Shown here piece by piece: positions 1-64,000 of a stretch of DNA of 64,000 nucleotides. The notes beneath the pieces are model-generated. The model was given only the letters and a program-made list of their open reading frames with translations. It ran no database searches and was not told the origin of the DNA. How positions within the stretch are numbered: position 1 is the stretch's first letter; each line of letters begins with the position of its first letter. Source of the stretch: Ruminococcus sp. (GTDB lineage: Bacteria; Bacillota; Clostridia; Oscillospirales; Ruminococcaceae); NCBI GenBank assembly GCA_017478965.1, contig JAFVCV010000047.1:1-64000 (forward strand), read 5' to 3'. The translations under genes were made by a program, and so were the position numbers.

Positions 1-2
1 CG

Positions 3-1034
3 GAGGAACTTGAAAGGAAGACCCGGCTGACAAAATACAGCCTTGAATGCTTTGGCATACTGGCCCTTTTCATAGCCATGGATTCCTATTCCTCCACGGC
101 AGCGCCTTACTGCTTCGGGGCGGCGGCAGCACTGATGCTGGCCGGAGCTATCCATACCTCACGAAAGAATTTCCACGCCCTGGCGCCCATGATGATGATG
201 CCGGTATTCATATCCGGGGCCGCAGAGGCTGCCTATCCTCTGGCCCAGGCGGGAAACATAAAGATTATCGCATCTATACTTCTGACAGCCCTTTATGCCC
301 TTGTTTCAAGGCTTTTGTTCGCAGACGGACTGGTGAGAAGAAAAGAAGGCGGCCGGGTCTGCCTGGACGTTGCTGCCATAGGGATACTGTTCTGCGCTTT
401 CAGTGCTGCCTGCAAGAGCAGCCTGTTCTCAGACAGGGCGGTATCGTTCATCATAATACTTGAACTGACAGTGTTCACAGCTAACCTTTACCGCCGCAGC
501 TTTAAAACTTTTACCAACCGGATCATCATAACTGCTGCCGCCGCCTTAGGCGCTGCTGCTCTGGTGGTAAGGCCTTTCATGGTGGTAGACAACAGCATAG
601 TCACAGCCAAGGTAGTTATTGCCATCATCGCACTTTTCGGCCTTGGGGTAAAATACATCTGGGCCGAAGACAAAAAAATATCAGTCGAATTCAGCTCCGC
701 CGTTTACATGACCGCCTATGCTCTGCTCCTGCTGGATGCGCTCATGAACCAGACGGTGGCTAACTCGCTGATAGTGCTCTCAGTATCTCTGCTGGTCCTG
801 CTGATGTCGTTTATAATGAAAAGCAAGCGCTGGTTCTTGCTTTCAGCGGTGAGCATGACGGGTCTTACCCTTTACATCACCCGTGATTTCCTGTCCTCAG
901 TGGCATGGTGGATATATCTTCTTATCGCAGGCATACTGCTGATGACCATAGCCTCAATAAACGAATATTTCAAGAGCCGTGGCGAGAACGTAAAGGAAAT
1001 CGCCGACAAATTCTTCAGCGACTGGACCTGGTAG
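3..1034 (+). CDS. Polytopic membrane protein, 5'-truncated by window edge
   Basis: The frame is open from the first bases of the window, and the codons before the first ATG (position 78) read as a charged then hydrophobic protein (EELERKTRLTKY...), so the true start lies upstream. What is visible is a string of about nine to ten hydrophobic helices separated by short basic loops, ending in an amphipathic cytoplasmic tail (INEYFKSRGENVKEIADKFF). I do not recognise the family. No catalytic motif is visible and the even spacing of helices suggests a conserved integral membrane protein of unknown role. A hairpin 130 bases downstream may end its transcript, although it lacks a good U-run on this strand. 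Confidence 0.7.
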   Translation, partial: EELERKTRLTKYSLECFGILALFIAMDSYSSTAAPYCFGAAAALMLAGAIHTSRKNFHALAPMMMMPVFISGAAEAAYPLAQAGNIKIIASILLTALYALVSRLLFADGLVRRKEGGRVCLDVAAIGILFCAFSAACKSSLFSDRAVSFIIILELTVFTANLYRRSFKTFTNRIIITAAAALGAAALVVRPFMVVDNSIVTAKVVIAIIALFGLGVKYIWAEDKKISVEFSSAVYMTAYALLLLDALMNQTVANSLIVLSVSLLVLLMSFIMKSKRWFLLSAVSMTGLTLYITRDFLSSVAWWIYLLIAGILLMTIASINEYFKSRGENVKEIADKFFSDWTW

Positions 1035-1161
1035 GTCCTAAGGCCGTACAGGCTATTTCCGCCTGTTATCGGTTCGGTATAAAGGACAGTTTCATGCAAC
1101 GGCGGGACGCTTGAGGGTAAAGCTCTCTGCTGTATCATTCGTACTGAAAAAACTATACGCA

Positions 1162-1196
1162 AATATGCCCCCTTGTTTACTGCAAGGGGGCATATT
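1162..1196. terminator. Perfect 14-bp hairpin between convergent genes
   Basis: Arms at 1162-1175 and 1183-1196 are perfectly complementary with a 7-base loop. On the minus strand the stem is followed about 8 bases later by a run of six T, so it best serves the minus-strand lipoprotein operon whose last stop codon is at 1223. It could block convergent transcription from the plus-strand gene as well. Confidence 0.7.
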
Positions 1197-1222
1197 CTGT
1201 GTCACATACGGGCTGTTCTTTC

Positions 1223-2455
1223 TCAGGAGTGTATATTTTCCAGCGCCCTGAAATACTCGCTCAGTGCGCTGCCAAGCCGTTCGTCCTCTGTTATGTCAAA
1301 GAAAACTCCGCCGTCGCTCTGCTTGACGTTGTTGTCGCTGAGCCAGGCGCCTATATCTCCCTCGTTGTCCTCAGCCACTGCGTCATACCAGGCCTGGCTG
1401 AAAAAGTGTCTTCTTGTGCTGCCGTCATAGACTTCGGTGGAAAAATCTGTCACTACGATGTCCATATTCTCCTTTACATAGCGGTCTGCCTCGGCCTGCT
1501 CATCGGGGCTGAGGTCACCGTATTCCGTAATGTCCCCGAAGCTCTCCTTGTTGGCCTTGGGCTTTATGAGCTGCCAGGCCTTCTCAAACTCCTTGTTTTT
1601 CAGCAGCCCGGCATACTCGGTCCTCAGCTCGCTGCTGCTGTCGGTCTTAGCCTCATCGTCCCCTACCTTGCCTTTATCCTCCACCATATATGAAAGGTAC
1701 ACCGCAGCCATATCCTCTATGACCGCATTTTCCGTTTCCATCAGGCGGGTATAGTCCATTATGAAGTCATCGTCCAGATCAAAGTATACCTTTCCTCCAA
1801 CGTCCGGCATCGTACACTTTATGCCCCAGTTGTTTTTCAGCAGGGGCATTTTCGCCACGGTGCTCTCAAGAAGGTCTATGGCCTCCTCCTCACTTTGGGG
1901 CATAAAGTCCTCCGGGACCGTCTCGCCGTCCTCATAATTGAGCAGGAAATACTCGCTGAAATACAGCATCTCCTTGACCCCGGCCATGACATAGCTCTGC
2001 GTCCACTGACCTTTTTCGCTGTAGGTAGTCTCCAGCCATGCCAGGTCCATAGCATCAGTGCTCTGTGTATGGGTCCAGACCATGTCCCCGAAGATGGCCT
2101 TCATCAGCTGCGAAAGGCCTTCGGAGTTCCGGTTGGCCTCAAAAAGCCTGCCGAACTCGCTTTCGGGCAGCGTATAGTCCGCCAGGGTATTGATATCTCC
2201 GGTCTTCATGGCCTGCAAAAACTCGTCCGTACAGGTGCTCACAGCCTTCAGCTGGGGCGTAAGGTCTGCGCTCCTGCTGACCTGCTCCGGGGCCGTGCTG
2301 CTGTCGGCCGCCTTTTCCTCTTCTGCCCGGCTGACTGTGCCGGCGGCGGTCTTTTTAGTAGAAACTGCGGTCCTGTCACCGCCGCCCGTGCTGCCGGAAC
2401 AGCCGGCCAGCAGAAGGCAGAGGGCCATGGCGGCCGCTGTCAGTCTTGCTCTCAT
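1223..2455 (-). CDS. Lipoprotein of unknown function
   Basis: The 410-residue protein starts with a short basic n-region, a hydrophobic core and a lipobox (LLAGC, Cys19), followed by a Ser/Thr/Lys-rich linker. This marks it as a membrane-anchored surface lipoprotein. The mature part has two similar alpha/beta segments, each beginning with a helix of the type 'F..AM..GD...L', which recalls NTF2-like or DUF5105-type lipoproteins. That is only a resemblance. Its ATG overlaps the stop of the upstream hybrid kinase by four bases (ATGA), so it is the last gene of the two-component operon. It could be a ligand-binding partner of the sensors or an output gene. Confidence 0.8.
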   Translation of the reverse strand: MRARLTAAAMALCLLLAGCSGSTGGGDRTAVSTKKTAAGTVSRAEEEKAADSSTAPEQVSRSADLTPQLKAVSTCTDEFLQAMKTGDINTLADYTLPESEFGRLFEANRNSEGLSQLMKAIFGDMVWTHTQSTDAMDLAWLETTYSEKGQWTQSYVMAGVKEMLYFSEYFLLNYEDGETVPEDFMPQSEEEAIDLLESTVAKMPLLKNNWGIKCTMPDVGGKVYFDLDDDFIMDYTRLMETENAVIEDMAAVYLSYMVEDKGKVGDDEAKTDSSSELRTEYAGLLKNKEFEKAWQLIKPKANKESFGDITEYGDLSPDEQAEADRYVKENMDIVVTDFSTEVYDGSTRRHFFSQAWYDAVAEDNEGDIGAWLSDNNVKQSDGGVFFDITEDERLGSALSEYFRALENIHS

Positions 2456-3666
2456 GTTTTTACTTTTCCTTTCCTATCAGCTATACCCAGCACTCTTGCT
2501 ATGTCTGAAAACAGCACCGTGGGTATCACAGGCTTTCCGATATGCCCGTCCATGCCTGCGGCTCTGGAACGCTCTTCGTCCTCAGGATATGCGTTAGCGC
2601 TCATGGCTATCATTTTTACTTCTTGGGCGTCGGACCTGTTCAGCTCCCTTATCCTGCGGGCTGCCTCCAGGCCGTCCATCACCGGCATTTTAACGTCCAT
2701 AAGTATCAGATCGTAATACCCCGGTCCAGAGGCCATGAACTTTTTCAGACACTCGAAACCGTTATTGACAGCCTCTGCCTCCATACCTGCTTTTTTCAGC
2801 AGTTTGACTTCCAGGATACGGTTTATGGAATGGTCGTCGGCCACCAGTGCCCTTTTGCCGCTGAGGTCCAAAGAGCCGCTGCTGCCAAGGCTGATGTCCC
2901 CTTCCTCTCCGGCAGGCTTCAGCGTCAGCTCCACAGTGAACTCCGTCCCCTCGCCGGGCTTTGAGCTTACCGTCATGGTCCCGCCCATAAGCTCAGTGAG
3001 CCTTTTCGATATAGTCAGCCCCAGGCCGGAACCTTGTATGGAAGCGGTAGCCGCCGTGCGCTCCTGTGTAAAGGGCAAAAATATTTTCTCTAAGAACTCC
3101 TTGCTCATGCCGATACCGTTATCCCTGACAGTGAACACGGTGCTGACCATTTCCCCCGGGGCCGGCAGCTGGCTGACGGTCATATCCACCCTGCCCCGCT
3201 CAGGGGTGAATTTCGCCGCATTTGACAGCAGATTTAATAGTATCTGCTTGACCCTGAGCTTATCCATGACCAGGGTCCCGGCGAAGATATCATGGAACTC
3301 GAAGTTAAAGTCTATATCCTTCTTTTTCATCAGCGGCACCGTCACAGCGTTAAGGCTGTCCTCAAAGCTCTCTAAGCTCACCGCCTCAGGGTAGAGCACC
3401 ACAGCACCGCCCTGTAGCCTTGCCATGTCAAGTATATCGCTTATTATGCTGAGCTGATACTCAGCGTTCTCTTTTATCTGCGAAAGATACTCACTGCCGC
3501 CTTCCTCCATTCCCAGCTCGCAAAGCCCTATGATGGAATTCACAGGCGTTCTCAGCTCATGGCTGGTCCCTGACATGAAGTCGCACAGGGACTGATATCT
3601 TTTTTTATATTCCTCCAGCTCACTTTTGAGTCTTTCATTCTCCAAAGCCAGCTCATTTACGCTCAT
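2452..3666 (-). CDS. Soluble hybrid histidine kinase with C-terminal receiver
   Basis: A short N-terminal coiled coil leads into a HisKA domain with the H-box GTSHELRTPVNSI (about residue 37). An HATPase domain follows, with N-box (LLNLLSNAAKF), G1 (DNGIGMS) and G2 (GSGLGLTISKRL). From about residue 272 a receiver domain has the acidic pocket (ADDH), the phospho-acceptor in LILMDVKMP and a conserved Lys near the end (GKPV). There is no membrane segment, so it acts in the cytosol, probably taking input through the coiled coil or through the neighbouring membrane kinase. The gene lies 30 bases after that kinase gene, has a GGGGAGAG ribosome site, and overlaps the downstream lipoprotein gene by 4 bases. 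Confidence 0.93.
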   Translation of the reverse strand: MSVNELALENERLKSELEEYKKRYQSLCDFMSGTSHELRTPVNSIIGLCELGMEEGGSEYLSQIKENAEYQLSIISDILDMARLQGGAVVLYPEAVSLESFEDSLNAVTVPLMKKKDIDFNFEFHDIFAGTLVMDKLRVKQILLNLLSNAAKFTPERGRVDMTVSQLPAPGEMVSTVFTVRDNGIGMSKEFLEKIFLPFTQERTAATASIQGSGLGLTISKRLTELMGGTMTVSSKPGEGTEFTVELTLKPAGEEGDISLGSSGSLDLSGKRALVADDHSINRILEVKLLKKAGMEAEAVNNGFECLKKFMASGPGYYDLILMDVKMPVMDGLEAARRIRELNRSDAQEVKMIAMSANAYPEDEERSRAAGMDGHIGKPVIPTVLFSDIARVLGIADRKGKVKT

Positions 3667-3696
3667 TCAGACTCTCCCCCTGTCTGCGGGCAGTTC

Positions 3697-5181
3697 TCAA
3701 AGCGGTATCTCGAACCAGAAAACAGAGCCCTTGCCCTCCTCCGACTTCACGCCGAATGCAAAGTTATGGCATTTTAAGATCTCCTTGCAGATGGCAAGTC
3801 CCAGGCCTGTGCCTACTACGTCCCGCTTTACCTTGGCGTCACGGTAATATCTGTCGAAGACCTTAGGCAGCAGCTCCTTTGAGATGCCTTTGCCGTTGTC
3901 CTCCACCTCTATGCGCACCGCTTTTTCAAGGTCGATCTGCCTTATCCTTATCTTCTTATCCTCGCCGGTATAATTTATGGCGTTATTTATAAAATTATAG
4001 ATGACCTGATCGAGCTTTTCAGGGTCGGCAGTGACGGTCCTGTCCTCGTCCGGCTCATATTTCATATCGTAGCCGTTCTGCTCGATGAGAAGGCTGTACC
4101 TGGTCATACAGTCGTTGAGCTTGTCAACTATGGAGAATTCTTTCAGGTCGAGCTCCATGTTCCCGCTTTCCAGCTTTGAAAGCTCCAGCAGGTTGTTGAC
4201 CAGATTTGAGAGCCTGTCCGCCTCGTCTATTATTATCTGTACGTGCTCGCTGCGCTTCACCGGGTCATCGCCGGAAAGATCCCTTATCATCTCCGCATAG
4301 GCCTTCACCATTGTCAGAGGCGTTCTCAGGTCGTGGGAAATGTTTGCGATAAGGTCCTTCCTCAGGTCGCTGACCTTCCTTATCTCGTTCTTGGCGTCGT
4401 TGAGCACCGTGGAAAGCTCCTCTATCTCCCGGTAGCCCTTGCCGTTGAAGTCCACGTCAAAGTCCCCGGCGCCGAATTTCTTTGCGGTCTTGGTGATGTT
4501 GACTATAGGCCTGGAGACTCTCATAGTGATAAAGGTGGCCACTATAAAGGCCAGCTCTGCAAAAATGATGGTCAGGAAGATAAGCTGCTCCCTGATTATC
4601 CTCACCGTGGAATCCACCGGCTCCACCGTACATTCGATGAACAGATAAGCCTGCACAGGACTTTCGTCCGTATATATCTTTGCGCAGTAGAACATCTCCT
4701 CAACGTCAAGGTCCTTGTTGCGGACTATGGTGGTGAAGAAGCTGTCATCCGCCTTCTCCAGCTGACTTTTCAGCTTATAGATATACATGGAATTGTTGTA
4801 CTCTATATCGTTTGACAGCACCGAGTAGGAGCCAAGATTGTTCTCCATGCTCTCCCAGTTGCCATACTCGTCGGTGATGACTATGCAAAGGCTGTTGTCG
4901 TAGGCTACCGTTCTGTTGGTGTGGTACTGCGCATCTGTATCATAGGCCATGATTATCCTGTCGGCGGCCTTGCCGATGTTGCTTATCTTGGCCGAGCGGT
5001 AGTAGTTGGACAAAAAGAAATACTGAAAAAGCCAGATAAAAAACAGACATACCCCCGCAAAAAGCATACAGTATACCCACACATAGGCCTGCATACCGTT
5101 GCGGCCCCGGAAAAAGTCCCCTATGACCCGGACCGGACTGCGCCTGGTCTTATTCTTTGCGCCCTTACTGGATCTTTTCAA
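3697..5181 (-). CDS. Membrane sensor histidine kinase (HAMP, PhoR/ResE type)
   Basis: The 494-residue protein has one membrane helix at about 30-55, an extracellular sensor region to about 195, a second helix at about 198-218, a HAMP linker, a HisKA domain with NISHDLRTPLTMV and an HATPase domain with DNGKGIS and GTGLGLAICKEIL. It autophosphorylates on the H-box His and should pass phosphate to the OmpR-type regulator encoded just upstream; the two genes overlap by 17 bases. The start used is TTG because no ATG precedes the first membrane helix. The ribosome site (AGAGGGATGGG) lies within the end of the regulator gene, so the exact start is uncertain. Confidence 0.92.
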   Translation of the reverse strand: MKRSSKGAKNKTRRSPVRVIGDFFRGRNGMQAYVWVYCMLFAGVCLFFIWLFQYFFLSNYYRSAKISNIGKAADRIIMAYDTDAQYHTNRTVAYDNSLCIVITDEYGNWESMENNLGSYSVLSNDIEYNNSMYIYKLKSQLEKADDSFFTTIVRNKDLDVEEMFYCAKIYTDESPVQAYLFIECTVEPVDSTVRIIREQLIFLTIIFAELAFIVATFITMRVSRPIVNITKTAKKFGAGDFDVDFNGKGYREIEELSTVLNDAKNEIRKVSDLRKDLIANISHDLRTPLTMVKAYAEMIRDLSGDDPVKRSEHVQIIIDEADRLSNLVNNLLELSKLESGNMELDLKEFSIVDKLNDCMTRYSLLIEQNGYDMKYEPDEDRTVTADPEKLDQVIYNFINNAINYTGEDKKIRIRQIDLEKAVRIEVEDNGKGISKELLPKVFDRYYRDAKVKRDVVGTGLGLAICKEILKCHNFAFGVKSEEGKGSVFWFEIPL

Positions 5182-5839
5182 ACTTATATCCCATCCCTCT
5201 GAGTGTGACTATCAGGTTGCGGTATTCGCCAAGGCTGTTTCTCAGCATTTTGATATGGGTATCTATGGTCCTGTCGTCTCCGTAGAAATCAAATCCCCAG
5301 ACTTCCTCCAAAAGCTTTTCTCTTGAAAGAGCGATGTTCATGTTCCTGACCAGATAGAACAGCAGGTCATACTCCTTAGGAGTCATGCTGACCTTTTTGC
5401 CGTCTATCTTCACCTCTCTGGCTGTAAAGTTTATCTCTAAGCCCTTGTACCTGATGATGTCCTCAGTGGTCTGGGCTGCCTTCGCACGGTTGAGCACCGC
5501 CCTTATCCTTGCCATCAGCTCCTTAGGCGAAAAGGGCTTTACCACATAGTCGTCTACGCCTATCTCAAAGCCGAAGAGCTTGTCGTACTCCTCGCCCCTG
5601 GCAGAAAGCATTATGACGGGTATCTTCTTTATCTTCTGTATCTCCTTGCAGGCCGAATAGCCGTCCAGCCTGGGCATCATGATATCCATTATTATGATGT
5701 CGAAGTCCTCGTTCTTGACCTTTTCCACAGCCTCCATGCCGTCCTCGGCCTCAGCCACCTCGTAGCCCTCGAACTCGGCATATTCTTTTATTATCATTCT
5801 TATCTTGGCCTCATCGTCCACAGCCAGTATCCTTGCCAT
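5165..5839 (-). CDS. OmpR/PhoB-family response regulator
   Basis: The receiver domain (about residues 2-118) has the acidic pair in AVDDEAK, the phospho-acceptor Asp in IIMDIMMPR and the conserved Lys in VVKPFSP. The winged-helix effector occupies about 130-222 and ends in the typical TLRGMGYKFE strand. It should bind direct repeats in promoters when phosphorylated by the adjacent kinase. The ATG at 5839 is chosen over the upstream ATG at 5920 because a strong purine-rich site (AAGGAAAGGAAG) precedes it and the receiver begins at residue 3. It is the first gene of the four-gene operon running to 1223. Confidence 0.95.
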   Translation of the reverse strand: MARILAVDDEAKIRMIIKEYAEFEGYEVAEAEDGMEAVEKVKNEDFDIIIMDIMMPRLDGYSACKEIQKIKKIPVIMLSARGEEYDKLFGFEIGVDDYVVKPFSPKELMARIRAVLNRAKAAQTTEDIIRYKGLEINFTAREVKIDGKKVSMTPKEYDLLFYLVRNMNIALSREKLLEEVWGFDFYGDDRTIDTHIKMLRNSLGEYRNLIVTLRGMGYKFEKIQ

Positions 5840-5976
5840 AGCTATCTTCCTTTCCTTGAAAAGCATATTATTCAGCCGGACCCCGGCCGGATACAACATA
5901 TCATTATAATCATAACTCAATTATGTGTATATTATGTGAAAATATAATCAACATCATAAAAAACCGCAGCACACCG

Positions 5977-5998
5977 TTTTTTGACAGGTGTCAAAAAA
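5977..5998. promoter_or_regulatory. 10-bp perfect palindrome, candidate operator
   Basis: TTTTTTGACA and its exact complement TGTCAAAAAA flank a 2-base centre. The site ends 4 bases before the -35 box of the hemolysin III gene and lies about 140 bases upstream of the divergent response-regulator gene. Its position suits an activator or repressor dimer. The binding protein is unknown. Confidence 0.5.
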
Positions 5999-6002
5999 GT
6001 TC

Positions 6003-6031
6003 TTGACAGAGAAGTAAAAAAGTGGTATATT
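6003..6031 (+). promoter_or_regulatory. Promoter of the hemolysin III family gene
   Basis: TTGACA (6003-6008) is separated by 17 bases from TATATT (6026-6031). This is close to the sigma-A consensus and would give a start near 6038. Confidence 0.8.
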
Positions 6032-6075
6032 AATTACATGATGTATCAGCTCAGCTTATGGAAGGACGTGAAACA

Positions 6076-6741
6076 ATGAGAACTGACTCCTCAGACCTTT
6101 CCCGGCGCTACACCCTGGGGGAGGAGATATTCAATTCCGTTACCCACGGCATAGGCGGCGGCCTTGCCATTGCGGGGACGGTGGTGCTGATAGTTTTTGC
6201 GGCCATATACTCCAACGCCTGGGGCGTGGTGAGTTCATCGGTCTACGGGGCGTCGCTTATAATCCTTTACACCATGTCAACTCTCTACCACGCCCTGACG
6301 AACCGGACCGCCAAGAAGTTTTTCAGGATAATGGACCACAACACCATCTTCCTTCTTATCGCCGGCACCTACACGCCCATCGTTCTGGTCCCGCTGAGGG
6401 GGCCGGTGGGCTGGGTGCTCTTCGGGGTCATCTGGGGTACGGCTATCCTTGGCATAGTGCTCAATTCCGTTGACCTGGAAAGGTTCCGCAAACCCTCGGT
6501 GGTCTGCTACACAGTGATGGGCTGGGCCATCGTTGCTGCCCTGAAGCCCATGCTGGAGAGGGTCAACAGGCTGTCGCTGCTGTTTTTGCTCATAGGCGGG
6601 CTTTTTTACACTTTCGGAATAGTTTTCTACGTCATAAAGTCTAAAAAATATTTCCACTCTGTCTGGCACCTTTTCACCGTAGCCGGCAGCGTTTTTCACT
6701 GGTTCGCCGTGCTGTTCATAATGATAAGAAACGGAAAATAA
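6076..6741 (+). CDS. Hemolysin III / PAQR-type membrane protein
   Basis: About 221 residues with seven predicted membrane helices. Family motifs are visible in order: ITHG-type N-terminal segment (NSVTHGIGG), STLYHAL, MDHNTIFLLIAGTYTP and HSVWHLF, containing the conserved Ser, Asp and His residues proposed to bind zinc in the PAQR/YqfA family. These proteins are integral membrane proteins of uncertain activity, and haemolysis is shown for only a few. The ATG at 6076 is preferred to that at 6058 because GAAGG sits 10 bases before it and the first ATG would lie at the ribosome site itself. It is monocistronic, between a strong promoter and a terminator. Confidence 0.9.
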   Translation: MRTDSSDLSRRYTLGEEIFNSVTHGIGGGLAIAGTVVLIVFAAIYSNAWGVVSSSVYGASLIILYTMSTLYHALTNRTAKKFFRIMDHNTIFLLIAGTYTPIVLVPLRGPVGWVLFGVIWGTAILGIVLNSVDLERFRKPSVVCYTVMGWAIVAALKPMLERVNRLSLLFLLIGGLFYTFGIVFYVIKSKKYFHSVWHLFTVAGSVFHWFAVLFIMIRNGK

Positions 6742-6745
6742 CAAT

Positions 6746-6780
6746 ACCGGCTGTCACATCTGCGGCAGCCGGTCCTTTTT
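6746..6780 (+). terminator. Intrinsic terminator after the hemolysin III gene
   Basis: The 8-bp stem ACCGGCTG/CAGCCGGT (6746-6753, 6766-6773) is followed by CCTTTTT. Confidence 0.8.
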
Positions 6781-7651
6781 ATGTGCTTTCATGGTTGGCG
6801 GAGAAAACGTCAGCCACATCGGTTATGGTTATATAGGCGGCGGGGTCCACCTCATGAATGATGTTTCTTAATCTTGTGACCTGAAAGCGGTTCACGACGA
6901 AATAGATGAAAGTCTTTTCGGTATTGGAATAGCCGCCCTTGGCGCTGATAAGAGTCACGCCGCTGCCGAACTCGCCGCTGAGCCTTTCAGTAAGCTCTGA
7001 GGGCATTGATGTGATGATGATGGCGCCCTTTGCACGGTCAAGGCCGTCAACGATGAAGTCCACCGTTTTAAGGGCCGAGCCGTAGGTAACTATGGAATAC
7101 AGGGGCAGTATCCAGCTGTCGATGACGATGCCGCATATGACATACAGGATAACGTTATATATCATGCAGAAGGTGCCCACAGTGATCCCCAGCTTTTTGG
7201 CGAATATGACTGCCATTACCTCGATGCCGTCCATAGCCCCGCCGAACCTGAGGGCTATGCCGCTGCCAACGCCTGATATCATTCCCCCGAAAAGTGCGCA
7301 CAGCAGCAGATCCGTCCCCGCCAGGGGAGATGCGAACCTTACGTCGATGGGCAGCACGTCCGTAATGAGCCAGGCCATGAGAGAATAGACCCCCACAGTG
7401 TAGACCGAGTAAAAGGTGAAGAGCCTGCCCTGCTTTTTCAGCCCGTAAAGAAACAGCGGGATATTGAGAAGAAGCAGGAACACCGAAAGTGAGAGCCACT
7501 TAGGGGTCAGCTCCGCTATGAGCATTGAGGTCCCTGAGATGCCGCTGTCATAAAGCTTGACAGGAGTCAGGAACAGGGTTATCCCAAAGGCGTTCACCAC
7601 CCCTGCCACGGTCAGCATCACCATATTTATCGGTCTTAACTCTTTAAGCAT
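6779..7651 (-). CDS. YitT family membrane protein (DUF161 + DUF2179)
   Basis: The 290-residue protein has five to six membrane helices over residues 1-170 (YitT_membrane fold) and a soluble C-terminal DUF2179 domain (about 215-275) with the recognisable GYSNTEKTFIYFVV segment. YitT proteins are common in Firmicutes and their substrate is unknown; transport or sensing is often suggested. The ATG at 7651 follows AGGAGAGG at a good distance. The gene begins 14 bases after the leucine-rich-repeat gene, so the two are probably cotranscribed. The stop codon overlaps the U-run of the convergent terminator. Confidence 0.92.
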   Translation of the reverse strand: MLKELRPINMVMLTVAGVVNAFGITLFLTPVKLYDSGISGTSMLIAELTPKWLSLSVFLLLLNIPLFLYGLKKQGRLFTFYSVYTVGVYSLMAWLITDVLPIDVRFASPLAGTDLLLCALFGGMISGVGSGIALRFGGAMDGIEVMAVIFAKKLGITVGTFCMIYNVILYVICGIVIDSWILPLYSIVTYGSALKTVDFIVDGLDRAKGAIIITSMPSELTERLSGEFGSGVTLISAKGGYSNTEKTFIYFVVNRFQVTRLRNIIHEVDPAAYITITDVADVFSANHEST

Positions 7652-7665
7652 CTGAAATACCTCTC

Positions 7666-9216
7666 CTATTCAGCTTTCATCAGCAGCTCCAGGGCTGCTG
7701 TCCTGTAGGCAGGGCTGGTAAGCTTTTTGCCCGTTTCACCGGTGGGACAGACCAGAAATCCTACAAGCAGCTGTTCCTCGCTGAGGCCGCCCTTTGCCTT
7801 GTAGGGGGTCAGGTCGTCCTCTAAGATGAACTCCATCTCTCCCGCCGGGGTCACGGCGCATACCCTTGTGCCCTCCGGCAGTGCGCCCACGCCTATTTTT
7901 ATGCCCGGTGTAAAGTTCACCCTTACTGACAGTTTCAGACAGTTCTCAAAGGCACTGTCTCCCAGATATCTGAGACTGCCAGGCAGCTCAGTCTCTCTCA
8001 GGGCAAGGCAGCCGCTGAAGGCGCTGTCGCCGATGGAGAGCAGGCCCTCAGGAAGGGCGACTTTTTCAAGCTCGATGCTGCCTGCGAAAGCTCCGCCGCA
8101 GATATGCTCGACCTCCGGCGGGACGGTGACTTCCTTTTCCCTTCCACGGTAGGCCGCAAGATACTTTCCGCCGAGGATCAGCAGGTCCCCCTGACAGGCG
8201 TTTATTATCGGCGTTCCCTCAAAGGCATTGCGGCCCATATGCAGCAGCCCTCCCGGCAGTTCGCACTCCCTCAGGGCATAGCACTCCGTAAAGGCGTGCT
8301 GTCCGAGGTAAAGCAGTCCGGCGGGCAGGCAGGCCTTTTCTAATTTTGTGCAGTTCTCAAATGCGTATTCCTCTATCCTGGTGACGCTTTCCGGAAAGGT
8401 GACCTCCCTGAGCTTTTCACAAAAGGAGAATGCTCTTTCACCCACGGTCTTTACCCCATCAGGTATCTGCGCCCTTTCGATGTCCTCAGGACAGGCGATC
8501 AGCACTCCGTCCCCCATTACCACATAGTCCCGGCAGCCCTCGGTGACCGGGGTCCTGAAAAATGCGCTGCTGCCTATATAGGTCACGGTGGAGGGGACCG
8601 TTATCTCTGAAAGCTCCCGGCAGTTATCGAAGGCGTGGCGGCCGATGGACTCCAGGCCCTCAGGCAGGCTGACCTTTTTGAGGACCTTACAGCTCTCAAA
8701 AGCATAGTCCTCTACATATTTTATCCCTTCCGGCAGCTCGATGCTCCCAAGGCTACGAAGGTCCGAGAAGACCCTCTTTTTTATCCCCTCAAGCCCTTCT
8801 GACAGCCGTACCGTCTCCACACCTGAGCAGCCTGCGAATGCCCCCTCCCTGATGTCATTCAGGCTATTGGGCAGGATAAGCTCTTTCAGTCCCGTACAGT
8901 TTCTGAAAGCGGAATTACCTATGCTTTCCAGTCCCTCCGGCAATTCAAGTCCCGTGAGCTTTTCGCAGCCCTCAAAGGCGAACCGCCTGATATCCCTGAG
9001 GCTCCCGGGCAGGCTGACGCTCCTCAGCTCAGCGCAGCCTTTGAAGGACTGCTGGCCTATCCTCTCAACGCCCTCGCAAAGAACGACTTCCTCCAGCTCG
9101 CCATTGCCCATAAAAGCGAACTCGCCTATCTCCTTTATCCCCTGCGGCACAGTGACCCTTGTCAGGCCATCGCCAGTGTATCTCACCAATACGCCGTTTT
9201 CTGTCTCAAAGCCCAT
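7666..9216 (-). CDS. BspA-like leucine-rich-repeat protein (LRR_5), cytosolic
   Basis: About 516 residues made almost wholly of BspA/TpLRR repeats of 22-23 residues with the pattern 'G.L.SIG..AF.GC..L..V.LPEGL'. At least 16 copies can be counted between residues 15 and 430. There is no signal peptide or sorting signal, unlike surface BspA proteins, so it should stay inside the cell as a protein-binding scaffold. The C-terminal 70 residues are not repeat-like. The start at 9216 is set by an AGGGGGGAG site 6 bases before the ATG; the upstream start at 9243 lacks one. A second LRR_5 protein is encoded at 20147-21253. Confidence 0.88.
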   Translation of the reverse strand: MGFETENGVLVRYTGDGLTRVTVPQGIKEIGEFAFMGNGELEEVVLCEGVERIGQQSFKGCAELRSVSLPGSLRDIRRFAFEGCEKLTGLELPEGLESIGNSAFRNCTGLKELILPNSLNDIREGAFAGCSGVETVRLSEGLEGIKKRVFSDLRSLGSIELPEGIKYVEDYAFESCKVLKKVSLPEGLESIGRHAFDNCRELSEITVPSTVTYIGSSAFFRTPVTEGCRDYVVMGDGVLIACPEDIERAQIPDGVKTVGERAFSFCEKLREVTFPESVTRIEEYAFENCTKLEKACLPAGLLYLGQHAFTECYALRECELPGGLLHMGRNAFEGTPIINACQGDLLILGGKYLAAYRGREKEVTVPPEVEHICGGAFAGSIELEKVALPEGLLSIGDSAFSGCLALRETELPGSLRYLGDSAFENCLKLSVRVNFTPGIKIGVGALPEGTRVCAVTPAGEMEFILEDDLTPYKAKGGLSEEQLLVGFLVCPTGETGKKLTSPAYRTAALELLMKAE

Positions 9217-9252
9217 AGCTCTCCCCCCTGTAAAATACAGCACATACTACAA

Positions 9253-9282
9253 AGCCTATGAACGCATCAGCGTCCATAGGCT
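9253..9282 (-). terminator. Hairpin downstream of the sensory hydrogenase gene
   Basis: Arms AGCCTATG and CATAGGCT (9253-9260, 9275-9282) plus an inner ACGC/GCGT pairing form a strong stem just after the stop at 9290. The U-run on the minus strand is poor (TTTG), so it may give partial termination or protect the RNA. Confidence 0.5.
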
Positions 9283-9289
9283 AAGTCTA

Positions 9290-10972
9290 TCACTTTTCTT
9301 CCGTTTTATGGAGCGTGTTGTTGATCTCATCGACCAGTCTGGTGATCTCCCCGATAGAATCATGTATCAGGGACGAGCTTTCGTTAGTGGTGTTAACATT
9401 GTCGTCCAGGGCGCTGAAGGCCGAGATGGTGGTCTCCAGTATGCTGGTCAGCTGCGAAACAGTTTCCTGGTCCATGGTCGGGTTGTCGTTGCAGAACACT
9501 ACTATATTCGACAGCAGGTTATGAACGACGCTTGCCCTTTCGCTGGTTGCCGTAGTGGACTCACCGATGGTGTTCATATTATCGGTGATCTTGCCTATAT
9601 CGGCTTTCAGCTTATCAGAGAGCTCGAGACACTCATAGGTTATCTCACTGAGTCTCTCATGCTGTGCGGTCAGGGCGCTGTGCCTTGCTGTCAGCACGGT
9701 CTTTGCATGAACTACGCAGTTATCAGGAGTATTCAGACCTCTGTAGATAGCTATGGCCATATCACGGCAGGATTTATAACCGCAGGCGTGACAGTCAAAG
9801 TGCCTGTCTGCATCGGTATGCTTGCCCATGCTCTCGAAAACAGGTTCAAGCTGCTTGTCGGTAGGTATAGGCGAAGGCTGGGTAGGCCTGTAGTTTCTCA
9901 AAAAGTCAGCCAGTTTCAGCTCATCATCAAAGGTCTTGAAAAGCTTATCCTCGCCTCTTCCCAGAAGACCGGCACCTTTGCGGCGTCTCTTGGCTTCCTT
10001 CTCGACCTCTCTCATGGTAGCCATAACATCGAACAGGCTCTGCTTCGTACCCGATGCAGGACCCACATTACAGCCGAACTCGCAGGAAAGCACGTCGAAC
10101 ACCTCAGGGTGCTTATGCTCAGGCATGGAGGCATACATATCCAGCTCAGGATATACCTTATGAACGCCCTCAGAGGTACTGATATTTATATCCGGGTCAT
10201 GGAGCCAGATATTGTCTCTCAGTCCGCCGGGTCTGGGGTAGATCGCACCCACCTGGCCCTGCTGGTCGTCAAACTTATACTCAAAGTCATCTGCGGGATT
10301 GTTAGGTATATTTATGCCGTTGCGCTCAAAATACTCCTCCAGCTTCTGGAAAGTCACATTGTACTCTACAAGACCGGTCTCCATAAACTCAGTCTTCTTT
10401 GCGATACAGGGAGAGAGCACAGCAATGGGGTTCTTCTTCCTGAGATACTTCTTGATATATGTAACGCCGCAGGAGATAGGGCTGTGTATCGGTGAAAGGT
10501 TAGTCAGCAGCTTAGGCTGATAAATCTCCACATACTTTACTATAGCTGCGCAGGGCTGTGTTATCACATTGCCTACCTTTTTCTGCTGTATAGCTCTCAA
10601 ATGTGCCCAGGTACAGATATCAGCGCCGAAAGAAACGTCGTAGATGAGACATCCCTGTTTCCTGAACCAGTCCAAGATACCCTTCCACTTAGTGGGGAAC
10701 ACCGACTTTATAGCAGGAGTAGCCATGATGATAAGTTTCTCCTCCCTTATCCTGCTTATGCAGGCTTCGGTGTCGTCTATATAGTCCCTGGCACCGTGGC
10801 TGCAGTTCCTTACACACTCGCCACAGGTTATGCACCTTTCAGGATTGACTGTGGTGATGAACCTGCCGTCCTCCAGCATCTTGGTTATGTTCGCCTCAGG
10901 TGCCGGACAGTTTCTAACACATGAGTTGCAGCCCACGCACTTATCGGGCTTGACAATGATGATCTCATTCAT
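9290..10972 (-). CDS. Sensory-type [FeFe]-hydrogenase (HydS-like, group C)
   Basis: The N-terminus carries two [4Fe-4S] ferredoxin motifs (CVGCNSCVRNCP from residue 12, CITCGECVRNCS). The [FeFe]-hydrogenase domain follows: its first cluster loop reads TQPCAAIV instead of TSCCPxW, the second is SPCIAKKTE and the third is SCEFGCNVG. A further Fe-S domain (HACGYKSC...NC) comes near residue 390, then about 130 residues of coiled coil resembling chemoreceptor signalling helices. The altered first loop and missing catalytic surroundings point to the putative H2/redox-sensing group, not bulk H2 turnover. The ATG at 10972 follows AAGGAG by 9 bases. It lies 72 bases after the coiled-coil gene and is probably cotranscribed with it. 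Confidence 0.88.
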   Translation of the reverse strand: MNEIIIVKPDKCVGCNSCVRNCPAPEANITKMLEDGRFITTVNPERCITCGECVRNCSHGARDYIDDTEACISRIREEKLIIMATPAIKSVFPTKWKGILDWFRKQGCLIYDVSFGADICTWAHLRAIQQKKVGNVITQPCAAIVKYVEIYQPKLLTNLSPIHSPISCGVTYIKKYLRKKNPIAVLSPCIAKKTEFMETGLVEYNVTFQKLEEYFERNGINIPNNPADDFEYKFDDQQGQVGAIYPRPGGLRDNIWLHDPDINISTSEGVHKVYPELDMYASMPEHKHPEVFDVLSCEFGCNVGPASGTKQSLFDVMATMREVEKEAKRRRKGAGLLGRGEDKLFKTFDDELKLADFLRNYRPTQPSPIPTDKQLEPVFESMGKHTDADRHFDCHACGYKSCRDMAIAIYRGLNTPDNCVVHAKTVLTARHSALTAQHERLSEITYECLELSDKLKADIGKITDNMNTIGESTTATSERASVVHNLLSNIVVFCNDNPTMDQETVSQLTSILETTISAFSALDDNVNTTNESSSLIHDSIGEITRLVDEINNTLHKTEEK

Positions 10973-11023
10973 ACCATAACACTCCTTAAACACTCTTCAT
11001 AAAAGAACTCTTCATATCTTCAT

Positions 11024-11040
11024 CGGTCCGCTCCGGACCG
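11024..11040. other. Small GC-rich hairpin between coiled-coil and hydrogenase genes
   Basis: CGGTCCG and CGGACCG (11024-11030, 11034-11040) form a 7-bp stem with a 3-base loop. There is no U-run on the minus strand, so it is more likely a processing or stability element than a terminator. Confidence 0.4.
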
Positions 11041-11044
11041 GGCT

Positions 11045-12163
11045 TTATTTCTTGTCGTTAAGAGCGGCTGCCTGTGCGGCAAGAGCAGCCAGGTCTACGC
11101 CGCCCTTCTTATTGCCCTTATCCTTGTCTTTGCCGTCGTTCTTGCCGTCCTTACCGCCAAGCGATGCGGCCTGTGCAGCAAGTGCGGCCAGGTCCACCCC
11201 GCCCTTCTTGCCTTTCTTATCCTCAGCTTTCTCCTCAGGCTTATCGCCGCCCTTCATAGAATTGGCCATTTTCTGCAATTCCTCAAGCTGAGAATTCGTC
11301 TTTTTCTTCTCACCGCTCACCGGCATCGTCCTAGGCTCCGGAGCCTCAGGATATTCCGGTTCATAATTCTTCGGGACTCTGAACGTAGGCACCCCGCCGC
11401 TCTCCAGTCTCTTCTTGGTCCCGCTCAGCAGCTCCTCAGCCTCCTTCACCTTTTCAAAGCCCTTCTTCTGGAACTCCTCAAAAGCCGCCCTCAGTCTGGA
11501 TACCTCTTCATTTATCGCATCTATATCCTCGTTCAGGTTAGCCCTGAGATTATTTGAGGCGGCGTCCATCTTCTCAGCCTTGTTCTTGGACTCTGCGTCC
11601 GTCTCTGCGGCCTTTTTCTCGGCCTCGTAAACTATCTCGGCAGCGGTGCTGTTAGCGTCCTGTATAATGGACTCGGACAGCTCTCTGCTCTTCTTCTCCA
11701 GCTCACTGGCCTCGTCGGCAGCAGCCTTTTTCAGTGCCTCGGCGCTCTGCTGTGCTGCTATGAACACCTGGCTCAGCGCAACAGCCTCGCTGCCTGCCTG
11801 CAAAGCGTTGAGCTTCGTAGTCGTATCCTCAAACTCTGCTTTCATTTTTTCAAGCTGTCCCTTGACCTCAGCCAGCTCGTCACTGAGTTTCTTATTATCC
11901 TCTTCGGCAGCCTTCAGTTTCTGGTTGAGCGACTCGTTCTGCACCTGCAAACTGGTGAGTTTCGTTTTTTCGCCACCAAGCACCTTTTCATGAGCCTTTT
12001 CTTCATCAGTGCCCTTTTTGAACTCGTCGAGAAGAAGTTTAGCTTCTCTTAACTCATTTTTGCAGTCAAAAAGCTGTGTGTTTACAAATTCGAGTCTTTT
12101 TATGACATCCGCTCTGTCATAGCCCCCGAAATCAACGGTTTTGATGAACCTGCTCTCTGCCAT
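11045..12163 (-). CDS. DivIVA-like coiled-coil protein with repeated Ala/Gln-rich tail
   Basis: The 372-residue protein opens with FGGYDRADVIKRLEFVN, which recalls the membrane-targeting N-terminus of DivIVA/GpsB proteins. A near-continuous coiled coil follows to about residue 250, then a Pro-rich hinge and a Lys/Asp/Gly-rich tail containing two copies of KKGGVDLAALAAQAA, the second at the extreme C-terminus. It is likely a cytosolic scaffold that oligomerises and may mark curved membrane. The gene has its own TTGACA-TATACT promoter and is followed at 72 bases by the sensory hydrogenase gene. I infer a scaffold role; no enzyme domain is present. Confidence 0.75.
   Translation of the reverse strand: MAESRFIKTVDFGGYDRADVIKRLEFVNTQLFDCKNELREAKLLLDEFKKGTDEEKAHEKVLGGEKTKLTSLQVQNESLNQKLKAAEEDNKKLSDELAEVKGQLEKMKAEFEDTTTKLNALQAGSEAVALSQVFIAAQQSAEALKKAAADEASELEKKSRELSESIIQDANSTAAEIVYEAEKKAAETDAESKNKAEKMDAASNNLRANLNEDIDAINEEVSRLRAAFEEFQKKGFEKVKEAEELLSGTKKRLESGGVPTFRVPKNYEPEYPEAPEPRTMPVSGEKKKTNSQLEELQKMANSMKGGDKPEEKAEDKKGKKGGVDLAALAAQAASLGGKDGKNDGKDKDKGNKKGGVDLAALAAQAAALNDKK
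11055..11210 (-). repeat. Two-copy C-terminal peptide repeat in the DivIVA-like protein
   Basis: Two near-identical coding repeats (about 11055-11110 and 11150-11210) encode GGVDLAALAAQAA followed by S/A-L and a charged linker. Duplicated short helices at the end of a scaffold often serve as docking peptides; that use here is inferred. Confidence 0.75.
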
Positions 12164-12324
12164 CTGAATTTCCTCCTTGACCCTGGCCGATAATGCCCGG
12201 CGAAATATTTGTTAAGTGAACGCTGCGGCATTAAAACGATGATAAAATATCTACAAAAGATAAAAATATGCAATTTATACACAATTTATATATTCTGTAT
12301 ATTTGCCGCTGCAATTATAGTATA

Positions 12325-12353
12325 AGTATACATCATTTTTCCACAAATGTCAA
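12325..12353 (-). promoter_or_regulatory. Promoter of the DivIVA-like/hydrogenase transcript
   Basis: On the minus strand TTGACA (12348-12353) is separated by 17 bases from TATACT (12325-12330), leaving a 5' leader of about 150 bases. The extended downstream sequence TATACTTATA also occurs in the promoter at 21379-21407. Confidence 0.75.
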
Positions 12354-12591
12354 TAGATTTTTTTCCAAACGGAAATAAAAATCCGCTGAAATATACAAAA
12401 TAATTTCATAATTTCAGGTGTTCAGATGAATTGACCTGTCTCGGCTCATCATATTATACAAAAGGCTGCCCTGCCGTCTTGTACATTCCCACAAAAAATA
12501 GGGCAAATTGTATAAAACTGGGACCTTTAATTCTATATCCGACATTTTCATTCAATTTATATATTTTTTCTTTCGGCGGATCAGGTTCAGT
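12354..12591. other. AT-rich intergenic region without a supported gene
   Basis: Between the minus-strand promoter and the terminator of the 12642-13196 gene the sequence is AT-rich. The short open frames seen here have no ribosome site and low-complexity translations. I see no RNA gene or repeat. Confidence 0.6.
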
Positions 12592-12630
12592 AATAAAAAC
12601 AGAGCTGTTCAGTTTTTACTGAACAGCTCT
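12592..12630 (-). terminator. Intrinsic terminator of the orphan 12642-13196 gene
   Basis: A perfect 13-bp stem (12601-12613 with 12618-12630) and a 4-base loop are followed on the minus strand by GTTTTTATTA. Confidence 0.9.
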
Positions 12631-12641
12631 GCAGTCCACTT

Positions 12642-13196
12642 CTACCATATATCCTCGCAGTTATCTATCAGGTCCTTGACCTCGGGATTATCGTATAGCC
12701 CCAGATCGAAGAGCCTGTCGGCCTGCCGCTTGGTGATCTTCCCGGAGAGAGAGTAAACGAACTGGCTGTGCTGCCGTTCCGTCCCGTCCCAGGAATCAAT
12801 GATCTTCAGCCACCCGGCCTTGCCAAGAGTCCTCTCCGGCAGTTTTGAACCGCCGAACAGCAGGTCCGCCAGCATAATGGCGCACTTGGTATGGTTCGTA
12901 TAATCGCAGGAATAGGTGTCCCCGTCCGGCGACATCCACCCAAGCTTGAAGTTCTCGTCATTCTTGAAATACATTTTTTCCAGCGGCAGAGGGTATTTTT
13001 TATCGCTTTCGATGATCTCCACAAAGGTGTAATCATCCTTCTTAAAGCTGTAATAGCCGCCTTTTCCATCCAGCACCACCGGCAGCTGATCTTCCGTGAC
13101 ATACTCAAACGGGGTTCCCTTCAACGACTCCAGCGTATCGCAGTATTCATAGCAATAATAGCCTGTTTCAGATTTATACACAGCATATTTTTTCAT
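12642..13196 (-). CDS. Hypothetical protein, 184 residues
   Basis: An unrecognised soluble acidic protein with many aromatic residues. The N-terminal half alternates Tyr/Phe-rich strands (KYAVYKSETGYYCYEYCDT). The C-terminal part reads like a small helical domain (KITKRQADRLFDLGLYDNPE). No signal peptide or membrane helix is visible. It has its own promoter (13259-13288) and a strong terminator, so it is a genuine single-gene unit. The ATG at 13196 is preferred, but a GTG nine bases upstream is possible because the ribosome site is weak for both. The nearest look-alikes I can suggest are small YubB/DUF-type proteins without known function. Confidence 0.7.
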   Translation of the reverse strand: MKKYAVYKSETGYYCYEYCDTLESLKGTPFEYVTEDQLPVVLDGKGGYYSFKKDDYTFVEIIESDKKYPLPLEKMYFKNDENFKLGWMSPDGDTYSCDYTNHTKCAIMLADLLFGGSKLPERTLGKAGWLKIIDSWDGTERQHSQFVYSLSGKITKRQADRLFDLGLYDNPEVKDLIDNCEDIW

Positions 13197-13258
13197 TTTT
13201 CTCACCCACCGTTCCTGAAGATACAGCGCAGTTCATGCTGACCCTACATCTTTATTCT

Positions 13259-13288
13259 ATTGTACCACATCTTTATACCAAATGTCAA
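13259..13288 (-). promoter_or_regulatory. Promoter of the orphan 12642-13196 gene
   Basis: On the minus strand TTGACA (13283-13288), an 18-base spacer and TACAAT (13259-13264). Confidence 0.7.
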
Positions 13289-13347
13289 TATCTTTTACCA
13301 AATTTAAGTTCAGCAAAACTGAACATAATTATTTTTTTATTTTGTTA

Positions 13348-13376
13348 TTGACAATTGTTAATAGATGGTGTATAAT
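13348..13376 (+). promoter_or_regulatory. Perfect-consensus promoter with no gene close behind
   Basis: TTGACA (13348-13353), exactly 17 bases, then TATAAT (13371-13376). The next coding start is 450 bases away and has its own promoter, so this promoter probably drives the candidate RNA at 13383-13509. Confidence 0.8.
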
Positions 13377-13382
13377 ATATTC

Positions 13383-13509
13383 AGAGAACAGTGAGTTCAG
13401 TATTTCGGGCCGTTTTGTGAAAGTGTGCTGTATAGCCTGGTGATATTCTGTTGTTGGTTTAATATATTTATATTTCTTACAGTTCACCTGCTGTGATGCG
13501 GCCTTTTTT
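13383..13509 (+). ncRNA. Candidate small RNA of about 125 nt
   Basis: It starts 7 bases after a perfect promoter and ends in a six-T run (13504-13509). GGCCG (13408-13412) can pair with CGGCC (13499-13503) directly before the T-run, GTGAA with TTCAC makes a second inner helix, and TCAC-N5-GTGA forms an alternative hairpin at the 3' end. No plus-strand ORF of useful length lies inside. No known RNA family was recognised. A long 5' leader of the 13828 gene is the alternative reading. Confidence 0.45.
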
Positions 13510-13644
13510 GATAGCTTTGATTTTTGCAAAACTCGTTTTTAGTTTTCCGGAAGTTTTGTGCATAGTTACTATATTTTTCTCATTTATTCAATTAATTTTT
13601 TATATTATGATTTTTGTTAAATAAATAAAATATTCAAAATTTCC
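13510..13644. other. Very AT-rich spacer
   Basis: About 80 percent A+T by eye between the candidate RNA and the promoter at 13645. No coding or structural signal is visible. Confidence 0.6.
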
Positions 13645-13673
13645 TTGCAATTTTCAATGAAATGTGTTATAAT
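13645..13673 (+). promoter_or_regulatory. Promoter of the two-helix membrane protein gene
   Basis: TTGCAA (13645-13650), 17 bases, TATAAT (13668-13673). The leader to the ATG at 13828 is about 150 bases. Confidence 0.7.
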
Positions 13674-13827
13674 AATTATCAGAGCTACAATGTGTTTGTA
13701 TATCTGTTTTTGAATAGCTTTTGATGACTTTTGTTTTTTTACCGTTTATTTTAAGGCTTTTTTCAGGATTTTATAAGAGCATCGCTCTTCTATCCGTGAA
13801 GTTATCCATGAAGGAAGGAAGATTTGT

Positions 13828-14343
13828 ATGACGTATTCACTCAGTAATATTGAGGACACTGTTGACAGAAAATTTCTTGTTACCAAAGCGCTGACACATC
13901 AGGCAAAGGTCGGCACTATCGTTCATATTATGAGTGCTGAGAAGGCCGGCAATGGCATTATTGTTGGCTACCGTGTTACTGGCACTGGGGATGATTTCAC
14001 TGTTACCTTTGACAATGTTAAGCAGTTCACCCAGTGGGCAAGGCCTGATAATTTCATAGCTCGTCATTATGAGAGCTTTAGTCTGAAGGAGATACAGCAT
14101 TATATCAAGGTGAACAACAGGACCATGACTACCTTTGTTCTGCCTATACTTGCTGCTGCTCTGGTAGTTATCTGGATACTGTGTCTTGCTGTTATCAAGG
14201 GCGGCGTTGGTGTTGTGCTGGGCATCGTTCTTTCTGTTGTTGCTGCCGGTGCTATACTCTGGTTCTATAAAAATCAGAAGTCCAAGGTCAAGCTTGATCT
14301 TTACAGTAAGGTAAGCTCTGACTGGGGCGTTGTCATCAAGTAG
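13828..14343 (+). CDS. Small protein with C-terminal membrane hairpin
   Basis: The 171-residue protein has a soluble N-terminal domain of about 100 residues, then two membrane helices (about 106-123 and 127-146) joined by a short Gly-rich turn, and a short basic tail. Both ends should face the cytosol. The family is not recognised. A strong ribosome site (AAGGAAGGAAG) precedes the ATG. Codon choice leans to GTT, ACT, GGC and CGT, unlike most neighbours, which fits a strongly expressed gene or a different origin. It is a single-gene unit with its own promoter and terminator beside the kinase/vWA operon. Confidence 0.75.
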   Translation: MTYSLSNIEDTVDRKFLVTKALTHQAKVGTIVHIMSAEKAGNGIIVGYRVTGTGDDFTVTFDNVKQFTQWARPDNFIARHYESFSLKEIQHYIKVNNRTMTTFVLPILAAALVVIWILCLAVIKGGVGVVLGIVLSVVAAGAILWFYKNQKSKVKLDLYSKVSSDWGVVIK

Positions 14344-14371
14344 CCGTTGGGCTGCGTTTTAAGTAAATATC

Positions 14372-14407
14372 AAGGCCATGAGTTTTAGCTCATGGCCTTT
14401 TGTTTTT
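14372..14407 (+). terminator. Terminator of the two-helix membrane protein gene
   Basis: An 11-bp perfect stem (14372-14382, 14389-14399) with a 6-base loop, followed by TTGTTTTT. Confidence 0.9.
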
Positions 14408-14420
14408 CATTTTTCACTGT

Positions 14421-14458
14421 AAAATAATATAAAAGCCGGCAGGACATTCCTGCCGGCT
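14421..14458 (-). terminator. Terminator of the kinase/vWA/PP2C operon
   Basis: An 11-bp perfect stem (14434-14444, 14448-14458) closes a 3-base loop, followed on the minus strand by TTTATATTATTTT. It lies directly after the last stop of the operon (14466). Confidence 0.88.
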
Positions 14459-14465
14459 GAAAATA

Positions 14466-15665
14466 TCAAAATCCCTGATTTCTCATTTTCTTCTTAAAGC
14501 TGGAGTCAAGCTTGGCATTCTTCTTCTTCTCCTTGATCTCCTTCATCATATCCTCTTTGGACATACCGCTGTTTGCGCCGCTATCGCTCTTTTCCTCTGC
14601 TGCATCGTCATCATCGTCAACGAATGCGCTAAGTCTCCTCTTGAAAGAAGCGCCGCCTGCGATATTCTGTGAAACCATCTGAGATACCTGCCTGCTCTGC
14701 TGATAGCCTGCGGGAGGGCCTACATGGACGCTGCCAGTGCCGACGCCCTGACCGTAAGGTGCAGCCTGGGGGTAACCGCCCTGCTGAGGATAACCCTGCT
14801 GGGGGTAGCCCTGCTGAGGATAGCCTTGCTGCGGATAACCCTGCTGAGGATACTGAGGATAGCCCTGCTGGGGATAGCCCTGCTGGGGATACTGAGGATA
14901 GCCTTGCTGGGGATAACCCTGCTGAGGATAGCCCTGAGGGTAGCCCTGCTGGGGATAACCCTGCTGAGGATAGCCCTGAGGATAACCTGCCTGCTGCTGA
15001 TAGTAGCCCGGAGGCGGCTGAAATCCGGCCTGACCCATTTGCTGAGCCTGCTCAGGCTGGTCATAAAGAGCCGGAGGAGGCGGAGGAGTCTGGTTCAGTG
15101 CATTAGGTGCATCAAACTCATTGCCGTCAGCGGCAGCCTCATAGAAAGGATTGCTCTCATCGACCTCAAAGCCGTTTACGAACTCAGCAGGCCCGCCCAG
15201 AGCGGCGCCGTCGTCAGGAGCAGCCGAGGGTGCATCATCGTATCCGCTGAGAAAATCGTCAACGAACGAATTCTGGTCACCGGGACGCAGCTGGATCAGC
15301 GTCTTTGCCTCTTCCTCAGACACAGCGGCCTCGGTATTGTTATTATCAACGCTGATAGAAGTCAGCAGGCTGATAGCCTCTTCGTCCGGTGTCACCACGC
15401 TGAGATCGCTGAAATTCATCACGATCATTTCCTTAGCCCTTCTCTGTTTTGCGGCGGTCATTGCCTCCACAGCTGCTGCCTCGGACCTGATAACGCTTAT
15501 CTCCTCGCCATTGAGCTTCAGGGCGGTAACGCCTGTGAAAAGCTCGTCCTTATCGGTCTTTATCACGCAGAGAGTACAGTCGTCTGCGCCAACAAAGCCC
15601 GGTTTTTCCTGCTTGATCTTTTCAGCCAATCCCTTGGCAGTGTTATAAAGTACACCAGTATCCAT
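14466..15665 (-). CDS. Cytidine-deaminase-like domain with PQQGYP-repeat tail
   Basis: The first 115 residues have the order of strands and helices seen in cytidine deaminases ([19 protein letters not shown], then SEAAAVEAM, then EMIVMN). The catalytic (H/C)AE is replaced by RSEAAA and the zinc-binding PCxxC is absent, so it should be a binding domain and not an enzyme. After an acidic spacer comes a long low-complexity segment (about residues 225-300) of QQGYPQ repeats, then a basic C-terminus. Such Tyr/Gln/Pro tails favour weak self-association. It is the last gene of the kinase/vWA/PP2C operon, which suggests it is a substrate or scaffold of that pathway. The deaminase relation is my inference. 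Confidence 0.7.
14769..14992 (-). repeat. Tandem coding repeat for QQGYPQ
   Basis: About a dozen imperfect 15-30 base units (GGATAACCCTGCTG and variants) encode Gln-Gln-Gly-Tyr-Pro-Gln. The unit is kept at protein level with silent changes, so copy number may vary between strains by slippage. Confidence 0.85.
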
Positions 15666-15719
15666 AGATCAACACCTTATTCCTTTCACTTGATTTCGGT
15701 AAATTTATTGCAGCTCACA

Positions 15720-16682
15720 TCAGTAGCCCTTGACATAGAAACAGAGCTGGTTCTTACCATTGGCCTTTGCGCCGAACATTGCAGTCTCTGCCGCTCTGAA
15801 CAAGTCCTCCGAGGACCTTGCATCATCGGGGAACATTGCTGCGCCGTAGCTGGCTGTCAGGGTGAACACCTCTCCCTTGACTTCCATAGGTGTGGCAAAA
15901 GCCTCCCCGATCTTGTTCACAAACTCTGCGACCTGCTCCCTGCCGAACTTCTCTGGTAGGATGATCCCAAACTCATCGCCGCCTATCTTTGCAGCAAAGA
16001 TCTCATCGTCGGCAAGATTTTCGATCAGATGTGAATATCTTACCAGCAGGTCGTCTCCGACCTTATGGCCGAAGGTATCGTTTATATTCCTGAAATTGTC
16101 TATATCCACATAGACTACAGTGCATTTCTCCCCTGCTTTTATCTCGTCCTCCAGGTCCTCAATAAACATCTGCCTGTTAGGCATCTGAGTAAGCCTGTCA
16201 TAATATGCCAGATACTGGAGAGTATCGTCCTTCTCCTTCATTATCCTGTTTGTCTCGATAGCCTGCTGATAGCTTTCCATCAGCTCGTTGTTCATCTTCT
16301 CGTTCTTGCTTGTGAAGAAGTATATCAGAGCAACAATGCCTACAGATATCACAGCGACCACCATTCCCGGCAGAGACTGAGGTGACTTGGCGGCTATCAT
16401 CTGGATAAGTATCGACAGAGCATTGAGGACGTTGAGCACAGCAGAAGTGATAAACCCAGCTTTTCCGCCCATCAGCACCATCACGATAGATATGACCAGC
16501 TGGACCTGAGATACAACGCCGTTATACATCATTACAGGATTAGTTACCTGTCCGCCCTGTGAACCCGACGGAGGTCCGCCGGCCGACATACGGCCTATCT
16601 GTTTCTGCAAAACTACGCAGGCCAGAAACAACACGGCGCCTATAACTACAACTACCACATTTGATTTTTTCTTACTTTCCAT
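15720..16682 (-). CDS. Membrane diguanylate cyclase (GGDEF intact)
   Basis: The 320-residue protein has about four membrane helices in residues 8-125 with an unusual Gly/Pro/Ser loop after the first, a short coiled coil, then a GGDEF domain (about 155-318). The active-site loop is KIGGDEFGIIL and the DxxDRLTxxxNR-like entry YYDRLTQMPNRQ is intact, so it should make c-di-GMP. The feedback I-site RxxD is absent (DDEI at that place). It sits in the kinase/vWA/PP2C operon, 54 bases before the deaminase-like gene, linking that pathway to c-di-GMP signalling. Confidence 0.9.
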   Translation of the reverse strand: MESKKKSNVVVVVIGAVLFLACVVLQKQIGRMSAGGPPSGSQGGQVTNPVMMYNGVVSQVQLVISIVMVLMGGKAGFITSAVLNVLNALSILIQMIAAKSPQSLPGMVVAVISVGIVALIYFFTSKNEKMNNELMESYQQAIETNRIMKEKDDTLQYLAYYDRLTQMPNRQMFIEDLEDEIKAGEKCTVVYVDIDNFRNINDTFGHKVGDDLLVRYSHLIENLADDEIFAAKIGGDEFGIILPEKFGREQVAEFVNKIGEAFATPMEVKGEVFTLTASYGAAMFPDDARSSEDLFRAAETAMFGAKANGKNQLCFYVKGY

Positions 16683-16833
16683 TTTCTTACAACTCCGTTT
16701 ACCCTATTTTTATTTAGATAGATCACTGGTAAAATTGCTCCGTCTCTTGTCAGTTCACAAGTTTTTCAAAGAATTTCCCCGCCTTACGGCAGGGAGGATC
16801 TTTTTTATATCTGCACCGGCAAAACGCTCTGTT

Positions 16834-17751
16834 TCAGTCCTCGGTCTTCAGGCCGGTGGTCAGCAGCTCTTTGCGGCGCTTGGCGGCTTTTTCCTTATTC
16901 TCTGCGACTTTCTTCAGCAGCAGCTCGTTATTTTCAGCCACGCCCTCCACATCGAACACACACGAAAGTGATATATCGTCCTCTGTGCCGAAATGTGACC
17001 GCTTTTCAAGATTCTTATACACCGACGCCTCCATGGCCTCGGCCTTTACGAGATTGCTTGCGATTATGGTATGGAAATCCAGAAAATCATAGTCGCTGCC
17101 GAAAGAGGTATAGAGCCCGTCGGTGGAGGTAAACATAGCCAGCACCTTCTTCTTGTCCCTGTAGAAGCTGTTGAACATGGACGCTGCGTTAGCATTGCAC
17201 ATTGATGCCGTAACATTGGCAGGAGCGCTCTCGTCATACTCCATAGGCAGCACTGCCTCACCGTCGTCAAACACAGCCACCAGGTTCCCGTCGCCTATCA
17301 TCAGCCCGAAACAGAAACCACGTCCTGCAACAGCTGCGATAAGGGTGGTGCCGTAATAGGATTCCACATTTATAGCCGCAAACTCCTCATCGGTAAATTT
17401 GCTTTTCTCTTCAGGTGTAACGGGGTTAGCCGTGATATGCTCAGTTACTTTAGCGTTCCAGGTAGTTATTATCTGTTTTTCGATATTCTTTATGACGGCC
17501 TTGTGACGCTCAGGAAAGCTCTTCTCGAACTCCTCAGGGTCCTGATAGAACCGGTCTATCGTCTCAACTGTGGATTCTACTGCAAATCTGGAACCTACGT
17601 TACTTCTGAAATGTTTTTTGCTGCCGTGGCCGTCAGCGACCACGGCAACCGCATAATACTCTGTTACTTTATGTGCGGAGCTGTCCTGGCAGACCAGATC
17701 CCTGGCCTCATGGCTCGCACCTCTTACAGAACGGCTGAAACCGTTAAACAT
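16834..17751 (-). CDS. PP2C-family protein phosphatase
   Basis: A 305-residue PP2C_2 domain protein. Metal-binding motifs are present: the Asp of CQDSS (about 23), VVADGHGSKK (Asp40), MIGDGNL, TSTDGLYTSF and the late EDDISL. It should remove phosphate from Ser/Thr in the cytosol. It ends in a short helical basic tail. The gene lies 47 bases after the vWA gene and one gene after the kinase, which is the arrangement of the TerY-phosphorylation triad, so the natural opponent of this phosphatase is the kinase at 18729-20072 and likely targets are the vWA or repeat-tail proteins. Confidence 0.92.
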   Translation of the reverse strand: MFNGFSRSVRGASHEARDLVCQDSSAHKVTEYYAVAVVADGHGSKKHFRSNVGSRFAVESTVETIDRFYQDPEEFEKSFPERHKAVIKNIEKQIITTWNAKVTEHITANPVTPEEKSKFTDEEFAAINVESYYGTTLIAAVAGRGFCFGLMIGDGNLVAVFDDGEAVLPMEYDESAPANVTASMCNANAASMFNSFYRDKKKVLAMFTSTDGLYTSFGSDYDFLDFHTIIASNLVKAEAMEASVYKNLEKRSHFGTEDDISLSCVFDVEGVAENNELLLKKVAENKEKAAKRRKELLTTGLKTED

Positions 17752-17798
17752 AACTAATCATTTCTCCTTTCGACTTACTATGCTGATAAAAGTGCTCT

Positions 17799-18620
17799 CT
17801 ACCAGCCGGAATCGAAAGGAACATCGTCCGTCCCGTTCTGCCCAACCAGCTCCTGTATCTGCTGGCCCAGCAGTTTCTGCTTAGCGGCAGATACGTCCTC
17901 CTCGCTGAGCTCATGGTTAGTCTCGTCAGAAAGGGTCATACTCTTACTGCCTATCTGAGATGCTGTAACTGCGATGATCTTTATCATGTTAGCCAGCTGT
18001 TCGCCCGAGTAAGCGTGTACGACAGTGTCCTTAGAGCCTGTGAACTCTGCGAGCATATCGTCATTAGCCTCCTGACCGATGCCCAGTGCGGCTTTAAGGC
18101 CGAACTTATACCAGCTGTTTGCCTGGAGAGCCGCAAGGCCCTTCTTATAGTCGTCCGAAGGATAACCGTCTGTCATCAGGAAGATAACAGGTGCAAAGGA
18201 GAGCGAAGGTGAGTTAAGGAAACTGTTTCTCGACATTCTCACCGACAGTTCCTTGAATGCAGCGCCCATGCTGGTAACGCCGTCTGCCCTCAGTCTTGCC
18301 CACTCGAAGTCCTCGATGGAGATAGGTGCTGAATACATCCACCTTACATCGGTAGAGAAAGTCAGCACAGCCACCTTGACGTCAGTATCGGCCTCGCCCA
18401 CACGGCGTATCTCAGGGATAAGCTCTTCCATAACGGTATTGAGCTCACCCATCTTAGTGCCCTTCATACTTCCCGAGGTATCTATCAGGAAGAAAATTAC
18501 CAGGCTTTTTCTGGAGACGCCGGTAGCGCCAAGGGGATCGTCATCATCGAAGTCAAGCAGGTTATCGAGCTGAGTATCGTCAAGCGCCTGCTTGGCATCG
18601 TTCATATTTTCTTTATTCAT
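17799..18620 (-). CDS. TerY-like vWA domain protein
   Basis: The 273-residue protein has an acidic N-terminal segment and one vWA domain. The metal-binding MIDAS residues are all there: FLIDTSGSMKG, Thr in GVTSMGAAF and LMTDGYPSDD. Cytosolic TerY-type vWA proteins act as metal-dependent adaptor or scaffold units in stress pathways. The C-terminal 30 residues form a helical tail ending in DVPFDSGW. It lies between the kinase gene (108 bases upstream) and the phosphatase gene (47 bases downstream). Confidence 0.9.
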   Translation of the reverse strand: MNKENMNDAKQALDDTQLDNLLDFDDDDPLGATGVSRKSLVIFFLIDTSGSMKGTKMGELNTVMEELIPEIRRVGEADTDVKVAVLTFSTDVRWMYSAPISIEDFEWARLRADGVTSMGAAFKELSVRMSRNSFLNSPSLSFAPVIFLMTDGYPSDDYKKGLAALQANSWYKFGLKAALGIGQEANDDMLAEFTGSKDTVVHAYSGEQLANMIKIIAVTASQIGSKSMTLSDETNHELSEEDVSAAKQKLLGQQIQELVGQNGTDDVPFDSGW

Positions 18621-18728
18621 GATTTACATACTCCCTTTCGTAAATACGCCGCTTGCAGGGCGCATCAGTATTGAGCTTATTAAATTCGGTCTTTTCGCTT
18701 TTGATATTGTCTTTACTGTCCTGTCCTG

Positions 18729-20072
18729 TCAGATCTGAGCCTTGACCTCGCCGAAGTCTATCTCAAGTCCCTGCCAGATCGGGAAACCCTTCCCGGGGGC
18801 TATATCGTAGAAAATGCCGTCGGGCATTTTAGCACGCCATTTTCTTTCCGAACAGTTCTTTATGCCCAGGACCCCCGGCTTGAGCTTATTCTCAACAAGC
18901 TCGCCTGCAAGTGTCTGGAAGTCGTCCGTTTCCGAGCTTATATCGCACTGGAAGAATTTGCAGCCCGGATACAGAGGCATACGGTACTCACGGTTAGAGA
19001 ACCCGAGCGTAGGTATCTCCATACCGCATTTAGGGCATCTGTAGGTCTTATCGTTGGTCTTCTCGAACATAGAAGAGAAGTTCGTCCTTCCGCAGCCGCA
19101 GGTGATTATCTCCGAGCGGAGCCTGGTGAACAGCTTCTGCCATTCGTTCTCGATCACTCTCTTGTTAGGCTCCGAGATGCCTGCGGTAAAGGACTGTATG
19201 AAAGCCTGTCTGATATATTCAGGATATATCCTCCAGAACTTTATAACGTTGTCATGTATTCCCCTTACGGGTCTGTTGCTGGCATTGTCAGGGTCATAAA
19301 CGAACACTGCGTTCTGCCCGTAATGTTTCAGCTCAGAGGACTCTGTCAGGCAAACGTCCTTGACAACTTTCTCGCCCTCCATGGGGTCCCCTCTGAACAG
19401 CAGCTTGAACAGTACCACTGCCAGGGAATACTTATCGGTCTGCACATTAGGCTTGGCTATGCCTCTTACGACCTCCGGAGCCATATAGCCAGGCTTACCG
19501 CCGATGCCGAAGTTGCTGCCGTCAGGAGCGATATTGTCGCAGTCGCAGACCAGTATAGCGCCTGTGTTCACATTTATAAAGAAGCCGCCGTCATTAAGGT
19601 CCTGATAGCTCTTGCCGGATCTGTGCAGCTGTCTGAACGCATTGACTATATTGATGACCGCAGTCACCATAGCGAACAGGCTGCCGAACCTTACGGGCTT
19701 TTTGGTAGCCCTGCCTGTCAGGGGGTCCACCTCCAGCTTATAGGTATTGAGTATATCTACAAAGGAGTCAAAGCTGTCAGGTTTCAGCTCCATCAGATAG
19801 CCGAAGGTCCCGTCCTCAGTTTCCTTGGTCAGATACTTGGGCCAGAGGAACTTATTGCTCGGTGCGCCCGCATTGATATTGTCCTGTATATTCTTGCGGA
19901 ACGCCTTGGGTTTCTTGATCTTGTCCACGTCATACCATTTCAGTGCCCAGTTGGTACCGCTGTACTTCACACGGTAAACGATACCCTGGCCGCCGCTGCC
20001 GATCACGCCGAGGACCTTGGCCTTGCCGCCGAACTCCATCTCGACTTCCTGGCCTATTTTAAGCTCATTCAT
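18729..20072 (-). CDS. Divergent protein kinase with C-terminal zinc ribbon
   Basis: The 447-residue protein has a kinase fold: glycine loop GSGGQGIVY (25-33), Lys45 in WALKWY, catalytic Asp in YQDLNDGG (about 156), the DFG counterpart reads CDCDN, and the activation-loop end is GYMAPEVV. The usual Lys after the catalytic Asp and the metal-binding Asn are replaced (DLNDGG). This is typical of vWA-linked kinases as far as I recall, but could mean low activity. Residues about 330-365 hold a zinc ribbon (CGCG...CPKCG). It is the second gene of the operon, following the zinc-ribbon/LRR gene by 74 bases. Confidence 0.9.
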   Translation of the reverse strand: MNELKIGQEVEMEFGGKAKVLGVIGSGGQGIVYRVKYSGTNWALKWYDVDKIKKPKAFRKNIQDNINAGAPSNKFLWPKYLTKETEDGTFGYLMELKPDSFDSFVDILNTYKLEVDPLTGRATKKPVRFGSLFAMVTAVINIVNAFRQLHRSGKSYQDLNDGGFFINVNTGAILVCDCDNIAPDGSNFGIGGKPGYMAPEVVRGIAKPNVQTDKYSLAVVLFKLLFRGDPMEGEKVVKDVCLTESSELKHYGQNAVFVYDPDNASNRPVRGIHDNVIKFWRIYPEYIRQAFIQSFTAGISEPNKRVIENEWQKLFTRLRSEIITCGCGRTNFSSMFEKTNDKTYRCPKCGMEIPTLGFSNREYRMPLYPGCKFFQCDISSETDDFQTLAGELVENKLKPGVLGIKNCSERKWRAKMPDGIFYDIAPGKGFPIWQGLEIDFGEVKAQI

Positions 20073-20146
20073 TGAATTTCCATCCTTCCGTATCCACCGC
20101 TTCAGCGGTTATTATAATGCTTGATCTTATGCTCATCACAAATATA

Positions 20147-21253
20147 TCAGTCATCGTCCTCCACCGACTTCTTCCTGCTCCTCAGCGAGATGCCGGTATT
20201 CACTGTCTCGACCTTCAGATCATTGGTCAGGCAGTACTTATGGACGTATGAATTCTTATAGCAGTGTATAGTAAGATTTTCGCAGAATGCGAAGGCTTTG
20301 TCTTCAATAAATTTTACACTTTCGGGAATGAACAGCTTTTTGAGCATCTCGCAGCCCTGGAAAGCTCCGGAGCCTATGCTGCTCACTGTAGCCGGTATCT
20401 CGACCACTTCAAGACTGGTACACAGTTCAAAGGTATTATCAGCTATCTCATGTATACCCTCCGGTATCTTCACCACCGCAAGCTTGGTACACTGGCTGAA
20501 GGCGCCCTTGCCTATCACTTTGACCGTAGGCGGTATGTCTATGCCCCTGAGTCTCTTGCAGGAGGAGAACGCATAGTCGCCGATGCCCAGCAGGGTAGAG
20601 GGCAGCTTGACAGTCTTCAGGAACCCAAAGCCCTCAAAGCAGAAATTGTCTATCTTCGTATACCCTTCCGAAATGGCGATATTGCCCGATAGCCTGTGCC
20701 TTATAGCATCGAGCGGCGCATAGACGTTGGCGTCTATGAACACAGGACCTCTTCTCTTCCTTTCTTCCTCTTCCTTTTCGATCTCCTCAGGTTCCTTTTC
20801 CCTCAGAGGCGATTCGTAATGCCAGCCTATCATGTATGTATAGCAGGCAAGCACGAACTCAGCGGCATTGGGTGAAAGGAAGAAATCCTCCAGCATATAA
20901 TTCTTGGCTTTCTGGACAGCCACCGTCTCATTCTCGGCCCTGAGCATATTTATCAGCACGTTCTGGAATATCATGCGGATAAGCAGCTTTCGCTCCCTGT
21001 CATGCTCAGGCAGGTAGTCTCTCATCAAAGCGATGAACCTGGGATCTCTCTTCACTATCAGTCCTATCCCGTACTCATCGACCATGGACTTGAGCTGCTC
21101 CTGGATATCGGTAGTGGACTCAAACCCCAAGATAGTCTGCAGAACCGGGCCTTCACCAGCCTCCCCCTCCGAGGCGGGCCTGACGGGCGTGCCGCACTTG
21201 GGACATACGGTCACATCCGGGCTAAGCTCTGCGTGACAGTTCTCACACTGCAT
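20147..21253 (-). CDS. Zinc-ribbon plus BspA-like LRR protein
   Basis: The protein begins with a zinc ribbon (CENCHAELSPDVTVCPKCG, residues 3-21) and has a helical middle domain to about 170 with a highly charged KE-rich segment. About six LRR_5 repeats follow (FEGFGFLKTVKLPSTL and similar) and a basic tail. It is cytosolic and probably a protein-binding adaptor. The ATG at 21253 follows GGGAGAG at 7 bases and starts right at the zinc ribbon; the upstream ATG at 21271 overlaps the ribosome site. It is the first gene of the six-gene operon and shares the zinc ribbon idea with the kinase and the LRR type with the protein at 7666-9216. Confidence 0.85.
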   Translation of the reverse strand: MQCENCHAELSPDVTVCPKCGTPVRPASEGEAGEGPVLQTILGFESTTDIQEQLKSMVDEYGIGLIVKRDPRFIALMRDYLPEHDRERKLLIRMIFQNVLINMLRAENETVAVQKAKNYMLEDFFLSPNAAEFVLACYTYMIGWHYESPLREKEPEEIEKEEEERKRRGPVFIDANVYAPLDAIRHRLSGNIAISEGYTKIDNFCFEGFGFLKTVKLPSTLLGIGDYAFSSCKRLRGIDIPPTVKVIGKGAFSQCTKLAVVKIPEGIHEIADNTFELCTSLEVVEIPATVSSIGSGAFQGCEMLKKLFIPESVKFIEDKAFAFCENLTIHCYKNSYVHKYCLTNDLKVETVNTGISLRSRKKSVEDDD

Positions 21254-21378
21254 ACTCAACTCTCCCATCATAAAAAAGTAAGTTTAGAAAATATAGTCAA
21301 AAATATAGATTTTCAATGCCGTACAAAAAGTTTATATGTTGCTTATACACAACAAATACACAGAATTCATTTAATATA

Positions 21379-21407
21379 AGTATATCACTTATTCTATAAA
21401 TTGTCAA
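21379..21407 (-). promoter_or_regulatory. Promoter of the kinase/vWA/PP2C operon
   Basis: On the minus strand TTGACA (21402-21407), 17 bases, TATACT (21379-21384). The leader is about 120 bases. The downstream TATACTTATA is shared with the promoter at 12325-12353. Confidence 0.8.
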
Positions 21408-21707
21408 GTGAAATCGTCAATAAAATCACAGACATCGGTTTATTTTTTGTGTAATTTTAAGATGTTCAGGTTTGTTTAATTTGTTTATATCGGGAGCTGT
21501 CCGGCCGGCTGACGGAGGTGTGGGGCAAAGACGTCCTAAAGGCTGATCTTATGTGCCGGCAGGGGCTGGCGGAAGTTTTGGGTCTTGCTATACAAATTGT
21601 GCGCTTTACCATTAAAAAATCATATCGCAAGTCCCGAATTTAGATAAATTGATAAAAATGCACAAAAAAGCAATTGGAAATTCATCATAATTGCGGTTCA
21701 AGTGTGC
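21408..21707. other. Intergenic region with a GC-rich, coding-like island
   Basis: Most of this stretch is AT-rich, but about 21490-21590 is GC-rich and reads open on the plus strand (from about 21497: LSGRLTEVWGKDVLKADL) up to a TAG near 21645, without a convincing start. It may be a gene remnant or a structured RNA. I could not decide. Confidence 0.3.
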
Positions 21708-21736
21708 TTGAAATTTAACAGATATTATGATAAAAT
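21708..21736 (+). promoter_or_regulatory. Promoter of the binding-lipoprotein/GGDEF operon
   Basis: TTGAAA (21708-21713), 17 bases, TAAAAT (21731-21736). This leaves a leader of about 85 bases before the ATG at 21829. Confidence 0.6.
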
Positions 21737-21828
21737 ATCATTATGGGCAGTATGCTGTTCTTGGCTGTTGGAAGTGGTTCGTCAAAAACGGCATACGCTG
21801 TGTTTTTATAAGAGGAGGTTCAGAATAT

Positions 21829-23010
21829 ATGAACAGTAAAAAGAGAAAGTTGTTCAGTAAACTTGCTTTGTGTTCATTAGCGATGACCATGGTGTTCTCC
21901 GCCGGCAGCTGCGGCAAGGGCGAAGAGTCCAACGGCAAGATCGCAGTCATCGGCCAGTCCAAGACCGTACAGTTCTGGCAGTCTGTACAGAAGGGTGCTG
22001 AAGACGCAGGCGAGGAAATGAACTATGAGATAATCTACAACAACGCCGAGGACGGCAACGATGTACAGGGACAGGTAGATTTCATCAGACAGGCCATAAA
22101 TGAGAAGGTCAAGGCGATAGTCATCGCACCCAACAGCTCCAGCGAGCTCAACTCCGTTCTTCAGGAGGCTGACCGTGAGGGCATTCAGGTAGTGGCCATC
22201 GACGCCGACCTGACCTACTCCGGCAAAAAGACCTATCTCGGCACCAACAACCTGGCTGCGGGTTCTGTGGCTGGCAGACAGGCTCTGAGGATACTTGAGG
22301 GCGGCGGAAAGATCGCTGTGATATCACAGAGCGAGGGTTCCACCACCGGTGCGGACAGAGTGCAGGGGTTCACCAATGAGATCTATTCCTACAATTCTTC
22401 CGCTGCGGCAGCCATGGCCAGGAACACGGGCATGGAGGACATCTCTACGGAGGAAGAGGACACTGAGCTGTCTCAGGCAGAGATCGACGAGGTGGCATCT
22501 AAGACCAGGTTCGAGGCGCTCAATATCCTTCCTATAAAATACTGCAACAACAGCAGAGAGACAGCCAAGCAGCAGGCTGCCAGCATAATAAAGGATAATC
22601 CCGATCTTAAAATGTTCTACGGCACCAACGAGACTTCCACCCTTGGCATCTGCGACGCCATAAAAGAAGCCGGAAAGACCGGTGAGATCAGCGTCATAGG
22701 CTTCAACTCCAACGACGACGAGATAAGATACATCATCGACGGCACCCTTGACGCTCTGGTGGTACAGAACCCCTATAACATGGGTTATCTTGGCGTAAGG
22801 TATTCAGACAAGCTCCTTAACGGCAGCAAGATCTCCATAAACGTTGACACCGGCGTTATACTCGTTACGCCTTCAAACATCAATACTTCAGACATCCAGC
22901 TGCTGCTCTATCCCGATGATCCGGACAGCAATAAGGTAGACAGTATACGTAATGCTATGCGTGGAGAGGCTAACGAAGAAGCCGCCGCTGATGAAGCAGC
23001 ACAGAATTAA
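21829..23010 (+). CDS. Sugar-type ABC substrate-binding lipoprotein without transporter
   Basis: A 393-residue lipoprotein with signal peptide and lipobox (FSAGSC), then a type I periplasmic-binding fold of the ribose/xylose class (Peripla_BP_4). Visible are IAVIGQSKTVQFWQSV at the start, AIVIAPNSSSELNSVL, VVAIDADL and GTNNLAAGSVAGRQ. The ATG at 21829 follows AGAGGAGG by about 10 bases; the longer frame from 21727 would precede the ribosome site. No permease or ATPase gene is adjacent. Instead a GGDEF-type membrane protein gene follows at 19 bases, so this protein probably serves as the sensing subunit of a signalling pair. The ligand is unknown, likely a sugar. Confidence 0.9.
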   Translation: MNSKKRKLFSKLALCSLAMTMVFSAGSCGKGEESNGKIAVIGQSKTVQFWQSVQKGAEDAGEEMNYEIIYNNAEDGNDVQGQVDFIRQAINEKVKAIVIAPNSSSELNSVLQEADREGIQVVAIDADLTYSGKKTYLGTNNLAAGSVAGRQALRILEGGGKIAVISQSEGSTTGADRVQGFTNEIYSYNSSAAAAMARNTGMEDISTEEEDTELSQAEIDEVASKTRFEALNILPIKYCNNSRETAKQQAASIIKDNPDLKMFYGTNETSTLGICDAIKEAGKTGEISVIGFNSNDDEIRYIIDGTLDALVVQNPYNMGYLGVRYSDKLLNGSKISINVDTGVILVTPSNINTSDIQLLLYPDDPDSNKVDSIRNAMRGEANEEAAADEAAQN

Positions 23011-23029
23011 GAGACGGAGGCAGTGACAT

Positions 23030-24229
23030 ATGGAGAATAAAAAATCAGGCGGTTCAGCCACCTATATCGTTGCGGCCATCGTGCTGGCAGTCGTAACTCT
23101 TACGAGTATGTTCCTTATGTACTACTCGTTCACTCTTACAAACAAAGTGACCGAAGAGAGCAACGAGGCCACCAGAGACATCAACACTATGAACGAGGAG
23201 CTGATGTCCATCAACCGTAACGTACTTATGATAATCTCAGGCACGGGCAATCCTGACAACCTGATGATAGATATCTCAAACTCGTTCAACCACATCTATG
23301 AGCTGGATACGGCTTATAAGGAGCTGGAGAACAACTCCGAGCTGACCCTGAGAAGATATGACCAGGCCAAGATATTCATTGACGCTTATTACAACAAGAT
23401 AGCCGACTATCAGGGCACCCTGGCAAATATCGAAAAGAACCAGGCCAGCATGAAAAACGTTTATACTCAGGAGATACACCCCCTTCAGATCACCGCATCG
23501 GAAATGTTTGCTGCCGCATCTGAGATAGGTGCGAAGTATTCCGCTCAGCGTACTGCTGATATGTACAGGATCTTCTACATCGTTGAGGCTATCATGGGCG
23601 GTATCCTTATCATCGGTGAGATAGCTATCATCATCATCGCAAGGATCGCCAAGAGGAACAGACGTGAGATGGAGAGGAGAGCTGAAGAGATAGCTGAGGC
23701 TGACAAGAAGCTGAGAAAGTCCCGTGAGAAGATGAGCGACATCGCTATGACCAACATCCTTACAGGTCTGAAGAACAGATATGCCCTTAACGATGATATC
23801 TCCGATCTGCTGGAGGACGACCAGTTCAATATATCCGTTTTCGATATGGACAACTTCCGCAGCATCAACGATATGTACGGCTACGATTTCGGCGACGAAT
23901 ATCTTGCACTTGTATCTGAAAAGCTCAAGGAAGAGTTCGCAGAGTATGCCGAGATATACAACATCACCGGCAACGAGTTCTGCTTTGTATTCAACAGAGA
24001 AGTCTCGGATTCTCAGGCAGTGAGGATATCCGAAAGGATACTGGAAACTCTCAGGACCCCCTACACTGTATTCAACATAAACGTTCAGCTCACAGCCTCC
24101 GGCGCTACCTACCACTATCTGCCCGGCGACTGCGTGAACGTGGCCTCTGTGCTCGTAAGACTGGATAACGTTATCCGTGACGTCAAGAGAAACGGCGGCA
24201 ACAATATGTACCCTGTTTCAGGTATCTGA
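23030..24229 (+). CDS. Membrane protein with degenerate GGDEF domain
   Basis: A membrane helix at about 10-32, an extracellular helical domain of about 140 residues, a second helix (about 182-205), a basic coiled coil and a GGDEF-type domain (about 240-395). The fold landmarks are kept (LTGLKNRYAL, FDMDNFRSIND, FGDEYL), but the active-site motif reads TGNEF instead of GGDEF, so cyclase activity is doubtful. It may bind GTP or c-di-GMP, or act as a protein switch. The outer domain is the likely docking site for the binding lipoprotein encoded 19 bases upstream. Confidence 0.88.
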   Translation: MENKKSGGSATYIVAAIVLAVVTLTSMFLMYYSFTLTNKVTEESNEATRDINTMNEELMSINRNVLMIISGTGNPDNLMIDISNSFNHIYELDTAYKELENNSELTLRRYDQAKIFIDAYYNKIADYQGTLANIEKNQASMKNVYTQEIHPLQITASEMFAAASEIGAKYSAQRTADMYRIFYIVEAIMGGILIIGEIAIIIIARIAKRNRREMERRAEEIAEADKKLRKSREKMSDIAMTNILTGLKNRYALNDDISDLLEDDQFNISVFDMDNFRSINDMYGYDFGDEYLALVSEKLKEEFAEYAEIYNITGNEFCFVFNREVSDSQAVRISERILETLRTPYTVFNINVQLTASGATYHYLPGDCVNVASVLVRLDNVIRDVKRNGGNNMYPVSGI

Positions 24230-24242
24230 TAATCACCGGACC

Positions 24243-24273
24243 GCTGTCCGCCCCATGGGCGGGCAGCTTTTTT
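24243..24273 (+). terminator. Terminator of the lipoprotein/GGDEF operon
   Basis: GCTGTCCGCCC (24243-24253) pairs, with one G-T, to GGGCGGGCAGC region ending at 24267 and is followed by six T. Confidence 0.85.
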
Positions 24274-24294
24274 GTGCCTGTGAAGATGATGTCA

Positions 24295-24323
24295 TTGACA
24301 AAACGGGCCGGGCCTGTTATAAT
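24295..24323 (+). promoter_or_regulatory. Perfect-consensus promoter of fbp
   Basis: TTGACA (24295-24300), 17 bases, TATAAT (24318-24323). The leader is about 55 bases. Confidence 0.88.
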
Positions 24324-24383
24324 TGTTACAGATGGAAAGTGCGCAGCAGCGCTGCTTTCTGCGTCTGCAACGGAGGTAAAGAT

Positions 24384-26324
24384 ATGGACAAAAAATATTT
24401 GCAGCTGCTCTCTAAGGATTATCCCACTATAGAAAGTGCTGCCAGCGAGATAATAAACCTGTCGGCCATTCGCAGCCTGCCTAAGGGAACGGAGTATTTT
24501 TTCAGCGATATGCACGGAGAATATGAGGCTTTTCTGCATATGCTCAAAAGTGCCTCGGGAATGATAAAGATAAAGATAGATCTGGTACTTGGCAAGACAG
24601 TGTCCGGGGCCGAGAGAGAGAGCCTGGCCGAGCTTATCTATTATCCCGACCGTCAGCTGAAAAAACTCGTAAGAGAGGGGACCCTCACCGACGAGTGGCG
24701 CAGGCTGACTATCTACAGGCTCATCCTGGTCTGTGAGGCCGTTTCCGCCAAGTACACAAGGTCAAGGGTCAGAAAAGCTATCCCTCAGGATATGGTGTAT
24801 ATCATAGATGAACTGCTGAACGTCACCGATGATGTGAACAAGGACTACTATTATGACGAGATAATCAGCACCATCATCGAGACAAAGATAGCCGACCGTT
24901 TCATTGCCGCCCTCTGTATGGTCATACAGTCCCTTGCCATAGACAGGCTCCATATCATCGGTGATATCTTTGACAGAGGGCCGAGGGCAGACATCATCAT
25001 GGACGAGCTGCTGAAAATGCACGATGTGGATATACAGTGGGGAAACCACGATATATCATGGATGGGGGCCGCATCAGGGAATATGGCTCTTATCGCCAAT
25101 GTTATCAGGATAGCCATGAGATATAATAACTTCGACGTTCTTGAGGACGGCTACGGGCTGAACCTGAGAGCGCTGGCAGTCTTTGCGGCGGAAGCCTACA
25201 AGGACGACAGCTGTGAGATATACACCCCGAATACTTTAGATGACAATATCTATGACCCGGTGGACCTGAGACTGGCCGCAAAGATGCACAAGGCCATCAC
25301 CGTTATCCAGCTGAAGCTGGAGGGCCAGCTCATCGAAAGGCACCCGGAATGGGAGATGGGCGGGAGAGATATCTTCCGGCAGACGGACTTCAGGGCCGGA
25401 ACGGTCCTTATAGAGGGAAAGACGCATAAGCTCCTTGACCGGAACTTCCCCACCGTGGACCCGCAGGACCCGCTGAAACTCAGCAGCGGCGAGCAGGAGC
25501 TGATGAATGTCCTGGCCAATTCTTTCAGACACAGTGAAAAGCTAAGAGAGCATATGAGGTTCCTTTACTCAAAAGGCTCGATGTACAAGGCCTGCAACGG
25601 GAACCTTCTGTTCCACGGCTGCATACCGCTTGACGGGAACGGGGAGTTTCGCAGCATAGAAATAGAGGGCAGGCAGTACGCCGGCAAGGAGATGCTGGAC
25701 AAGCTGGACGAGATAGTGAACAGGGCATATTTTATGTCGCCCTGTGAGGAGAAGGACTATGCGGCGGACTTTCTCTGGTATCTATGGTGCGGACCATGGT
25801 CGCCCCTTTACGGCAAGGACAAGATGGCATTTTTCGAGCGGTATTTTCTGGAGGATAAGGAGCTGCATAAAGAGCGCTACAACGCCTATTACACCTATTC
25901 GGAGACTAAAGAGACCTGTGAGAGGATACTCACGGAGTTCGGCCTTGACAAGGACAGGGGCCATATCATAAACGGCCACGTACCGGTGAGGATAAAGAAC
26001 GGTGAAAGTCCTGTGAAGGCGGGTGGAAAGCTGTTCGTCATCGACGGCGGCATATCCAAGGCCTACCAGAAGGCTACAGGCATAGCAGGATATACGCTCA
26101 TCTACGATTCCCACAGCCTTAATCTTGCGGAGCACAAGCCTTTCATACCCGGCGAGAGCGAGCACACGCCCACCATTCATCTGGTGGAAAGGCTGGAGCG
26201 CCGGGCAAACATCAGCGACACCGACAAGGGCGCAGAGATTGCCGAGAAGATAGCCGACCTGAAGGAACTGCTGAAAGCCTATAGGACCGGTGTGCTGAAG
26301 CAGATCATCACAGGACGGCAATAA
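24384..26324 (+). CDS. fbp: Fructose-1,6-bisphosphatase class 3
   Basis: A 646-residue protein of the Firmicutes-type FBPase_2 family, of normal length (about 640-670). It hydrolyses fructose 1,6-bisphosphate to fructose 6-phosphate in gluconeogenesis. Metallophosphatase motifs are visible: SDMHGEYEAF near the start, IIGDIFDRGPRAD and WGNHDISWMG, then INGHVPV and FVIDGGIS towards the end. The ATG at 24384 follows GGAGG by 7 bases; the longer frame upstream would overlap the promoter and is rejected. It is a single-gene unit with a perfect promoter. Confidence 0.96.
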   Translation: MDKKYLQLLSKDYPTIESAASEIINLSAIRSLPKGTEYFFSDMHGEYEAFLHMLKSASGMIKIKIDLVLGKTVSGAERESLAELIYYPDRQLKKLVREGTLTDEWRRLTIYRLILVCEAVSAKYTRSRVRKAIPQDMVYIIDELLNVTDDVNKDYYYDEIISTIIETKIADRFIAALCMVIQSLAIDRLHIIGDIFDRGPRADIIMDELLKMHDVDIQWGNHDISWMGAASGNMALIANVIRIAMRYNNFDVLEDGYGLNLRALAVFAAEAYKDDSCEIYTPNTLDDNIYDPVDLRLAAKMHKAITVIQLKLEGQLIERHPEWEMGGRDIFRQTDFRAGTVLIEGKTHKLLDRNFPTVDPQDPLKLSSGEQELMNVLANSFRHSEKLREHMRFLYSKGSMYKACNGNLLFHGCIPLDGNGEFRSIEIEGRQYAGKEMLDKLDEIVNRAYFMSPCEEKDYAADFLWYLWCGPWSPLYGKDKMAFFERYFLEDKELHKERYNAYYTYSETKETCERILTEFGLDKDRGHIINGHVPVRIKNGESPVKAGGKLFVIDGGISKAYQKATGIAGYTLIYDSHSLNLAEHKPFIPGESEHTPTIHLVERLERRANISDTDKGAEIAEKIADLKELLKAYRTGVLKQIITGRQ

Positions 26325-26350
26325 TGGAGGCTAAAGGCGCAAAAATTGCC

Positions 26351-26379
26351 TTGACTCACTCTTAGCCTGGTGCTATAAT
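26351..26379 (+). promoter_or_regulatory. Promoter of the DUF4867 gene
   Basis: TTGACT (26351-26356), 17 bases, TATAAT (26374-26379). Confidence 0.82.
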
Positions 26380-26463
26380 CAAATATGAGCCTGGGCCGGC
26401 GCTTTATCTTTTCAATTATTGCGGCCACCGGCCTGATATTATATTACTGAGAGGAGTATGAAG

Positions 26464-27084
26464 ATGAAGATCTATTCCGTGAACGATCCTGAATTCAGCG
26501 AGTACGGCAAGGTGCTGGAGGGCTATGACACCAAGGAGCTGGTGGAGGCCATGAAGAACGTAGCTATGCCGGCAGAGGGCGTTTCCTATGAGCCCTGGAT
26601 AGACTCGCTGGAAAAATGCGCAATTTTCGGTGAGCTGAAAGAAAATGCTTTCGGCGGTATGCCCATCGAGCTGGGTATGTGCTGGGGCTATAACAAATAC
26701 CTCAACTGCCTGGAGTACCACCGCAACAGCGAGATAAATATCGGCGCCACCGATTTCGTGCTGCTGCTGGCTAAGCAGGACAGGATAATAGACGGCGTAC
26801 TTGACACCGCTGACGTCAAGGCGTTCGCCGCCCCTGCCGGAGCCGTGGTAGAGGTATACGCCACCTCGCTGCACTACGCTCCCTGCCGTGACGATGCAGA
26901 GGGTTTCAGAGTGGCCGTTGTGCTGCCAAGGGAGACAAATACCCCCATGGACAAGATAGAGCAGAAGAACCTGGAGGACAGGATGCTTTTTGCCCGCAAC
27001 AAGTGGCTCATAGCTCACCCCGATGCCGCAGAGGCAGGTCAGGGTGCTTATGTAGGATTAAAGGGCGAGAACGTACATATCTGA
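26464..27084 (+). CDS. DUF4867 family protein (cupin-like)
   Basis: A 206-residue soluble protein that I recognise as the DUF4867 family of Firmicutes, of usual length. The middle region (FLLAK..., VKAFAAPAGAVVEVYATSLHYAPC) looks like a double-stranded beta-helix with a conserved His and Cys. Family members sit near sugar-metabolism genes and are suspected sugar isomerase or metal-binding proteins, with no proven reaction. The ATG at 26464 has GAGGAG 7 bases before it; the ATG at 26458 is only one base from it. The gene is preceded by fbp and has its own promoter and terminator. Confidence 0.85.
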   Translation: MKIYSVNDPEFSEYGKVLEGYDTKELVEAMKNVAMPAEGVSYEPWIDSLEKCAIFGELKENAFGGMPIELGMCWGYNKYLNCLEYHRNSEINIGATDFVLLLAKQDRIIDGVLDTADVKAFAAPAGAVVEVYATSLHYAPCRDDAEGFRVAVVLPRETNTPMDKIEQKNLEDRMLFARNKWLIAHPDAAEAGQGAYVGLKGENVHI

Positions 27085-27094
27085 TAAAAGCCGG

Positions 27095-27124
27095 AACGGC
27101 GGTCGTTGTGACCGCCGTTTTTTT
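27095..27124 (+). terminator. Terminator between DUF4867 and the convergent vWA gene
   Basis: A perfect 10-bp stem (27095-27104, 27110-27119) with a 5-base loop, followed by a T-run to 27124. The stop codon of the convergent gene lies inside the T-run. Confidence 0.9.
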
Positions 27125-28379
27125 ATACCTCTATCCTGACCGCCCGGCCAAAGGGCGGCTGCACCTCAGTGGTCATCAGCCAGAGCACCGGCACCTCGGG
27201 GACCTCCTCTTCCTTCGGGAAAGGCGCATAGCCGTCTGTAAGGATAACTATGCAGGAGGGCAGCTTTTCGTTCATTTCTTCCGAAACGTAGCTGAACACT
27301 GCATGAAAGCTGGTGCCGCCGCCCCCAAGGGGCTTTATTTCCATAAGCTCCTCCACGCTTTCAAAAGGCTGCGGCTCATAGACCGCTGCGTCAAAAAATC
27401 CCAGCCACCCTCTGAGCCGGCCGCCAAACTGTTCCAGTGCTCCCTTTATCTCGGAAAAGGCCGCCGTCATGCTGCTGTCGCTGACGGAGCCGGAGGTGTC
27501 TATCATAAAAAGCACGTCCTCCACCCTTTCCTCAGGGACGTTGAAGTCCGGCAGGAACAGTTCCCCGTCAAAGCGCCTGTCGGGAGGGGCAAAGGAATAA
27601 TCGCATATCTCCTCCTGTACGAACTCATCAAGGACCTGCCGCCAGTCGGTCTGAGGAGAGCGCAGCTGTTTCAGAAGACGCTGGGCGAACATGGGGAGTT
27701 CACCCCTGCCAAAGGCATCTTTCTGTATCTCGATGGCCTTGGCAGCGTCGATGATGCGCCTGACCCAGACATCGTGCCTGACGGAGCCGCTGCCATGCTG
27801 TCCCCATCGGCTGTGGTCGTCCGCAAAGGCCCCACGGCTATTCCCACGGCTGCCGCCGGATCCCTTTGCGCTGCTCCCCGACTGAGCGCCTGCCTGTCCG
27901 CCGGCTGTGCCGCAGCTGTTTTTTGCTTTCTGCATAAGCATCTCATAGACCTTCTCTGCGGTGAAAAGGTGGCCTTCCCTGCCGTCTGGCGTTAGGTGCA
28001 TGGAAACGCTGCCCCCTACGGTTATGGCAGTCTCCTCCATGTCGTTCTCCAGCAGGATATTGGAATTTACCACGATGTCGGCGGCGATATTGTAAAGCTC
28101 CCGGTCGAATTCCCTGCCCCTGTCAACATGGTCAAAGACCACGTGCATGACCTCGTGCATAAGGATAAACCTCAGCTCGCTGTCCGTAATACTGTCAAGG
28201 AAAGCCGGGCTGAAAAAGATATGCTCGCCGTCAGTGGCAGCAGTCTCCAGCTCCGGGTCGATGGAGATCTTCAGGTGCATAAGGAGCATACCGTAAAATC
28301 CGTGGCTGTGCAAAAGCTCCATTCTGGACCGGATAAGCCTGGCGGCGTAGGCCTGCACCTTAGTTCTGTCAAGCTCCAT
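27123..28379 (-). CDS. vWA protein with HExxH metallopeptidase-like domain (DUF2201)
   Basis: The first 150 residues form a putative zinc metallopeptidase domain with ILMHEVMHVVFDH (HExxH at 75-79) and an upstream segment like those of DUF2201 proteins. A Gly/Ser-rich linker (about 155-185) leads to a C-terminal vWA-like domain with FMIDTSGSVSDSS near residue 290 and VILTDGYAPF. The gene overlaps the MoxR ATPase gene by 11 bases. MoxR-vWA pairs act as chaperone-like machines that insert metals or remodel partner complexes. The target here is unknown, but the third operon member is a SNF2-type helicase. Confidence 0.9.
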   Translation of the reverse strand: MELDRTKVQAYAARLIRSRMELLHSHGFYGMLLMHLKISIDPELETAATDGEHIFFSPAFLDSITDSELRFILMHEVMHVVFDHVDRGREFDRELYNIAADIVVNSNILLENDMEETAITVGGSVSMHLTPDGREGHLFTAEKVYEMLMQKAKNSCGTAGGQAGAQSGSSAKGSGGSRGNSRGAFADDHSRWGQHGSGSVRHDVWVRRIIDAAKAIEIQKDAFGRGELPMFAQRLLKQLRSPQTDWRQVLDEFVQEEICDYSFAPPDRRFDGELFLPDFNVPEERVEDVLFMIDTSGSVSDSSMTAAFSEIKGALEQFGGRLRGWLGFFDAAVYEPQPFESVEELMEIKPLGGGGTSFHAVFSYVSEEMNEKLPSCIVILTDGYAPFPKEEEVPEVPVLWLMTTEVQPPFGRAVRIEV

Positions 28380-29472
28380 TCAAAAGCCTCCCGAATTTTT
28401 GCAGCCAAAGACCAAACTGCGGTATCCTCAGGAGTTTCTGACGGTAGTCCCTCTCAAAGGCCATGTAGTTTCGCATGAGCACCGTGGAAAACTCCGGCGG
28501 AAGACCCATGGCATATCTGACCGATGCACCTATTTTTTCCATATCCTCCAGATGGCCACGGGCATAGGCTGTCATAGAGGATATGAGCGCATAGAGAGCA
28601 TCGGTGTTCTTAGGCACCGGCTGGCTCTTCCCTGAGAAAATAGCCTCTATGTCCGGCAGCTGGTCGTAGACCTTGCACCAGCTCAGGAACTCCACCCCTC
28701 TGCCAACGCCTATACACCCTGATATCATGGGATATATCTCCTCGGGATCGCTGCTGACGGTGTTGAGCAGGCTGCTGACCATCTCCCAGGAACGTGGGGT
28801 GGCGAAGGCCAGGTCGCTGACGCTCTCGCTGTCGAAAAGACAGCTGCGGTCAAAGCTTAGAAAGCCCAGTACCTTTTCGTTTATCCCGTTCTCCACCGCC
28901 CAGCGGTTCCAGCTGTCAAAGCTGGGGACGATGTCGAAATGGCAAAGTCTGTTGGCCAGGGCCCTGGGCATCTTAAAGGCCACGGACCTGTCCGTCACCC
29001 GATTGCCGGCGGCGATGACTATGCAGTTCTCCGGCAGCCTGTGCTCACCGATGACACGGTCCAGAACTATCTGATATGCCGCCGCCTGTACAGACTGAGG
29101 CGCCGCAGAAAGCTCGTCCAGGAAAAGTATGTTGACCACATCGCTGCTCTCGTCCATCTGGAATATCTTAGGCTTTAGCCAGACTGCCAGGGTCCTGTCA
29201 GCATTAGCGGCGGGTATACCTCTGAGGTCGATGGGGTTGAAGAGCATCAGCCGCACATCGGTGACGATGACTTTTTTGCCTGTTTCCTCTTCCAGCCGTT
29301 TCGCCGCCTGCCTTACTCCCTGGCTCTTTCCCACTCCGGGAGGTCCCCAGAGCATCACCGAGGGTATCAGCCTAAAGCTCCCTCCGGACCTTATGACCGC
29401 CGTATAGGCGGCGGTCAGCTGCTCTGTCATCTTGTCTACATCAAGTGCTGTCATCTGCGCAAGATCGTTCAT
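28369..29472 (-). CDS. MoxR-family AAA+ ATPase
   Basis: The 367-residue protein has Walker A in WGPPGVGKSQGV (about 45), Walker B in ILFLDELSAAPQ, sensor 1 in VIAAGNRV and an arginine-finger region in FKMPRALANRLCHF. It should form a hexamer and use ATP to remodel a client, with the vWA/DUF2201 protein as adaptor. The genes are translationally coupled by an 11-base overlap. It starts 21 bases after the helicase gene stop, so all three form one operon. Confidence 0.93.
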   Translation of the reverse strand: MNDLAQMTALDVDKMTEQLTAAYTAVIRSGGSFRLIPSVMLWGPPGVGKSQGVRQAAKRLEEETGKKVIVTDVRLMLFNPIDLRGIPAANADRTLAVWLKPKIFQMDESSDVVNILFLDELSAAPQSVQAAAYQIVLDRVIGEHRLPENCIVIAAGNRVTDRSVAFKMPRALANRLCHFDIVPSFDSWNRWAVENGINEKVLGFLSFDRSCLFDSESVSDLAFATPRSWEMVSSLLNTVSSDPEEIYPMISGCIGVGRGVEFLSWCKVYDQLPDIEAIFSGKSQPVPKNTDALYALISSMTAYARGHLEDMEKIGASVRYAMGLPPEFSTVLMRNYMAFERDYRQKLLRIPQFGLWLQKFGRLLNGA

Positions 29473-29493
29473 GATATCAGTCCTCCCTATGGG

Positions 29494-32400
29494 TCACTTC
29501 TTTATCTCGATGCCCAGCTCCTTATCCAGCCTTTCCAGTCTCTGGGTATAGATCTCTATGACTGGCAGATAGCTGTCGTTCTTATTGAGCTGCGCCTTAC
29601 ACTCGGCCTCTTCCCTTATCATGACGCTGAGCTCATCGCAGAGCTTTTTTCCCTGCTCCTCCAGGCCATCCAGGCAGTTGTTGAGCCTTATCAGGTAGCC
29701 TGCGGGGCTGTCCCCGAGCTCCACATAATACCTGCCGCTGCGCTCTAAAGTCACCATTGGCTTTTCCCTTATCACGTTGGGCGGCACGCTGAGCTTAAAG
29801 CCTCTGTATTCGCAGATGAAGGCGGCCTCCCTGGCGAAAACGTTCATGGCCAGGGAATTCTCTATAAGCTCTCTCAGTTCTTTTCTTGCCTGTCTGCCCT
29901 GCTCCTTCTCCTCCCGGGTCTTTTCCTCCGGCAGAGGGTGGGCTTTAATGAAGCTGCTGTCGTCGTTCAGGGTGCCTATGGCCCTGGAGAGCCGCTCCTT
30001 CTCCTCAGGAATGGCCGAGAGCCGCCTTGCCATACGCTCCTTCTTCCTTACCAGCTCACGCTGGAGGATAACATATTTTGACAGCTCGTTGGCAGCCTCG
30101 ACCCTTTCCTTTATCAGCGGGTTCTCCACCGCCAGGGCCTTGACCTCCGCATAGTTCAGGACGGTATCGTCCACCTCGCTGCCCTCCCTGTCGGTAAGAC
30201 TGCCGGAGATCATCTGTGAGATGAATTCCTGCTTTTTCTGCAAAAGCTGCCAGGAATATGCGTCAAAGCTGCCGTGGGTGATATACCGGAATATCCTGAC
30301 CTCTTTGTTCAGGTTCCCAGGCCTTAATATCCTGCCCTCTCTCTGCACCATGTCCGCCGGCCGCCACGGCACATCGAGATGATGTATGGCTTTCAGATGG
30401 GTCTGCACATTCACGCCCATGCCAAGCTTCATGGTGGAACCCATTAGTACCCTTATCCTGCCCGCATTGACCTTGGCGAACAGGGCCTTTCGCTTAGCCT
30501 CGCTCTCGTCGGCGCTGTGGACGAACTCGATCTCTCCCCTGGGTATTCCAAGGCTTATGAGCAGCTCCCTCAGGTCATCGTATACGTTGAACCCCTCCTT
30601 CGGGGTCGAGATATCGCAGAACACCAGCTGGGTACACAGCCCCTCCGGGTCGCTGCGGTAGATGTTCACGATATTCTCAGCGCAGCGGTATATCTTGCTG
30701 TCAAAGCTCATCATGCACTCAGGCCTTACCAGCCTGATGTCAAGGGCGGCCTTCCTGCCGTCGCCGGTGATCTTCAGAAGGTTGTCCTTATCACGGCTGA
30801 CCTGCCGGGACCTGACGGCGTCGGCCCGCTGCGAGATCTCCAGCAGATACTCCGCCAGCTCTCTGGTCTTGGTTATAACGCAGTCCGTATAGCCCTTGAA
30901 CTCAGGGATATCCGAACCGGCCCTGGGGCTCTTGTCGTGATGATAGTGGGCCACGGCTGAGAAAAGGTTCGTCAGCTCCGGCAGATTATGGAACCTGCTC
31001 AGCCGCCTTGCCACCCGATAGGAGGAGGTGTCAACATCTATCTCGAAATCCGTCTTTGCTTCGGCGAACATACCTATCCAGCTGTCGAAATTCTGTATCT
31101 CCAGCAGCTTGAGATCCCCTTCCTGGAGATAGGTCTGCATGGTAAAGGCATCGCTGAGGGAGTTGGTGATCGGCGTGGCGGTGGCGAAGACCGCCCCTCT
31201 GCCGTTGTTCTGAGCCTGAACGATATGGACCTTGTCAAGCATAAGGGCGCACTCCTTCGACCCGGCTGAATTGACCCCTAGTACCTCTGCCCTGTTGGGT
31301 ATGGGGATATTCTTGTAATTATGGGCCTCGTCAACGAACAGTGTGTTTATCCCCAGCCTGTCAAAGGTGGCCCCGCAGTTTTTCTTTTCCAGCTGTGTTG
31401 CGAGCTTGAAGAGCTTTTTCTTTATCGTATCCCGGCGCTCCTCTATGCCCCTGGAATGGTATCGGTTGGAGCTTATATAGTCGTTTATCTCGTCGAGCTG
31501 GGCTGTCAGCTCCTTCTCATAATACTCGTCCGAAATAGGTATCCTGTCAAAGCAGCTGTAGGCGATGATGACAGCGTCGTGGTCCTCGTCCCTGACCCTT
31601 GTCAGCATTTTCTCCATGCTCTTTGCAGTGAACTCCTTAGGAGTTATGCACAACAGGTCTGCATGGGGGTACATGGTCCTGAACATCGTTTCCCACTGTC
31701 CCACCAGGTTATTGGGCACCACGTACATATTCTTTCTGGATATTCCTATCTGTCTCAGCTTCATTCCGGCGGCGATCATTATATAGGTCTTGCCGGAGCC
31801 TACGTCGTGGGCAAGGAGGGTATTGGGAGTAAAAAGTATCTTGGCGACGGCGTTTTTCTGATATGGGTATAGCTCGTGTCCCTCTGCGGCCCCGGGGAAA
31901 GTCAGGAACGATCCGTCAAAGCTGCGCTGGACCACCGAGCCGAAACGCTCTTCATAGATCTTTGTGAGCCTTTCTTTCCTGGTAAGGCTCTTCCATACCC
32001 ACTCCTCAAATTTTCTTCTGATAAGGTCAGCGCACTCATTGGCGGCCACAGTTTCCTGCCGGTTCAGCTTTCGGGCTTTACCGCTTTTGGTGGCGGTAGT
32101 CTCCACTGTGTCGAAGACCTGTATCTGCTGCATATTGAGCATTTTTTCCATAAGGTGCAGGGCGCCAAGTCTGCCGGTTCCGTACATAGCGGCCTTGGCA
32201 GAATAGCCGTAGCGGCCCTTATCGGGTATGCTCCAGGAACCCGTGATAGGGTCGTGCCTGACTCTGTACCTATCGGGCATAGTCTCTCCTCTTCTGAAAA
32301 GCTGGCCCAGAAGTGACTCGATAAAGGTATCTATGATATCCTCCGGGACCCACGGTGAGCCCAGGGTAACGTATATGTCCTCGGCCCTTACCGGCTCCGG

Positions 32401-32988
32401 CATGACTCTTTCCAGGGCCTTCAGGTTATCCTCGAAATAGCCGTGATACTTGTTGTTTGCCTGCTTAGCGGCACGGTACTTTTTCATCAGGTTTCCGCTG
32501 AGATACTCGTCTGCGGTCTGCCAGCCCTTATAAAAGCACTCCTCCCAGCTGTCGGGATCCTGGTAGACGGACCCTCTGAGCTCCTCGATGACCTCTTTGC
32601 AGCTGCGGCCTGTTATCTGGGCTATATACTCTATATCCACCCGGCAAAGCTCGTTCTGTGACAGCACCAGTCCGTCTGCTATGCTTTCCGCCCAGACCCC
32701 GGCGGTCCTTTCGTCCCCGGCGAAGGCATTGTTCCAGTCCAGGGGCAGCTCCATAGAAGTGACCCTTCCGATATGCTCTTCACTCAGCAGCTGCTTTTCC
32801 TTTTCGGCCTGTCTTCGCTCCAGCTCCGCCTCACGCCTGCGCCTTGCATCCTCCCGCTGCTGCTCCTTGTCCTTTTTCTGAGAGTCCTGATAGTCGCTTA
32901 TGAGCTTTGATATGTCCTTTACGGAAAGCTCGTCCCTGCGGCTGATAGTTTCTATTAGTTTTCTGAAAGAGCTTATCTCGCTGCCCAT
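29494..32988 (-). CDS. Large SNF2-like DEAH helicase
   Basis: The 1164-residue protein has a charged coiled N-terminus, an unassigned region of about 370 residues, and then superfamily 2 helicase motifs: ELYPYQKNAV (Q-like), Walker A AHDVGSGKTYIM (about 396), VDEAHNYKN (about 554), FATATPITNS, and in the second lobe MGSTMKLGMGVN and QREGRILRPGN (about 886). A long C-terminal coiled coil follows. This is the helicase type often found in phages and integrative elements fused to or beside methylases, yet no methylase or mobile gene is next to it here. It is the first gene of an operon with MoxR and vWA genes. Likely role: ATP-driven DNA or chromatin-like remodelling, possibly defence. Confidence 0.88.
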   Translation of the reverse strand: MGSEISSFRKLIETISRRDELSVKDISKLISDYQDSQKKDKEQQREDARRRREAELERRQAEKEKQLLSEEHIGRVTSMELPLDWNNAFAGDERTAGVWAESIADGLVLSQNELCRVDIEYIAQITGRSCKEVIEELRGSVYQDPDSWEECFYKGWQTADEYLSGNLMKKYRAAKQANNKYHGYFEDNLKALERVMPEPVRAEDIYVTLGSPWVPEDIIDTFIESLLGQLFRRGETMPDRYRVRHDPITGSWSIPDKGRYGYSAKAAMYGTGRLGALHLMEKMLNMQQIQVFDTVETTATKSGKARKLNRQETVAANECADLIRRKFEEWVWKSLTRKERLTKIYEERFGSVVQRSFDGSFLTFPGAAEGHELYPYQKNAVAKILFTPNTLLAHDVGSGKTYIMIAAGMKLRQIGISRKNMYVVPNNLVGQWETMFRTMYPHADLLCITPKEFTAKSMEKMLTRVRDEDHDAVIIAYSCFDRIPISDEYYEKELTAQLDEINDYISSNRYHSRGIEERRDTIKKKLFKLATQLEKKNCGATFDRLGINTLFVDEAHNYKNIPIPNRAEVLGVNSAGSKECALMLDKVHIVQAQNNGRGAVFATATPITNSLSDAFTMQTYLQEGDLKLLEIQNFDSWIGMFAEAKTDFEIDVDTSSYRVARRLSRFHNLPELTNLFSAVAHYHHDKSPRAGSDIPEFKGYTDCVITKTRELAEYLLEISQRADAVRSRQVSRDKDNLLKITGDGRKAALDIRLVRPECMMSFDSKIYRCAENIVNIYRSDPEGLCTQLVFCDISTPKEGFNVYDDLRELLISLGIPRGEIEFVHSADESEAKRKALFAKVNAGRIRVLMGSTMKLGMGVNVQTHLKAIHHLDVPWRPADMVQREGRILRPGNLNKEVRIFRYITHGSFDAYSWQLLQKKQEFISQMISGSLTDREGSEVDDTVLNYAEVKALAVENPLIKERVEAANELSKYVILQRELVRKKERMARRLSAIPEEKERLSRAIGTLNDDSSFIKAHPLPEEKTREEKEQGRQARKELRELIENSLAMNVFAREAAFICEYRGFKLSVPPNVIREKPMVTLERSGRYYVELGDSPAGYLIRLNNCLDGLEEQGKKLCDELSVMIREEAECKAQLNKNDSYLPVIEIYTQRLERLDKELGIEIKK

Positions 32989-33090
32989 CTTACAGTCCCC
33001 CTTCCCTTACTGCGTTCCTTTTCACTTTACACTGTATCTTATGTTGTCTATTATAACATTTCCTATGCGCAGTTTTTTGCTCATAGTCAC

Positions 33091-33118
33091 AAAAATGCCG
33101 CAGAGCATATCTGCGGCA
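33091..33118 (-). terminator. Terminator of the macro-domain/DegV operon
   Basis: TGCCGCAGA/TCTGCGGCA arms (33096-33104, 33110-33118) form a 9-bp stem with a 5-base loop, followed on the minus strand by TTTTT. Confidence 0.88.
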
Positions 33119-33145
33119 CCCCTGGATACCATTGTTGCATATCTT

Positions 33146-34015
33146 TCAGCGATAGTCCCCGTAGAAGAACAGCGCCAGAGTACCCGGGCCGGAATGCGCC
33201 CCGATGACCGGGCCTGTGTAGGCGATGACCACCTCGGTGTCCTTGCCGAATATCTCCTTCATGAGCTTTTCGGCCAGTTTAGCGTCCTCCATGCAGTCTC
33301 CCTGGCTCATGGTGACTATCTTGTTCTCGTTATCGCCGCATCGTTCCTTTATCATTTCGATGAGCTTATATATGCTCTGCTTTCTGCCCCTGACCTTGTC
33401 CAGGGGTATGAGCTTTCCGTCATTATCCACATGGAGCACAGGCTTTATGCCCATAAGGGTCCCGGCGATGGCCTTGGCCCTGGAGACTCTTCCGCCCCGG
33501 AAAAGATATTTCAGGTCGTCAACAGTGAACACATGACAGATCTTATACCTGTTGACCTCCAGCCAGCCTGCCAGCTGGTCGATGCTCATGCCCTGCCGCT
33601 TTTTCTGCTCCGCATAGATCAGCAGCAGCCCCTCTCCGGAAGAAGCCGAAAGGGAGTCCACCACCACTATCTTAGCATCAGGGTACTTCTCCAGAAGATT
33701 GTCCCTGGCTATGCAGGCGCTGTTATAGGTACCGCTGAGTCCCGAAGAAAAAGCCAGATACAGCACATCGTTCCCCGCCATGACTTCCTTTTCAAAGGTC
33801 TCCTCGATAAGTCCCACTGATATCTGCGAGGTCTTGGTCACAGCGTCCTCCCTCATTCTCCTGTAGAACTCCTCCATAGAGATATCGGCATTTGTATAGG
33901 CCTTGCCGTCTATCTCAAAGGTCAGCGGCAGGAGCTTGCAGTCCATTTTATCCAGTCTTTCCTGCGGCAGGTCGCAGGTGGTGTCACAGTAGAGCACATA
34001 GGGGCGTTTTATCAT
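33146..34015 (-). CDS. DegV family fatty-acid-binding protein (FakB-like)
   Basis: A 289-residue DegV protein. The N-terminal lobe starts with YVLYCDTTCDLPQ, and TSQISVGLIEETF and SSGLSGTYNSA carry the Thr/Ser residues that bind the fatty acid carboxylate in this family. DegV proteins present fatty acids to the kinase FakA for phosphorylation, and a FakA gene lies at 37033 in this window. The ATG at 34015 follows GGAGGG by 6 bases and gives the usual family length; the frame extends further upstream without support. It is the second gene after the macro-domain gene, 40 bases apart. Confidence 0.93.
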   Translation of the reverse strand: MIKRPYVLYCDTTCDLPQERLDKMDCKLLPLTFEIDGKAYTNADISMEEFYRRMREDAVTKTSQISVGLIEETFEKEVMAGNDVLYLAFSSGLSGTYNSACIARDNLLEKYPDAKIVVVDSLSASSGEGLLLIYAEQKKRQGMSIDQLAGWLEVNRYKICHVFTVDDLKYLFRGGRVSRAKAIAGTLMGIKPVLHVDNDGKLIPLDKVRGRKQSIYKLIEMIKERCGDNENKIVTMSQGDCMEDAKLAEKLMKEIFGKDTEVVIAYTGPVIGAHSGPGTLALFFYGDYR

Positions 34016-34055
34016 GATGATCCCTCCGTTTATCATTGTCAGGCGCTGCCGGTCG

Positions 34056-35255
34056 TCAGGCACTGCCAAGCAGCATCTGGTCATAGGCAAAGAGCGCCTC
34101 GTTTATCTCGAATATATCATAATGCTTTTTCTCGATGAAGTATCTGACTATCAGATCGAATTTCAGGCTGTTTGAAAGGGCGAACCCGGCCTTTTCCAGC
34201 AGCGCCTCAGTCTCCCTCAGGTCCAGCCTCAGCGCCACCGCAAAGGCGCAAACGGTCTGCTTTTTGGGCTTATAATTTACATCGCTGCGTATCTTGGAAA
34301 AATGCTTGCGGTCGATATTGGCCCGCTTATAGGTCTCGGCATCAGTCATGCCCCTTTCGTCGATGAGCCTCAGCAGGGACTGCGAAAAGCTCTCATCAAT
34401 ATTCCTCAGCATTACCTCGATGGGGACGCCGCTGTCTTCTGAGGGCTGTTCAGCCGCCGGTGCCCCCATAGGCATCATAGCAGCCCCTGTAAAGGTCTGG
34501 TCAGACTCAACGAAAACGGCGCTGTCATTGCCCCTGCCCCGTTTGCTCACTCTGAGCTTTCTCAGAAAGCCGCCTTTTTTATCCTCGTCCTTACTGCTTT
34601 CCCTGACCGGTGCGCTGTCCATACCGTAGGGATAGCTGCCCTTTATTGATACGCTCTTTTCCTGTTTTGCAGCAGCCGGACTGTTAAGATCTCTAAGGTC
34701 CAGTACCCTGGTCTCAAGATCATAGTGTCTGACGTAGTTATCATCTATATATTCAGCTATGCCCTTAAAGATATCCGAGCCTAGTTCAAAGCTGGTCTTG
34801 TCGAAGATGACAAGAGTTATGTCCATCTCCTCAGTCTCCAGAAAGTCTGAGAAAGCCCTCAGCGCCACCTCCATGGCAGCACTCTTGGGATAGCCGTAGA
34901 CCCCTGAGCTGATAAGGGGGAAGGCTATGCTCTCACAGCCCTTTTCCCTGGCCAGAAGAAGAGAGTTTTTGTAGCAGCTGTATAAAAGCTCCTCCTCATT
35001 ATTTCTGCCGCCCCTCCACACAGGTCCTACAGTATGTATGATGTATTTGCAGCCTAAGTTATAGCCGCCGGTGGCCTTGGCCTGCCCGGTCTTACAGCCC
35101 CCAAGGAGCCTGCACTCATACAGAAGCTCCGGCCCGGCAGCCCGGTGTATAGCTCCGTCAACGCCGCTTCCTCCCAGCAGCGAGGTATTGGCCGCATTGA
35201 CAATAGCGTCGGTCTTCATTTTCGTGATATCGTTCCTGACTATATCGAATGGCAC
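34056..35255 (-). CDS. Macro domain fused to a C-terminal helix-turn-helix
   Basis: Residues 1-175 form an ADP-ribose-binding macro domain of the O-acetyl-ADP-ribose deacetylase/hydrolase group, with [18 protein letters not shown] and [10 protein letters not shown] disordered linker rich in Ser/Lys/Pro covers about 175-285. The last 110 residues look like a lambda-repressor-type helix-turn-helix ([17 protein letters not shown]...). This suggests a DNA-bound or complex-bound ADP-ribose sensor or eraser. The start is GTG at 35255, set by AGGAG 9 bases upstream and by the canonical family N-terminus [14 protein letters not shown]. The ATG at 35264 abuts the ribosome site. The gene shares its transcript with DegV. 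Confidence 0.88.
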
Positions 35256-35312
35256 AAAGACCATCTCCTATCAAAAGTCTGCGAAAAGCCCCGGCCTCTC
35301 GCCTTATATGAA

Positions 35313-35341
35313 AGTATACCATTTTTTGCGACAGCTGTCAA
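35313..35341 (-). promoter_or_regulatory. Promoter of the macro-domain/DegV operon
   Basis: On the minus strand TTGACA (35336-35341), 17 bases, TATACT (35313-35318). Confidence 0.8.
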
Positions 35342-35418
35342 GTTTTTTTGTGTCAAATTCTGAAAATGTCATTTTTATTTAAGGCTGAGTTCTTGTTACT
35401 TAGGCCGACTGACTATTA

Positions 35419-35447
35419 TTGACTTTGGCGGGGAAAAATAGTATAAT
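35419..35447 (+). promoter_or_regulatory. Promoter of ldh
   Basis: TTGACT (35419-35424), 17 bases, TATAAT (35442-35447). Confidence 0.85.
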
Positions 35448-35490
35448 ATCATCAGGGGCCAGACCCTTGACCGGAAAGGAATGAAAAATT

Positions 35491-36444
35491 ATGAACACTG
35501 ACAGACGCAAGGTAGTACTCATAGGCACAGGCATGGTAGGAATGAGCTTTGCTTATTCTCTGGTGAACCAGGGCGGCATATGCAACGAGCTGGTGCTCAT
35601 CGACATCAACAAGGAGAGAGCTATGGGCGAGGCCATGGACCTTAACCACGGTCTGGCCTTTGCAAAGAGCAATATGCGCATCTACGCAGGCGAATACCGT
35701 GACTGCAAGGACGCAGACATCGTGGTCATCGCCGCAGGTGTGGCGCAGAAAGAGGGCGAGAGCAGGCTGGACCTGCTGCAAAGGAACACCGAAGTGTTCC
35801 GCTCCATAATCACCCCGGTGGTCAAGTCGGGCTTTGACGGTATTTTTCTCGTGGCCACCAACCCGGTGGACATCATGACAAGAGTGACCTACGAGCTTTC
35901 AAGGTTCGGGGCGTCGAGAGTCATCGGCACAGGCACCAGCCTTGACACCGCCAGGCTCAGATATCTGCTGGGAGACTATTTTACGGTTGACCCCAAGAAT
36001 ATCCATGCCTATGTCATCGGCGAACACGGCGACAGCGAGTTCGTACCGCTTTCGCAGGTCATGCTTGCTACCAAATCCGTGGCCGGCATCTTAGCCGACG
36101 GTAAAAACAGCTACTGCGTGGACGATATGCAGAAGATCGAGGAGCAGGTAAGGACCTCGGCTTATAAGATCATAGAGGCCAAGCGGGCCACCTATTACGG
36201 CATCGGCATGGCCATCACCAGGATAGTCAAGGCCATCTTAGGCGATGAGAACAGCGTGCTGACCGTATCAGCCAAGCTCTGCGGAGAGTACGGAGGCAAG
36301 GACGTTTTCGTGGGAGTTCCCTGCATAATAGGACGCAACGGCGTCAAGGAGATAGTAGAGCTTTCACTGACCGATGAGGAAAAGGGCAAGTTCAACAACT
36401 CTGTTAGCATACTCAAAGAATATTTTGAAGGACTGACGCTCTGA
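35491..36444 (+). CDS. ldh: L-lactate dehydrogenase
   Basis: The 317-residue enzyme reduces pyruvate to L-lactate with NADH, ending sugar fermentation. The Rossmann motif is GTGMVGMSFA (12-21), the catalytic His is in GEHGDSEF and the DxxR region is RLDLLQRN. The substrate-specificity loop reads QKEGESRL, with Gln typical of lactate (not malate) dehydrogenases. It is transcribed alone between its own promoter and a strong terminator, divergent from the macro-domain gene. Confidence 0.95.
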   Translation: MNTDRRKVVLIGTGMVGMSFAYSLVNQGGICNELVLIDINKERAMGEAMDLNHGLAFAKSNMRIYAGEYRDCKDADIVVIAAGVAQKEGESRLDLLQRNTEVFRSIITPVVKSGFDGIFLVATNPVDIMTRVTYELSRFGASRVIGTGTSLDTARLRYLLGDYFTVDPKNIHAYVIGEHGDSEFVPLSQVMLATKSVAGILADGKNSYCVDDMQKIEEQVRTSAYKIIEAKRATYYGIGMAITRIVKAILGDENSVLTVSAKLCGEYGGKDVFVGVPCIIGRNGVKEIVELSLTDEEKGKFNNSVSILKEYFEGLTL

Positions 36445-36452
36445 GCGGGCAG

Positions 36453-36487
36453 GCGGTATTTTCCTGCGGGAAAATGCCGCTTTTTTT
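36453..36487 (+). terminator. Terminator of ldh
   Basis: A stem of 12 bp (36453-36464 with 36468-36480, one G-T) and a 3-base loop are followed by seven T. Confidence 0.9.
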
Positions 36488-36571
36488 GCCGTTTTCGCCC
36501 TGCAAATGCAGTGAAAAGATGAAAAATGTCTCACCGGGGCAAGAATTTCTCAAATAATGTCCGGCGGGTAC

Positions 36572-36600
36572 TTGAAAAAATCAGGCAAATGTGGTATAAT
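36572..36600 (+). promoter_or_regulatory. Promoter of the Asp23-fakA operon
   Basis: TTGAAA (36572-36577), 17 bases, TATAAT (36595-36600). Confidence 0.8.
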
Positions 36601-36653
36601 GGTTGAGAATATTATGAGACTGCTTTTATATCATTCGTAAGGAGGCGCTATAT

Positions 36654-37001
36654 ATGATAAAGATAAAAAATCATCTCGGCTCTATAGGTATCTCCACAGC
36701 CTATCTCAGGCAGCTTATATCAAGCACTGCCGAGAGCTGTTTCGGCGTAGCGGGTCTTAACGCTTACGGCGCCAAGCAGGGCGTTTATGCGATGCTCAAA
36801 AAACAGAACACCACCAAGGGCGTCATCATCAGACAGGAAGATGATGAGCTGGTAGTCGATCTGCATATCACCGTCACCTACGGGGTGAACGTGGGGGCTA
36901 TCGTTGACAGCATCATACATAAGGTCAATTATGTGCTGACTCAGGAAGCCGGTGTAGCCGTAAGATCAGTTAACGTTTATGTTGATGAGATGACAGACTG
37001 A
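36654..37001 (+). CDS. Asp23/Gls24 family protein (YloU-like)
   Basis: The 115-residue protein belongs to the alkaline-shock family Asp23/Gls24: SSTAESCFGVAGL near the N-terminus and the alternating strand DLHITVTYGVNVGAIVDSI are typical. These small proteins form filaments or multimers near the envelope and are linked to cell-wall and envelope stress. It sits 31 bases before fakA, the conserved yloU-yloV order of Firmicutes. A good GGAGG site precedes the ATG. Confidence 0.95.
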   Translation: MIKIKNHLGSIGISTAYLRQLISSTAESCFGVAGLNAYGAKQGVYAMLKKQNTTKGVIIRQEDDELVVDLHITVTYGVNVGAIVDSIIHKVNYVLTQEAGVAVRSVNVYVDEMTD

Positions 37002-37032
37002 GCGGCTGCTCATCATAAAGGAGGAAATGTAA

Positions 37033-38688
37033 GTGATAAACGGAAGTTTGCTGCGCAGAGCTTTCATAAGCGGTGCGCACAGCATCACCAATAAAAAGAA
37101 ATCAGTGGACGAGCTCAACGTATTCCCCGTTCCGGACGGTGATACCGGCTCGAATATGTCCATGACCATAAACAACTCTGTGGCAGAGCTTGAAAACCTG
37201 CCGGAGGACGTTACCTGCGGCACCGTGGCGCAGACCGCTGCGTCCTGCCTGCTGAGAGGGGCAAGGGGCAACTCGGGCGTTATACTGTCTCTTATCTTCA
37301 GGGGCTTTTCAAAGGGCCTGGCCGGAAAGACCGAGATGAGCGCCGAGGACCTGGTGAATTCTCTGGAGCTTGGCGTTCAGGGGGCCTACAAGTCGGTCAT
37401 GAAACCCACCGAAGGCACCATACTCACAGTGGCAAGGGAAGCCGCCGAAAAGGGCAGGGAGTCCCTGCGTTCTACCAACGATATCAGGGCTGTTATGGAC
37501 GATATCTGCAAGCAGGCCAGGACCTCTCTGGAAAAGACGCCCGATCTGCTGCCGGCGCTGGCTAAGGCAGGCGTGGTCGATGCAGGCGGAATGGGCCTGG
37601 TGATAATACTGGAGGCCATGAAGGAGGTCTTCGAGGGCGGCGAGATAGTCGAGCTGACCGATTCCTCCGAGGCGCCCAAGGGCACCGAGGCCATAGGCGC
37701 TGTGACTGTGGACACCTTCTCCTCAGTGGTGGGTATGTATGATACTGTCATTCATTTCACCTACTGCACAGAAATGCTCATCACCAAAAAGCCCGACTGC
37801 GACGACCCCACCAAGCTCAGGGCATACCTTGTGACCATAGGCGACTGTGTGGTAGTGGTAGACGATGATGAGATAATCAAGGTCCATGTCCACACCAACA
37901 ATCCGGGCAAGGCCATAGAAAAGGGCCTGGAGTTCGGCTACATCAATCTTCCCAAGATCGAGAATATGAAACTCCAGCACAAGAGCAAGCAGAAGGCTGT
38001 CAAGCTGGAATATGTACCTGCCGAGCCGGAGAAGGAGTTCGGGTTCGTGGCAGTGGCTGCGGGCAGCGGCATAGAGGCTATGTTCAAGGACGTGGGGGTA
38101 GACTGCCTGGTAAAGGGCGGCCAGACCATGAATCCTTCCACGCAGGATATCCTGGAGGCTATAATGTCCTGTCCTGCAAAGACCGTGTTCGTGCTGCCCA
38201 ACAACAAGAATATAATCATGGCTGCGGAGCAGGCAGTTAAGCTGGCCGACAGGCAGGTGTGTGTATTGCAGACAAGGACGATCCCTCAGGGTATGTCCGC
38301 AATGCTGGCTTTCGATCCTGATGCGGACTTCAACACCAACAGGCTGGAGATGACCAACGCCATCGAGCGTGTCTCCACCGGACAGATAACCTTTGCCGCA
38401 AGAGATTCGGATTATGAGGGCAGGGACATAAAGCGGGGCGAGATCCTGGCTATGGAGAACGGCAAGCTGGCCTTTGTGGACAAGGACCTGGCGAAGGCCG
38501 CTTTCAAGCTGACCAAAAAGCTTGTCAAGGGAGACAGCTCCTTCATCACAGTCATCTACGGAGCCGACGTCACCGATGATGCTGCTGATGCGCTCTATAA
38601 GCACATCAAGACCAAGTTCAGTAACCTGGACGTTAATCTGATAAACGGCGGACAGCCTGTTTATTACTACATAATCTCCGTTGAATAA
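37033..38688 (+). CDS. fakA: Fatty acid kinase subunit A (DAK2/DegV-linked, YloV-like)
   Basis: A 551-residue protein of normal family length. The N-terminal DAK2 ATP-binding domain shows NVFPVPDGDTGSNM and ARGNSGVILS. A middle domain with VHVHTNNPG and a C-terminal domain with GQTMNPSTQDIL and LPNNKNI follow. With a DegV/FakB partner it phosphorylates fatty acids for phospholipid synthesis. The start is a GTG at 37033, set by AAGGAGG eight bases upstream. It follows the Asp23 gene in the same transcript; DegV genes at 33146 and 39488 supply likely FakB partners. Confidence 0.95.
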   Translation: MINGSLLRRAFISGAHSITNKKKSVDELNVFPVPDGDTGSNMSMTINNSVAELENLPEDVTCGTVAQTAASCLLRGARGNSGVILSLIFRGFSKGLAGKTEMSAEDLVNSLELGVQGAYKSVMKPTEGTILTVAREAAEKGRESLRSTNDIRAVMDDICKQARTSLEKTPDLLPALAKAGVVDAGGMGLVIILEAMKEVFEGGEIVELTDSSEAPKGTEAIGAVTVDTFSSVVGMYDTVIHFTYCTEMLITKKPDCDDPTKLRAYLVTIGDCVVVVDDDEIIKVHVHTNNPGKAIEKGLEFGYINLPKIENMKLQHKSKQKAVKLEYVPAEPEKEFGFVAVAAGSGIEAMFKDVGVDCLVKGGQTMNPSTQDILEAIMSCPAKTVFVLPNNKNIIMAAEQAVKLADRQVCVLQTRTIPQGMSAMLAFDPDADFNTNRLEMTNAIERVSTGQITFAARDSDYEGRDIKRGEILAMENGKLAFVDKDLAKAAFKLTKKLVKGDSSFITVIYGADVTDDAADALYKHIKTKFSNLDVNLINGGQPVYYYIISVE

Positions 38689-38697
38689 GTTCTCAAG

Positions 38698-38726
38698 GCC
38701 GCACCTGATGAGGGTGCGGCTTTTTG
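38698..38726 (+). terminator. Terminator of the Asp23-fakA operon
   Basis: GCCGCACC/GGTGCGGC arms (38698-38705, 38713-38720) are followed by TTTTTG. Confidence 0.88.
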
Positions 38727-38740
38727 TTTGCTTTTGCCCC

Positions 38741-38769
38741 TTTACATTTAAATGGAAATATGGTATAAT
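38741..38769 (+). promoter_or_regulatory. Promoter of the trmL-degV operon
   Basis: TTTACA (38741-38746), 17 bases, TATAAT (38764-38769). Transcription would start near 38776, which rules out the ATG at 38772 and supports the start at 38817. Confidence 0.82.
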
Positions 38770-38816
38770 GTATGAATAAGTGCGCTGATCGTTCAGCTAT
38801 AGTCAGGAGAATAAAA

Positions 38817-39440
38817 ATGGATAAAAAAATTGCGGTGGCCTGCTCTGCGGCTGCGGCTGCGGGGCTGGTGCTTTTTTGTCGGAGATCCGCCGGCTCAGTA
38901 AGGGAAAAAAATAGTCCTCCCCGGCAGGCAGCAGAGCCCGAGCCAAAGCTCAATATCGTGCTGGTGGAACCGCAGATACCGCCCAACACAGGCAACATCT
39001 CACGGACCTGTGCCGTTACCGGAGCCTCGCTCCATATGGTAGAGCCATTCGGCTTTGAGATAACCGACAAGACCCTGAAAAGGGCCGGGCTGGATTACTG
39101 GGATAAGCTTGACGTTCATTATTACAAGGACCTAAGTGATTTTTTCTCAAAAAATCAGGGCAGGTTCTACTATTTCACCACCAAGGGCCGCAGGACCCAT
39201 TCGGAGGTGAGCTACCCAAAGGGGGAGAACGTGTATATCGTTTTTGGACGGGAAGACAGAGGTCTGCCGGAGGAACTGCTTTACGCCAATGCTGAAAGCT
39301 GCGTGAGGATACCTATGAGAAATGACCTCAGGAGCCTTAACCTTTCAAATTCCGTGGCGATAGCGGCCTATGAGGTGCTGAGACAGTGGGACTACCCGGA
39401 CCTTGGCCGTGAAGGAAAGCTCACGAAATATACCTGGTGA
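38817..39440 (+). CDS. trmL: tRNA (cytidine34-2'-O)-methyltransferase with N-terminal membrane segment
   Basis: Residues 45-207 match TrmL of the SPOUT superfamily, which methylates the ribose of the wobble base in tRNA-Leu. Motifs: VEPQIPPNTGNISRTC, FGREDRGLPEELL and RIPMRNDLRSLNLSNSVAI (knot). The first 44 residues are extra: MDKK, about 17 hydrophobic residues (IAVACSAAAAAGLVLF), then a basic/proline linker. No in-frame start exists at the usual N-terminus. The extension looks like a membrane anchor, odd for a tRNA enzyme. AGGAG lies 8 bases before the ATG at 38817. Confidence 0.93.
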   Translation: MDKKIAVACSAAAAAGLVLFCRRSAGSVREKNSPPRQAAEPEPKLNIVLVEPQIPPNTGNISRTCAVTGASLHMVEPFGFEITDKTLKRAGLDYWDKLDVHYYKDLSDFFSKNQGRFYYFTTKGRRTHSEVSYPKGENVYIVFGREDRGLPEELLYANAESCVRIPMRNDLRSLNLSNSVAIAAYEVLRQWDYPDLGREGKLTKYTW

Positions 39441-39487
39441 ATTTTCCCGGGAGAAGAGAAAGTAAAATGTGACCGAAGGAGGATAAT

Positions 39488-40360
39488 ATGCCTAAGATCA
39501 AGATAATGACAGACTCAGCAAGCGACCTGTCAGTTGAAAACGAAAAGAAATACGATATCATGGTGGTGCCATTCAAGCTGGCTATGGGGGAAAAAAGCTA
39601 TACCAGCAGGCAGGACTTTGACAATGAGGAATTCTACAAGATGATGGACGAGTATGACGGCATACCCAGCACCTCGCAGATAACCGCCTTTGAGTATCTG
39701 GAGATCTTCAAGGACCTCTATTACAGCGACTACACCGACGTAATAAACGTGAACATCAACTCCAAGGGTTCCTCTACCCACAGCAACGCCATCATGGCGG
39801 CGGAGCAGTTTTTTGAAGAGATACCCGAGGCAAGAGACGAGTTCCGCATCTATAACATCGACGGCAGGAGCTATACAGGTGCATACGGCTACCCGGTGGT
39901 GGAGGCTGCCAAGAAGGCCGAAAAGGGCGCCTCTGCGGGGGAGATAGTTTCGTTCATCAAGGACTGGGTGGACAACTGCGTGATCTTTTTTGGTATGTAC
40001 TCACTGCAATACGCCAAGAAGTCCGGCAGGATACCCGCTGCTGCCGCTTTCGTCGGGGAGATAATGGGGCTTAGGCCTGTTTCCAGGATACAGCACAACC
40101 AGATAACCACCGAGGCAAAGGTCAGGGGCGACAAGGCCCTGCTGCCTAAAATAATGGAGCTGACCCTTAACGAAATGATACCTCACACCCCTTACTGCAT
40201 AGTTTACGGGAACGACAGCGAGGTAAGAGACGAGCTTGCCCAGATGATGACCAAGGCCGTGGGCTATCCCCCGGCGGACTTCTATCAGATAGGCTCTGAG
40301 GTAGCCGTCAATGCCGGACCTAAGGTGGCCGGCGTCATCTTCAAATCCCTGAACAAATAA
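39488..40360 (+). CDS. DegV family fatty-acid-binding protein (FakB-like)
   Basis: A 290-residue DegV protein starting KIKIMTDSASDLSVENEKKY, with PSTSQITAFEYLEIF and NSKGSSTHSNAIMAA as lipid-headgroup contacts. It probably delivers fatty acids to FakA, encoded 0.8 kb upstream. The ribosome site GAAGGAGGA is strong. It is the second gene of the trmL transcript and is only distantly similar to the DegV protein at 33146-34015, so the two may prefer different fatty acids. Confidence 0.93.
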   Translation: MPKIKIMTDSASDLSVENEKKYDIMVVPFKLAMGEKSYTSRQDFDNEEFYKMMDEYDGIPSTSQITAFEYLEIFKDLYYSDYTDVINVNINSKGSSTHSNAIMAAEQFFEEIPEARDEFRIYNIDGRSYTGAYGYPVVEAAKKAEKGASAGEIVSFIKDWVDNCVIFFGMYSLQYAKKSGRIPAAAAFVGEIMGLRPVSRIQHNQITTEAKVRGDKALLPKIMELTLNEMIPHTPYCIVYGNDSEVRDELAQMMTKAVGYPPADFYQIGSEVAVNAGPKVAGVIFKSLNK

Positions 40361-40383
40361 AGAGAGAGACAAGGAGACATAAA

Positions 40384-41151
40384 ATGGAAGAGACAAAAAA
40401 CACCTCCCCGGAGCTTACAGACGGCCCCGGAAAACAGAAGATATACTTTACTGCCGAAGTTGTCATTGGATTTTTCTTGATGCTATACGGGCTGATGGGA
40501 TTTTTTGCCCTGGGAGGATACAGGTTTATTTTTGCTGCCGTTTGCGGTGCCGTGCTTGGATCACAGGGCCTGAGATACAGAAAGGCCGGATATAAGAAGG
40601 AGCTGCCTAAGAGGATACTGCTCGTGATAATAGTGCTCACGGTCGTGCTGGCGGTTTGTGTCGCTGTTGCGCCGGTATCTGTCAGATCGTCCTCTAAGTT
40701 CAAGTTCGGCATACAGCGCAGCTATATAAACAGCTATCAAACCGTGAGCGATGTAAGCTGGATCCCTGAGGAGGAGGTCAGAAAGGCCGAGGGCGATTAT
40801 AGGCTTGACTATATGGCAAGCTTTGGCCAGGGTACCGGACATTTTGACGTAAGATTCACCACCGGTAAGGACAGTGCGAAGGCTATGGCTGAGGAGTATG
40901 GAAGAAAGGCCGTTTATACCGTTGAGCTTAAAGACTATGAAAGCAGCAGCGGGAGCTACTATCATGTAAACGGCGGTGAGTCCGATAAGGATATTCTGAC
41001 GGTTTTCTACGACCGGGATATCTGGGAGGGCCATACTGACAGCGCTGTTATATATGTGCTTTCAGCCACCCTGAACTGGAACCACCCTCACTGCCAGGCA
41101 GTCATCATCGACCCGGTAAGCGGGCTGGCAGAATTCTCACAGCTGGGGTGA
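40384..41151 (+). CDS. Membrane-anchored hypothetical protein
   Basis: A 255-residue protein with three hydrophobic segments (about 21-40, 42-58 and 74-98) and an outward-facing soluble domain of about 150 residues. The latter contains many charged residues and a beta-rich centre (YTVELKDYESSSGSYYHVNGG). I do not recognise the family. It starts 23 bases after degV and ends overlapping or abutting the next membrane-protein gene, so it belongs to the trmL-degV transcript. Confidence 0.75.
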   Translation: MEETKNTSPELTDGPGKQKIYFTAEVVIGFFLMLYGLMGFFALGGYRFIFAAVCGAVLGSQGLRYRKAGYKKELPKRILLVIIVLTVVLAVCVAVAPVSVRSSSKFKFGIQRSYINSYQTVSDVSWIPEEEVRKAEGDYRLDYMASFGQGTGHFDVRFTTGKDSAKAMAEEYGRKAVYTVELKDYESSSGSYYHVNGGESDKDILTVFYDRDIWEGHTDSAVIYVLSATLNWNHPHCQAVIIDPVSGLAEFSQLG

Positions 41152-41156
41152 AAAAC

Positions 41157-41654
41157 ATGGGTAAAAAAGGCAATTCGATAATGCTCACCAGAGACAAGTT
41201 CACCTTCGCCCTGGTCTGCTGGATACTTTATCTGGTGCTGACCCTGGCGCCGGCACTGTCTCTGATGGTAAAAATGATAAGCTTCGGGCTGTCCGTGGAT
41301 ACTGTCGTTTATATCCTTTCTTACATGAGCCCCATAGCAAATGCGGTATGGATGATGGGCAGAGAAGATCAATGGCTATGGATCCATATAGCTGCGGGCA
41401 TCTTTGGTATTCTTGTCCTGGCCGGGATCCTGATCGGGCTGCTGAAACTGCGCAAACAGCCGAAGAAATGGCTGTTGTTCCTGACCGCCGGCGGGCAGCT
41501 GCTGATGCTTATATCAGAAGTCTATACTATCCACACAGTCTCCCTCGGACATTCATTTTCTTTAAGCGATATCCCCTTTTCCTTTTACGCCATGCTGGCG
41601 AGCTTTGCGTTCACAGTCTCCGCACTGAACAACTGGGACGAGAACAGATACTAA
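41157..41654 (+). CDS. Small four-helix membrane protein, hypothetical
   Basis: About 165 residues with four predicted membrane helices and short loops; no motif recognised. The ATG at 41157 is chosen because GGGGTG precedes it by about 7 bases, but the GTG at 41148, which overlaps the previous stop by 4 bases, is an alternative. It is the last gene before a strong bidirectional terminator and probably works with the preceding membrane protein. Confidence 0.65.
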   Translation: MGKKGNSIMLTRDKFTFALVCWILYLVLTLAPALSLMVKMISFGLSVDTVVYILSYMSPIANAVWMMGREDQWLWIHIAAGIFGILVLAGILIGLLKLRKQPKKWLLFLTAGGQLLMLISEVYTIHTVSLGHSFSLSDIPFSFYAMLASFAFTVSALNNWDENRY

Positions 41655-41662
41655 AAAAACGA

Positions 41663-41697
41663 GCCTTATCCGACCTTTTGCCGGATAAGGCTTTTTT
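41663..41697. terminator. Bidirectional terminator between convergent operons
   Basis: GCCTTATCCG/CGGATAAGGC arms (41663-41672, 41682-41691) are flanked by TTTTTT on the plus side and by AAAAAAA before the stem, so the hairpin works in both directions. Confidence 0.92.
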
Positions 41698-41698
41698 A

Positions 41699-42559
41699 TC
41701 ACAAATTCGTGTAGTCGCAAAGCTGCTGATAGCTTGTTAGCCAGGGCAGCTGCCCTTCCAGCATCAGCCCGTCGGTCCAGGGCTTGTGATAGCTGTGGGT
41801 CACCTTCACGTTCAGCTCTGTAAAAGCCGTTGCCCTGTTCATTGCTATAGGGAGACTGTCCCCTTTCAGCAGCGAGCCTATGAGAACGCTGGTGAACATA
41901 TCCCCCGTTCCGGAATAGTGGGCGCCCTTAACATAGTCGTTCTTTATCTTCCAGAAACTGCTGCTCTCCCGGTCATAGCCTATGGTGTGCATACCGCCGT
42001 CGGCCAGGTCAACGCTGGTTATGACCACTATCCTGGCCCCCTGCCTTGAAAGTCTCACCAGCCAGGACTTGGCCTCGCTGTTGAGCAGCGGCATTTCGGG
42101 GTATTTCTCACCAAGCAGGATAGCTGCCTCAGTGATGTTGGGGGTGATGATGTCCGCCACCGCAACCAGCTCGGACATTCTCTTGCAAAGCTCCCCGGTA
42201 TAGGTAGCATAGGACTTTCCGTCGTCCCCCATGACAGGGTCCACCACCTTCAGACTGTCCGGATAAGCGGAAAAGAACTCCAGACAGTGGTCTATCTGCT
42301 CCGCTGAAGCTAAAAATCCGCTGTAAATGCAGTCGAACTCTGTCCCCATCTTTTTGTAATGCTCCAGAGTGGGCTTGATAAAATCAGTAAGGTCCCTGAT
42401 GACGAACTCACTGTAGCCTGTGTGGGCCGAGAGCACTGCTGTCGGCACAGGACAGACCTGCACCCCCATGGCTGAAAGGGTCGGTATTATCACCGTCAGC
42501 GAGCACCTGCCAAGACCCGAAATATCCTGTATCGCTGCGACACGCCTGCAACTGTTCAT
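41699..42559 (-). CDS. pdxY: Pyridoxamine/pyridoxal kinase
   Basis: A 286-residue PfkB/ribokinase-type kinase of the PdxK/PdxY group. AAIQDISGLGRCSL at the start, the vitamin-binding region PTAVLSAHTGYSEF, DPVMGDDGKSYATY and the ATP/anion-hole motif YSGTGDMFTSVL with the catalytic Asp are visible. It should phosphorylate B6 vitamers in the salvage pathway. It follows the PNPOx-fold gene by 64 bases, and both may concern B6. The ribosome site (AAGGAG) is rather far from the ATG. Confidence 0.92.
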   Translation of the reverse strand: MNSCRRVAAIQDISGLGRCSLTVIIPTLSAMGVQVCPVPTAVLSAHTGYSEFVIRDLTDFIKPTLEHYKKMGTEFDCIYSGFLASAEQIDHCLEFFSAYPDSLKVVDPVMGDDGKSYATYTGELCKRMSELVAVADIITPNITEAAILLGEKYPEMPLLNSEAKSWLVRLSRQGARIVVITSVDLADGGMHTIGYDRESSSFWKIKNDYVKGAHYSGTGDMFTSVLIGSLLKGDSLPIAMNRATAFTELNVKVTHSYHKPWTDGLMLEGQLPWLTSYQQLCDYTNL

Positions 42560-42623
42560 TTTACTTTCTCACCGCTCCTTAAATATCCCCCATGACCGGG
42601 GGTAACTGTAGTATCTCAGAAAT

Positions 42624-43100
42624 TCAGGCCTCGTTGACCAGCTTGCCTGTCATATGCTCTATCTCCATGGACATGAGCAGTGTGGCGGCACCGCATCTTC
42701 TAATCTCGTCCTCTATGTAGCTTTCATCGTCAGTGAACTTATAGCTAAGACGTCTGCTGATCTCAATGACTTTTTCCGTATCTTCCACCACGGTCATGCG
42801 CCCGAAGGCCACCACGCTCTTTATGTTCAGCGCCCACTGACCTTCCTTTCTGTATCCGCTGTCAAAGACAGTATAGCAGACTTTGTCGCTGTTTTTCACT
42901 GCATCGACCCTGTGACCTGTCTTGCCGCCGTGAAAATAGAGCCTGCCGTCCTCCGGGCAGTAATAGTGGTCGATGGGCACACAGTATGGATAGCCTTCAT
43001 CGCCGTTCACCGCCAGGACTCCCCTTTTTTCATTTATCAGCAGCTCTATGCACTCCTCATTGCTGAGGGCCTGTTTCATCCTTCTCATATCTCTGAACAT
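42624..43100 (-). CDS. Pyridoxamine-phosphate-oxidase-fold flavoprotein (NimA-like)
   Basis: The 158-residue protein has the split-barrel FMN-binding fold: KRGVLAVNGDEGYPYCVPIDHYY and GRLYFHGGKTGHRVDAV are typical of the NimA/5-nitroimidazole-reductase-like branch. The usual role is FMN or heme/F420-type redox chemistry; real PNP oxidase activity is not implied. The ATG at 43100 follows GGAGAGG. It has a perfect consensus promoter and lies before the pyridoxamine kinase gene. Confidence 0.9.
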   Translation of the reverse strand: MFRDMRRMKQALSNEECIELLINEKRGVLAVNGDEGYPYCVPIDHYYCPEDGRLYFHGGKTGHRVDAVKNSDKVCYTVFDSGYRKEGQWALNIKSVVAFGRMTVVEDTEKVIEISRRLSYKFTDDESYIEDEIRRCGAATLLMSMEIEHMTGKLVNEA

Positions 43101-43135
43101 ACTACCTCTCCTCACTGCATAATGCCATAAATATT

Positions 43136-43164
43136 ATTATACCACTTTCTTTCGTCACTGTCAA
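43136..43164 (-). promoter_or_regulatory. Promoter of the flavoprotein-pdxY operon
   Basis: On the minus strand TTGACA (43159-43164), 17 bases, TATAAT (43136-43141): a perfect consensus. Confidence 0.88.
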
Positions 43165-43185
43165 CCGAATACCGTGACAAAACGC

Positions 43186-43219
43186 AAAAACCGCAGAACG
43201 CCTGAAACCGTTCTGCGGT
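43186..43219 (-). terminator. Terminator of the peroxide-response operon
   Basis: An 11-bp stem (43190-43200, 43209-43219) is followed on the minus strand by TTTTTGCGTTTTG. Confidence 0.88.
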
Positions 43220-43223
43220 AGAT

Positions 43224-43670
43224 CTATCCTATACTGCCAAGGACCTTATACAGCAGCCTGTAAAGTTCAGCAGCGTCCTCAGGGCCGAGGGACAGCTTGC
43301 AGGCCACCTTTTTCGGCACCTCTGCCGCCTTATCAGCCAGAGCGGCACCTCTGTCGGTAAGAGTGACTATCAGCACCCTTTCGTCCTCCTGACAGCGGCA
43401 GCGGTCTATATAACCCTTGCTCTCCAATGCTTTGAGCACCGGCGTCAGCGTCCCCGAATCCAGATAGAGCTTGCCGCCAAGCTCCTTGACGCTTATGCTT
43501 TTTTCCTCCCAGAGGACCATCATCGTGATATACTGCGTATATGTCATATCCAGCTCGTCGAGAAAGGGCCTGTAGAGCCTGACTATCTCTTTCGAGCAGA
43601 CGTAGAGAGGAAAGCACAGCTGATTCTCCAGCCGCAGTTCCTCATACATCTTCGTGCCGTCGTTCTTCAT
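43224..43670 (-). CDS. ohrR: OhrR-type MarR-family organic peroxide regulator
   Basis: A 148-residue MarR protein. The N-terminus ENQLCFPLYVCSKEIVRLY carries the reactive Cys (about 19) that OhrR proteins use to sense organic peroxides. The Tyr pair in DMTYTQY and the winged helix (LYLDSGTLTPVLKALESKGYI) are also typical. When reduced it should repress its operon; oxidation of the Cys frees the DNA. It is the last gene after glutathione peroxidase and the TSCPD protein, and TACAATT operators lie in the promoter at 44521-44557. Confidence 0.92.
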   Translation of the reverse strand: MKNDGTKMYEELRLENQLCFPLYVCSKEIVRLYRPFLDELDMTYTQYITMMVLWEEKSISVKELGGKLYLDSGTLTPVLKALESKGYIDRCRCQEDERVLIVTLTDRGAALADKAAEVPKKVACKLSLGPEDAAELYRLLYKVLGSIG

Positions 43671-43690
43671 CTCATCACTCCGTATGCGCC

Positions 43691-43951
43691 TTACTGTGCA
43701 GCCTGATGGTCATAAGCGGCCCTGACGGCCTTGGCCAGCTGATCTGCGCAGGAAGTAGGCTTGTTGTTGCAGGTGTTGCCGCCAAGGATCTCCTCGATCT
43801 TATCGACCGTCATGCCCTCCACAAGCTTTGACACTGCTTTCAGATTGCCGTTGCAGCCACCGGTGAACTGAACGTTCCTGACTACGCTGCCCTCCAGGTC
43901 AAAATCTATCCTGCTTGCGCACACCATTGAGGTCTTGTAGGAATACCTCAT
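43691..43951 (-). CDS. TSCPD domain protein (TIGR03905-type)
   Basis: An 86-residue protein matching the small TSCPD family (YKTSMVCASRIDFDLEG, FTGGCNGNLKAVSKLVEGM, PTSCADQLAKAV). Four conserved Cys residues suggest metal or Fe-S binding, as in the C-terminal part of class II ribonucleotide reductases. The function is unproven. Its ATG directly abuts the stop of the glutathione peroxidase gene, so the two are translationally linked in a peroxide-responsive operon. Confidence 0.93.
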   Translation of the reverse strand: MRYSYKTSMVCASRIDFDLEGSVVRNVQFTGGCNGNLKAVSKLVEGMTVDKIEEILGGNTCNNKPTSCADQLAKAVRAAYDHQAAQ

Positions 43952-44428
43952 TCAAAGGACCTCCTGTATCTTTTTCTCAAGCTTTTCCGGCTTGGTGGCC
44001 GAAGCGAAACGATCAACGACCTCACCCTCACGGTTGACTAAAAACTTGGTGAAATTCCATTTTATGTTATTGCCCAGGGTCCCGCCCTTTTTGCCTTTCA
44101 GATAGGTATAAAGAGGGCTCTCGTTCTCGCCGTTGACATCTATCTTGGCAAACTGCTTGAATGTAACGCCGAACCTGCCTGTGCAGAATGTAACTATCTC
44201 CTCATCAGTCTCCGGCGCCTGGTTGGCAAACTGGTTGCAGGGGAAATCCAGTATCTCCAGACCCTGGTCCTTATACTTCTCATAAAGCTTTTGCAGGCCC
44301 TGATACTGAGGGGTAAAGCCGCAGTGGGTAGCGGTGTTGACTATCAGCAGCACCTTGCCCTTATAATCAGCCATCGAAACATCGTTCCCCTTAGCGTCCT
44401 TGACCTTGATATCGTAGATGTTTTCCAT
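43952..44428 (-). CDS. Glutathione peroxidase family thiol peroxidase
   Basis: The 158-residue protein has the GPx fold with the peroxidatic Cys36 in NTATHCGFTPQY, the FPCNQF motif with a second Cys and KWNFTKFLV with the catalytic Trp/Asn. Cys replaces Sec. In bacteria such enzymes usually use thioredoxin to reduce lipid or organic peroxides. It is the first gene of the OhrR operon and has an AGGAGG site before the ATG. Confidence 0.95.
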   Translation of the reverse strand: MENIYDIKVKDAKGNDVSMADYKGKVLLIVNTATHCGFTPQYQGLQKLYEKYKDQGLEILDFPCNQFANQAPETDEEIVTFCTGRFGVTFKQFAKIDVNGENESPLYTYLKGKKGGTLGNNIKWNFTKFLVNREGEVVDRFASATKPEKLEKKIQEVL

Positions 44429-44520
44429 AAAAAGACCTCCTGTTCATTTTGACTTTTGCATCTATAGGGCTATCCTCCCCATCTATGCGGGGGAATATTC
44501 CCCCACGGTACTGAAAAATA

Positions 44521-44557
44521 GATTTTGTACAATTCGATTTTGTACAATTTAATTATA
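44521..44557. promoter_or_regulatory. OhrR-type operators at the transcription start
   Basis: A direct repeat of GATTTTGTACAATT (44521-44534 and 44536-44549) includes TACAATTTAATTATA (44543-44557), close to the Bacillus OhrR site TACAATT...AATTGTA. It overlaps the -10 box and extends downstream, as expected for repression. Confidence 0.75.
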
Positions 44558-44579
44558 TCAGTTTTTTTCGATTTGTCAA
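44552..44579 (-). promoter_or_regulatory. Promoter of the peroxide-response operon
   Basis: On the minus strand TTGACA (44574-44579), 16 bases, TATAAT (44552-44557). The leader to the glutathione peroxidase ATG is about 115 bases. Confidence 0.82.
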
Positions 44580-44622
44580 GAGGTTTTATAAGGCAAACTA
44601 TAAATTTTTTATGAACAGATCC

Positions 44623-45108
44623 CTATTTTCTCTTTCCACGTTCTTTATTTAAGACCAGCGCCACGATGATGACTGTATTGCTGACAAAAGCCAGCGCCAC
44701 TGTCAGCAGCAGCATAAGAACGCCCCGGACCCAGTGGCCGCTGTCAAAGGGGATAAGCATTATCAGCCCGATCGCCATGAGTGTAGATATCACCAGTGTG
44801 GCGGTAAGACCCTTCTCTGTCCTTCCAAGTGCGTTTTCGCTCAGTTCCAGTGCGGTGCTGAGGTTATCCTCTGCGGCCTGGGGAAATTCCCTTTCGGAGA
44901 GCCGTCTCCCGGCCACCAGCTCGTTCATGCTGAGGCCGTAAAGCTCCGACATCGCCGCCAGGCAGTCCACCGGCGGCATATAGTTCCCTGTTTCCCACCG
45001 TGAGACGGTCTTATTAGTGACCCCCAGCCTGCTGCCCAGCTGTTCCTGTGTCAGACCCTGTTCCTTTCTCAGCTCCTTCAAAAAAGCTTCGGTCTTTACC
45101 ATATCCAT
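44623..45108 (-). CDS. XRE-family regulator with C-terminal membrane helices
   Basis: About 161 residues: an N-terminal helix-turn-helix (LRKEQGLTQEQLGSRLGVTNKTVSRWETG) up to residue 70, a linker, then two membrane helices (about 102-120 and 126-150) and a basic end. It should be a membrane-tethered DNA-binding protein, a common Firmicutes type that senses envelope state. The ATG at 45108 has AAGGAG 10 bases before it; the longer start at 45147 has none. It lies alone between the peroxide operon and the sortase gene terminator, and could regulate either neighbour. Confidence 0.88.
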   Translation of the reverse strand: MDMVKTEAFLKELRKEQGLTQEQLGSRLGVTNKTVSRWETGNYMPPVDCLAAMSELYGLSMNELVAGRRLSEREFPQAAEDNLSTALELSENALGRTEKGLTATLVISTLMAIGLIMLIPFDSGHWVRGVLMLLLTVALAFVSNTVIIVALVLNKERGKRK

Positions 45109-45231
45109 ACATGACAACTCCTTCTGTGTTTTTGTTAAGCCTATCATACACCATGAGCCGAAAAAAGTCTATACCATAAACAGCGAATTCTGAAATTTAC
45201 CATGAAATGTCCCGGCGGACAAAGTCATCAA

Positions 45232-45257
45232 CAAAAAAAGCGTCCCCGAAGGACGCT
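45232..45257 (-). terminator. Terminator of the pilus operon
   Basis: AGCGTCC/GGACGCT arms (45239-45245, 45251-45257) are followed on the minus strand by seven T, five bases after the sortase stop codon. Confidence 0.92.
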
Positions 45258-45261
45258 CTTT

Positions 45262-46128
45262 TTAAAGTCTGTACTTAGGGTCGATATCAAAACGGTCGGC
45301 CACGCTTTTTTCTTCCCTCTTTCCGGAGAACCAGATCACCAGCAGTGCAATGACGAAAGGCGAGGCTATTGCCGGAACGACCATCATCGGATCGACCTGT
45401 GCAGCGTCTGAAGGCACACGGACCTTGGCGCTCTCATAAGCAGTATCTATCCTATGGGACCTTATGAGCAGCCTGTGGGTATTTATACCGTAGGGGGTGC
45501 AGGTCATAAGGGTAACATAGTCGCTGTCGGGGATAATGGCAAGCTTATCTATCTCAGTGGGTTCCACTATCAATATCTCCTCCACCTCATAAGTCATCAC
45601 CTGGTCGAGAACTGTGACAGTGAAGGTGTCCCCCACCACCATTTTGTCGATGTCGGTGAATAGCCTTGCCGAGGGCAGGCCACGGTGGGCAGAAATGACG
45701 CTGTGGGTATTTTCTCCGCCCACAGGCAGAGAGGAGCCCTGCATATGTCCGGCGGCGACGTTCAGAACGCCCTCGCTGGTGCCATGGTATATGGGAAGCT
45801 CAAGATTGACGGAGCTTATGGTTATATAGCCCATGATGCCTGTGCCGGTGACATCGAGTATATCATAGTAGCCAGGCACATCGTTATAATTGGTGAACGG
45901 CGCAAACAGTCCCGCCAGCTGCTTATTGTATAGACGGGCCTCATCTATCATTTTCATGGCAGTCTCATCGTCCAGGTCATCGACAGTCTCCCGGTAGGAG
46001 GCTACTGCACGGGTGGTCATGTTCTTGTTCCACCAGTTGGCCACGGTGGGATAAAGCATCACGGAGAGGCCTACGATCAGCAGAACTATGAGCATTATAT
46101 TCGTCAGTGTGTTCAGACGTTTTTTCAT
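45262..46128 (-). CDS. Class C sortase (pilus polymerase)
   Basis: A 288-residue sortase with an N-terminal membrane helix and a second hydrophobic anchor near the C-terminus (VPAIASPFVIALLVIW), as in class C. The catalytic His is in VISAHRGLP (about 148), the Cys in TLMTCTPYGINTHR (about 208) and the Arg in LLIRSHR. It joins pilin subunits by cutting LPXTG and linking to a pilin Lys. The ATG at 46128 follows GGAGG by 6 bases; the longer frame to 46167 lies in the hairpin region. It is the last gene of the pilus operon. Confidence 0.95.
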   Translation of the reverse strand: MKKRLNTLTNIMLIVLLIVGLSVMLYPTVANWWNKNMTTRAVASYRETVDDLDDETAMKMIDEARLYNKQLAGLFAPFTNYNDVPGYYDILDVTGTGIMGYITISSVNLELPIYHGTSEGVLNVAAGHMQGSSLPVGGENTHSVISAHRGLPSARLFTDIDKMVVGDTFTVTVLDQVMTYEVEEILIVEPTEIDKLAIIPDSDYVTLMTCTPYGINTHRLLIRSHRIDTAYESAKVRVPSDAAQVDPMMVVPAIASPFVIALLVIWFSGKREEKSVADRFDIDPKYRL

Positions 46129-46145
46129 AGGCACCTCCCTAATGC

Positions 46146-46177
46146 GAGCCTGCCCGCACAAAAGCACGGGCAGGCTC
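46146..46177 (-). other. Strong hairpin between pilin and sortase genes
   Basis: An 11-bp perfect stem (46146-46156, 46167-46177) ends a few bases before the sortase ribosome site and lacks a U-run. It may give partial termination or stabilise the pilin mRNA, lowering sortase output relative to pilin. Confidence 0.75.
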
Positions 46178-46209
46178 CATAGGCAATTATAGTTCAGAAT
46201 TGATGAAAC

Positions 46210-47904
46210 TTAGTCTTCCTTCTTGCTCATTCTCTTCTTTGCAATGAGAGCTACAGCAGCCAGTCCTGCCATAGAGCCGCCCACGCCGTAGAAGATCTTG
46301 GTACCGATGCCGCCGGTCTCAGGAAGAACAGAACCCTTCTCGTTGATGATGTTGCTCTCGATAACGCCGGTCGCAACGTCGCCGGTTATGGGATCTGTAG
46401 CCAGACCGGTAGCGGTGAGATCGATAAGCTCAGGATCGTCAGCATCGTCTTCATCATGTGTTGCACTGATGGTGAAGTCGATGTCAGCTATCGTGTTGTA
46501 GCCGTCAGGAGTCTTAGTCTCACTCAGAGTATAGTCGCCGTCGTCAAGGCCGTAGAATGAGAAGACATCATTCTTGTCACCACTTACGACCACTCTGGTT
46601 ATCTCTACAGGAGTACCATCCACGTCCTTATAAAGAGTGAACTCAGCGCCCTCCAGAGGATCTTCATTCTCATCGACCTTGTTTATAACAGTCTTATAGG
46701 TGAATACCTTTACCTTGTCTAACGTAGTACTGCCGGTAGAATCGTTATTATCATTGTCTTCATCGTCCTTTGTGCTGGGGTTCTCCTCATTGGGCTGATC
46801 ATCATCGCCGCCGTCATTGGGCTTTTTAGGCTTGGTATCATCATCGTTCTCATCAGTATCATCAGGCGTATCGTTAGTATCATCATCATCTGTAAGATCT
46901 ACACCAGGATACATATCGAACTCAGGATTGTTGGAGTATGTAGCAAATGCGGTGTTCTCGTTTCCTTCCTCACCGTAATTCACCTTATCAGCTGCGGTGC
47001 CAAAGGACTCACTGGTCACGCTGTCTTCGCCAAGAACAGCCTTGTACTCTACAACGACCTCTGCATTGTTAGGATCGACCCTGAGATTGCTGGCCACGTG
47101 CTTGATATCAGGGAATACGATAGTAAACTTGTTTTCGCTGACAGTGATATCATAGCCGGTGTTGCCGCCGGTCACATCGTTAGCGCTGATGGTCTTGCCG
47201 CCGATCTTAACAGTAAGGTCCTTGATATCAGATACTTCATTAACATAGAAACCGGCTGCGATGTTATCAGTGAATTTCAGGAAATAACCCTCATATTCGC
47301 TGACGTTCTCAGGCAGAGTAGCCTTCAGCTGGAAAGGTACCTGATCGCCAACGTCCCAGTCAGCGCCGTCCTGCCAGTCAGTTATTGTACCGGCAGTATC
47401 ATTAGTATCTTTCAGTTTCTTCTGGAAGGTCAGTGCGCCCAGCTTGGTAACGATATTTACGTCCTTATCGACTACCTTCAGGATATTTGCTGTCTGATTT
47501 TTGCCATTGTCCTCTACTACCAGGTAGTAACCGGCAGCAAGGCCAGTTTTCTCAGCATCATTGCCCTTACCGATAACAGCAAGAGGTGTGTTGCCTACAA
47601 GTGCGGAAAGATCGGAATCCTGAGTTGCGTTTTCTACGGCTTCCAGAACATCCTCAACAGTCTTGCCAGCTGCCAGCTGTGCGCCGGCCTGTGCATTGCC
47701 TATGATCTTGTTGCCGTCGCTGTCTTCACCAACAGTGCCTGTAAGCAGCTGGTATATGGTGAAAGTGCTCTCAGTATTAGCGCTGACACTTATCTTGTAC
47801 GAGGTTGCCGGTGCAGCCGATGCCACCATGCCGGTCCCGGCCACCATTGTTGCAGCGATCATGAGCGCTGCGGTCATGCTTGCGAGTTTCTTGAAGTTTT
47901 TCAT
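46210..47904 (-). CDS. LPETG-anchored major pilin (SpaA-like, isopeptide type)
   Basis: A 564-residue surface protein with signal peptide (residues 1-30), N-terminal SpaA-like domains, a very acidic Asp/Asn/Pro linker (about 333-388) and a CnaB domain. The CnaB domain starts KTVINKVDENEDPLEGAEF and has an E-box YTLSETKTPDGY, for an internal isopeptide bond. The sorting signal is LPETGG (about 527), a hydrophobic helix and KKRMSKKED. It is the likely backbone subunit. It lies between the giant adhesin gene and the sortase gene. A Lys for pilus linkage was not pinned down. Confidence 0.92.
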   Translation of the reverse strand: MKNFKKLASMTAALMIAATMVAGTGMVASAAPATSYKISVSANTESTFTIYQLLTGTVGEDSDGNKIIGNAQAGAQLAAGKTVEDVLEAVENATQDSDLSALVGNTPLAVIGKGNDAEKTGLAAGYYLVVEDNGKNQTANILKVVDKDVNIVTKLGALTFQKKLKDTNDTAGTITDWQDGADWDVGDQVPFQLKATLPENVSEYEGYFLKFTDNIAAGFYVNEVSDIKDLTVKIGGKTISANDVTGGNTGYDITVSENKFTIVFPDIKHVASNLRVDPNNAEVVVEYKAVLGEDSVTSESFGTAADKVNYGEEGNENTAFATYSNNPEFDMYPGVDLTDDDDTNDTPDDTDENDDDTKPKKPNDGGDDDQPNEENPSTKDDEDNDNNDSTGSTTLDKVKVFTYKTVINKVDENEDPLEGAEFTLYKDVDGTPVEITRVVVSGDKNDVFSFYGLDDGDYTLSETKTPDGYNTIADIDFTISATHDEDDADDPELIDLTATGLATDPITGDVATGVIESNIINEKGSVLPETGGIGTKIFYGVGGSMAGLAAVALIAKKRMSKKED

Positions 47905-47954
47905 AGTAAATTCTCCTTTTATAATTTATAAGATACTTTGATTTATGGTGGATA

Positions 47955-47970
47955 GCGCCTGAGCAGGCGC
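47955..47970 (-). other. Short hairpin between adhesin and pilin genes
   Basis: GCGCCT/AGGCGC arms with a 4-base loop lie about 10 bases after the adhesin stop. No U-run follows on the minus strand, so it may mark a processing or stability point. Confidence 0.5.
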
Positions 47971-47979
47971 AGGTCCATC

Positions 47980-50900
47980 TTACGACTTAGCGTCATAACG
48001 CCTGCGCCGTTTCATAACGTATAGTAGCGCTGCCGCACCGACAAGTGCGCCGCCTGCGAAGGTGTAGGCCCCGGTGCCTGTGCCGCCTGTATGCGGCAGT
48101 ACCACTCCGGAGGATTCCTTCTTGAAGTTGTTTACATTGATCTGAGCTGTGCCGCCCTTATTGTAAACATCTGTCAGATCGATCTTGTCATTGATCTCGT
48201 CATTGGTGTCCACGTAGCTGTAACCCGCAACATAACCGTTGACGTCCTCTTCCACGATATAGTAGTAATAAGGCGTCCCGTCATTGCTGCAGATCGGCAG
48301 AGACTGCGTGGTGCTGTATGTGCCGCCCTGAGTGGGTGTGAACCTGATGTAGATAAAGCCGTCGTCGCTGAAGGTCGCATTCCTGCCTGCCTCCGACGCC
48401 GGTACTGTACCTCCCTCTGCGCTTTCCAGGTCGAAGGACTCAGTATCCGCAGGGTCGTACAGCGGCTGACCGATATCAAGGTCCTTATTAGTGGTCCTGT
48501 AGAGTCTCATGGTCACATTGTCATCATGACCGTCCCCGTCGGACCAGGTCTTGTTGATGGTAACGTCAACAGACTTTCTTGTGTTTTTCAGGGTGACAAC
48601 ATTGTTTACGCCGCTGTCATCAGTTCGGGGTGCGATGCAGTTGTTTATATAAGACACACTATACGCATTGCTGTCCGATTCTTTTATGATGTAAATGTAG
48701 GGATTAGTGCCATTTTTTGCTTCAACGTCAGAAAGCACAAGTTTCCATTTATCCTTCTTCTTCAGTTTAACACCGGTCCTAAAGAGCTCATAATTATTGT
48801 TTACTTCGCCGCTGTCAGTATAGAAGTCAGGCGGCAGGCCGTCTACGCTGGCATAGCCATTGGCACCCGCTATCATTTCTCCTGTATCCCAATCATAACC
48901 ATAATAGCAAATATAGCGGTATATATCCACAGTTATGATCTCCGGGATCTCGGAGCTGTCAACACCTTCCCACTGTTTCTCTATAACTATCTTATCCGAT
49001 GCTCTGTTATAGATATCACAGTAAACGCCGTCCTTATCGCCCTCATAGTCATACTCAGTATCGTAGCCCTCGTTTTCGCCCAGGTCTTCGATAATGTAGT
49101 AATAATAGTGGCTGTCCGGGTCGTCCTCAAACTGGTAGCGGATATTCTTTATAGTTACCTCCCAGTTATTGGAACTGTCCAGCTGGTACCATTTGGTACC
49201 GCTCTCTCTTTCGGTCAGAGTCGGTATAGCTATCGGCGTAGCACCTTCCAGGGTACTGATCTCAGCCTCTGTATCGCCCATTTCGTCAGGCTTTACCTCC
49301 TTGGTCCGGTACACCTTGATGTAGATAGGCTTGCGGTCGGAGTCATTCTTGGTATCTACCCAATGCTTTTTGATCTCCAGGTTGGTCAGCTCAGGTGTGC
49401 TGTCCTTATTGATGATATTCATAAGACCAATGTTGCCGTTGAGCTGTTTGGTGTAGCTTACGGTGTACATTTTTCTCAGTGTACGCCTTTCCTCAGAGGT
49501 GAGATCAAGGCTCTTATCGTCAACGTCCTCCTCCAGCATGAAGTTGGTGTAATCGCCAAGGAGCGAAGGATCGATGGCTGCGGTCCAGTCCTCATCCTTT
49601 TTCAGAACGCCCTTATAGAGCGGTCTTTCACTGGCCTTGCCGCTGGAGTCGATGCCGTAGAGCTTGAAGCCGACCTCATTGAAGCTTACAGAGTTCCCGT
49701 CCACCTGTTCATTTGAAGTGTTCTTCCAGATCTTGTTCACCACAAGTCCTCTGGAGTTATTGACATTGACCTCGGTGACGCCGTTGACGGTATTTGCAGA
49801 ATAGCCCTTGATGATCTTCTGTTCCTCATTGCTGAGGCCTGTCAGGTCGTCCTCAACGGTAACTATCGAATACTGCTTTACCTTCTCTGCGTCCTCCTCA
49901 GACAGTGTCACACGGTAGCCGTTGGCCGCTGTGAAAGTGCCGCTGCAGATCTCTGTGCCTGCCTCATCGGCCGAGTTCCTGCCGATGATCCTGTAGGCTG
50001 TTTCCCTGGCGACACTGCTGTCAGACCAGCTCTTAGTAGCTATAACGGTCTTGCTGTCCTTCAGGCTGCTGCCGAGGTTCATGGCTGTGCCTGAGTACAA
50101 AGGCTTATAGTCGCCCTCTTCACCGTCAGCATTTCTGAAAGTGCCGTCAGCCTTTAGATCGTACTGAACGCCGTCTACTTTATAGGAAACTTCTTTCAGA
50201 TAGTAGTATATCGCCTTGCCGTTCACGCCGTTTGGCAGCTTTTCCCATCTTATAGACCCTGCATCAGTGCCGACAGCAGAGATGGTCTTCCTATTGACGA
50301 AAGACGGGTCATCTATGAACAGGTTCTCAGCCGTAGCCTTTACAGCATTAGCCGGCATGGTATTAGATCTTGTGTAGGACCACCAAAGCTCTATAGTGCT
50401 CTCGGTGTCCTGCTTGTTCTCGCCGTCCCAGGTCTTGGTGACGTTCAGGTCGATGTAGGCTATATTAGGCACCTGCATTGCCTGGCCGCCGCTTATGAAC
50501 TGAGCCGTGCTCTTGTCAAAGCCTTCGGGGTAAACCGTGCTCGAATTCGGGCTGTTGACAAAGTAGAAAGTAAATTCTTTCAGCTCCTCCAGGGTCTTCG
50601 AGCCGTCACCGGTCCAGCCGGTCTGCTTGAATCCCGCAGGGGCTTTTATCTCGACGAATTTATACACGCCCGAAACAAGGTTTATGCTGGTCTTGCCGTT
50701 AAAGTCAACGTTCACAGTGCCGACAGGCATTTTCCCGTCGGACTCCACCAGGGTGTTGTCCTCAAATTTCAGCTGACCTGCCGTATTTCCTGAGGGAGGT
50801 GTAAATTCGCTCGCATACACCCACTTTGTGCCGTCATACCTTGCGATCTTGAAAATAGAATCATAGGAATTGAAGGCATAGTTTCCGATGTTGACCTTCT

Positions 50901-53900
50901 CCACAGTAGGCGTGCCGCCTGCCTGTACAGAAGCGTCGGAGCTGTGGAGCGTAAGCGCAACTTCATCTGCTGTAGCTGTCTCGTCACGCTTGCTGGTCCT
51001 GATGGTCGCAGAGTTCCCGGCGCTCAGTGTGGTCCCGTCAGGGAACACGCCTTCGTCATTTATGCCGTTCACGATATCTCTGCTCGTATCGTTTCCTGTC
51101 AGCGCATATTCGTAAGTGACCTGTATATGCCTGCCGTCAGGCACTGTAAGTTTCAGCACCGCATCGGGGGTAGTGGTCCTTTCGACTGAGGTAGCTGAGA
51201 AGTCGATACTGCTTGGATAATCATATTCTTGATAAGGCCAGTAACAGATCGGTTTCGGACACTGTATCTCAAGCTTATTGGTGTCTGCCGGCACCTCAAA
51301 CTCGATCACATATTTGCCGTCACTGCCGTATACCTCGTTGCTGCTCGAATTGCTGTCATAAGTGATCCTGATAATATCGCTGTTATTGCTCCGGCAATTG
51401 CAGGACAGCGGATCTCCGGGGTTTCCTGACAATGTAAGTCTGACCTTGGTACCCTTTTTAAGATCACCGCTGATATTATAGTGATAAATATTATTATCAA
51501 TATAATCCTCGGTCATGACCTCATCGGAAATATCCACTACTTTCTCAGTAGTCTTTGAATAGTCGATCGAATAGCTATACTCGCTGGCGTCCAGATTTTG
51601 TTTGGTATCCATGTCCTTTATCTGGAAGTTCTGGAGAGCCGCATTGGCAAGTCCCCCGTTTCCGGCGGTGCCGCCAAGACTGGATATGATGAACGTATCG
51701 GTCACATTCAGCTCGCCGTTATCCGAGAGGTTCTTGCCCTCGGGGTTTATATCCAGCTTATAAGCGATGTAATGACCGTTCTCCATACCGGTCTGAGTAT
51801 CATTGACGCTCTTGGTGATATAGTTCTTGTCATCATTGACCGTTACCTCAGAGGTAACGACCTCGGAACCCGGCTCAGTTGACTCTATCCTGTTCACAAA
51901 GGTATAGCCGCTTGAAGTGATCTCAGGCATATCCTCTACGGGTATATAAATCCAGTAGTTGAGTATGCTGGAACCGTCTGAGTTGAAATAGATCCTTACC
52001 TTATTAGATGATGAATCAATATATACCGTTGAACTAGACTGACTAGGATTGTTAGCAGCCATGAAATCACCGCCGCTGGTCACACAGCTCGGACAATAAG
52101 GATCGTTTGAATCCAGGTTGTTATTTCCGTTGCCTACCTTAGGTGCATAAAGAGTGAACCCTTCGGGCAGAGTGTCAATTATCTGGCACTTGTTCGAGGT
52201 AGTGATAGTGTATTTGAACATATACACTTCCTCATTGCCTGAATCCGTCTTTATCGTTACGGGTTCCATGGTCTTAATGGACACGTACCTGTCCTCTGCT
52301 GTTTTGGTGTATTTCAGAGAATAGTCATTGGTGAGATTAAACCCGGCGTCTGAGGTCAGTATAGTGCCCTGTTCGGTAATATCATTGCCCTCGCTGTAGA
52401 CTATCGGCGTATAGCCGTCAGCCACATCATTTTCGACCACCCTGTAGTAATAAGGCTCTCCGGCCTCATCTTCCTTGGGAAGTCCCTTCCAGATGACGTT
52501 CTGATAACTGTCGCCGCTGCCGGTGATCGTCTTTTTGCCCACCGACTCCCACTCTTCGCTGCCTTCGGTCCTGCGCTGCAGAGTGACCTTTATGCTGACA
52601 GGTCTCTGGTCCTTGACAGCGTCATCGTTTGCAAATGCCTTGGAAACTGTCACATTGACCTTGTTGGAGGTGTTGGTGACGGTAAGGTTCTTGCTCAGCA
52701 TGGTCTCCGCACTGGGTGTGCTTGTATAGCCGGAAGGAACGGGGTCCTCCACTACTCTGTAGGAGTAGCGAACGGTGTGCTCGTCATTGGCATACATATC
52801 CTGCGGCTCCCATGACCACTGAGCAAAATTGTTGTATTCCTTGTCATGAGTCTGAGCCGTATCCGGAACGTCCTGCCACAGAGCCTGGTCAGACCTTCTG
52901 CGCTGGAGTTTCAGCGTCACGGTATCAGGTCTGTCAGAGATGTAGTCATTATCCCCGGCCCAGGCCTTATCAGCCGTAAGTATTATCTTATCGTAGTTAT
53001 TTGTGACTGTGATCGCCGCATCATCGTTCACGCCGTCAGTCAGCTCATAGTCATAAGCCGGAGTATAATCATCAGGCTTTACCTCGGTGACACGGTAGAA
53101 AATAGGTTCCTTGCCGGCTGTATGTGCAGGCAGCCCTGTCCAGCTGACGCCCCAGTTCTCAGCGCTCTGCCCTTCCTTGGTCCCGGGAACGCCTGCGGCT
53201 GTCACTGCGCCCCAGTCGCCGTCTATGCCTATCTTCTGTTCAAGCTTATAGGTGACGGTATTTGGTCTCTGGCTCTCATATCCGCCGTCGCCGTACCAGT
53301 TCTTATTGACTGTGATGTTCACTACATCAGGCTTGTTGCGGACCTCTATCTCGCCGGAGGAATTGCGCACAGCGGGCGAATACTCGACCTTGTAGCCCTC
53401 CGGAACGTTCTGCTCAACGACTCTGTACTCATAGCTCTTGTCAAGTCCTCGCCATGTATACGAGCTGCCGTCGGTGCTGAGTGTCTGCTCTTCAAAAGGC
53501 TCCACATCCTGCCAGCCGCTGTCGCCGCTGCCGGGAGTCCTTCTCTGGAGCACGACCTTTACAGACTTTGCTTCGTCGCCCTCTCTGAGAGTCCACCGCT
53601 TGGTGGCCTTTATCACAAGCTTCTCATACTCGTTCTCGATGTCGAGAGCGCCGTCCCCTGAGATACCGCTGCCGGTATCGAACTTGTAATTTGCCTTATA
53701 GTTTTCGGGCACAGTCTCCGTCACCCTATAGTAGAAAGGAGTCTTTGCCGTATCGGTATCATGTGCCGGAAGCTCGCCCCAGTCGGTACTGAAACCGTTG
53801 TCCTTGTTCAGTTCCCTGGTCTCAACGTCGGTCCATGTGCCGTTCGCACCTGCTTTGCGCTGGAGAGTAACGCTGACCTTCAGAGCCTCATGGGTCTTCT

Positions 53901-56370
53901 CATCATCGTTTATCCAGGTCTTGCCGGTGGTGAGCCTGTAGGTCCTGGGCATTTCCCTTGTATAGGTAAAGGTGTCAGAACCTGTGTTCGGCCCTATCGT
54001 ACCCGTGTTGTCAAGAGCCGTGCTGGCTCCGTTTGCAACATCGGTAACGTCCGCAGTTGTAGTATAGACGAATTCATAATGGGGATAAGTGCCCATATAT
54101 CCGCCGTTGTCGATAAAGTTTATCTCAAATGACACAGCCTGTGCAGGGTCGGCCGTCTCATTGCCGTCTGCGTCCTTATAAGTGACTGTGAAATCAGTGC
54201 CTACATTCAGGACCTTGTCGCTGCCGCCCTTGACCAGGCCTGCATTTATAGAGGTTATCGCCCCCGCAAGCTTGTGAGTACTGTCAGTACCCTGTCCTAT
54301 AGCGTCAGTATAATTACCGAGAGCAGACAGGCTGTAATTGTCGATATTGACCTTCCACTCTATGTCTATAGTCCTGCTGGCAGGCTTATCGGCCTCGCCG
54401 TAGTAGCCTTCCTCAGAAAGGGACTTGCTGCCCACAATGTTCTTGCTCACTGAGTTATTGAGCTTCGGAACAGAGGCGATCCCCGTCTTTGTGTAAGGCT
54501 CGTCCTTATCGGGGTCCTTGACCTCGACAGTATTATCTACCGTTGTGGCGTTTTGCGCTGCTGCTGCCACCTGCTCTGCGGTGAGCTTGGTAGTATACTG
54601 GACCGTGATCTCATTGATGCCGTCAGCGGTGACTCTGAACCCATTAGCGGTCTTTTCTGCGGCATTGGCAACTTCCGTGCCGCCTCTCTTAGCGCTGACC
54701 ACCTTAAAGTTCTCGGCCCCTGCAATCCTGTCATCGGTCATGGTGTAGTCTTTCAGGGACTTTTTATTGTCGCCTGAGGTCTTCACGGTAACTGTCCATA
54801 CGATAGAGTTTGTGTTCGCATCGAAAGTGCCGTTCTTATCCGTCACCACAAGGCCGCTCTCGTCGTAGTTCACAGTAGCTTGTTTAGTGTCGTCAGGCGT
54901 GTCCCCATCAGGAGGTGTGACAGAAACGCTGTTGGTCTTGCTGCCCGTACCGCCTTCGGGTCTTGGAGTATCGTAGGTTAGCTTTATGCTGCTTACGTCC
55001 GACTCTACAGTCAGGGTGTTCCCGTTCAGGCTGTATGCTGCCGAAGAAGGCTCGACCGTCAGGCTGCCTGCCTTGATATCGGAAAGCATATCGTCAGTAA
55101 CGGTGTAGCCGTTGAGGGAGAGCCCGTAGGCTCTGTAAGCCGTTATCTCCCATCTTATGTAGCCGTCATCGCCGGTCTTGCCGTCGATACTGTAGGAGGG
55201 TGTGCCCTTCTTGGAAACTACTGCATCCTGCGAGGAATCCAGCGGCACCTCAGCCTCGGCCGTTTTTTCAGTTATATTGCCGTTATTATCCTTAAAGGTC
55301 ACCTTATCGGTGTCCTTCTTGTCGTCCAGGTCGCTCTGGGTCGATGCGGTGACATATGTAACGGTGATGTTCTGTACGCCGCTGTTGGTCAGCTGTATGG
55401 AAGAAGCGCCTGCCGTATATGTGCCTGCCCCGGAGGGGGTTATGGTCACATTTTCAGCACTGCTCAGGTCCACATCGGTGAGCACCGAATTGCTCAGATC
55501 AAAGAAACCGCCCGGGTTAGTCAGGTTGACCGTCCACTTCACCTTAGGCATCTCTGAGGGGTCGCTGATGACCTGGCCGTTCTTGCTCAGCTCCACAGTC
55601 TTGTCATCGAAGGTCACCTGCTTGGCAACAGTACCGTTACCAAAGGAGATGGTCCTGTCGCCGTCCTCAGTCTGATCTCTGAGCACATTGCCGCTGAACT
55701 TTATATTGCCCTCGAAAGCGCCGTTCTGCGACTCGATGTATTTCAGGTACACATCAATGAACTTGATTATCATCATGCCGGTCTCTTTGTTTATGGTATA
55801 ATAACCTGCATAGTTCGGTCTATCTATGCCCTGATACTCCGGCCGCTCACTGTACCAGTTCCTGAACTGCGTCGTGCTGTCCACCGTGCCGTTAGTGCTG
55901 CCGTAATAGTCAGCCTCTATGCTGATGGAATCCTTAGGTATCTGATAATAGATGTAGTGGCTGCCGTCAGGCCCTATGCCGCTGCCCTCAGGGAATTTGT
56001 ACGAAAGCAAGAAATCGGTCTTTACCGAATCTGCGCTGCCGCCGTCCAAAGGATTGCCGCCGTTCATCTTCACTTCGGTCAGATATCCGGTGAAATCCAC
56101 GCCGTTGCTTGGAGCAGAGGCAGGTGCGCCCTCATCGTCATCAGGCCACTGTCCTGCCCAGCCGTCCGAGCTCGCCAGAACTCCTCTCTCGCTCTCTTCA
56201 TAGTATAAAGGCCTTACATCGCCTTCCACGGCACTTATCGCAGGCTTAGTGGTGCTGAGCGGCACCGCCAGCCCGACCACCATCGAAAGGGCCAGCACGA
56301 ATGCCAGACATCTTTTCTGCTGCTTATGGTCCTTCAGCATCCTTCCGATCACAGTCTGAAAGCTTTTCAA
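47980..56370 (-). CDS. Giant LPHTG-anchored CnaB-repeat adhesin (pilus tip type)
   Basis: A 2796-residue surface protein. It has a long signal peptide (basic start MKSFQTVIGRMLKDHKQQKR, then a hydrophobic core) and an N-terminal adhesin-like part of beta-rich domains (about 50-800). About five CnaB repeats follow (about 805-1350: KTWINDDEKT, KNWYGDGGYE, with E-boxes such as YYRVTETVPENY), then a second beta-rich part (about 1350-1970), about six more CnaB repeats (KTWDGENKQD, KHWVDTKNDS and so on), LPHTGG (about 2758), a membrane helix and RRRR. The order suggests a long stalk with binding domains and internal isopeptide bonds. It probably sits at the pilus tip. No frameshift was seen. Confidence 0.93.
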   Translation of the reverse strand: MKSFQTVIGRMLKDHKQQKRCLAFVLALSMVVGLAVPLSTTKPAISAVEGDVRPLYYEESERGVLASSDGWAGQWPDDDEGAPASAPSNGVDFTGYLTEVKMNGGNPLDGGSADSVKTDFLLSYKFPEGSGIGPDGSHYIYYQIPKDSISIEADYYGSTNGTVDSTTQFRNWYSERPEYQGIDRPNYAGYYTINKETGMMIIKFIDVYLKYIESQNGAFEGNIKFSGNVLRDQTEDGDRTISFGNGTVAKQVTFDDKTVELSKNGQVISDPSEMPKVKWTVNLTNPGGFFDLSNSVLTDVDLSSAENVTITPSGAGTYTAGASSIQLTNSGVQNITVTYVTASTQSDLDDKKDTDKVTFKDNNGNITEKTAEAEVPLDSSQDAVVSKKGTPSYSIDGKTGDDGYIRWEITAYRAYGLSLNGYTVTDDMLSDIKAGSLTVEPSSAAYSLNGNTLTVESDVSSIKLTYDTPRPEGGTGSKTNSVSVTPPDGDTPDDTKQATVNYDESGLVVTDKNGTFDANTNSIVWTVTVKTSGDNKKSLKDYTMTDDRIAGAENFKVVSAKRGGTEVANAAEKTANGFRVTADGINEITVQYTTKLTAEQVAAAAQNATTVDNTVEVKDPDKDEPYTKTGIASVPKLNNSVSKNIVGSKSLSEEGYYGEADKPASRTIDIEWKVNIDNYSLSALGNYTDAIGQGTDSTHKLAGAITSINAGLVKGGSDKVLNVGTDFTVTYKDADGNETADPAQAVSFEINFIDNGGYMGTYPHYEFVYTTTADVTDVANGASTALDNTGTIGPNTGSDTFTYTREMPRTYRLTTGKTWINDDEKTHEALKVSVTLQRKAGANGTWTDVETRELNKDNGFSTDWGELPAHDTDTAKTPFYYRVTETVPENYKANYKFDTGSGISGDGALDIENEYEKLVIKATKRWTLREGDEAKSVKVVLQRRTPGSGDSGWQDVEPFEEQTLSTDGSSYTWRGLDKSYEYRVVEQNVPEGYKVEYSPAVRNSSGEIEVRNKPDVVNITVNKNWYGDGGYESQRPNTVTYKLEQKIGIDGDWGAVTAAGVPGTKEGQSAENWGVSWTGLPAHTAGKEPIFYRVTEVKPDDYTPAYDYELTDGVNDDAAITVTNNYDKIILTADKAWAGDNDYISDRPDTVTLKLQRRRSDQALWQDVPDTAQTHDKEYNNFAQWSWEPQDMYANDEHTVRYSYRVVEDPVPSGYTSTPSAETMLSKNLTVTNTSNKVNVTVSKAFANDDAVKDQRPVSIKVTLQRRTEGSEEWESVGKKTITGSGDSYQNVIWKGLPKEDEAGEPYYYRVVENDVADGYTPIVYSEGNDITEQGTILTSDAGFNLTNDYSLKYTKTAEDRYVSIKTMEPVTIKTDSGNEEVYMFKYTITTSNKCQIIDTLPEGFTLYAPKVGNGNNNLDSNDPYCPSCVTSGGDFMAANNPSQSSSTVYIDSSSNKVRIYFNSDGSSILNYWIYIPVEDMPEITSSGYTFVNRIESTEPGSEVVTSEVTVNDDKNYITKSVNDTQTGMENGHYIAYKLDINPEGKNLSDNGELNVTDTFIISSLGGTAGNGGLANAALQNFQIKDMDTKQNLDASEYSYSIDYSKTTEKVVDISDEVMTEDYIDNNIYHYNISGDLKKGTKVRLTLSGNPGDPLSCNCRSNNSDIIRITYDSNSSSNEVYGSDGKYVIEFEVPADTNKLEIQCPKPICYWPYQEYDYPSSIDFSATSVERTTTPDAVLKLTVPDGRHIQVTYEYALTGNDTSRDIVNGINDEGVFPDGTTLSAGNSATIRTSKRDETATADEVALTLHSSDASVQAGGTPTVEKVNIGNYAFNSYDSIFKIARYDGTKWVYASEFTPPSGNTAGQLKFEDNTLVESDGKMPVGTVNVDFNGKTSINLVSGVYKFVEIKAPAGFKQTGWTGDGSKTLEELKEFTFYFVNSPNSSTVYPEGFDKSTAQFISGGQAMQVPNIAYIDLNVTKTWDGENKQDTESTIELWWSYTRSNTMPANAVKATAENLFIDDPSFVNRKTISAVGTDAGSIRWEKLPNGVNGKAIYYYLKEVSYKVDGVQYDLKADGTFRNADGEEGDYKPLYSGTAMNLGSSLKDSKTVIATKSWSDSSVARETAYRIIGRNSADEAGTEICSGTFTAANGYRVTLSEEDAEKVKQYSIVTVEDDLTGLSNEEQKIIKGYSANTVNGVTEVNVNNSRGLVVNKIWKNTSNEQVDGNSVSFNEVGFKLYGIDSSGKASERPLYKGVLKKDEDWTAAIDPSLLGDYTNFMLEEDVDDKSLDLTSEERRTLRKMYTVSYTKQLNGNIGLMNIINKDSTPELTNLEIKKHWVDTKNDSDRKPIYIKVYRTKEVKPDEMGDTEAEISTLEGATPIAIPTLTERESGTKWYQLDSSNNWEVTIKNIRYQFEDDPDSHYYYYIIEDLGENEGYDTEYDYEGDKDGVYCDIYNRASDKIVIEKQWEGVDSSEIPEIITVDIYRYICYYGYDWDTGEMIAGANGYASVDGLPPDFYTDSGEVNNNYELFRTGVKLKKKDKWKLVLSDVEAKNGTNPYIYIIKESDSNAYSVSYINNCIAPRTDDSGVNNVVTLKNTRKSVDVTINKTWSDGDGHDDNVTMRLYRTTNKDLDIGQPLYDPADTESFDLESAEGGTVPASEAGRNATFSDDGFIYIRFTPTQGGTYSTTQSLPICSNDGTPYYYYIVEEDVNGYVAGYSYVDTNDEINDKIDLTDVYNKGGTAQINVNNFKKESSGVVLPHTGGTGTGAYTFAGGALVGAAALLYVMKRRRRYDAKS

Positions 56371-56453
56371 TCCGATCTCCCCCTTTCTTCAAAAATACTC
56401 ATGCAGTAGAACTGCCCCGGTCTGTACTTTACCATATTACCTATTCCTTTAAT

Positions 56454-56499
56454 GATACTGTAGTTCATGATACTTTAGTTCGTAGTCTTTATAGTTCAG
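56454..56499 (-). repeat. Three 15-bp tandem repeats in the adhesin leader
   Basis: On the plus strand GATACTGTAGTTCAT, GATACTTTAGTTCGT and AGTCTTTATAGTTCA follow each other (56454-56468, 56469-56483, 56484-56498). On the transcript this gives GAACTA three times at a 15-base period between the signal peptidase stop and the adhesin start. The last unit shares TATAGTTCAGA with the pilin-sortase spacer (46189-46199). Confidence 0.75.
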
Positions 56500-56509
56500 A
56501 TGTTGGACT

Positions 56510-57124
56510 TCACACTGTCCCCGCCCGCTTGAAGGGCCACACTCTGAATATCACTTTTCCTATGACGTATTCGTCCGCTATGCAGCCAACTGTGGTCGAG
56601 CGGCTGTCTATAGACACCGACCTGTGGTCCCCCATGACGAATATCCTGTTATCCGGCACCTGGTAGGGCAGCTTGATGTCACATTCCCCCAGGGCCAGCT
56701 CGTTGACATAGGGCTCCTCCAGCTTCACGCCGTTCACATAAACAGTACCGTCCTCGGTGATGTCTATGATATCCCCCGCAACGCCTATCACTCTTTTCAG
56801 AAGTATCTTATTATTAAAATAGAACGCCACCACGTCGCCGCTCTTGAAATTGCTGCGCTTATTGCAGATTATCAGCTCATCGTTGAGCATCGTGGGCGTC
56901 ATGCTTGTCCCCGTGACCCTCAGCACCGGCAGCACCAGCATCGAGATGAGCACCGCCACAGCGGCCACCACCGTAAGCGAAGACACCGTGCTGACGATGA
57001 CCTTCCGGTAGCCCGACCTGTATCTGAGCCTGTCCAGTTCACTCCTGAACTGCTCCGACGTAGGAAGGTCCTCCGGCTTTATCCTGCGGGGCTGGCCTGC
57101 CCCGGCCTTCTCATTGTTCTCCAT
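56510..57124 (-). CDS. sipA: Signal peptidase I of the pilus operon
   Basis: A 204-residue type I signal peptidase with one membrane helix (about 45-65). The catalytic Ser74 is in TGTSMTPTM and the Lys in LLKRVIGVAGD, with the GDHRSVSIDSRS box. It faces outward and should process the pilin and adhesin signal peptides or help pilus assembly, as dedicated signal peptidases do in pilus islands. The residue range before the helix is unusually long and charged (about 40 residues). It lies 48 bases after the small coiled-coil gene and before the adhesin gene. Confidence 0.93.
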   Translation of the reverse strand: MENNEKAGAGQPRRIKPEDLPTSEQFRSELDRLRYRSGYRKVIVSTVSSLTVVAAVAVLISMLVLPVLRVTGTSMTPTMLNDELIICNKRSNFKSGDVVAFYFNNKILLKRVIGVAGDIIDITEDGTVYVNGVKLEEPYVNELALGECDIKLPYQVPDNRIFVMGDHRSVSIDSRSTTVGCIADEYVIGKVIFRVWPFKRAGTV

Positions 57125-57172
57125 ATGATATCTGTATCCTGTCTTTCACCCGGTCCGCCGGACCTGCTTTCA

Positions 57173-57400
57173 TCACTGCCCGCTGTCCTCCGGCTGCACA
57201 CCGGTCTCATCAGCCTTCTCAGCATCTCCCCCGCTGTCTCCGGCAGGCTTTACTATGCCGAACGCCGCATCGGTCAGCTCATCTATCCGTCCTTTCAAGG
57301 CTTTGTTCTCCTCACTGAGGTCCTCGTTTTCCTTCCTCAGATAGTACAGGATCTCTATAAGCTCGGCTCTTTTCAGCTTCCGCAGTTGTTTATCTGTCAT
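57173..57400 (-). CDS. Small coiled-coil protein leading the pilus operon
   Basis: A 75-residue protein starting MTDKQLRKLKRAELIEILYYL, a basic amphipathic helix followed by a coiled coil (RKENEDLSEENKALKGRIDEL) and an acidic disordered tail. I recognise such short proteins as common beside signal peptidase and pilus genes in Ruminococcus-like genomes, but no function is established. The promoter at 57484-57512 makes it the first gene of the operon. It might couple pilus synthesis to the membrane or cell division. Confidence 0.8.
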   Translation of the reverse strand: MTDKQLRKLKRAELIEILYYLRKENEDLSEENKALKGRIDELTDAAFGIVKPAGDSGGDAEKADETGVQPEDSGQ

Positions 57401-57483
57401 ACAAGTTCTCCATGATATGCCAAAAACTCCGTATTTCCAAGTTTTTACAGAGCTTTATAAACTATACCTTATTAGGCTCTTTT

Positions 57484-57512
57484 ATTATAAACCCATAGAG
57501 AAATTTTGTCAA
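57484..57512 (-). promoter_or_regulatory. Perfect-consensus promoter of the pilus operon
   Basis: On the minus strand TTGACA (57507-57512), 17 bases, TATAAT (57484-57489). The leader to the ATG at 57400 is about 77 bases. The rest of 57513-57687 is AT-rich without other visible signals. Confidence 0.88.
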
Positions 57513-57687
57513 CAATAAATGCGCCGCAAAAAAATATTTCGTGATTTTACCCGAAATTCACCTCAAAACATTATTTATATTTACCTCATTCTATTCATAC
57601 TTTTTCCATATATTCTCACAACCATTCATGCAATATAAACAACAAAAACGTTTAAGGAGATTTTCTGATGTGTAATGTGCATAATTG

Positions 57688-57726
57688 AAAAAGAAAATCC
57701 GGACAGAAAACACTATTCTCTGTCCG
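57688..57726 (-). terminator. Terminator of the DUF4011 helicase gene
   Basis: CGGACAGA/TCTGTCCG arms (57700-57707, 57719-57726) are followed on the minus strand by TTTTCTTTTTC. Confidence 0.82.
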
Positions 57727-57767
57727 AAAATTTTCTATAATATTAAAATGTTCTGATATTTGGAAAG

Positions 57768-60700
57768 TCATGCCAGATAGTTCACTCTGCCGTCTCCGGT
57801 GAATTCTATCTTATTTCTTTGTCTCAGACACCTTATGCCAAGGGACACAGCCGTCTCTACAGTCTCACTGACCCTTGTGTGGCCGAACAAACGGGCAGTC
57901 TCCCTGATAAGATCGTCCCTTGTAAGAGATATCTGCCTTGACATTATCATCTCCACACCCACGGCTATCTCCTCCGGGGCTATCTCGTCCATGGTCCTCT
58001 TATCGGCCGGGGCGCACTTTGTTCTGCAAAGACTGTAGCTCTCAGGGTCAGCAGACTTCGGCCACAGGAACTCATAGGTCCCCACGGTGACGCTCTTACA
58101 GTCTGCGTCGGCAAGTGCGCTCTCAAAGGTCTTTTTCATCACCGGCCCCGATCTTGTGATGCCAAAGCAGGCAAAGATCTTTTTCTCCAGACTCTTCCGG
58201 CTTACGGGAGCCTCGGCGGCCAGGCAGTCGTTTATACATTTTATGATCTTGCCCTTGTTGGTTTGGGTGAAGTCCTGGGCTGAACCGGCGGCCGCTATCT
58301 TAAACGGCACGTATTCGGCGCACATATCCTCGATGCTGCTCTCTTCCAGCCTTTCCATGGTAGAAAGGAAGTCCCCGGGCTTTTCCTGAGTTCCCCTGAC
58401 CTCGGCAGGAGCGGACTTTTTCCCGATGGCGGCCCTTATGTCAGCCTCCAGCTTTTCGATGCACTTTTCCTTGTTGTCCAGCCAGTCCAGGATATAGACC
58501 ACTGAGGTGTTCCACCCAAGTCCGGCCAGGACCCCCGCCTGTGAGACCGTTCTGTCATAGGCTGTGCTGTTGCGGAAACTCTCCTCTGCGCAGCAGCTGA
58601 TGCCGAGGATATAGGTCTCGGGCTTTTCAGGGTCTGCCACTGCCACGTCCACCTTATAGTCTGAACAGCCCACTGAGGTATCAGCCTTATAGCCACGGCT
58701 CGTAAGCTCTGCCGCAACTATCTTCTCAAATCCGGAGCCTGCCTTGACAGTGCCTGGCCTTACGGGCAGAGCGCTGCGGCCCTTTGCAGCGAAATCCAGG
58801 AAGCCCTTCAGACCCTCAACGCCCTCAGAGCGTGTCCTGCTCAGGTCTATCTGGTCGGGTGTGATGACGGAATAGACCACCATTTTGCACCTGGCTCTGG
58901 AGATCGCCACGTTCAGTCTCCTCCAGCCGCCGTCCCTGTTAAGGGGACCGAAGTTCATGGAGACTTTTCCCTCCTTGTCCGGGCCGTATCCGATGGAGAA
59001 GAATATAACGTCCCTTTCGTCGCCCTGGACGTTTTCAAGGTTCTTGATAAGTATAGGCTCGTACATCTCATTAGCGATGCTCTCCAGCTCCGGCTCCTCC
59101 CTGAACTTGTCGCTCAGCATATCGTCCACCAGGTTCTGCTGGGGAAGGCTGAAAGTGACAACGCCTATGCTCTGCTTTCTCAGCTCCTTATCTCTGAGCC
59201 TGCGGGCGATCTCCTCCACTATGGCCTTAGCCTCGGCCTTATTCGTCTTGGTAGAGCCCTTGTCGTAATAGCCCTCCACGTGTACCCAGCTGACCTCGCT
59301 AATCTGGTCGTCAGGCGATGGGAATGTGTAGAGCTTGTTCTCGTAGTATTTGGAATTGCTGTAGGCGATAAGGCTCTCATGCTTAGAGCGGTAGTGCCAG
59401 AGCAGATGCTGCTGGGGCATGGAAAGGGCCAGGCAGTCGTCAAGGACGCTTTCCAGGTCCTCCTTCTCATAGTTCTCATCATCGGTGGTATTTGCGGTGA
59501 AAAAGCTGGTCGGGGGCATCTGCTTGGGATCGCCTACCACTATGACGTTCTCGCCCCTGGCAATGGCGCCCACGGCCTCGCAGGTCGGAAGCTGTGAAGC
59601 CTCGTCGAAGATGACCAGGTCGAACTTAGGCTGTGACGGGTCGATATACTGAGCCACCGAGATAGGCGACATCAGCATTACCGGACACATTCTCCTCAGC
59701 AGGTTCGGTATGTCCTCAAAAAGCTTTCTTATCGGCATCATCCTGACGCCGCTCTTGATAGCCCTCTGCAAAATACCCAGCTCGGAGCTTTTAGCGCTTT
59801 CCCCGGCGGCGGGTACGTTTGCCGACAGTTTTGCAGCAAGCTCTCTCTTTGTCAGTTCCCTGAATCTCTCCTGGCTCTCTTTGAGCTTTCTTACCGCATC
59901 ATCGTAGAGCATACCGCTGAATCCCGACAGGGCCTTGCTGCCCGATATGGCCTCTGAGAGGACCGCCTTCGCAATGCCGCAGTCGAAGGCCCCCAGCAGC
60001 TCACCGCAGCCCACCGTTCCCTCGGTAAGGGCCTTGGTAACATTGTCAAGGCCGGCGCTGTCAAGCTTCTCAAAAACAGACGCAATGACGGTCCAGTCTC
60101 TGAGCCTTGGCAGCTCCTCCTCAATGGCTGCCGTCCTGCGGCGGATATCCTCCACCGTGCCGGCGGTGAGCCTTTCGGTATCTGTCTTATAGGCCGAGCC
60201 AAGGCCGTCCGCTGTCCTGAGAGCCTCTCCGCTAAGGGCAGCCTTTTCGGCCAGAGCCTTCAGCCCCTCGCCGGAGCCTTCCCGGCCAAGTCTCTCCCGC
60301 AGAGCCTTCCTGCGGCTCTCTTCAAGAGAGGACCCGGAGATGAGCTTTCTTATGCTCTCGGACTTCTCCAGAGAAGTCCTCAACAGCCCTACGTCAGAGC
60401 TTTCCCCCGTCCACATAGGCCCGAAGACCCCTGCGGCGGCAGCCTGTCCGTTCTCGGTCTCGGTCCTGAGCCTGGCGGCATCTATGAGTTTTGTATGATA
60501 GTCTGAGATATTTTCCTTTGTCACTGCCCCGGGGGCCTTAGCGTAAACGTTCAGCTCCTTTACCAGGCGCTTGCTGCCGATAGACTTGGGCAGGAACCAC
60601 TTTCCCTGTACGGTCTTCCACTCGGTCTGTGCTTTCTGTGCGTCATAGCCGAAAACGCTGTCCTCAAAGACCTCCGAAAGCTCCTGCCTGCACTTTTGCA

Positions 60701-63575
60701 GGTCTTCCAGGGCCTTCAGCGCACCCATAGCCGCCGGCTTTGACACTTCCCAGCCGCCGTCCTCCAGTACATGGCCTATTATAAAGCCGCTGCCGCCTGC
60801 TGCCTTGCCCAGCACGTCGGAAAGGTCCGAAAGCTCCTTAAAGCTCAGCTCTCCGCCGCCCACAAGCTGAGAAAGCTCTCCCTGAGCCTGCTCAAGCTGT
60901 GAAAGGCTGCCGTCCAGCTTTTCCAGGTCATTCTTCATCCTGTCCCTGGTGTCTGGGCCGCACTCAGTCAGCCGGCAGATATTCAGTGACGCAGAAGAAA
61001 TGTCCCCGAACTGCCCGCCCAGATTGACAAGGCTCTCCAGAGTCTCCCTCCAGGTACGCAAGGAGTTTTCGTCCATTCCCCTTACCTGGGCGCCGGTGAA
61101 GTCAAGCATACCCTCGAAAGCTCTGTTCTTCTCGTACTCCACAGCGGCCTCATAGGCGGAAAAACCGCTGCTGCGCTTTTTATGCAGCTCCTCCATAGTG
61201 GAGTTGAGTTCTTTTCTCAGCTCATGGAGCCTGTCGGCCTCGGCCCGGTAGTCTTCCGGTGCTTTGAGCCTTCCCACATTCAGCGTATCGTCCAGCTGGT
61301 TGAGCACCGCCCTTTTCTGGGCCTTGTTTGAATGCAGCTCCAGGCAGAAGGGTCCAAGGCCTATCTTATCGAGCCTTTTTTCCACCACGGAAAGGGCCGC
61401 CATCTTCTCCGCCACGAAAAGCACGCTCTTGCCGTGATAGAGGGCGTTGGCTATCATATTGGTTATCGTCTGGCTCTTGCCGGTGCCGGGAGGTCCGTGA
61501 AGGACAAAGCTCTTCCCCTCCCCGGAGGCCACCACGGCCGCAAGCTGCGAAGAATCAGCCTGCACAGGCACTGCGATCTCTGCCGGGTGGATCTTTTCGT
61601 CCAGGTCCAGTGGAGACATCGGCGCTGTCTCCTCCTCCCAGTCGAATTTCCCCGATATAAGGCCGGCCACGACCTTGTTTTTCTCCAGCTCCTCAGAGCG
61701 GTTACGTATATCGTTCCACATTATGAAACGGTTAAAGCTGAACTGCCCTACGAACACGTAGTCCTCCACGTCCCAGCGGGACTTGGCCATGACGCCCTTT
61801 CTGATGATATTGAATATCAGCGCCAGGTCAACGCCGCTTTCGTCCAGCGGCACAGGGTCAAGGCCTTTTATGTCGATGCCGAAAAACTGTCTCAGCATCT
61901 CCAGCAGGGTGACGTTCACCTGAGTGTCCTCATCTCTTATCTTTATGGAATAGGACTTGTCCTGCACCTTTCTTATTATGTCCACCGGCACCAGTATCAG
62001 CGGAGCATAGCGTGGCTTTTCGCTCTTGTCAGTCTCGAACCATTTCAGAAAACCCAGGGCCATGTATATAGTATTTGCGCCGTTCTCCTCCATGCTGACC
62101 TTTGCCAGGCGGTAAAGCTTTGTCATGGTCTTTTCCAGGTCGCTTTCCTTCATAAAGGTCCTGAGACGGCGGTTTTTGAACTCGCTGTCTGCTATATCGT
62201 TTATAAGCTCACGGCAGTTCTCAGTCTCGTATATCTTGCTGTCACCGGCCGAAAGTGTCATATCCGAGGGCATTGGCATGACTTTGAAGACCTCGTCTCT
62301 GGCCATCTCGTCCTCCAGGGAGCCTAATGCGTCGTCGCTGCTGCCAAGCATGAGCTGCACGTTATTGACAGTAGGCCTGAAATTCAGCAGGCTGTTCCTT
62401 AGACTGAGATCAAGGAGCTTCCTTTCCCACATGACCTGCTTTGTGACCTCACGCTGTTCAGCCCCCGCATTATAATCTGTGATGATAAGTTCCTCCGGAG
62501 CGGCGGTCAGGTCACGCTTTTTGCGCTCGCCGTAGTCTGCCCTGACATAAGCGCCGTTTTGCAGCACTCTTGCAGGCATCGGCCTGATCCCTCCTGACCT
62601 GGCCCTTGCCACATCAAGAGCCAGTATGAACTGCGAGGGGTCCTTCATAAGGTCTGCGGCGTGTCTGGCTGCGGTGTCAAAATCCACTGAGCGGCCGGCG
62701 CACAGGTCAGTACAGTCCACCAGGCCTATGGCGTTTATGCCCTGGGCCATCCTCTTTGTCACTGCGGACATATCGTATTCTATGCTGTCTGCAAAGGTTT
62801 CCTCCTCCAGCCAGCAGCCCGCAAGGACACGGTCCTGAAGTACTGCGATCAGCGGGTTCAGTCCCACATTTTCCAGGCAGGCGCAGTAAAGTGCGGCGAT
62901 GTCAAGGGCGCCGCCGGATCTGTTCTCCAAAACACTGTCGTGAGTCCTTATCCTCTGGCACTGCTCAAAACTGCCGGAGACGGGGAGAGCAGCGATATTC
63001 TCAGCCTGCAAAGCCCCGTATACCGCACCCATCTGCTGTCTGACGATATTGGGGTTCCTGAGAGCATAGGCAGTGAATGAGGGGTCCTTGGTCCACTTCT
63101 GCAAAAACTCTCCCGCCCTGGCAGTAAGGTTTTGAACTGCCGGGTGGTTTGGCATTATGAAAGCCGCCGCCGTTTCCGGCATAAGCTCAGTGCCTGTCCA
63201 CTGGTCGTAGGCTAAAAGCTCCACTGTCCTCAGTTCCCTGGCGATGACCTCCTCGCTGCCGTCGGCCCGGGTCCTGACAGCCTCCAGGCGCACATAGCCC
63301 GCCAGCTTTTCCGTCAGGCCGAACAGGAACTCCACATCAAGACTAATATCCACCGGAGATATCTCCACAGGCACCCCGGGGGCAAGGTCAAAGGCCCCGC
63401 TCTCGAAGTCCCGGGCAAATTCCGGCTCGAAGGCTGCCCTCAGCCTTACGCCGCTGAGAACGGCATCGGTGGTGTTGGTAAGCACCACGCTGCGAAACAC
63501 CGGCACATAGTTCTGCTGCATGGCAAAGTTTATCTGCGTAGACATATTGCCGCCGAAAGTAACAAGATTTTCCAT
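57768..63575 (-). CDS. DUF4011-helicase-nuclease-DUF3320 giant protein
   Basis: A 1935-residue protein. Residues 1-360 are a beta-rich N-terminal region. DUF4011 starts near 382 (WERKLLDLSLRNSLLNF). An SF1 helicase core of the DNA2/NAM7 type follows, with Walker A HGPPGTGKSQTI (about 700), a long coiled insert, VIFDEASQLP (about 1325), GDPKQMPP, and QGDERDVIFFSIGYG with VAISRARCKMVV. A restriction-endonuclease-like domain lies near 1615-1720 (YKVDVAVADPEKP) and DUF3320 at the C-terminus. Similar DUF4011-helicase-nuclease proteins are reported as anti-phage. In the nuclease domain the expected ECD reads SCC, so cutting is doubtful. It is transcribed alone. Confidence 0.92.
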   Translation of the reverse strand: MENLVTFGGNMSTQINFAMQQNYVPVFRSVVLTNTTDAVLSGVRLRAAFEPEFARDFESGAFDLAPGVPVEISPVDISLDVEFLFGLTEKLAGYVRLEAVRTRADGSEEVIARELRTVELLAYDQWTGTELMPETAAAFIMPNHPAVQNLTARAGEFLQKWTKDPSFTAYALRNPNIVRQQMGAVYGALQAENIAALPVSGSFEQCQRIRTHDSVLENRSGGALDIAALYCACLENVGLNPLIAVLQDRVLAGCWLEEETFADSIEYDMSAVTKRMAQGINAIGLVDCTDLCAGRSVDFDTAARHAADLMKDPSQFILALDVARARSGGIRPMPARVLQNGAYVRADYGERKKRDLTAAPEELIITDYNAGAEQREVTKQVMWERKLLDLSLRNSLLNFRPTVNNVQLMLGSSDDALGSLEDEMARDEVFKVMPMPSDMTLSAGDSKIYETENCRELINDIADSEFKNRRLRTFMKESDLEKTMTKLYRLAKVSMEENGANTIYMALGFLKWFETDKSEKPRYAPLILVPVDIIRKVQDKSYSIKIRDEDTQVNVTLLEMLRQFFGIDIKGLDPVPLDESGVDLALIFNIIRKGVMAKSRWDVEDYVFVGQFSFNRFIMWNDIRNRSEELEKNKVVAGLISGKFDWEEETAPMSPLDLDEKIHPAEIAVPVQADSSQLAAVVASGEGKSFVLHGPPGTGKSQTITNMIANALYHGKSVLFVAEKMAALSVVEKRLDKIGLGPFCLELHSNKAQKRAVLNQLDDTLNVGRLKAPEDYRAEADRLHELRKELNSTMEELHKKRSSGFSAYEAAVEYEKNRAFEGMLDFTGAQVRGMDENSLRTWRETLESLVNLGGQFGDISSASLNICRLTECGPDTRDRMKNDLEKLDGSLSQLEQAQGELSQLVGGGELSFKELSDLSDVLGKAAGGSGFIIGHVLEDGGWEVSKPAAMGALKALEDLQKCRQELSEVFEDSVFGYDAQKAQTEWKTVQGKWFLPKSIGSKRLVKELNVYAKAPGAVTKENISDYHTKLIDAARLRTETENGQAAAAGVFGPMWTGESSDVGLLRTSLEKSESIRKLISGSSLEESRRKALRERLGREGSGEGLKALAEKAALSGEALRTADGLGSAYKTDTERLTAGTVEDIRRRTAAIEEELPRLRDWTVIASVFEKLDSAGLDNVTKALTEGTVGCGELLGAFDCGIAKAVLSEAISGSKALSGFSGMLYDDAVRKLKESQERFRELTKRELAAKLSANVPAAGESAKSSELGILQRAIKSGVRMMPIRKLFEDIPNLLRRMCPVMLMSPISVAQYIDPSQPKFDLVIFDEASQLPTCEAVGAIARGENVIVVGDPKQMPPTSFFTANTTDDENYEKEDLESVLDDCLALSMPQQHLLWHYRSKHESLIAYSNSKYYENKLYTFPSPDDQISEVSWVHVEGYYDKGSTKTNKAEAKAIVEEIARRLRDKELRKQSIGVVTFSLPQQNLVDDMLSDKFREEPELESIANEMYEPILIKNLENVQGDERDVIFFSIGYGPDKEGKVSMNFGPLNRDGGWRRLNVAISRARCKMVVYSVITPDQIDLSRTRSEGVEGLKGFLDFAAKGRSALPVRPGTVKAGSGFEKIVAAELTSRGYKADTSVGCSDYKVDVAVADPEKPETYILGISCCAEESFRNSTAYDRTVSQAGVLAGLGWNTSVVYILDWLDNKEKCIEKLEADIRAAIGKKSAPAEVRGTQEKPGDFLSTMERLEESSIEDMCAEYVPFKIAAAGSAQDFTQTNKGKIIKCINDCLAAEAPVSRKSLEKKIFACFGITRSGPVMKKTFESALADADCKSVTVGTYEFLWPKSADPESYSLCRTKCAPADKRTMDEIAPEEIAVGVEMIMSRQISLTRDDLIRETARLFGHTRVSETVETAVSLGIRCLRQRNKIEFTGDGRVNYLA

Positions 63576-63660
63576 AGCCTAAAGCTCCTGTCTGTCATAG
63601 ATTTTCCGCCGTCCGCCGCAATCCGTATCCGCAGCGCCCCGGCAATTCATACCAGTTTTG

Positions 63661-63690
63661 ATTATACCATATATCCAGGGCCATTGTCAA
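63661..63690 (-). promoter_or_regulatory. Promoter of the DUF4011 helicase gene
   Basis: On the minus strand TTGACA (63685-63690), 18 bases, TATAAT (63661-63666). The leader is about 80 bases. Confidence 0.78.
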
Positions 63691-63717
63691 TATTCTCCGT
63701 CGCAGTCCGGGCAAAGG

Positions 63718-63749
63718 AAAAGCCCCGGCACAGCTCTGCCGGGGCTTTT
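63718..63749. terminator. Terminator after the partial gene at the window end
   Basis: A 13-bp perfect stem (63718-63730, 63737-63749) including AAAA/TTTT ends works on either strand and closes the minus-strand gene whose stop is at 63800. Confidence 0.88.
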
Positions 63750-63799
63750 GAATTCAGCGGGATATGCACGCAGATACGATCTGCGTCAACCGTCGTTCT

Positions 63800-64000
63800 T
63801 TACTTTGAGGTATAAGCAGCCACTGCCTCGTTGATGGTCTTGAGCTCCTGGTCTACAGTGGCAGAATAAGTCTCTCTCAGAGAAGTCCAGGTGTACTGAG
63901 CACCGGCGTCATCGGTCTTATTGGTGAACTCGTAGAGCTTTCTGGTTATGCAGTTGCCGTCCATGCTGGCGTTGTCGTCAGACATCTCGGAAGATATGCC
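63800..64000 (-). CDS. C-terminal end of an unknown protein, truncated by window edge
   Basis: The minus-strand frame stays open past the first in-frame ATG (63985) to the last base of the window (GISSEMSDDN...), so only the C-terminal 66 residues are present. They form a helical, hydrophilic tail (RETYSATVDQELKTINEAVAAYTSK), of a style seen at the end of solute-binding lipoproteins, which is only a guess. A strong terminator follows the stop codon. Confidence 0.65.
   Translation of the reverse strand, partial: GISSEMSDDNASMDGNCITRKLYEFTNKTDDAGAQYTWTSLRETYSATVDQELKTINEAVAAYTSK

Follow-up and report, generated by a model that had tools for sequence, protein, structure and literature searches.

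A conserved kinase/phosphatase cluster of gut and rumen Ruminococcus points to an undescribed signaling circuit, in which a TerY-P triad (vWA protein, PP2C phosphatase, and zinc-ribbon kinase) of Ruminococcus and closely related genera appears to be stably coupled to two more core proteins, i.e., an LRR adaptor and a deaminase-fold protein designated TAIL. New here are a domain of the adaptor, for which we coined the name MID, together with its linkage to the kinase; the deaminase fold of TAIL and the pairing of its intact-site relatives with GGDEF genes; and reduced loci made up of LRR, kinase, and TAIL genes. The cluster was characterized in a 64,000-nucleotide stretch of Ruminococcus sp. 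DNA (contig JAFVCV010000047.1), here called the window.

Six-gene cluster and its TerY-P-type triad

The initial annotation had described six same-strand genes bracketed by one promoter and one terminator, and all of these elements were recovered. The genes lie on the minus strand at positions 14466 to 21253 in the order LRR, kinase, vWA, PP2C, GGDEF, and TAIL. Upstream, a sigma-70-like promoter (21379 to 21407, minus strand; TTGACA-17-TATACT) matches the consensus at 11 of 12 positions and has an extended TG; its -35/-10 pair (21407 to 21379) ranks in the top 4 of the 30 promoter-like sites detected over 12 kb (mean for shuffles, 15.1). The intrinsic terminator (14421 to 14458, minus strand) has an 11-pair stem (14458 to 14434), 8 pairs of which are G-C, and a T-rich tail. 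The intergenic gaps from LRR to TAIL are 74, 108, 47, 151, and 54 bp. Judging from these signals, a single transcript over all six genes is plausible, and only plausible because the 151-bp gap upstream of GGDEF holds a hairpin (16795 to 16776, minus strand; 8 pairs with a weak tail), weaker than the terminator in the scan, which is a possible attenuator.

P0002 (447 amino acids [aa]; 18729 to 20072, minus strand) is a divergent Ser/Thr kinase, matching Pfam Pkinase with 43 bits (cut-off, 31.7). Four Cys residues C-terminal to the kinase domain (Cys325, Cys327, Cys346, and Cys349) were invariant in 19 sequences, in agreement with the zinc ribbon previously assigned to this kinase; the sole Pfam zinc-finger match there was subthreshold (13 versus 21.3 bits). 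The catalytic loop reads YQDLNDGG in place of HRDxxxxN, and DCD replaces DFG; Gly163, at the position of the catalytic-loop Asn, was invariant in 19/19 aligned kinases. The vWA protein P0003 (273 aa; 17799 to 18620, minus strand; VWA, 40.9 bits) has a conserved N-terminal DDDPLxxTxVS stretch and the intact MIDAS ascribed to it, as residues D47, S49, S51, T116, and D151 were invariant in 18 sequences. The PP2C gene was likewise confirmed (P0004, 305 aa; 16834 to 17751, minus strand; PP2C_2, 117.6 bits, E value of 7.1e-34).

The TerY-P triad is said to go back to Anantharaman et al. (2012). In the accessible part of a published account, it is defined by a vWA protein, a PP2C, and a kinase with a C-terminal zinc ribbon, is associated with tellurite resistance and with systems for DNA processing, and is hypothesized to act as a metal-sensing phosphorylation switch (PMC11090510). 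The window triad, with its intact-MIDAS vWA protein, PP2C, and zinc-ribbon kinase in adjoining genes, fits this definition, as the initial annotation had proposed; the vWA likeness rests on the VWA match and the MIDAS residues. Unlike the triads in that part of the account, it comes with two additional proteins, the MID/LRR adaptor and TAIL with its deaminase fold, and sometimes with a GGDEF protein.

Conserved gene order and the MID domain

Of 234 named kinase loci, the best 80 (the named loci below) were compared for gene order; they are related by ancestry, so that the counts are not independent of one another. The conserved core order was LRR-kinase-vWA-PP2C-TAIL. LRR lay upstream of the kinase in 78/80 loci and TAIL downstream in 74/80, every absence being a contig end. 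Among the 74 loci reaching TAIL, 71 have the complete set of five core genes in that order; one exception starts within the kinase (L153), and two are without PP2C (L162 and L165). A GGDEF gene between PP2C and TAIL was present in 16/74 loci and was not found in 58/74 with a custom profile (cut, 130 bits). Since samples overlap, counts from different samples were kept apart, apart from the 10 and 13 TAIL-relative/GGDEF pairs summed below.

The initial annotation held that its reading would be refuted if the three genes outside the triad were rarely its neighbors in related genomes. This was not so for LRR and TAIL, which accompany the triad wherever the contig extends in the named loci and in 16 family loci (L061 to L076), but it was so further out: a second kinase copy (L077; 59% identity), itself without the catalytic Asp, has neither LRR nor vWA nor TAIL beside it, and TAIL was not found in any of the seven loci L078 to L084 (kinases of 37 to 47% identity). 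The GGDEF gene, present in the minority of loci given above, is optional. LRR-kinase-TAIL genes without vWA or PP2C were found in 4 loci (8 kb read per locus), and these reduced loci tie adaptor, kinase, and TAIL together.

The LRR protein P0001 (368 aa; 20147 to 21253, minus strand) has the expected N-terminal zinc ribbon (Zn_Ribbon_1, 28.8 bits) and BspA-type repeats (LRR_5, E value of 5.5e-46), both matched by Pfam. It starts with MxCE in 13/17 aligned sequences, and the proteins of L073 to L076 are without the zinc ribbon. Between these parts lies MID (20798 to 21142, minus strand), delineated by profile-profile match and distribution, with a fold that is probably helical as judged by eye. 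The region had no Pfam match in the proteins scanned, and its best PDB profile match had an E value of 0.12; an assignment to a known domain was dropped. Compared with MID of distant triad neighbors, it gave a profile-profile probability of 99.1 (E value of 6.1e-19), versus 0.2 for a control comparison with vWA.

MID was found in 23/24 family genomes with a close kinase and in 0/173 without one (Fisher, 4e-29), where close means at least 320 bits, the next genome scoring about 80, a cut chosen after the list was inspected. In the order sample, whose searches covered 295 and 285 genomes, MID occurred in 8/8 kinase genomes; one further genome (G225), perhaps outside the kinase search, carries MID but is listed with neither a kinase nor a vWA match. 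Of the genomes in which MID was counted, 11/23 in the family and 5/9 in the order contributed rows to the MID profile. MID and kinase are on different contigs in two genomes (G036 and G460), and in L183 MID was assigned by eye and LRR by a custom profile, not by Pfam. For the LRR protein, read as a receptor in the initial annotation, membership in a class of MID-domain proteins that accompany this kinase is the better description. We infer that MID docks clients onto the kinase, and it offers a sequence handle for finding the clients of this kinase group.

TAIL protein and deaminase-fold/GGDEF pairs

TAIL (P0006, 399 aa; 14466 to 15665, minus strand) had no Pfam match. Homology to a HAE/PCxxC paralogue, motif states, and tandem repeats divide it into an N terminus with a cytidine-deaminase fold, QGYPQ repeats, and a conserved C terminus. 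The Q/G/Y/P-rich repeat tail described previously was found, P0006 having 14 GYPQ words; the sole PDB match, the repetitive tail of a rhodopsin, was attributed to composition. The earlier term "deaminase-like" holds for the fold and not for the zinc ligands, all of which are gone in the window copy (RSE/PDEEA instead of HAE/PCxxC), and the reading of an active deaminase in the window was dropped. The zinc site was intact in 11/74 cassette copies of the named loci (L107, cut by a contig end, counted as not intact) and more often so with GGDEF (6/16 versus 5/58; Fisher, 0.010, with loci not independent). The PF00383 cut-off of 25 was reached by three of five scanned paralogues (L187, L250, and L252; not L246 or L247), and two cassette copies scanned singly fell below it (L066, 22.7; L073, 18.7). 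Judged by these motifs, the TAIL proteins of most cassettes keep a deaminase fold with a lost zinc site and are probably pseudo-enzymes. TAIL shares this fold with cytidine deaminases, and its relatives share the HAE/PCxxC site as well; unlike those enzymes, TAIL has a long Q/G/Y/P-rich tail and a conserved C terminus, and its intact-site relatives pair with GGDEF genes.

The optional gene of the cluster encodes a diguanylate cyclase-like protein (P0005, 320 aa; 15720 to 16682, minus strand; GGDEF, 131 bits) with membrane helices discerned by eye and, as noted before, an intact signature (IGGDEF). Elsewhere in the window genome, a TAIL paralogue that keeps HAE/PCxxC has a GGDEF gene directly downstream. 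Intact-site TAIL relatives lay directly 5' of a GGDEF gene in 10/10 first-set loci and in 13/13 testable loci of a genus hold-out. The hold-out genomes are closely related to those of the first set, and in apparently three of the hold-out loci extra TAIL hits had been seen earlier; two of the 15 intact-site hold-out copies (L278 and L287) were uncounted, the contig ending ahead of the next gene. Gaps in the 23 pairs were -1 to 91 bp. The stand-alone matches read comprised 15 neighborhoods, i.e., 11 TAIL-type copies and 4 ordinary cytidine deaminases as controls; G073, with a 287-aa frame and 50.6 bits, was left out along with other matches that scored about as high or lower. No control had a GGDEF neighbor, and one TAIL-type copy (L253) has lost the zinc site and has no GGDEF neighbor. 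Outside the family, apart from the window genome and G019, the order search gave almost exclusively short matches of cytidine-deaminase length, as judged by lengths and scores, and a wider occurrence of the pair was set aside.

The partner signatures were GSDEF (21/23) and GDDEF (2/23), and L073 has seven GGDEF-protein copies, none of which (0/7) carries the GGDEF signature. Because many GGDEF partners have altered signatures, these may bind nucleotides rather than synthesize c-di-GMP. Their Cache-like part gave sub-cut-off Pfam matches in two proteins, a weak match in a third, and none in the fourth scanned.

It is conceivable, although we would sooner doubt than assert it, that a deaminase-fold protein having an intact site and a low-complexity tail forms a two-gene nucleotide-signaling module with the GSDEF/GDDEF protein directly following it, and that in Ruminococcus a TerY-P kinase cassette captured a copy of the deaminase-fold protein, whose zinc site was then mostly lost and which turned into a phospho-controlled partner of diguanylate cyclases. 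The pairing suggests a way to regulate or diversify cyclic-dinucleotide signaling. A literature search gave no work on this cluster or on the deaminase/GGDEF pair among the titles and abstract starts of the matches listed.

Proposed circuit and alternatives

We give a little under an even chance to a TerY-P-type phospho-switch that acts through the MID/LRR adaptor and the pseudo-deaminase TAIL and for which c-di-GMP synthesis would be an optional output. The zinc-ribbon/MID/LRR adaptor and the vWA protein would deliver a signal to the kinase, clients would join the kinase via MID, and kinase and PP2C would determine how far vWA and/or TAIL are phosphorylated. TAIL would then bind or release a diguanylate cyclase and alter c-di-GMP; this would be the cyclase of the operon in loci that have one and some other cyclase in the rest. 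Control of the in-operon cyclase cannot be the general function, because GGDEF was not found in 58/74 named loci. The interpretation in the initial annotation was upheld only in part: the triad and the linkage of LRR and TAIL stand, whereas the c-di-GMP output, present in only 16/74 loci, is not an obligatory output of an in-operon enzyme and draws its support from the TAIL relatives that pair with GGDEF genes elsewhere (23/23 testable). Speaking for the circuit, gene order was kept while TAIL diverged to 23 to 50% identity (16 aligned) and the kinase stayed at 59 to 83% (19 aligned). Speaking against it, the kinase is without the catalytic-loop Asn, no invariant Ser/Thr was found in TAIL (16 aligned), and no TAIL was found beside the distant kinases L077 to L084.

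It is rather unlikely that the triad is instead a stress or defense switch with an output unrelated to c-di-GMP, TAIL being a structural or scaffold protein that clusters the kinase complex through its Q/G/Y/P tail, and GGDEF an incidental insertion. The occurrence of GGDEF (not found in most loci, yet in seven copies in L073), the 14 GYPQ words, and the published ties of TerY-P triads, in the part noted above, to tellurite resistance and DNA processing (PMC11090510) would agree with it, but TAIL relatives and GGDEF genes pair independently of the triad, and in L075 and L076, where GGDEF-GGDEF-TAIL forms a separate convergent unit beside the triad, GGDEF stays beside TAIL off the triad's strand. 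A defense system proper was dropped, since PADLOC matched the kinase (Mad6, PD-T4-6, and a single C3a189 match) and, weakly, the GGDEF protein (Cmr5 and DRT), with nothing that points to a whole system. Improbable, in our judgment, is a nucleotide-sensing switch, in which the deaminase fold would inform the kinase and cyclases would be partners by changing the same nucleotide pool; a fold kept despite lost zinc ligands and the excess of intact sites beside GGDEF favor this, yet in the window TAIL the ligand would need to bind without metal.

Conserved synteny by descent, with no functional unit, is very improbable. In its favor, all 80 best named loci are titled Ruminococcus, Oscillospiraceae, or uncultured Clostridia/Clostridiales; in L061 to L076 the wider neighborhood is less fixed, each gene recurring in 4 to 8 of 16 loci. 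Neighbor thresholds, here and for the 57 loci below, were chosen after the lists were inspected. However, LRR, kinase, vWA, and TAIL were present in 57/57 named loci that span 19 kb or more, and two control genes, the window neighbors for FBPase (24390 to 26324) and a YitT-like protein (6779 to 7651), were near in 0/57; moreover, order was kept although TAIL dropped to about 25% identity.

If the proposed circuit operates, it may bear on the substrate response of fiber-degrading bacteria, because the hosts, by locus titles, include R. albus and R. flavefaciens, which are rumen cellulose degraders. With the TerY-P role so far a hypothesis in the account available, a lineage with a fixed adaptor and partner, plus a reduced form, provides a small protein set for seeking input and output.

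By analogy only, SiaABCD of Pseudomonas aeruginosa is a functional precedent: as far as the accessible part of the report goes, a kinase/PP2C pair encoded in one operon steers a diguanylate cyclase via a phosphorylated partner, SiaC, which resembles anti-sigma antagonists (PMC7647112). Like SiaABCD, the window cluster combines its kinase/PP2C pair with a diguanylate cyclase, although among the named loci only 16/74 have the cyclase gene. Unlike SiaABCD as described there, the cluster has a deaminase fold in place of SiaC, adds vWA and LRR proteins, and has an optional cyclase; no anti-sigma-antagonist-like Pfam match was found in the six window proteins. Loci of group C sensory [FeFe]-hydrogenases carry a Ser/Thr phosphatase, according to the part of the source at hand (PMC6776011), and the window likewise has a hydrogenase-like iron-sulfur protein (9290 to 10993; Fe_hyd_lg_C, 85 bits) near its phosphatase cassette, although, unlike those, it is without PAS in the Pfam scan and forms a separate unit. 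In 49 of the 57 named loci that span 19 kb or more, this protein lies at most 10 kb from the cassette.

A five-gene core with an optional GGDEF gene

From 21253 to 14466 on the minus strand, the window carries six genes that follow a good promoter match and are closed by a good terminator match; they encode an LRR protein, a kinase, a vWA protein, a PP2C phosphatase, a GGDEF protein, and a deaminase-fold protein with a Q/G/Y/P-rich tail (TAIL). Pfam identified LRR_5 and an N-terminal zinc ribbon in the LRR protein and single domains in the next four (protein kinase, vWA, PP2C, and GGDEF), and gave no match for the window copy of TAIL. In the kinase, the glycine-rich loop, Lys45, and Asp177 are retained among 19 aligned sequences, as is Asp158 except in locus L077; the catalytic-loop Asn position is Gly163, and a zinc ribbon (CxC...CxxC) lies C-terminal of the kinase domain. 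The MIDAS residues of the vWA protein were invariant in 18 sequences, and we infer that a conserved DDDPLxxTxVS stretch at its N-terminus is a possible phosphorylation site. By eye, roughly four membrane helices can be made out in the window GGDEF protein, whose GGDEF motif is intact.

Kinase matches were found in 42 of 197 sampled family genomes (24 of them strong). All 16 family neighborhoods around the close kinase (L061-L076) carry LRR, kinase, vWA, and PP2C in the same order, and several searches combined placed TAIL in all 16 as well, in line in 14 and, in the other 2 (L075 and L076), on the opposite strand within a GGDEF-GGDEF-TAIL unit. In named genomes, where the best 80 of 234 kinase loci were kept, LRR was upstream of the kinase in 78/80 and TAIL downstream in 74/80, all exceptions being contig ends. 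The complete core was present in 71 of the 74 loci reaching TAIL; L153 is incomplete since it begins inside the kinase, and no PP2C was detectable in L162 and L165. Between PP2C and TAIL, 16 of these 74 have a GGDEF gene, whereas LRR, TAIL, and the triad of vWA, PP2C, and zinc-ribbon kinase are nearly constant, and thus the core consists of five genes with GGDEF as an optional sixth.

The initial annotation, a TerY-P triad with three extra partners and c-di-GMP output, was right about the cluster, and LRR and TAIL are associated with it more strongly than could be known from the window. Its interpretation was borne out in part. The triad identity stood, since the window genes fit the published TerY-P definition (PMC11090510), and the added parts make the cluster a variant of TerY-P; c-di-GMP made by an in-operon enzyme cannot be an obligatory output, given the optional GGDEF.

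L073 has seven tandem GGDEF copies between PP2C and TAIL (9295-16050), none with a plain GGDEF signature (3 xGDEF, 3 SGDDF, and 1 not found). L077 contains kinase and PP2C alone: at 6001-8262, one genome's second kinase, which lost the catalytic-loop Asp, directly precedes PP2C, without LRR, vWA, or TAIL. Beyond the close-kinase group, no TAIL was seen in L078-L084.

TAIL and its relatives beside GGDEF genes

The first 125 residues of TAIL form a cytidine-deaminase fold; QGYPQ repeats come next, and the C-terminus is conserved and includes a basic stretch. PF00383 matched 5/16 relatives at E values up to 0.1 (best, 1.6e-5), and cassette copies scanned individually were below the cut-off. A paralogue in the window genome (G000:C49, L187:6030-6716) has HAE and PCSGC and passes (26.2 versus a cut-off of 25), whereas window TAIL has RSE and PDEEA at the zinc site and lacks the zinc ligands. 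All ligands were kept in 11 of the 74 named cassette copies (from the best 80 of 234 loci): 6/16 with GGDEF versus 5/58 without.

GGDEF matches in the window genome number 25 (24 above the cut-off), and each of its two TAIL-type genes adjoins a GGDEF gene. Ten of 11 stand-alone TAIL-type loci examined have an intact site and a GGDEF gene directly after it; the eleventh, L253, has lost the zinc site and has no GGDEF neighbor, and none of four ordinary cytidine deaminases used as controls has one. In a hold-out set from the genus, GGDEF directly followed 13 of 15 additional intact-site copies, and the remaining 2 were at contig ends. Together, 23/23 testable pairs had this arrangement, the two genes being separated by -1 to 91 bp and the partner signature being GSDEF in 21 and GDDEF in 2. 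Four hold-out loci (L277, L282, L283, and L284) are LRR-kinase-TAIL with the zinc site lost and without vWA and PP2C in the 8 kb examined. Thus, stand-alone TAIL with an intact site goes with GGDEF, and the degenerate form accompanies the LRR-kinase pair in most cases. The newest element of the finding is the deaminase-fold/GGDEF module, together with its apparent capture by a kinase cassette.

The closest functional analogue found is SiaABCD, in which a diguanylate cyclase is controlled by a go-between whose phosphorylation depends on a kinase and a PP2C (PMC7647112); no likeness of TAIL to this go-between was seen. Gene linkage suggests that the cassette would act as a phospho-switch, with TAIL as the putative link to a diguanylate cyclase. 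Among the weakest points of this proposed mechanism are the optional GGDEF and the fact that many GGDEF partners have altered signatures.

Also in the window genome, a GGDEF-EAL protein (L187, 956-2467, plus strand) is encoded about 2 kb from the intact-site paralogue and its GGDEF partner.

The MID domain of the LRR protein

Residues 38 to 152 of the LRR protein, a region without a Pfam match, constitute a probably helical domain that we call MID. It recurs in proteins adjoining distant triads, combined with Sel1 repeats (L181, L078, and L185), DUF6273 (L083), and DUF1292 (L185) by Pfam, and with LRR (L183) and membrane segments (L080 and L182) by eye or our own profile. Profile comparison of cassette MID with distant MID gave a probability of 99.1 (E, 6.1e-19), versus 0.2 for a control comparison with the vWA alignment. 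With a profile whose rows came partly from the genomes counted, MID was found in 23/197 family genomes, all within the 24 with close kinase (the missing one is G122), and in 0/173 without it. In the order sample, MID exceeded 50 bits in 9/295 genomes, with four further marginal matches; eight of the nine are the 8 close-kinase genomes of a 285-genome sample, and the ninth, G225, was not among the kinase or vWA matches listed. Judged by this co-occurrence, MID is a marker of proteins working with this kinase group and plausibly their docking part.

Genes recurring around the cassette

Six more window genes turn up repeatedly at distances of up to about 10 kb from the cassette when the 57 named loci that are 19 kb or longer (from the best 80 of 234) are compared. 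A sugar-binding-protein-like gene (21838-23010, plus strand) was present in 46/57 of these and 7/16 family loci, and its GGDEF neighbor (23030-24229, plus strand) in 47/57 and 7/16. The others encode a 171-aa protein (55/57 and 8/16), a 187-aa protein (12642-13205, minus strand; 39/57 and 4/16), a coiled-coil protein (11045-12163, minus strand; 48/57 and 4/16), and a hydrogenase-like iron-sulfur protein (9290-10993, minus strand; 49/57 and 4/16). The FBPase and YitT-like window genes near the cassette, however, recurred in 0/57 and 0/16, which argues against mere synteny. Such selective linkage may point to sugar inputs and to redox or hydrogen inputs.

The sugar-binding-protein-like gene and its GGDEF neighbor, whose signature is changed (TGNEF by eye), are divergent from the cassette. 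The 187-aa protein is without a family, and the coiled-coil protein has weak DivIVA/SMC matches. A 525-aa BspA-type LRR protein without a MID match is encoded at 7666-9243 (minus strand). The iron-sulfur protein (567 aa) has ferredoxin motifs, Fe_hyd_lg_C (85 bits), an FeS domain, and a coiled-coil-like C-terminus, with no PAS domain in the Pfam scan, and by these features is a predicted sensory [FeFe]-hydrogenase-like protein; its gene shares the cassette's strand in 15 of its 49 long named loci.
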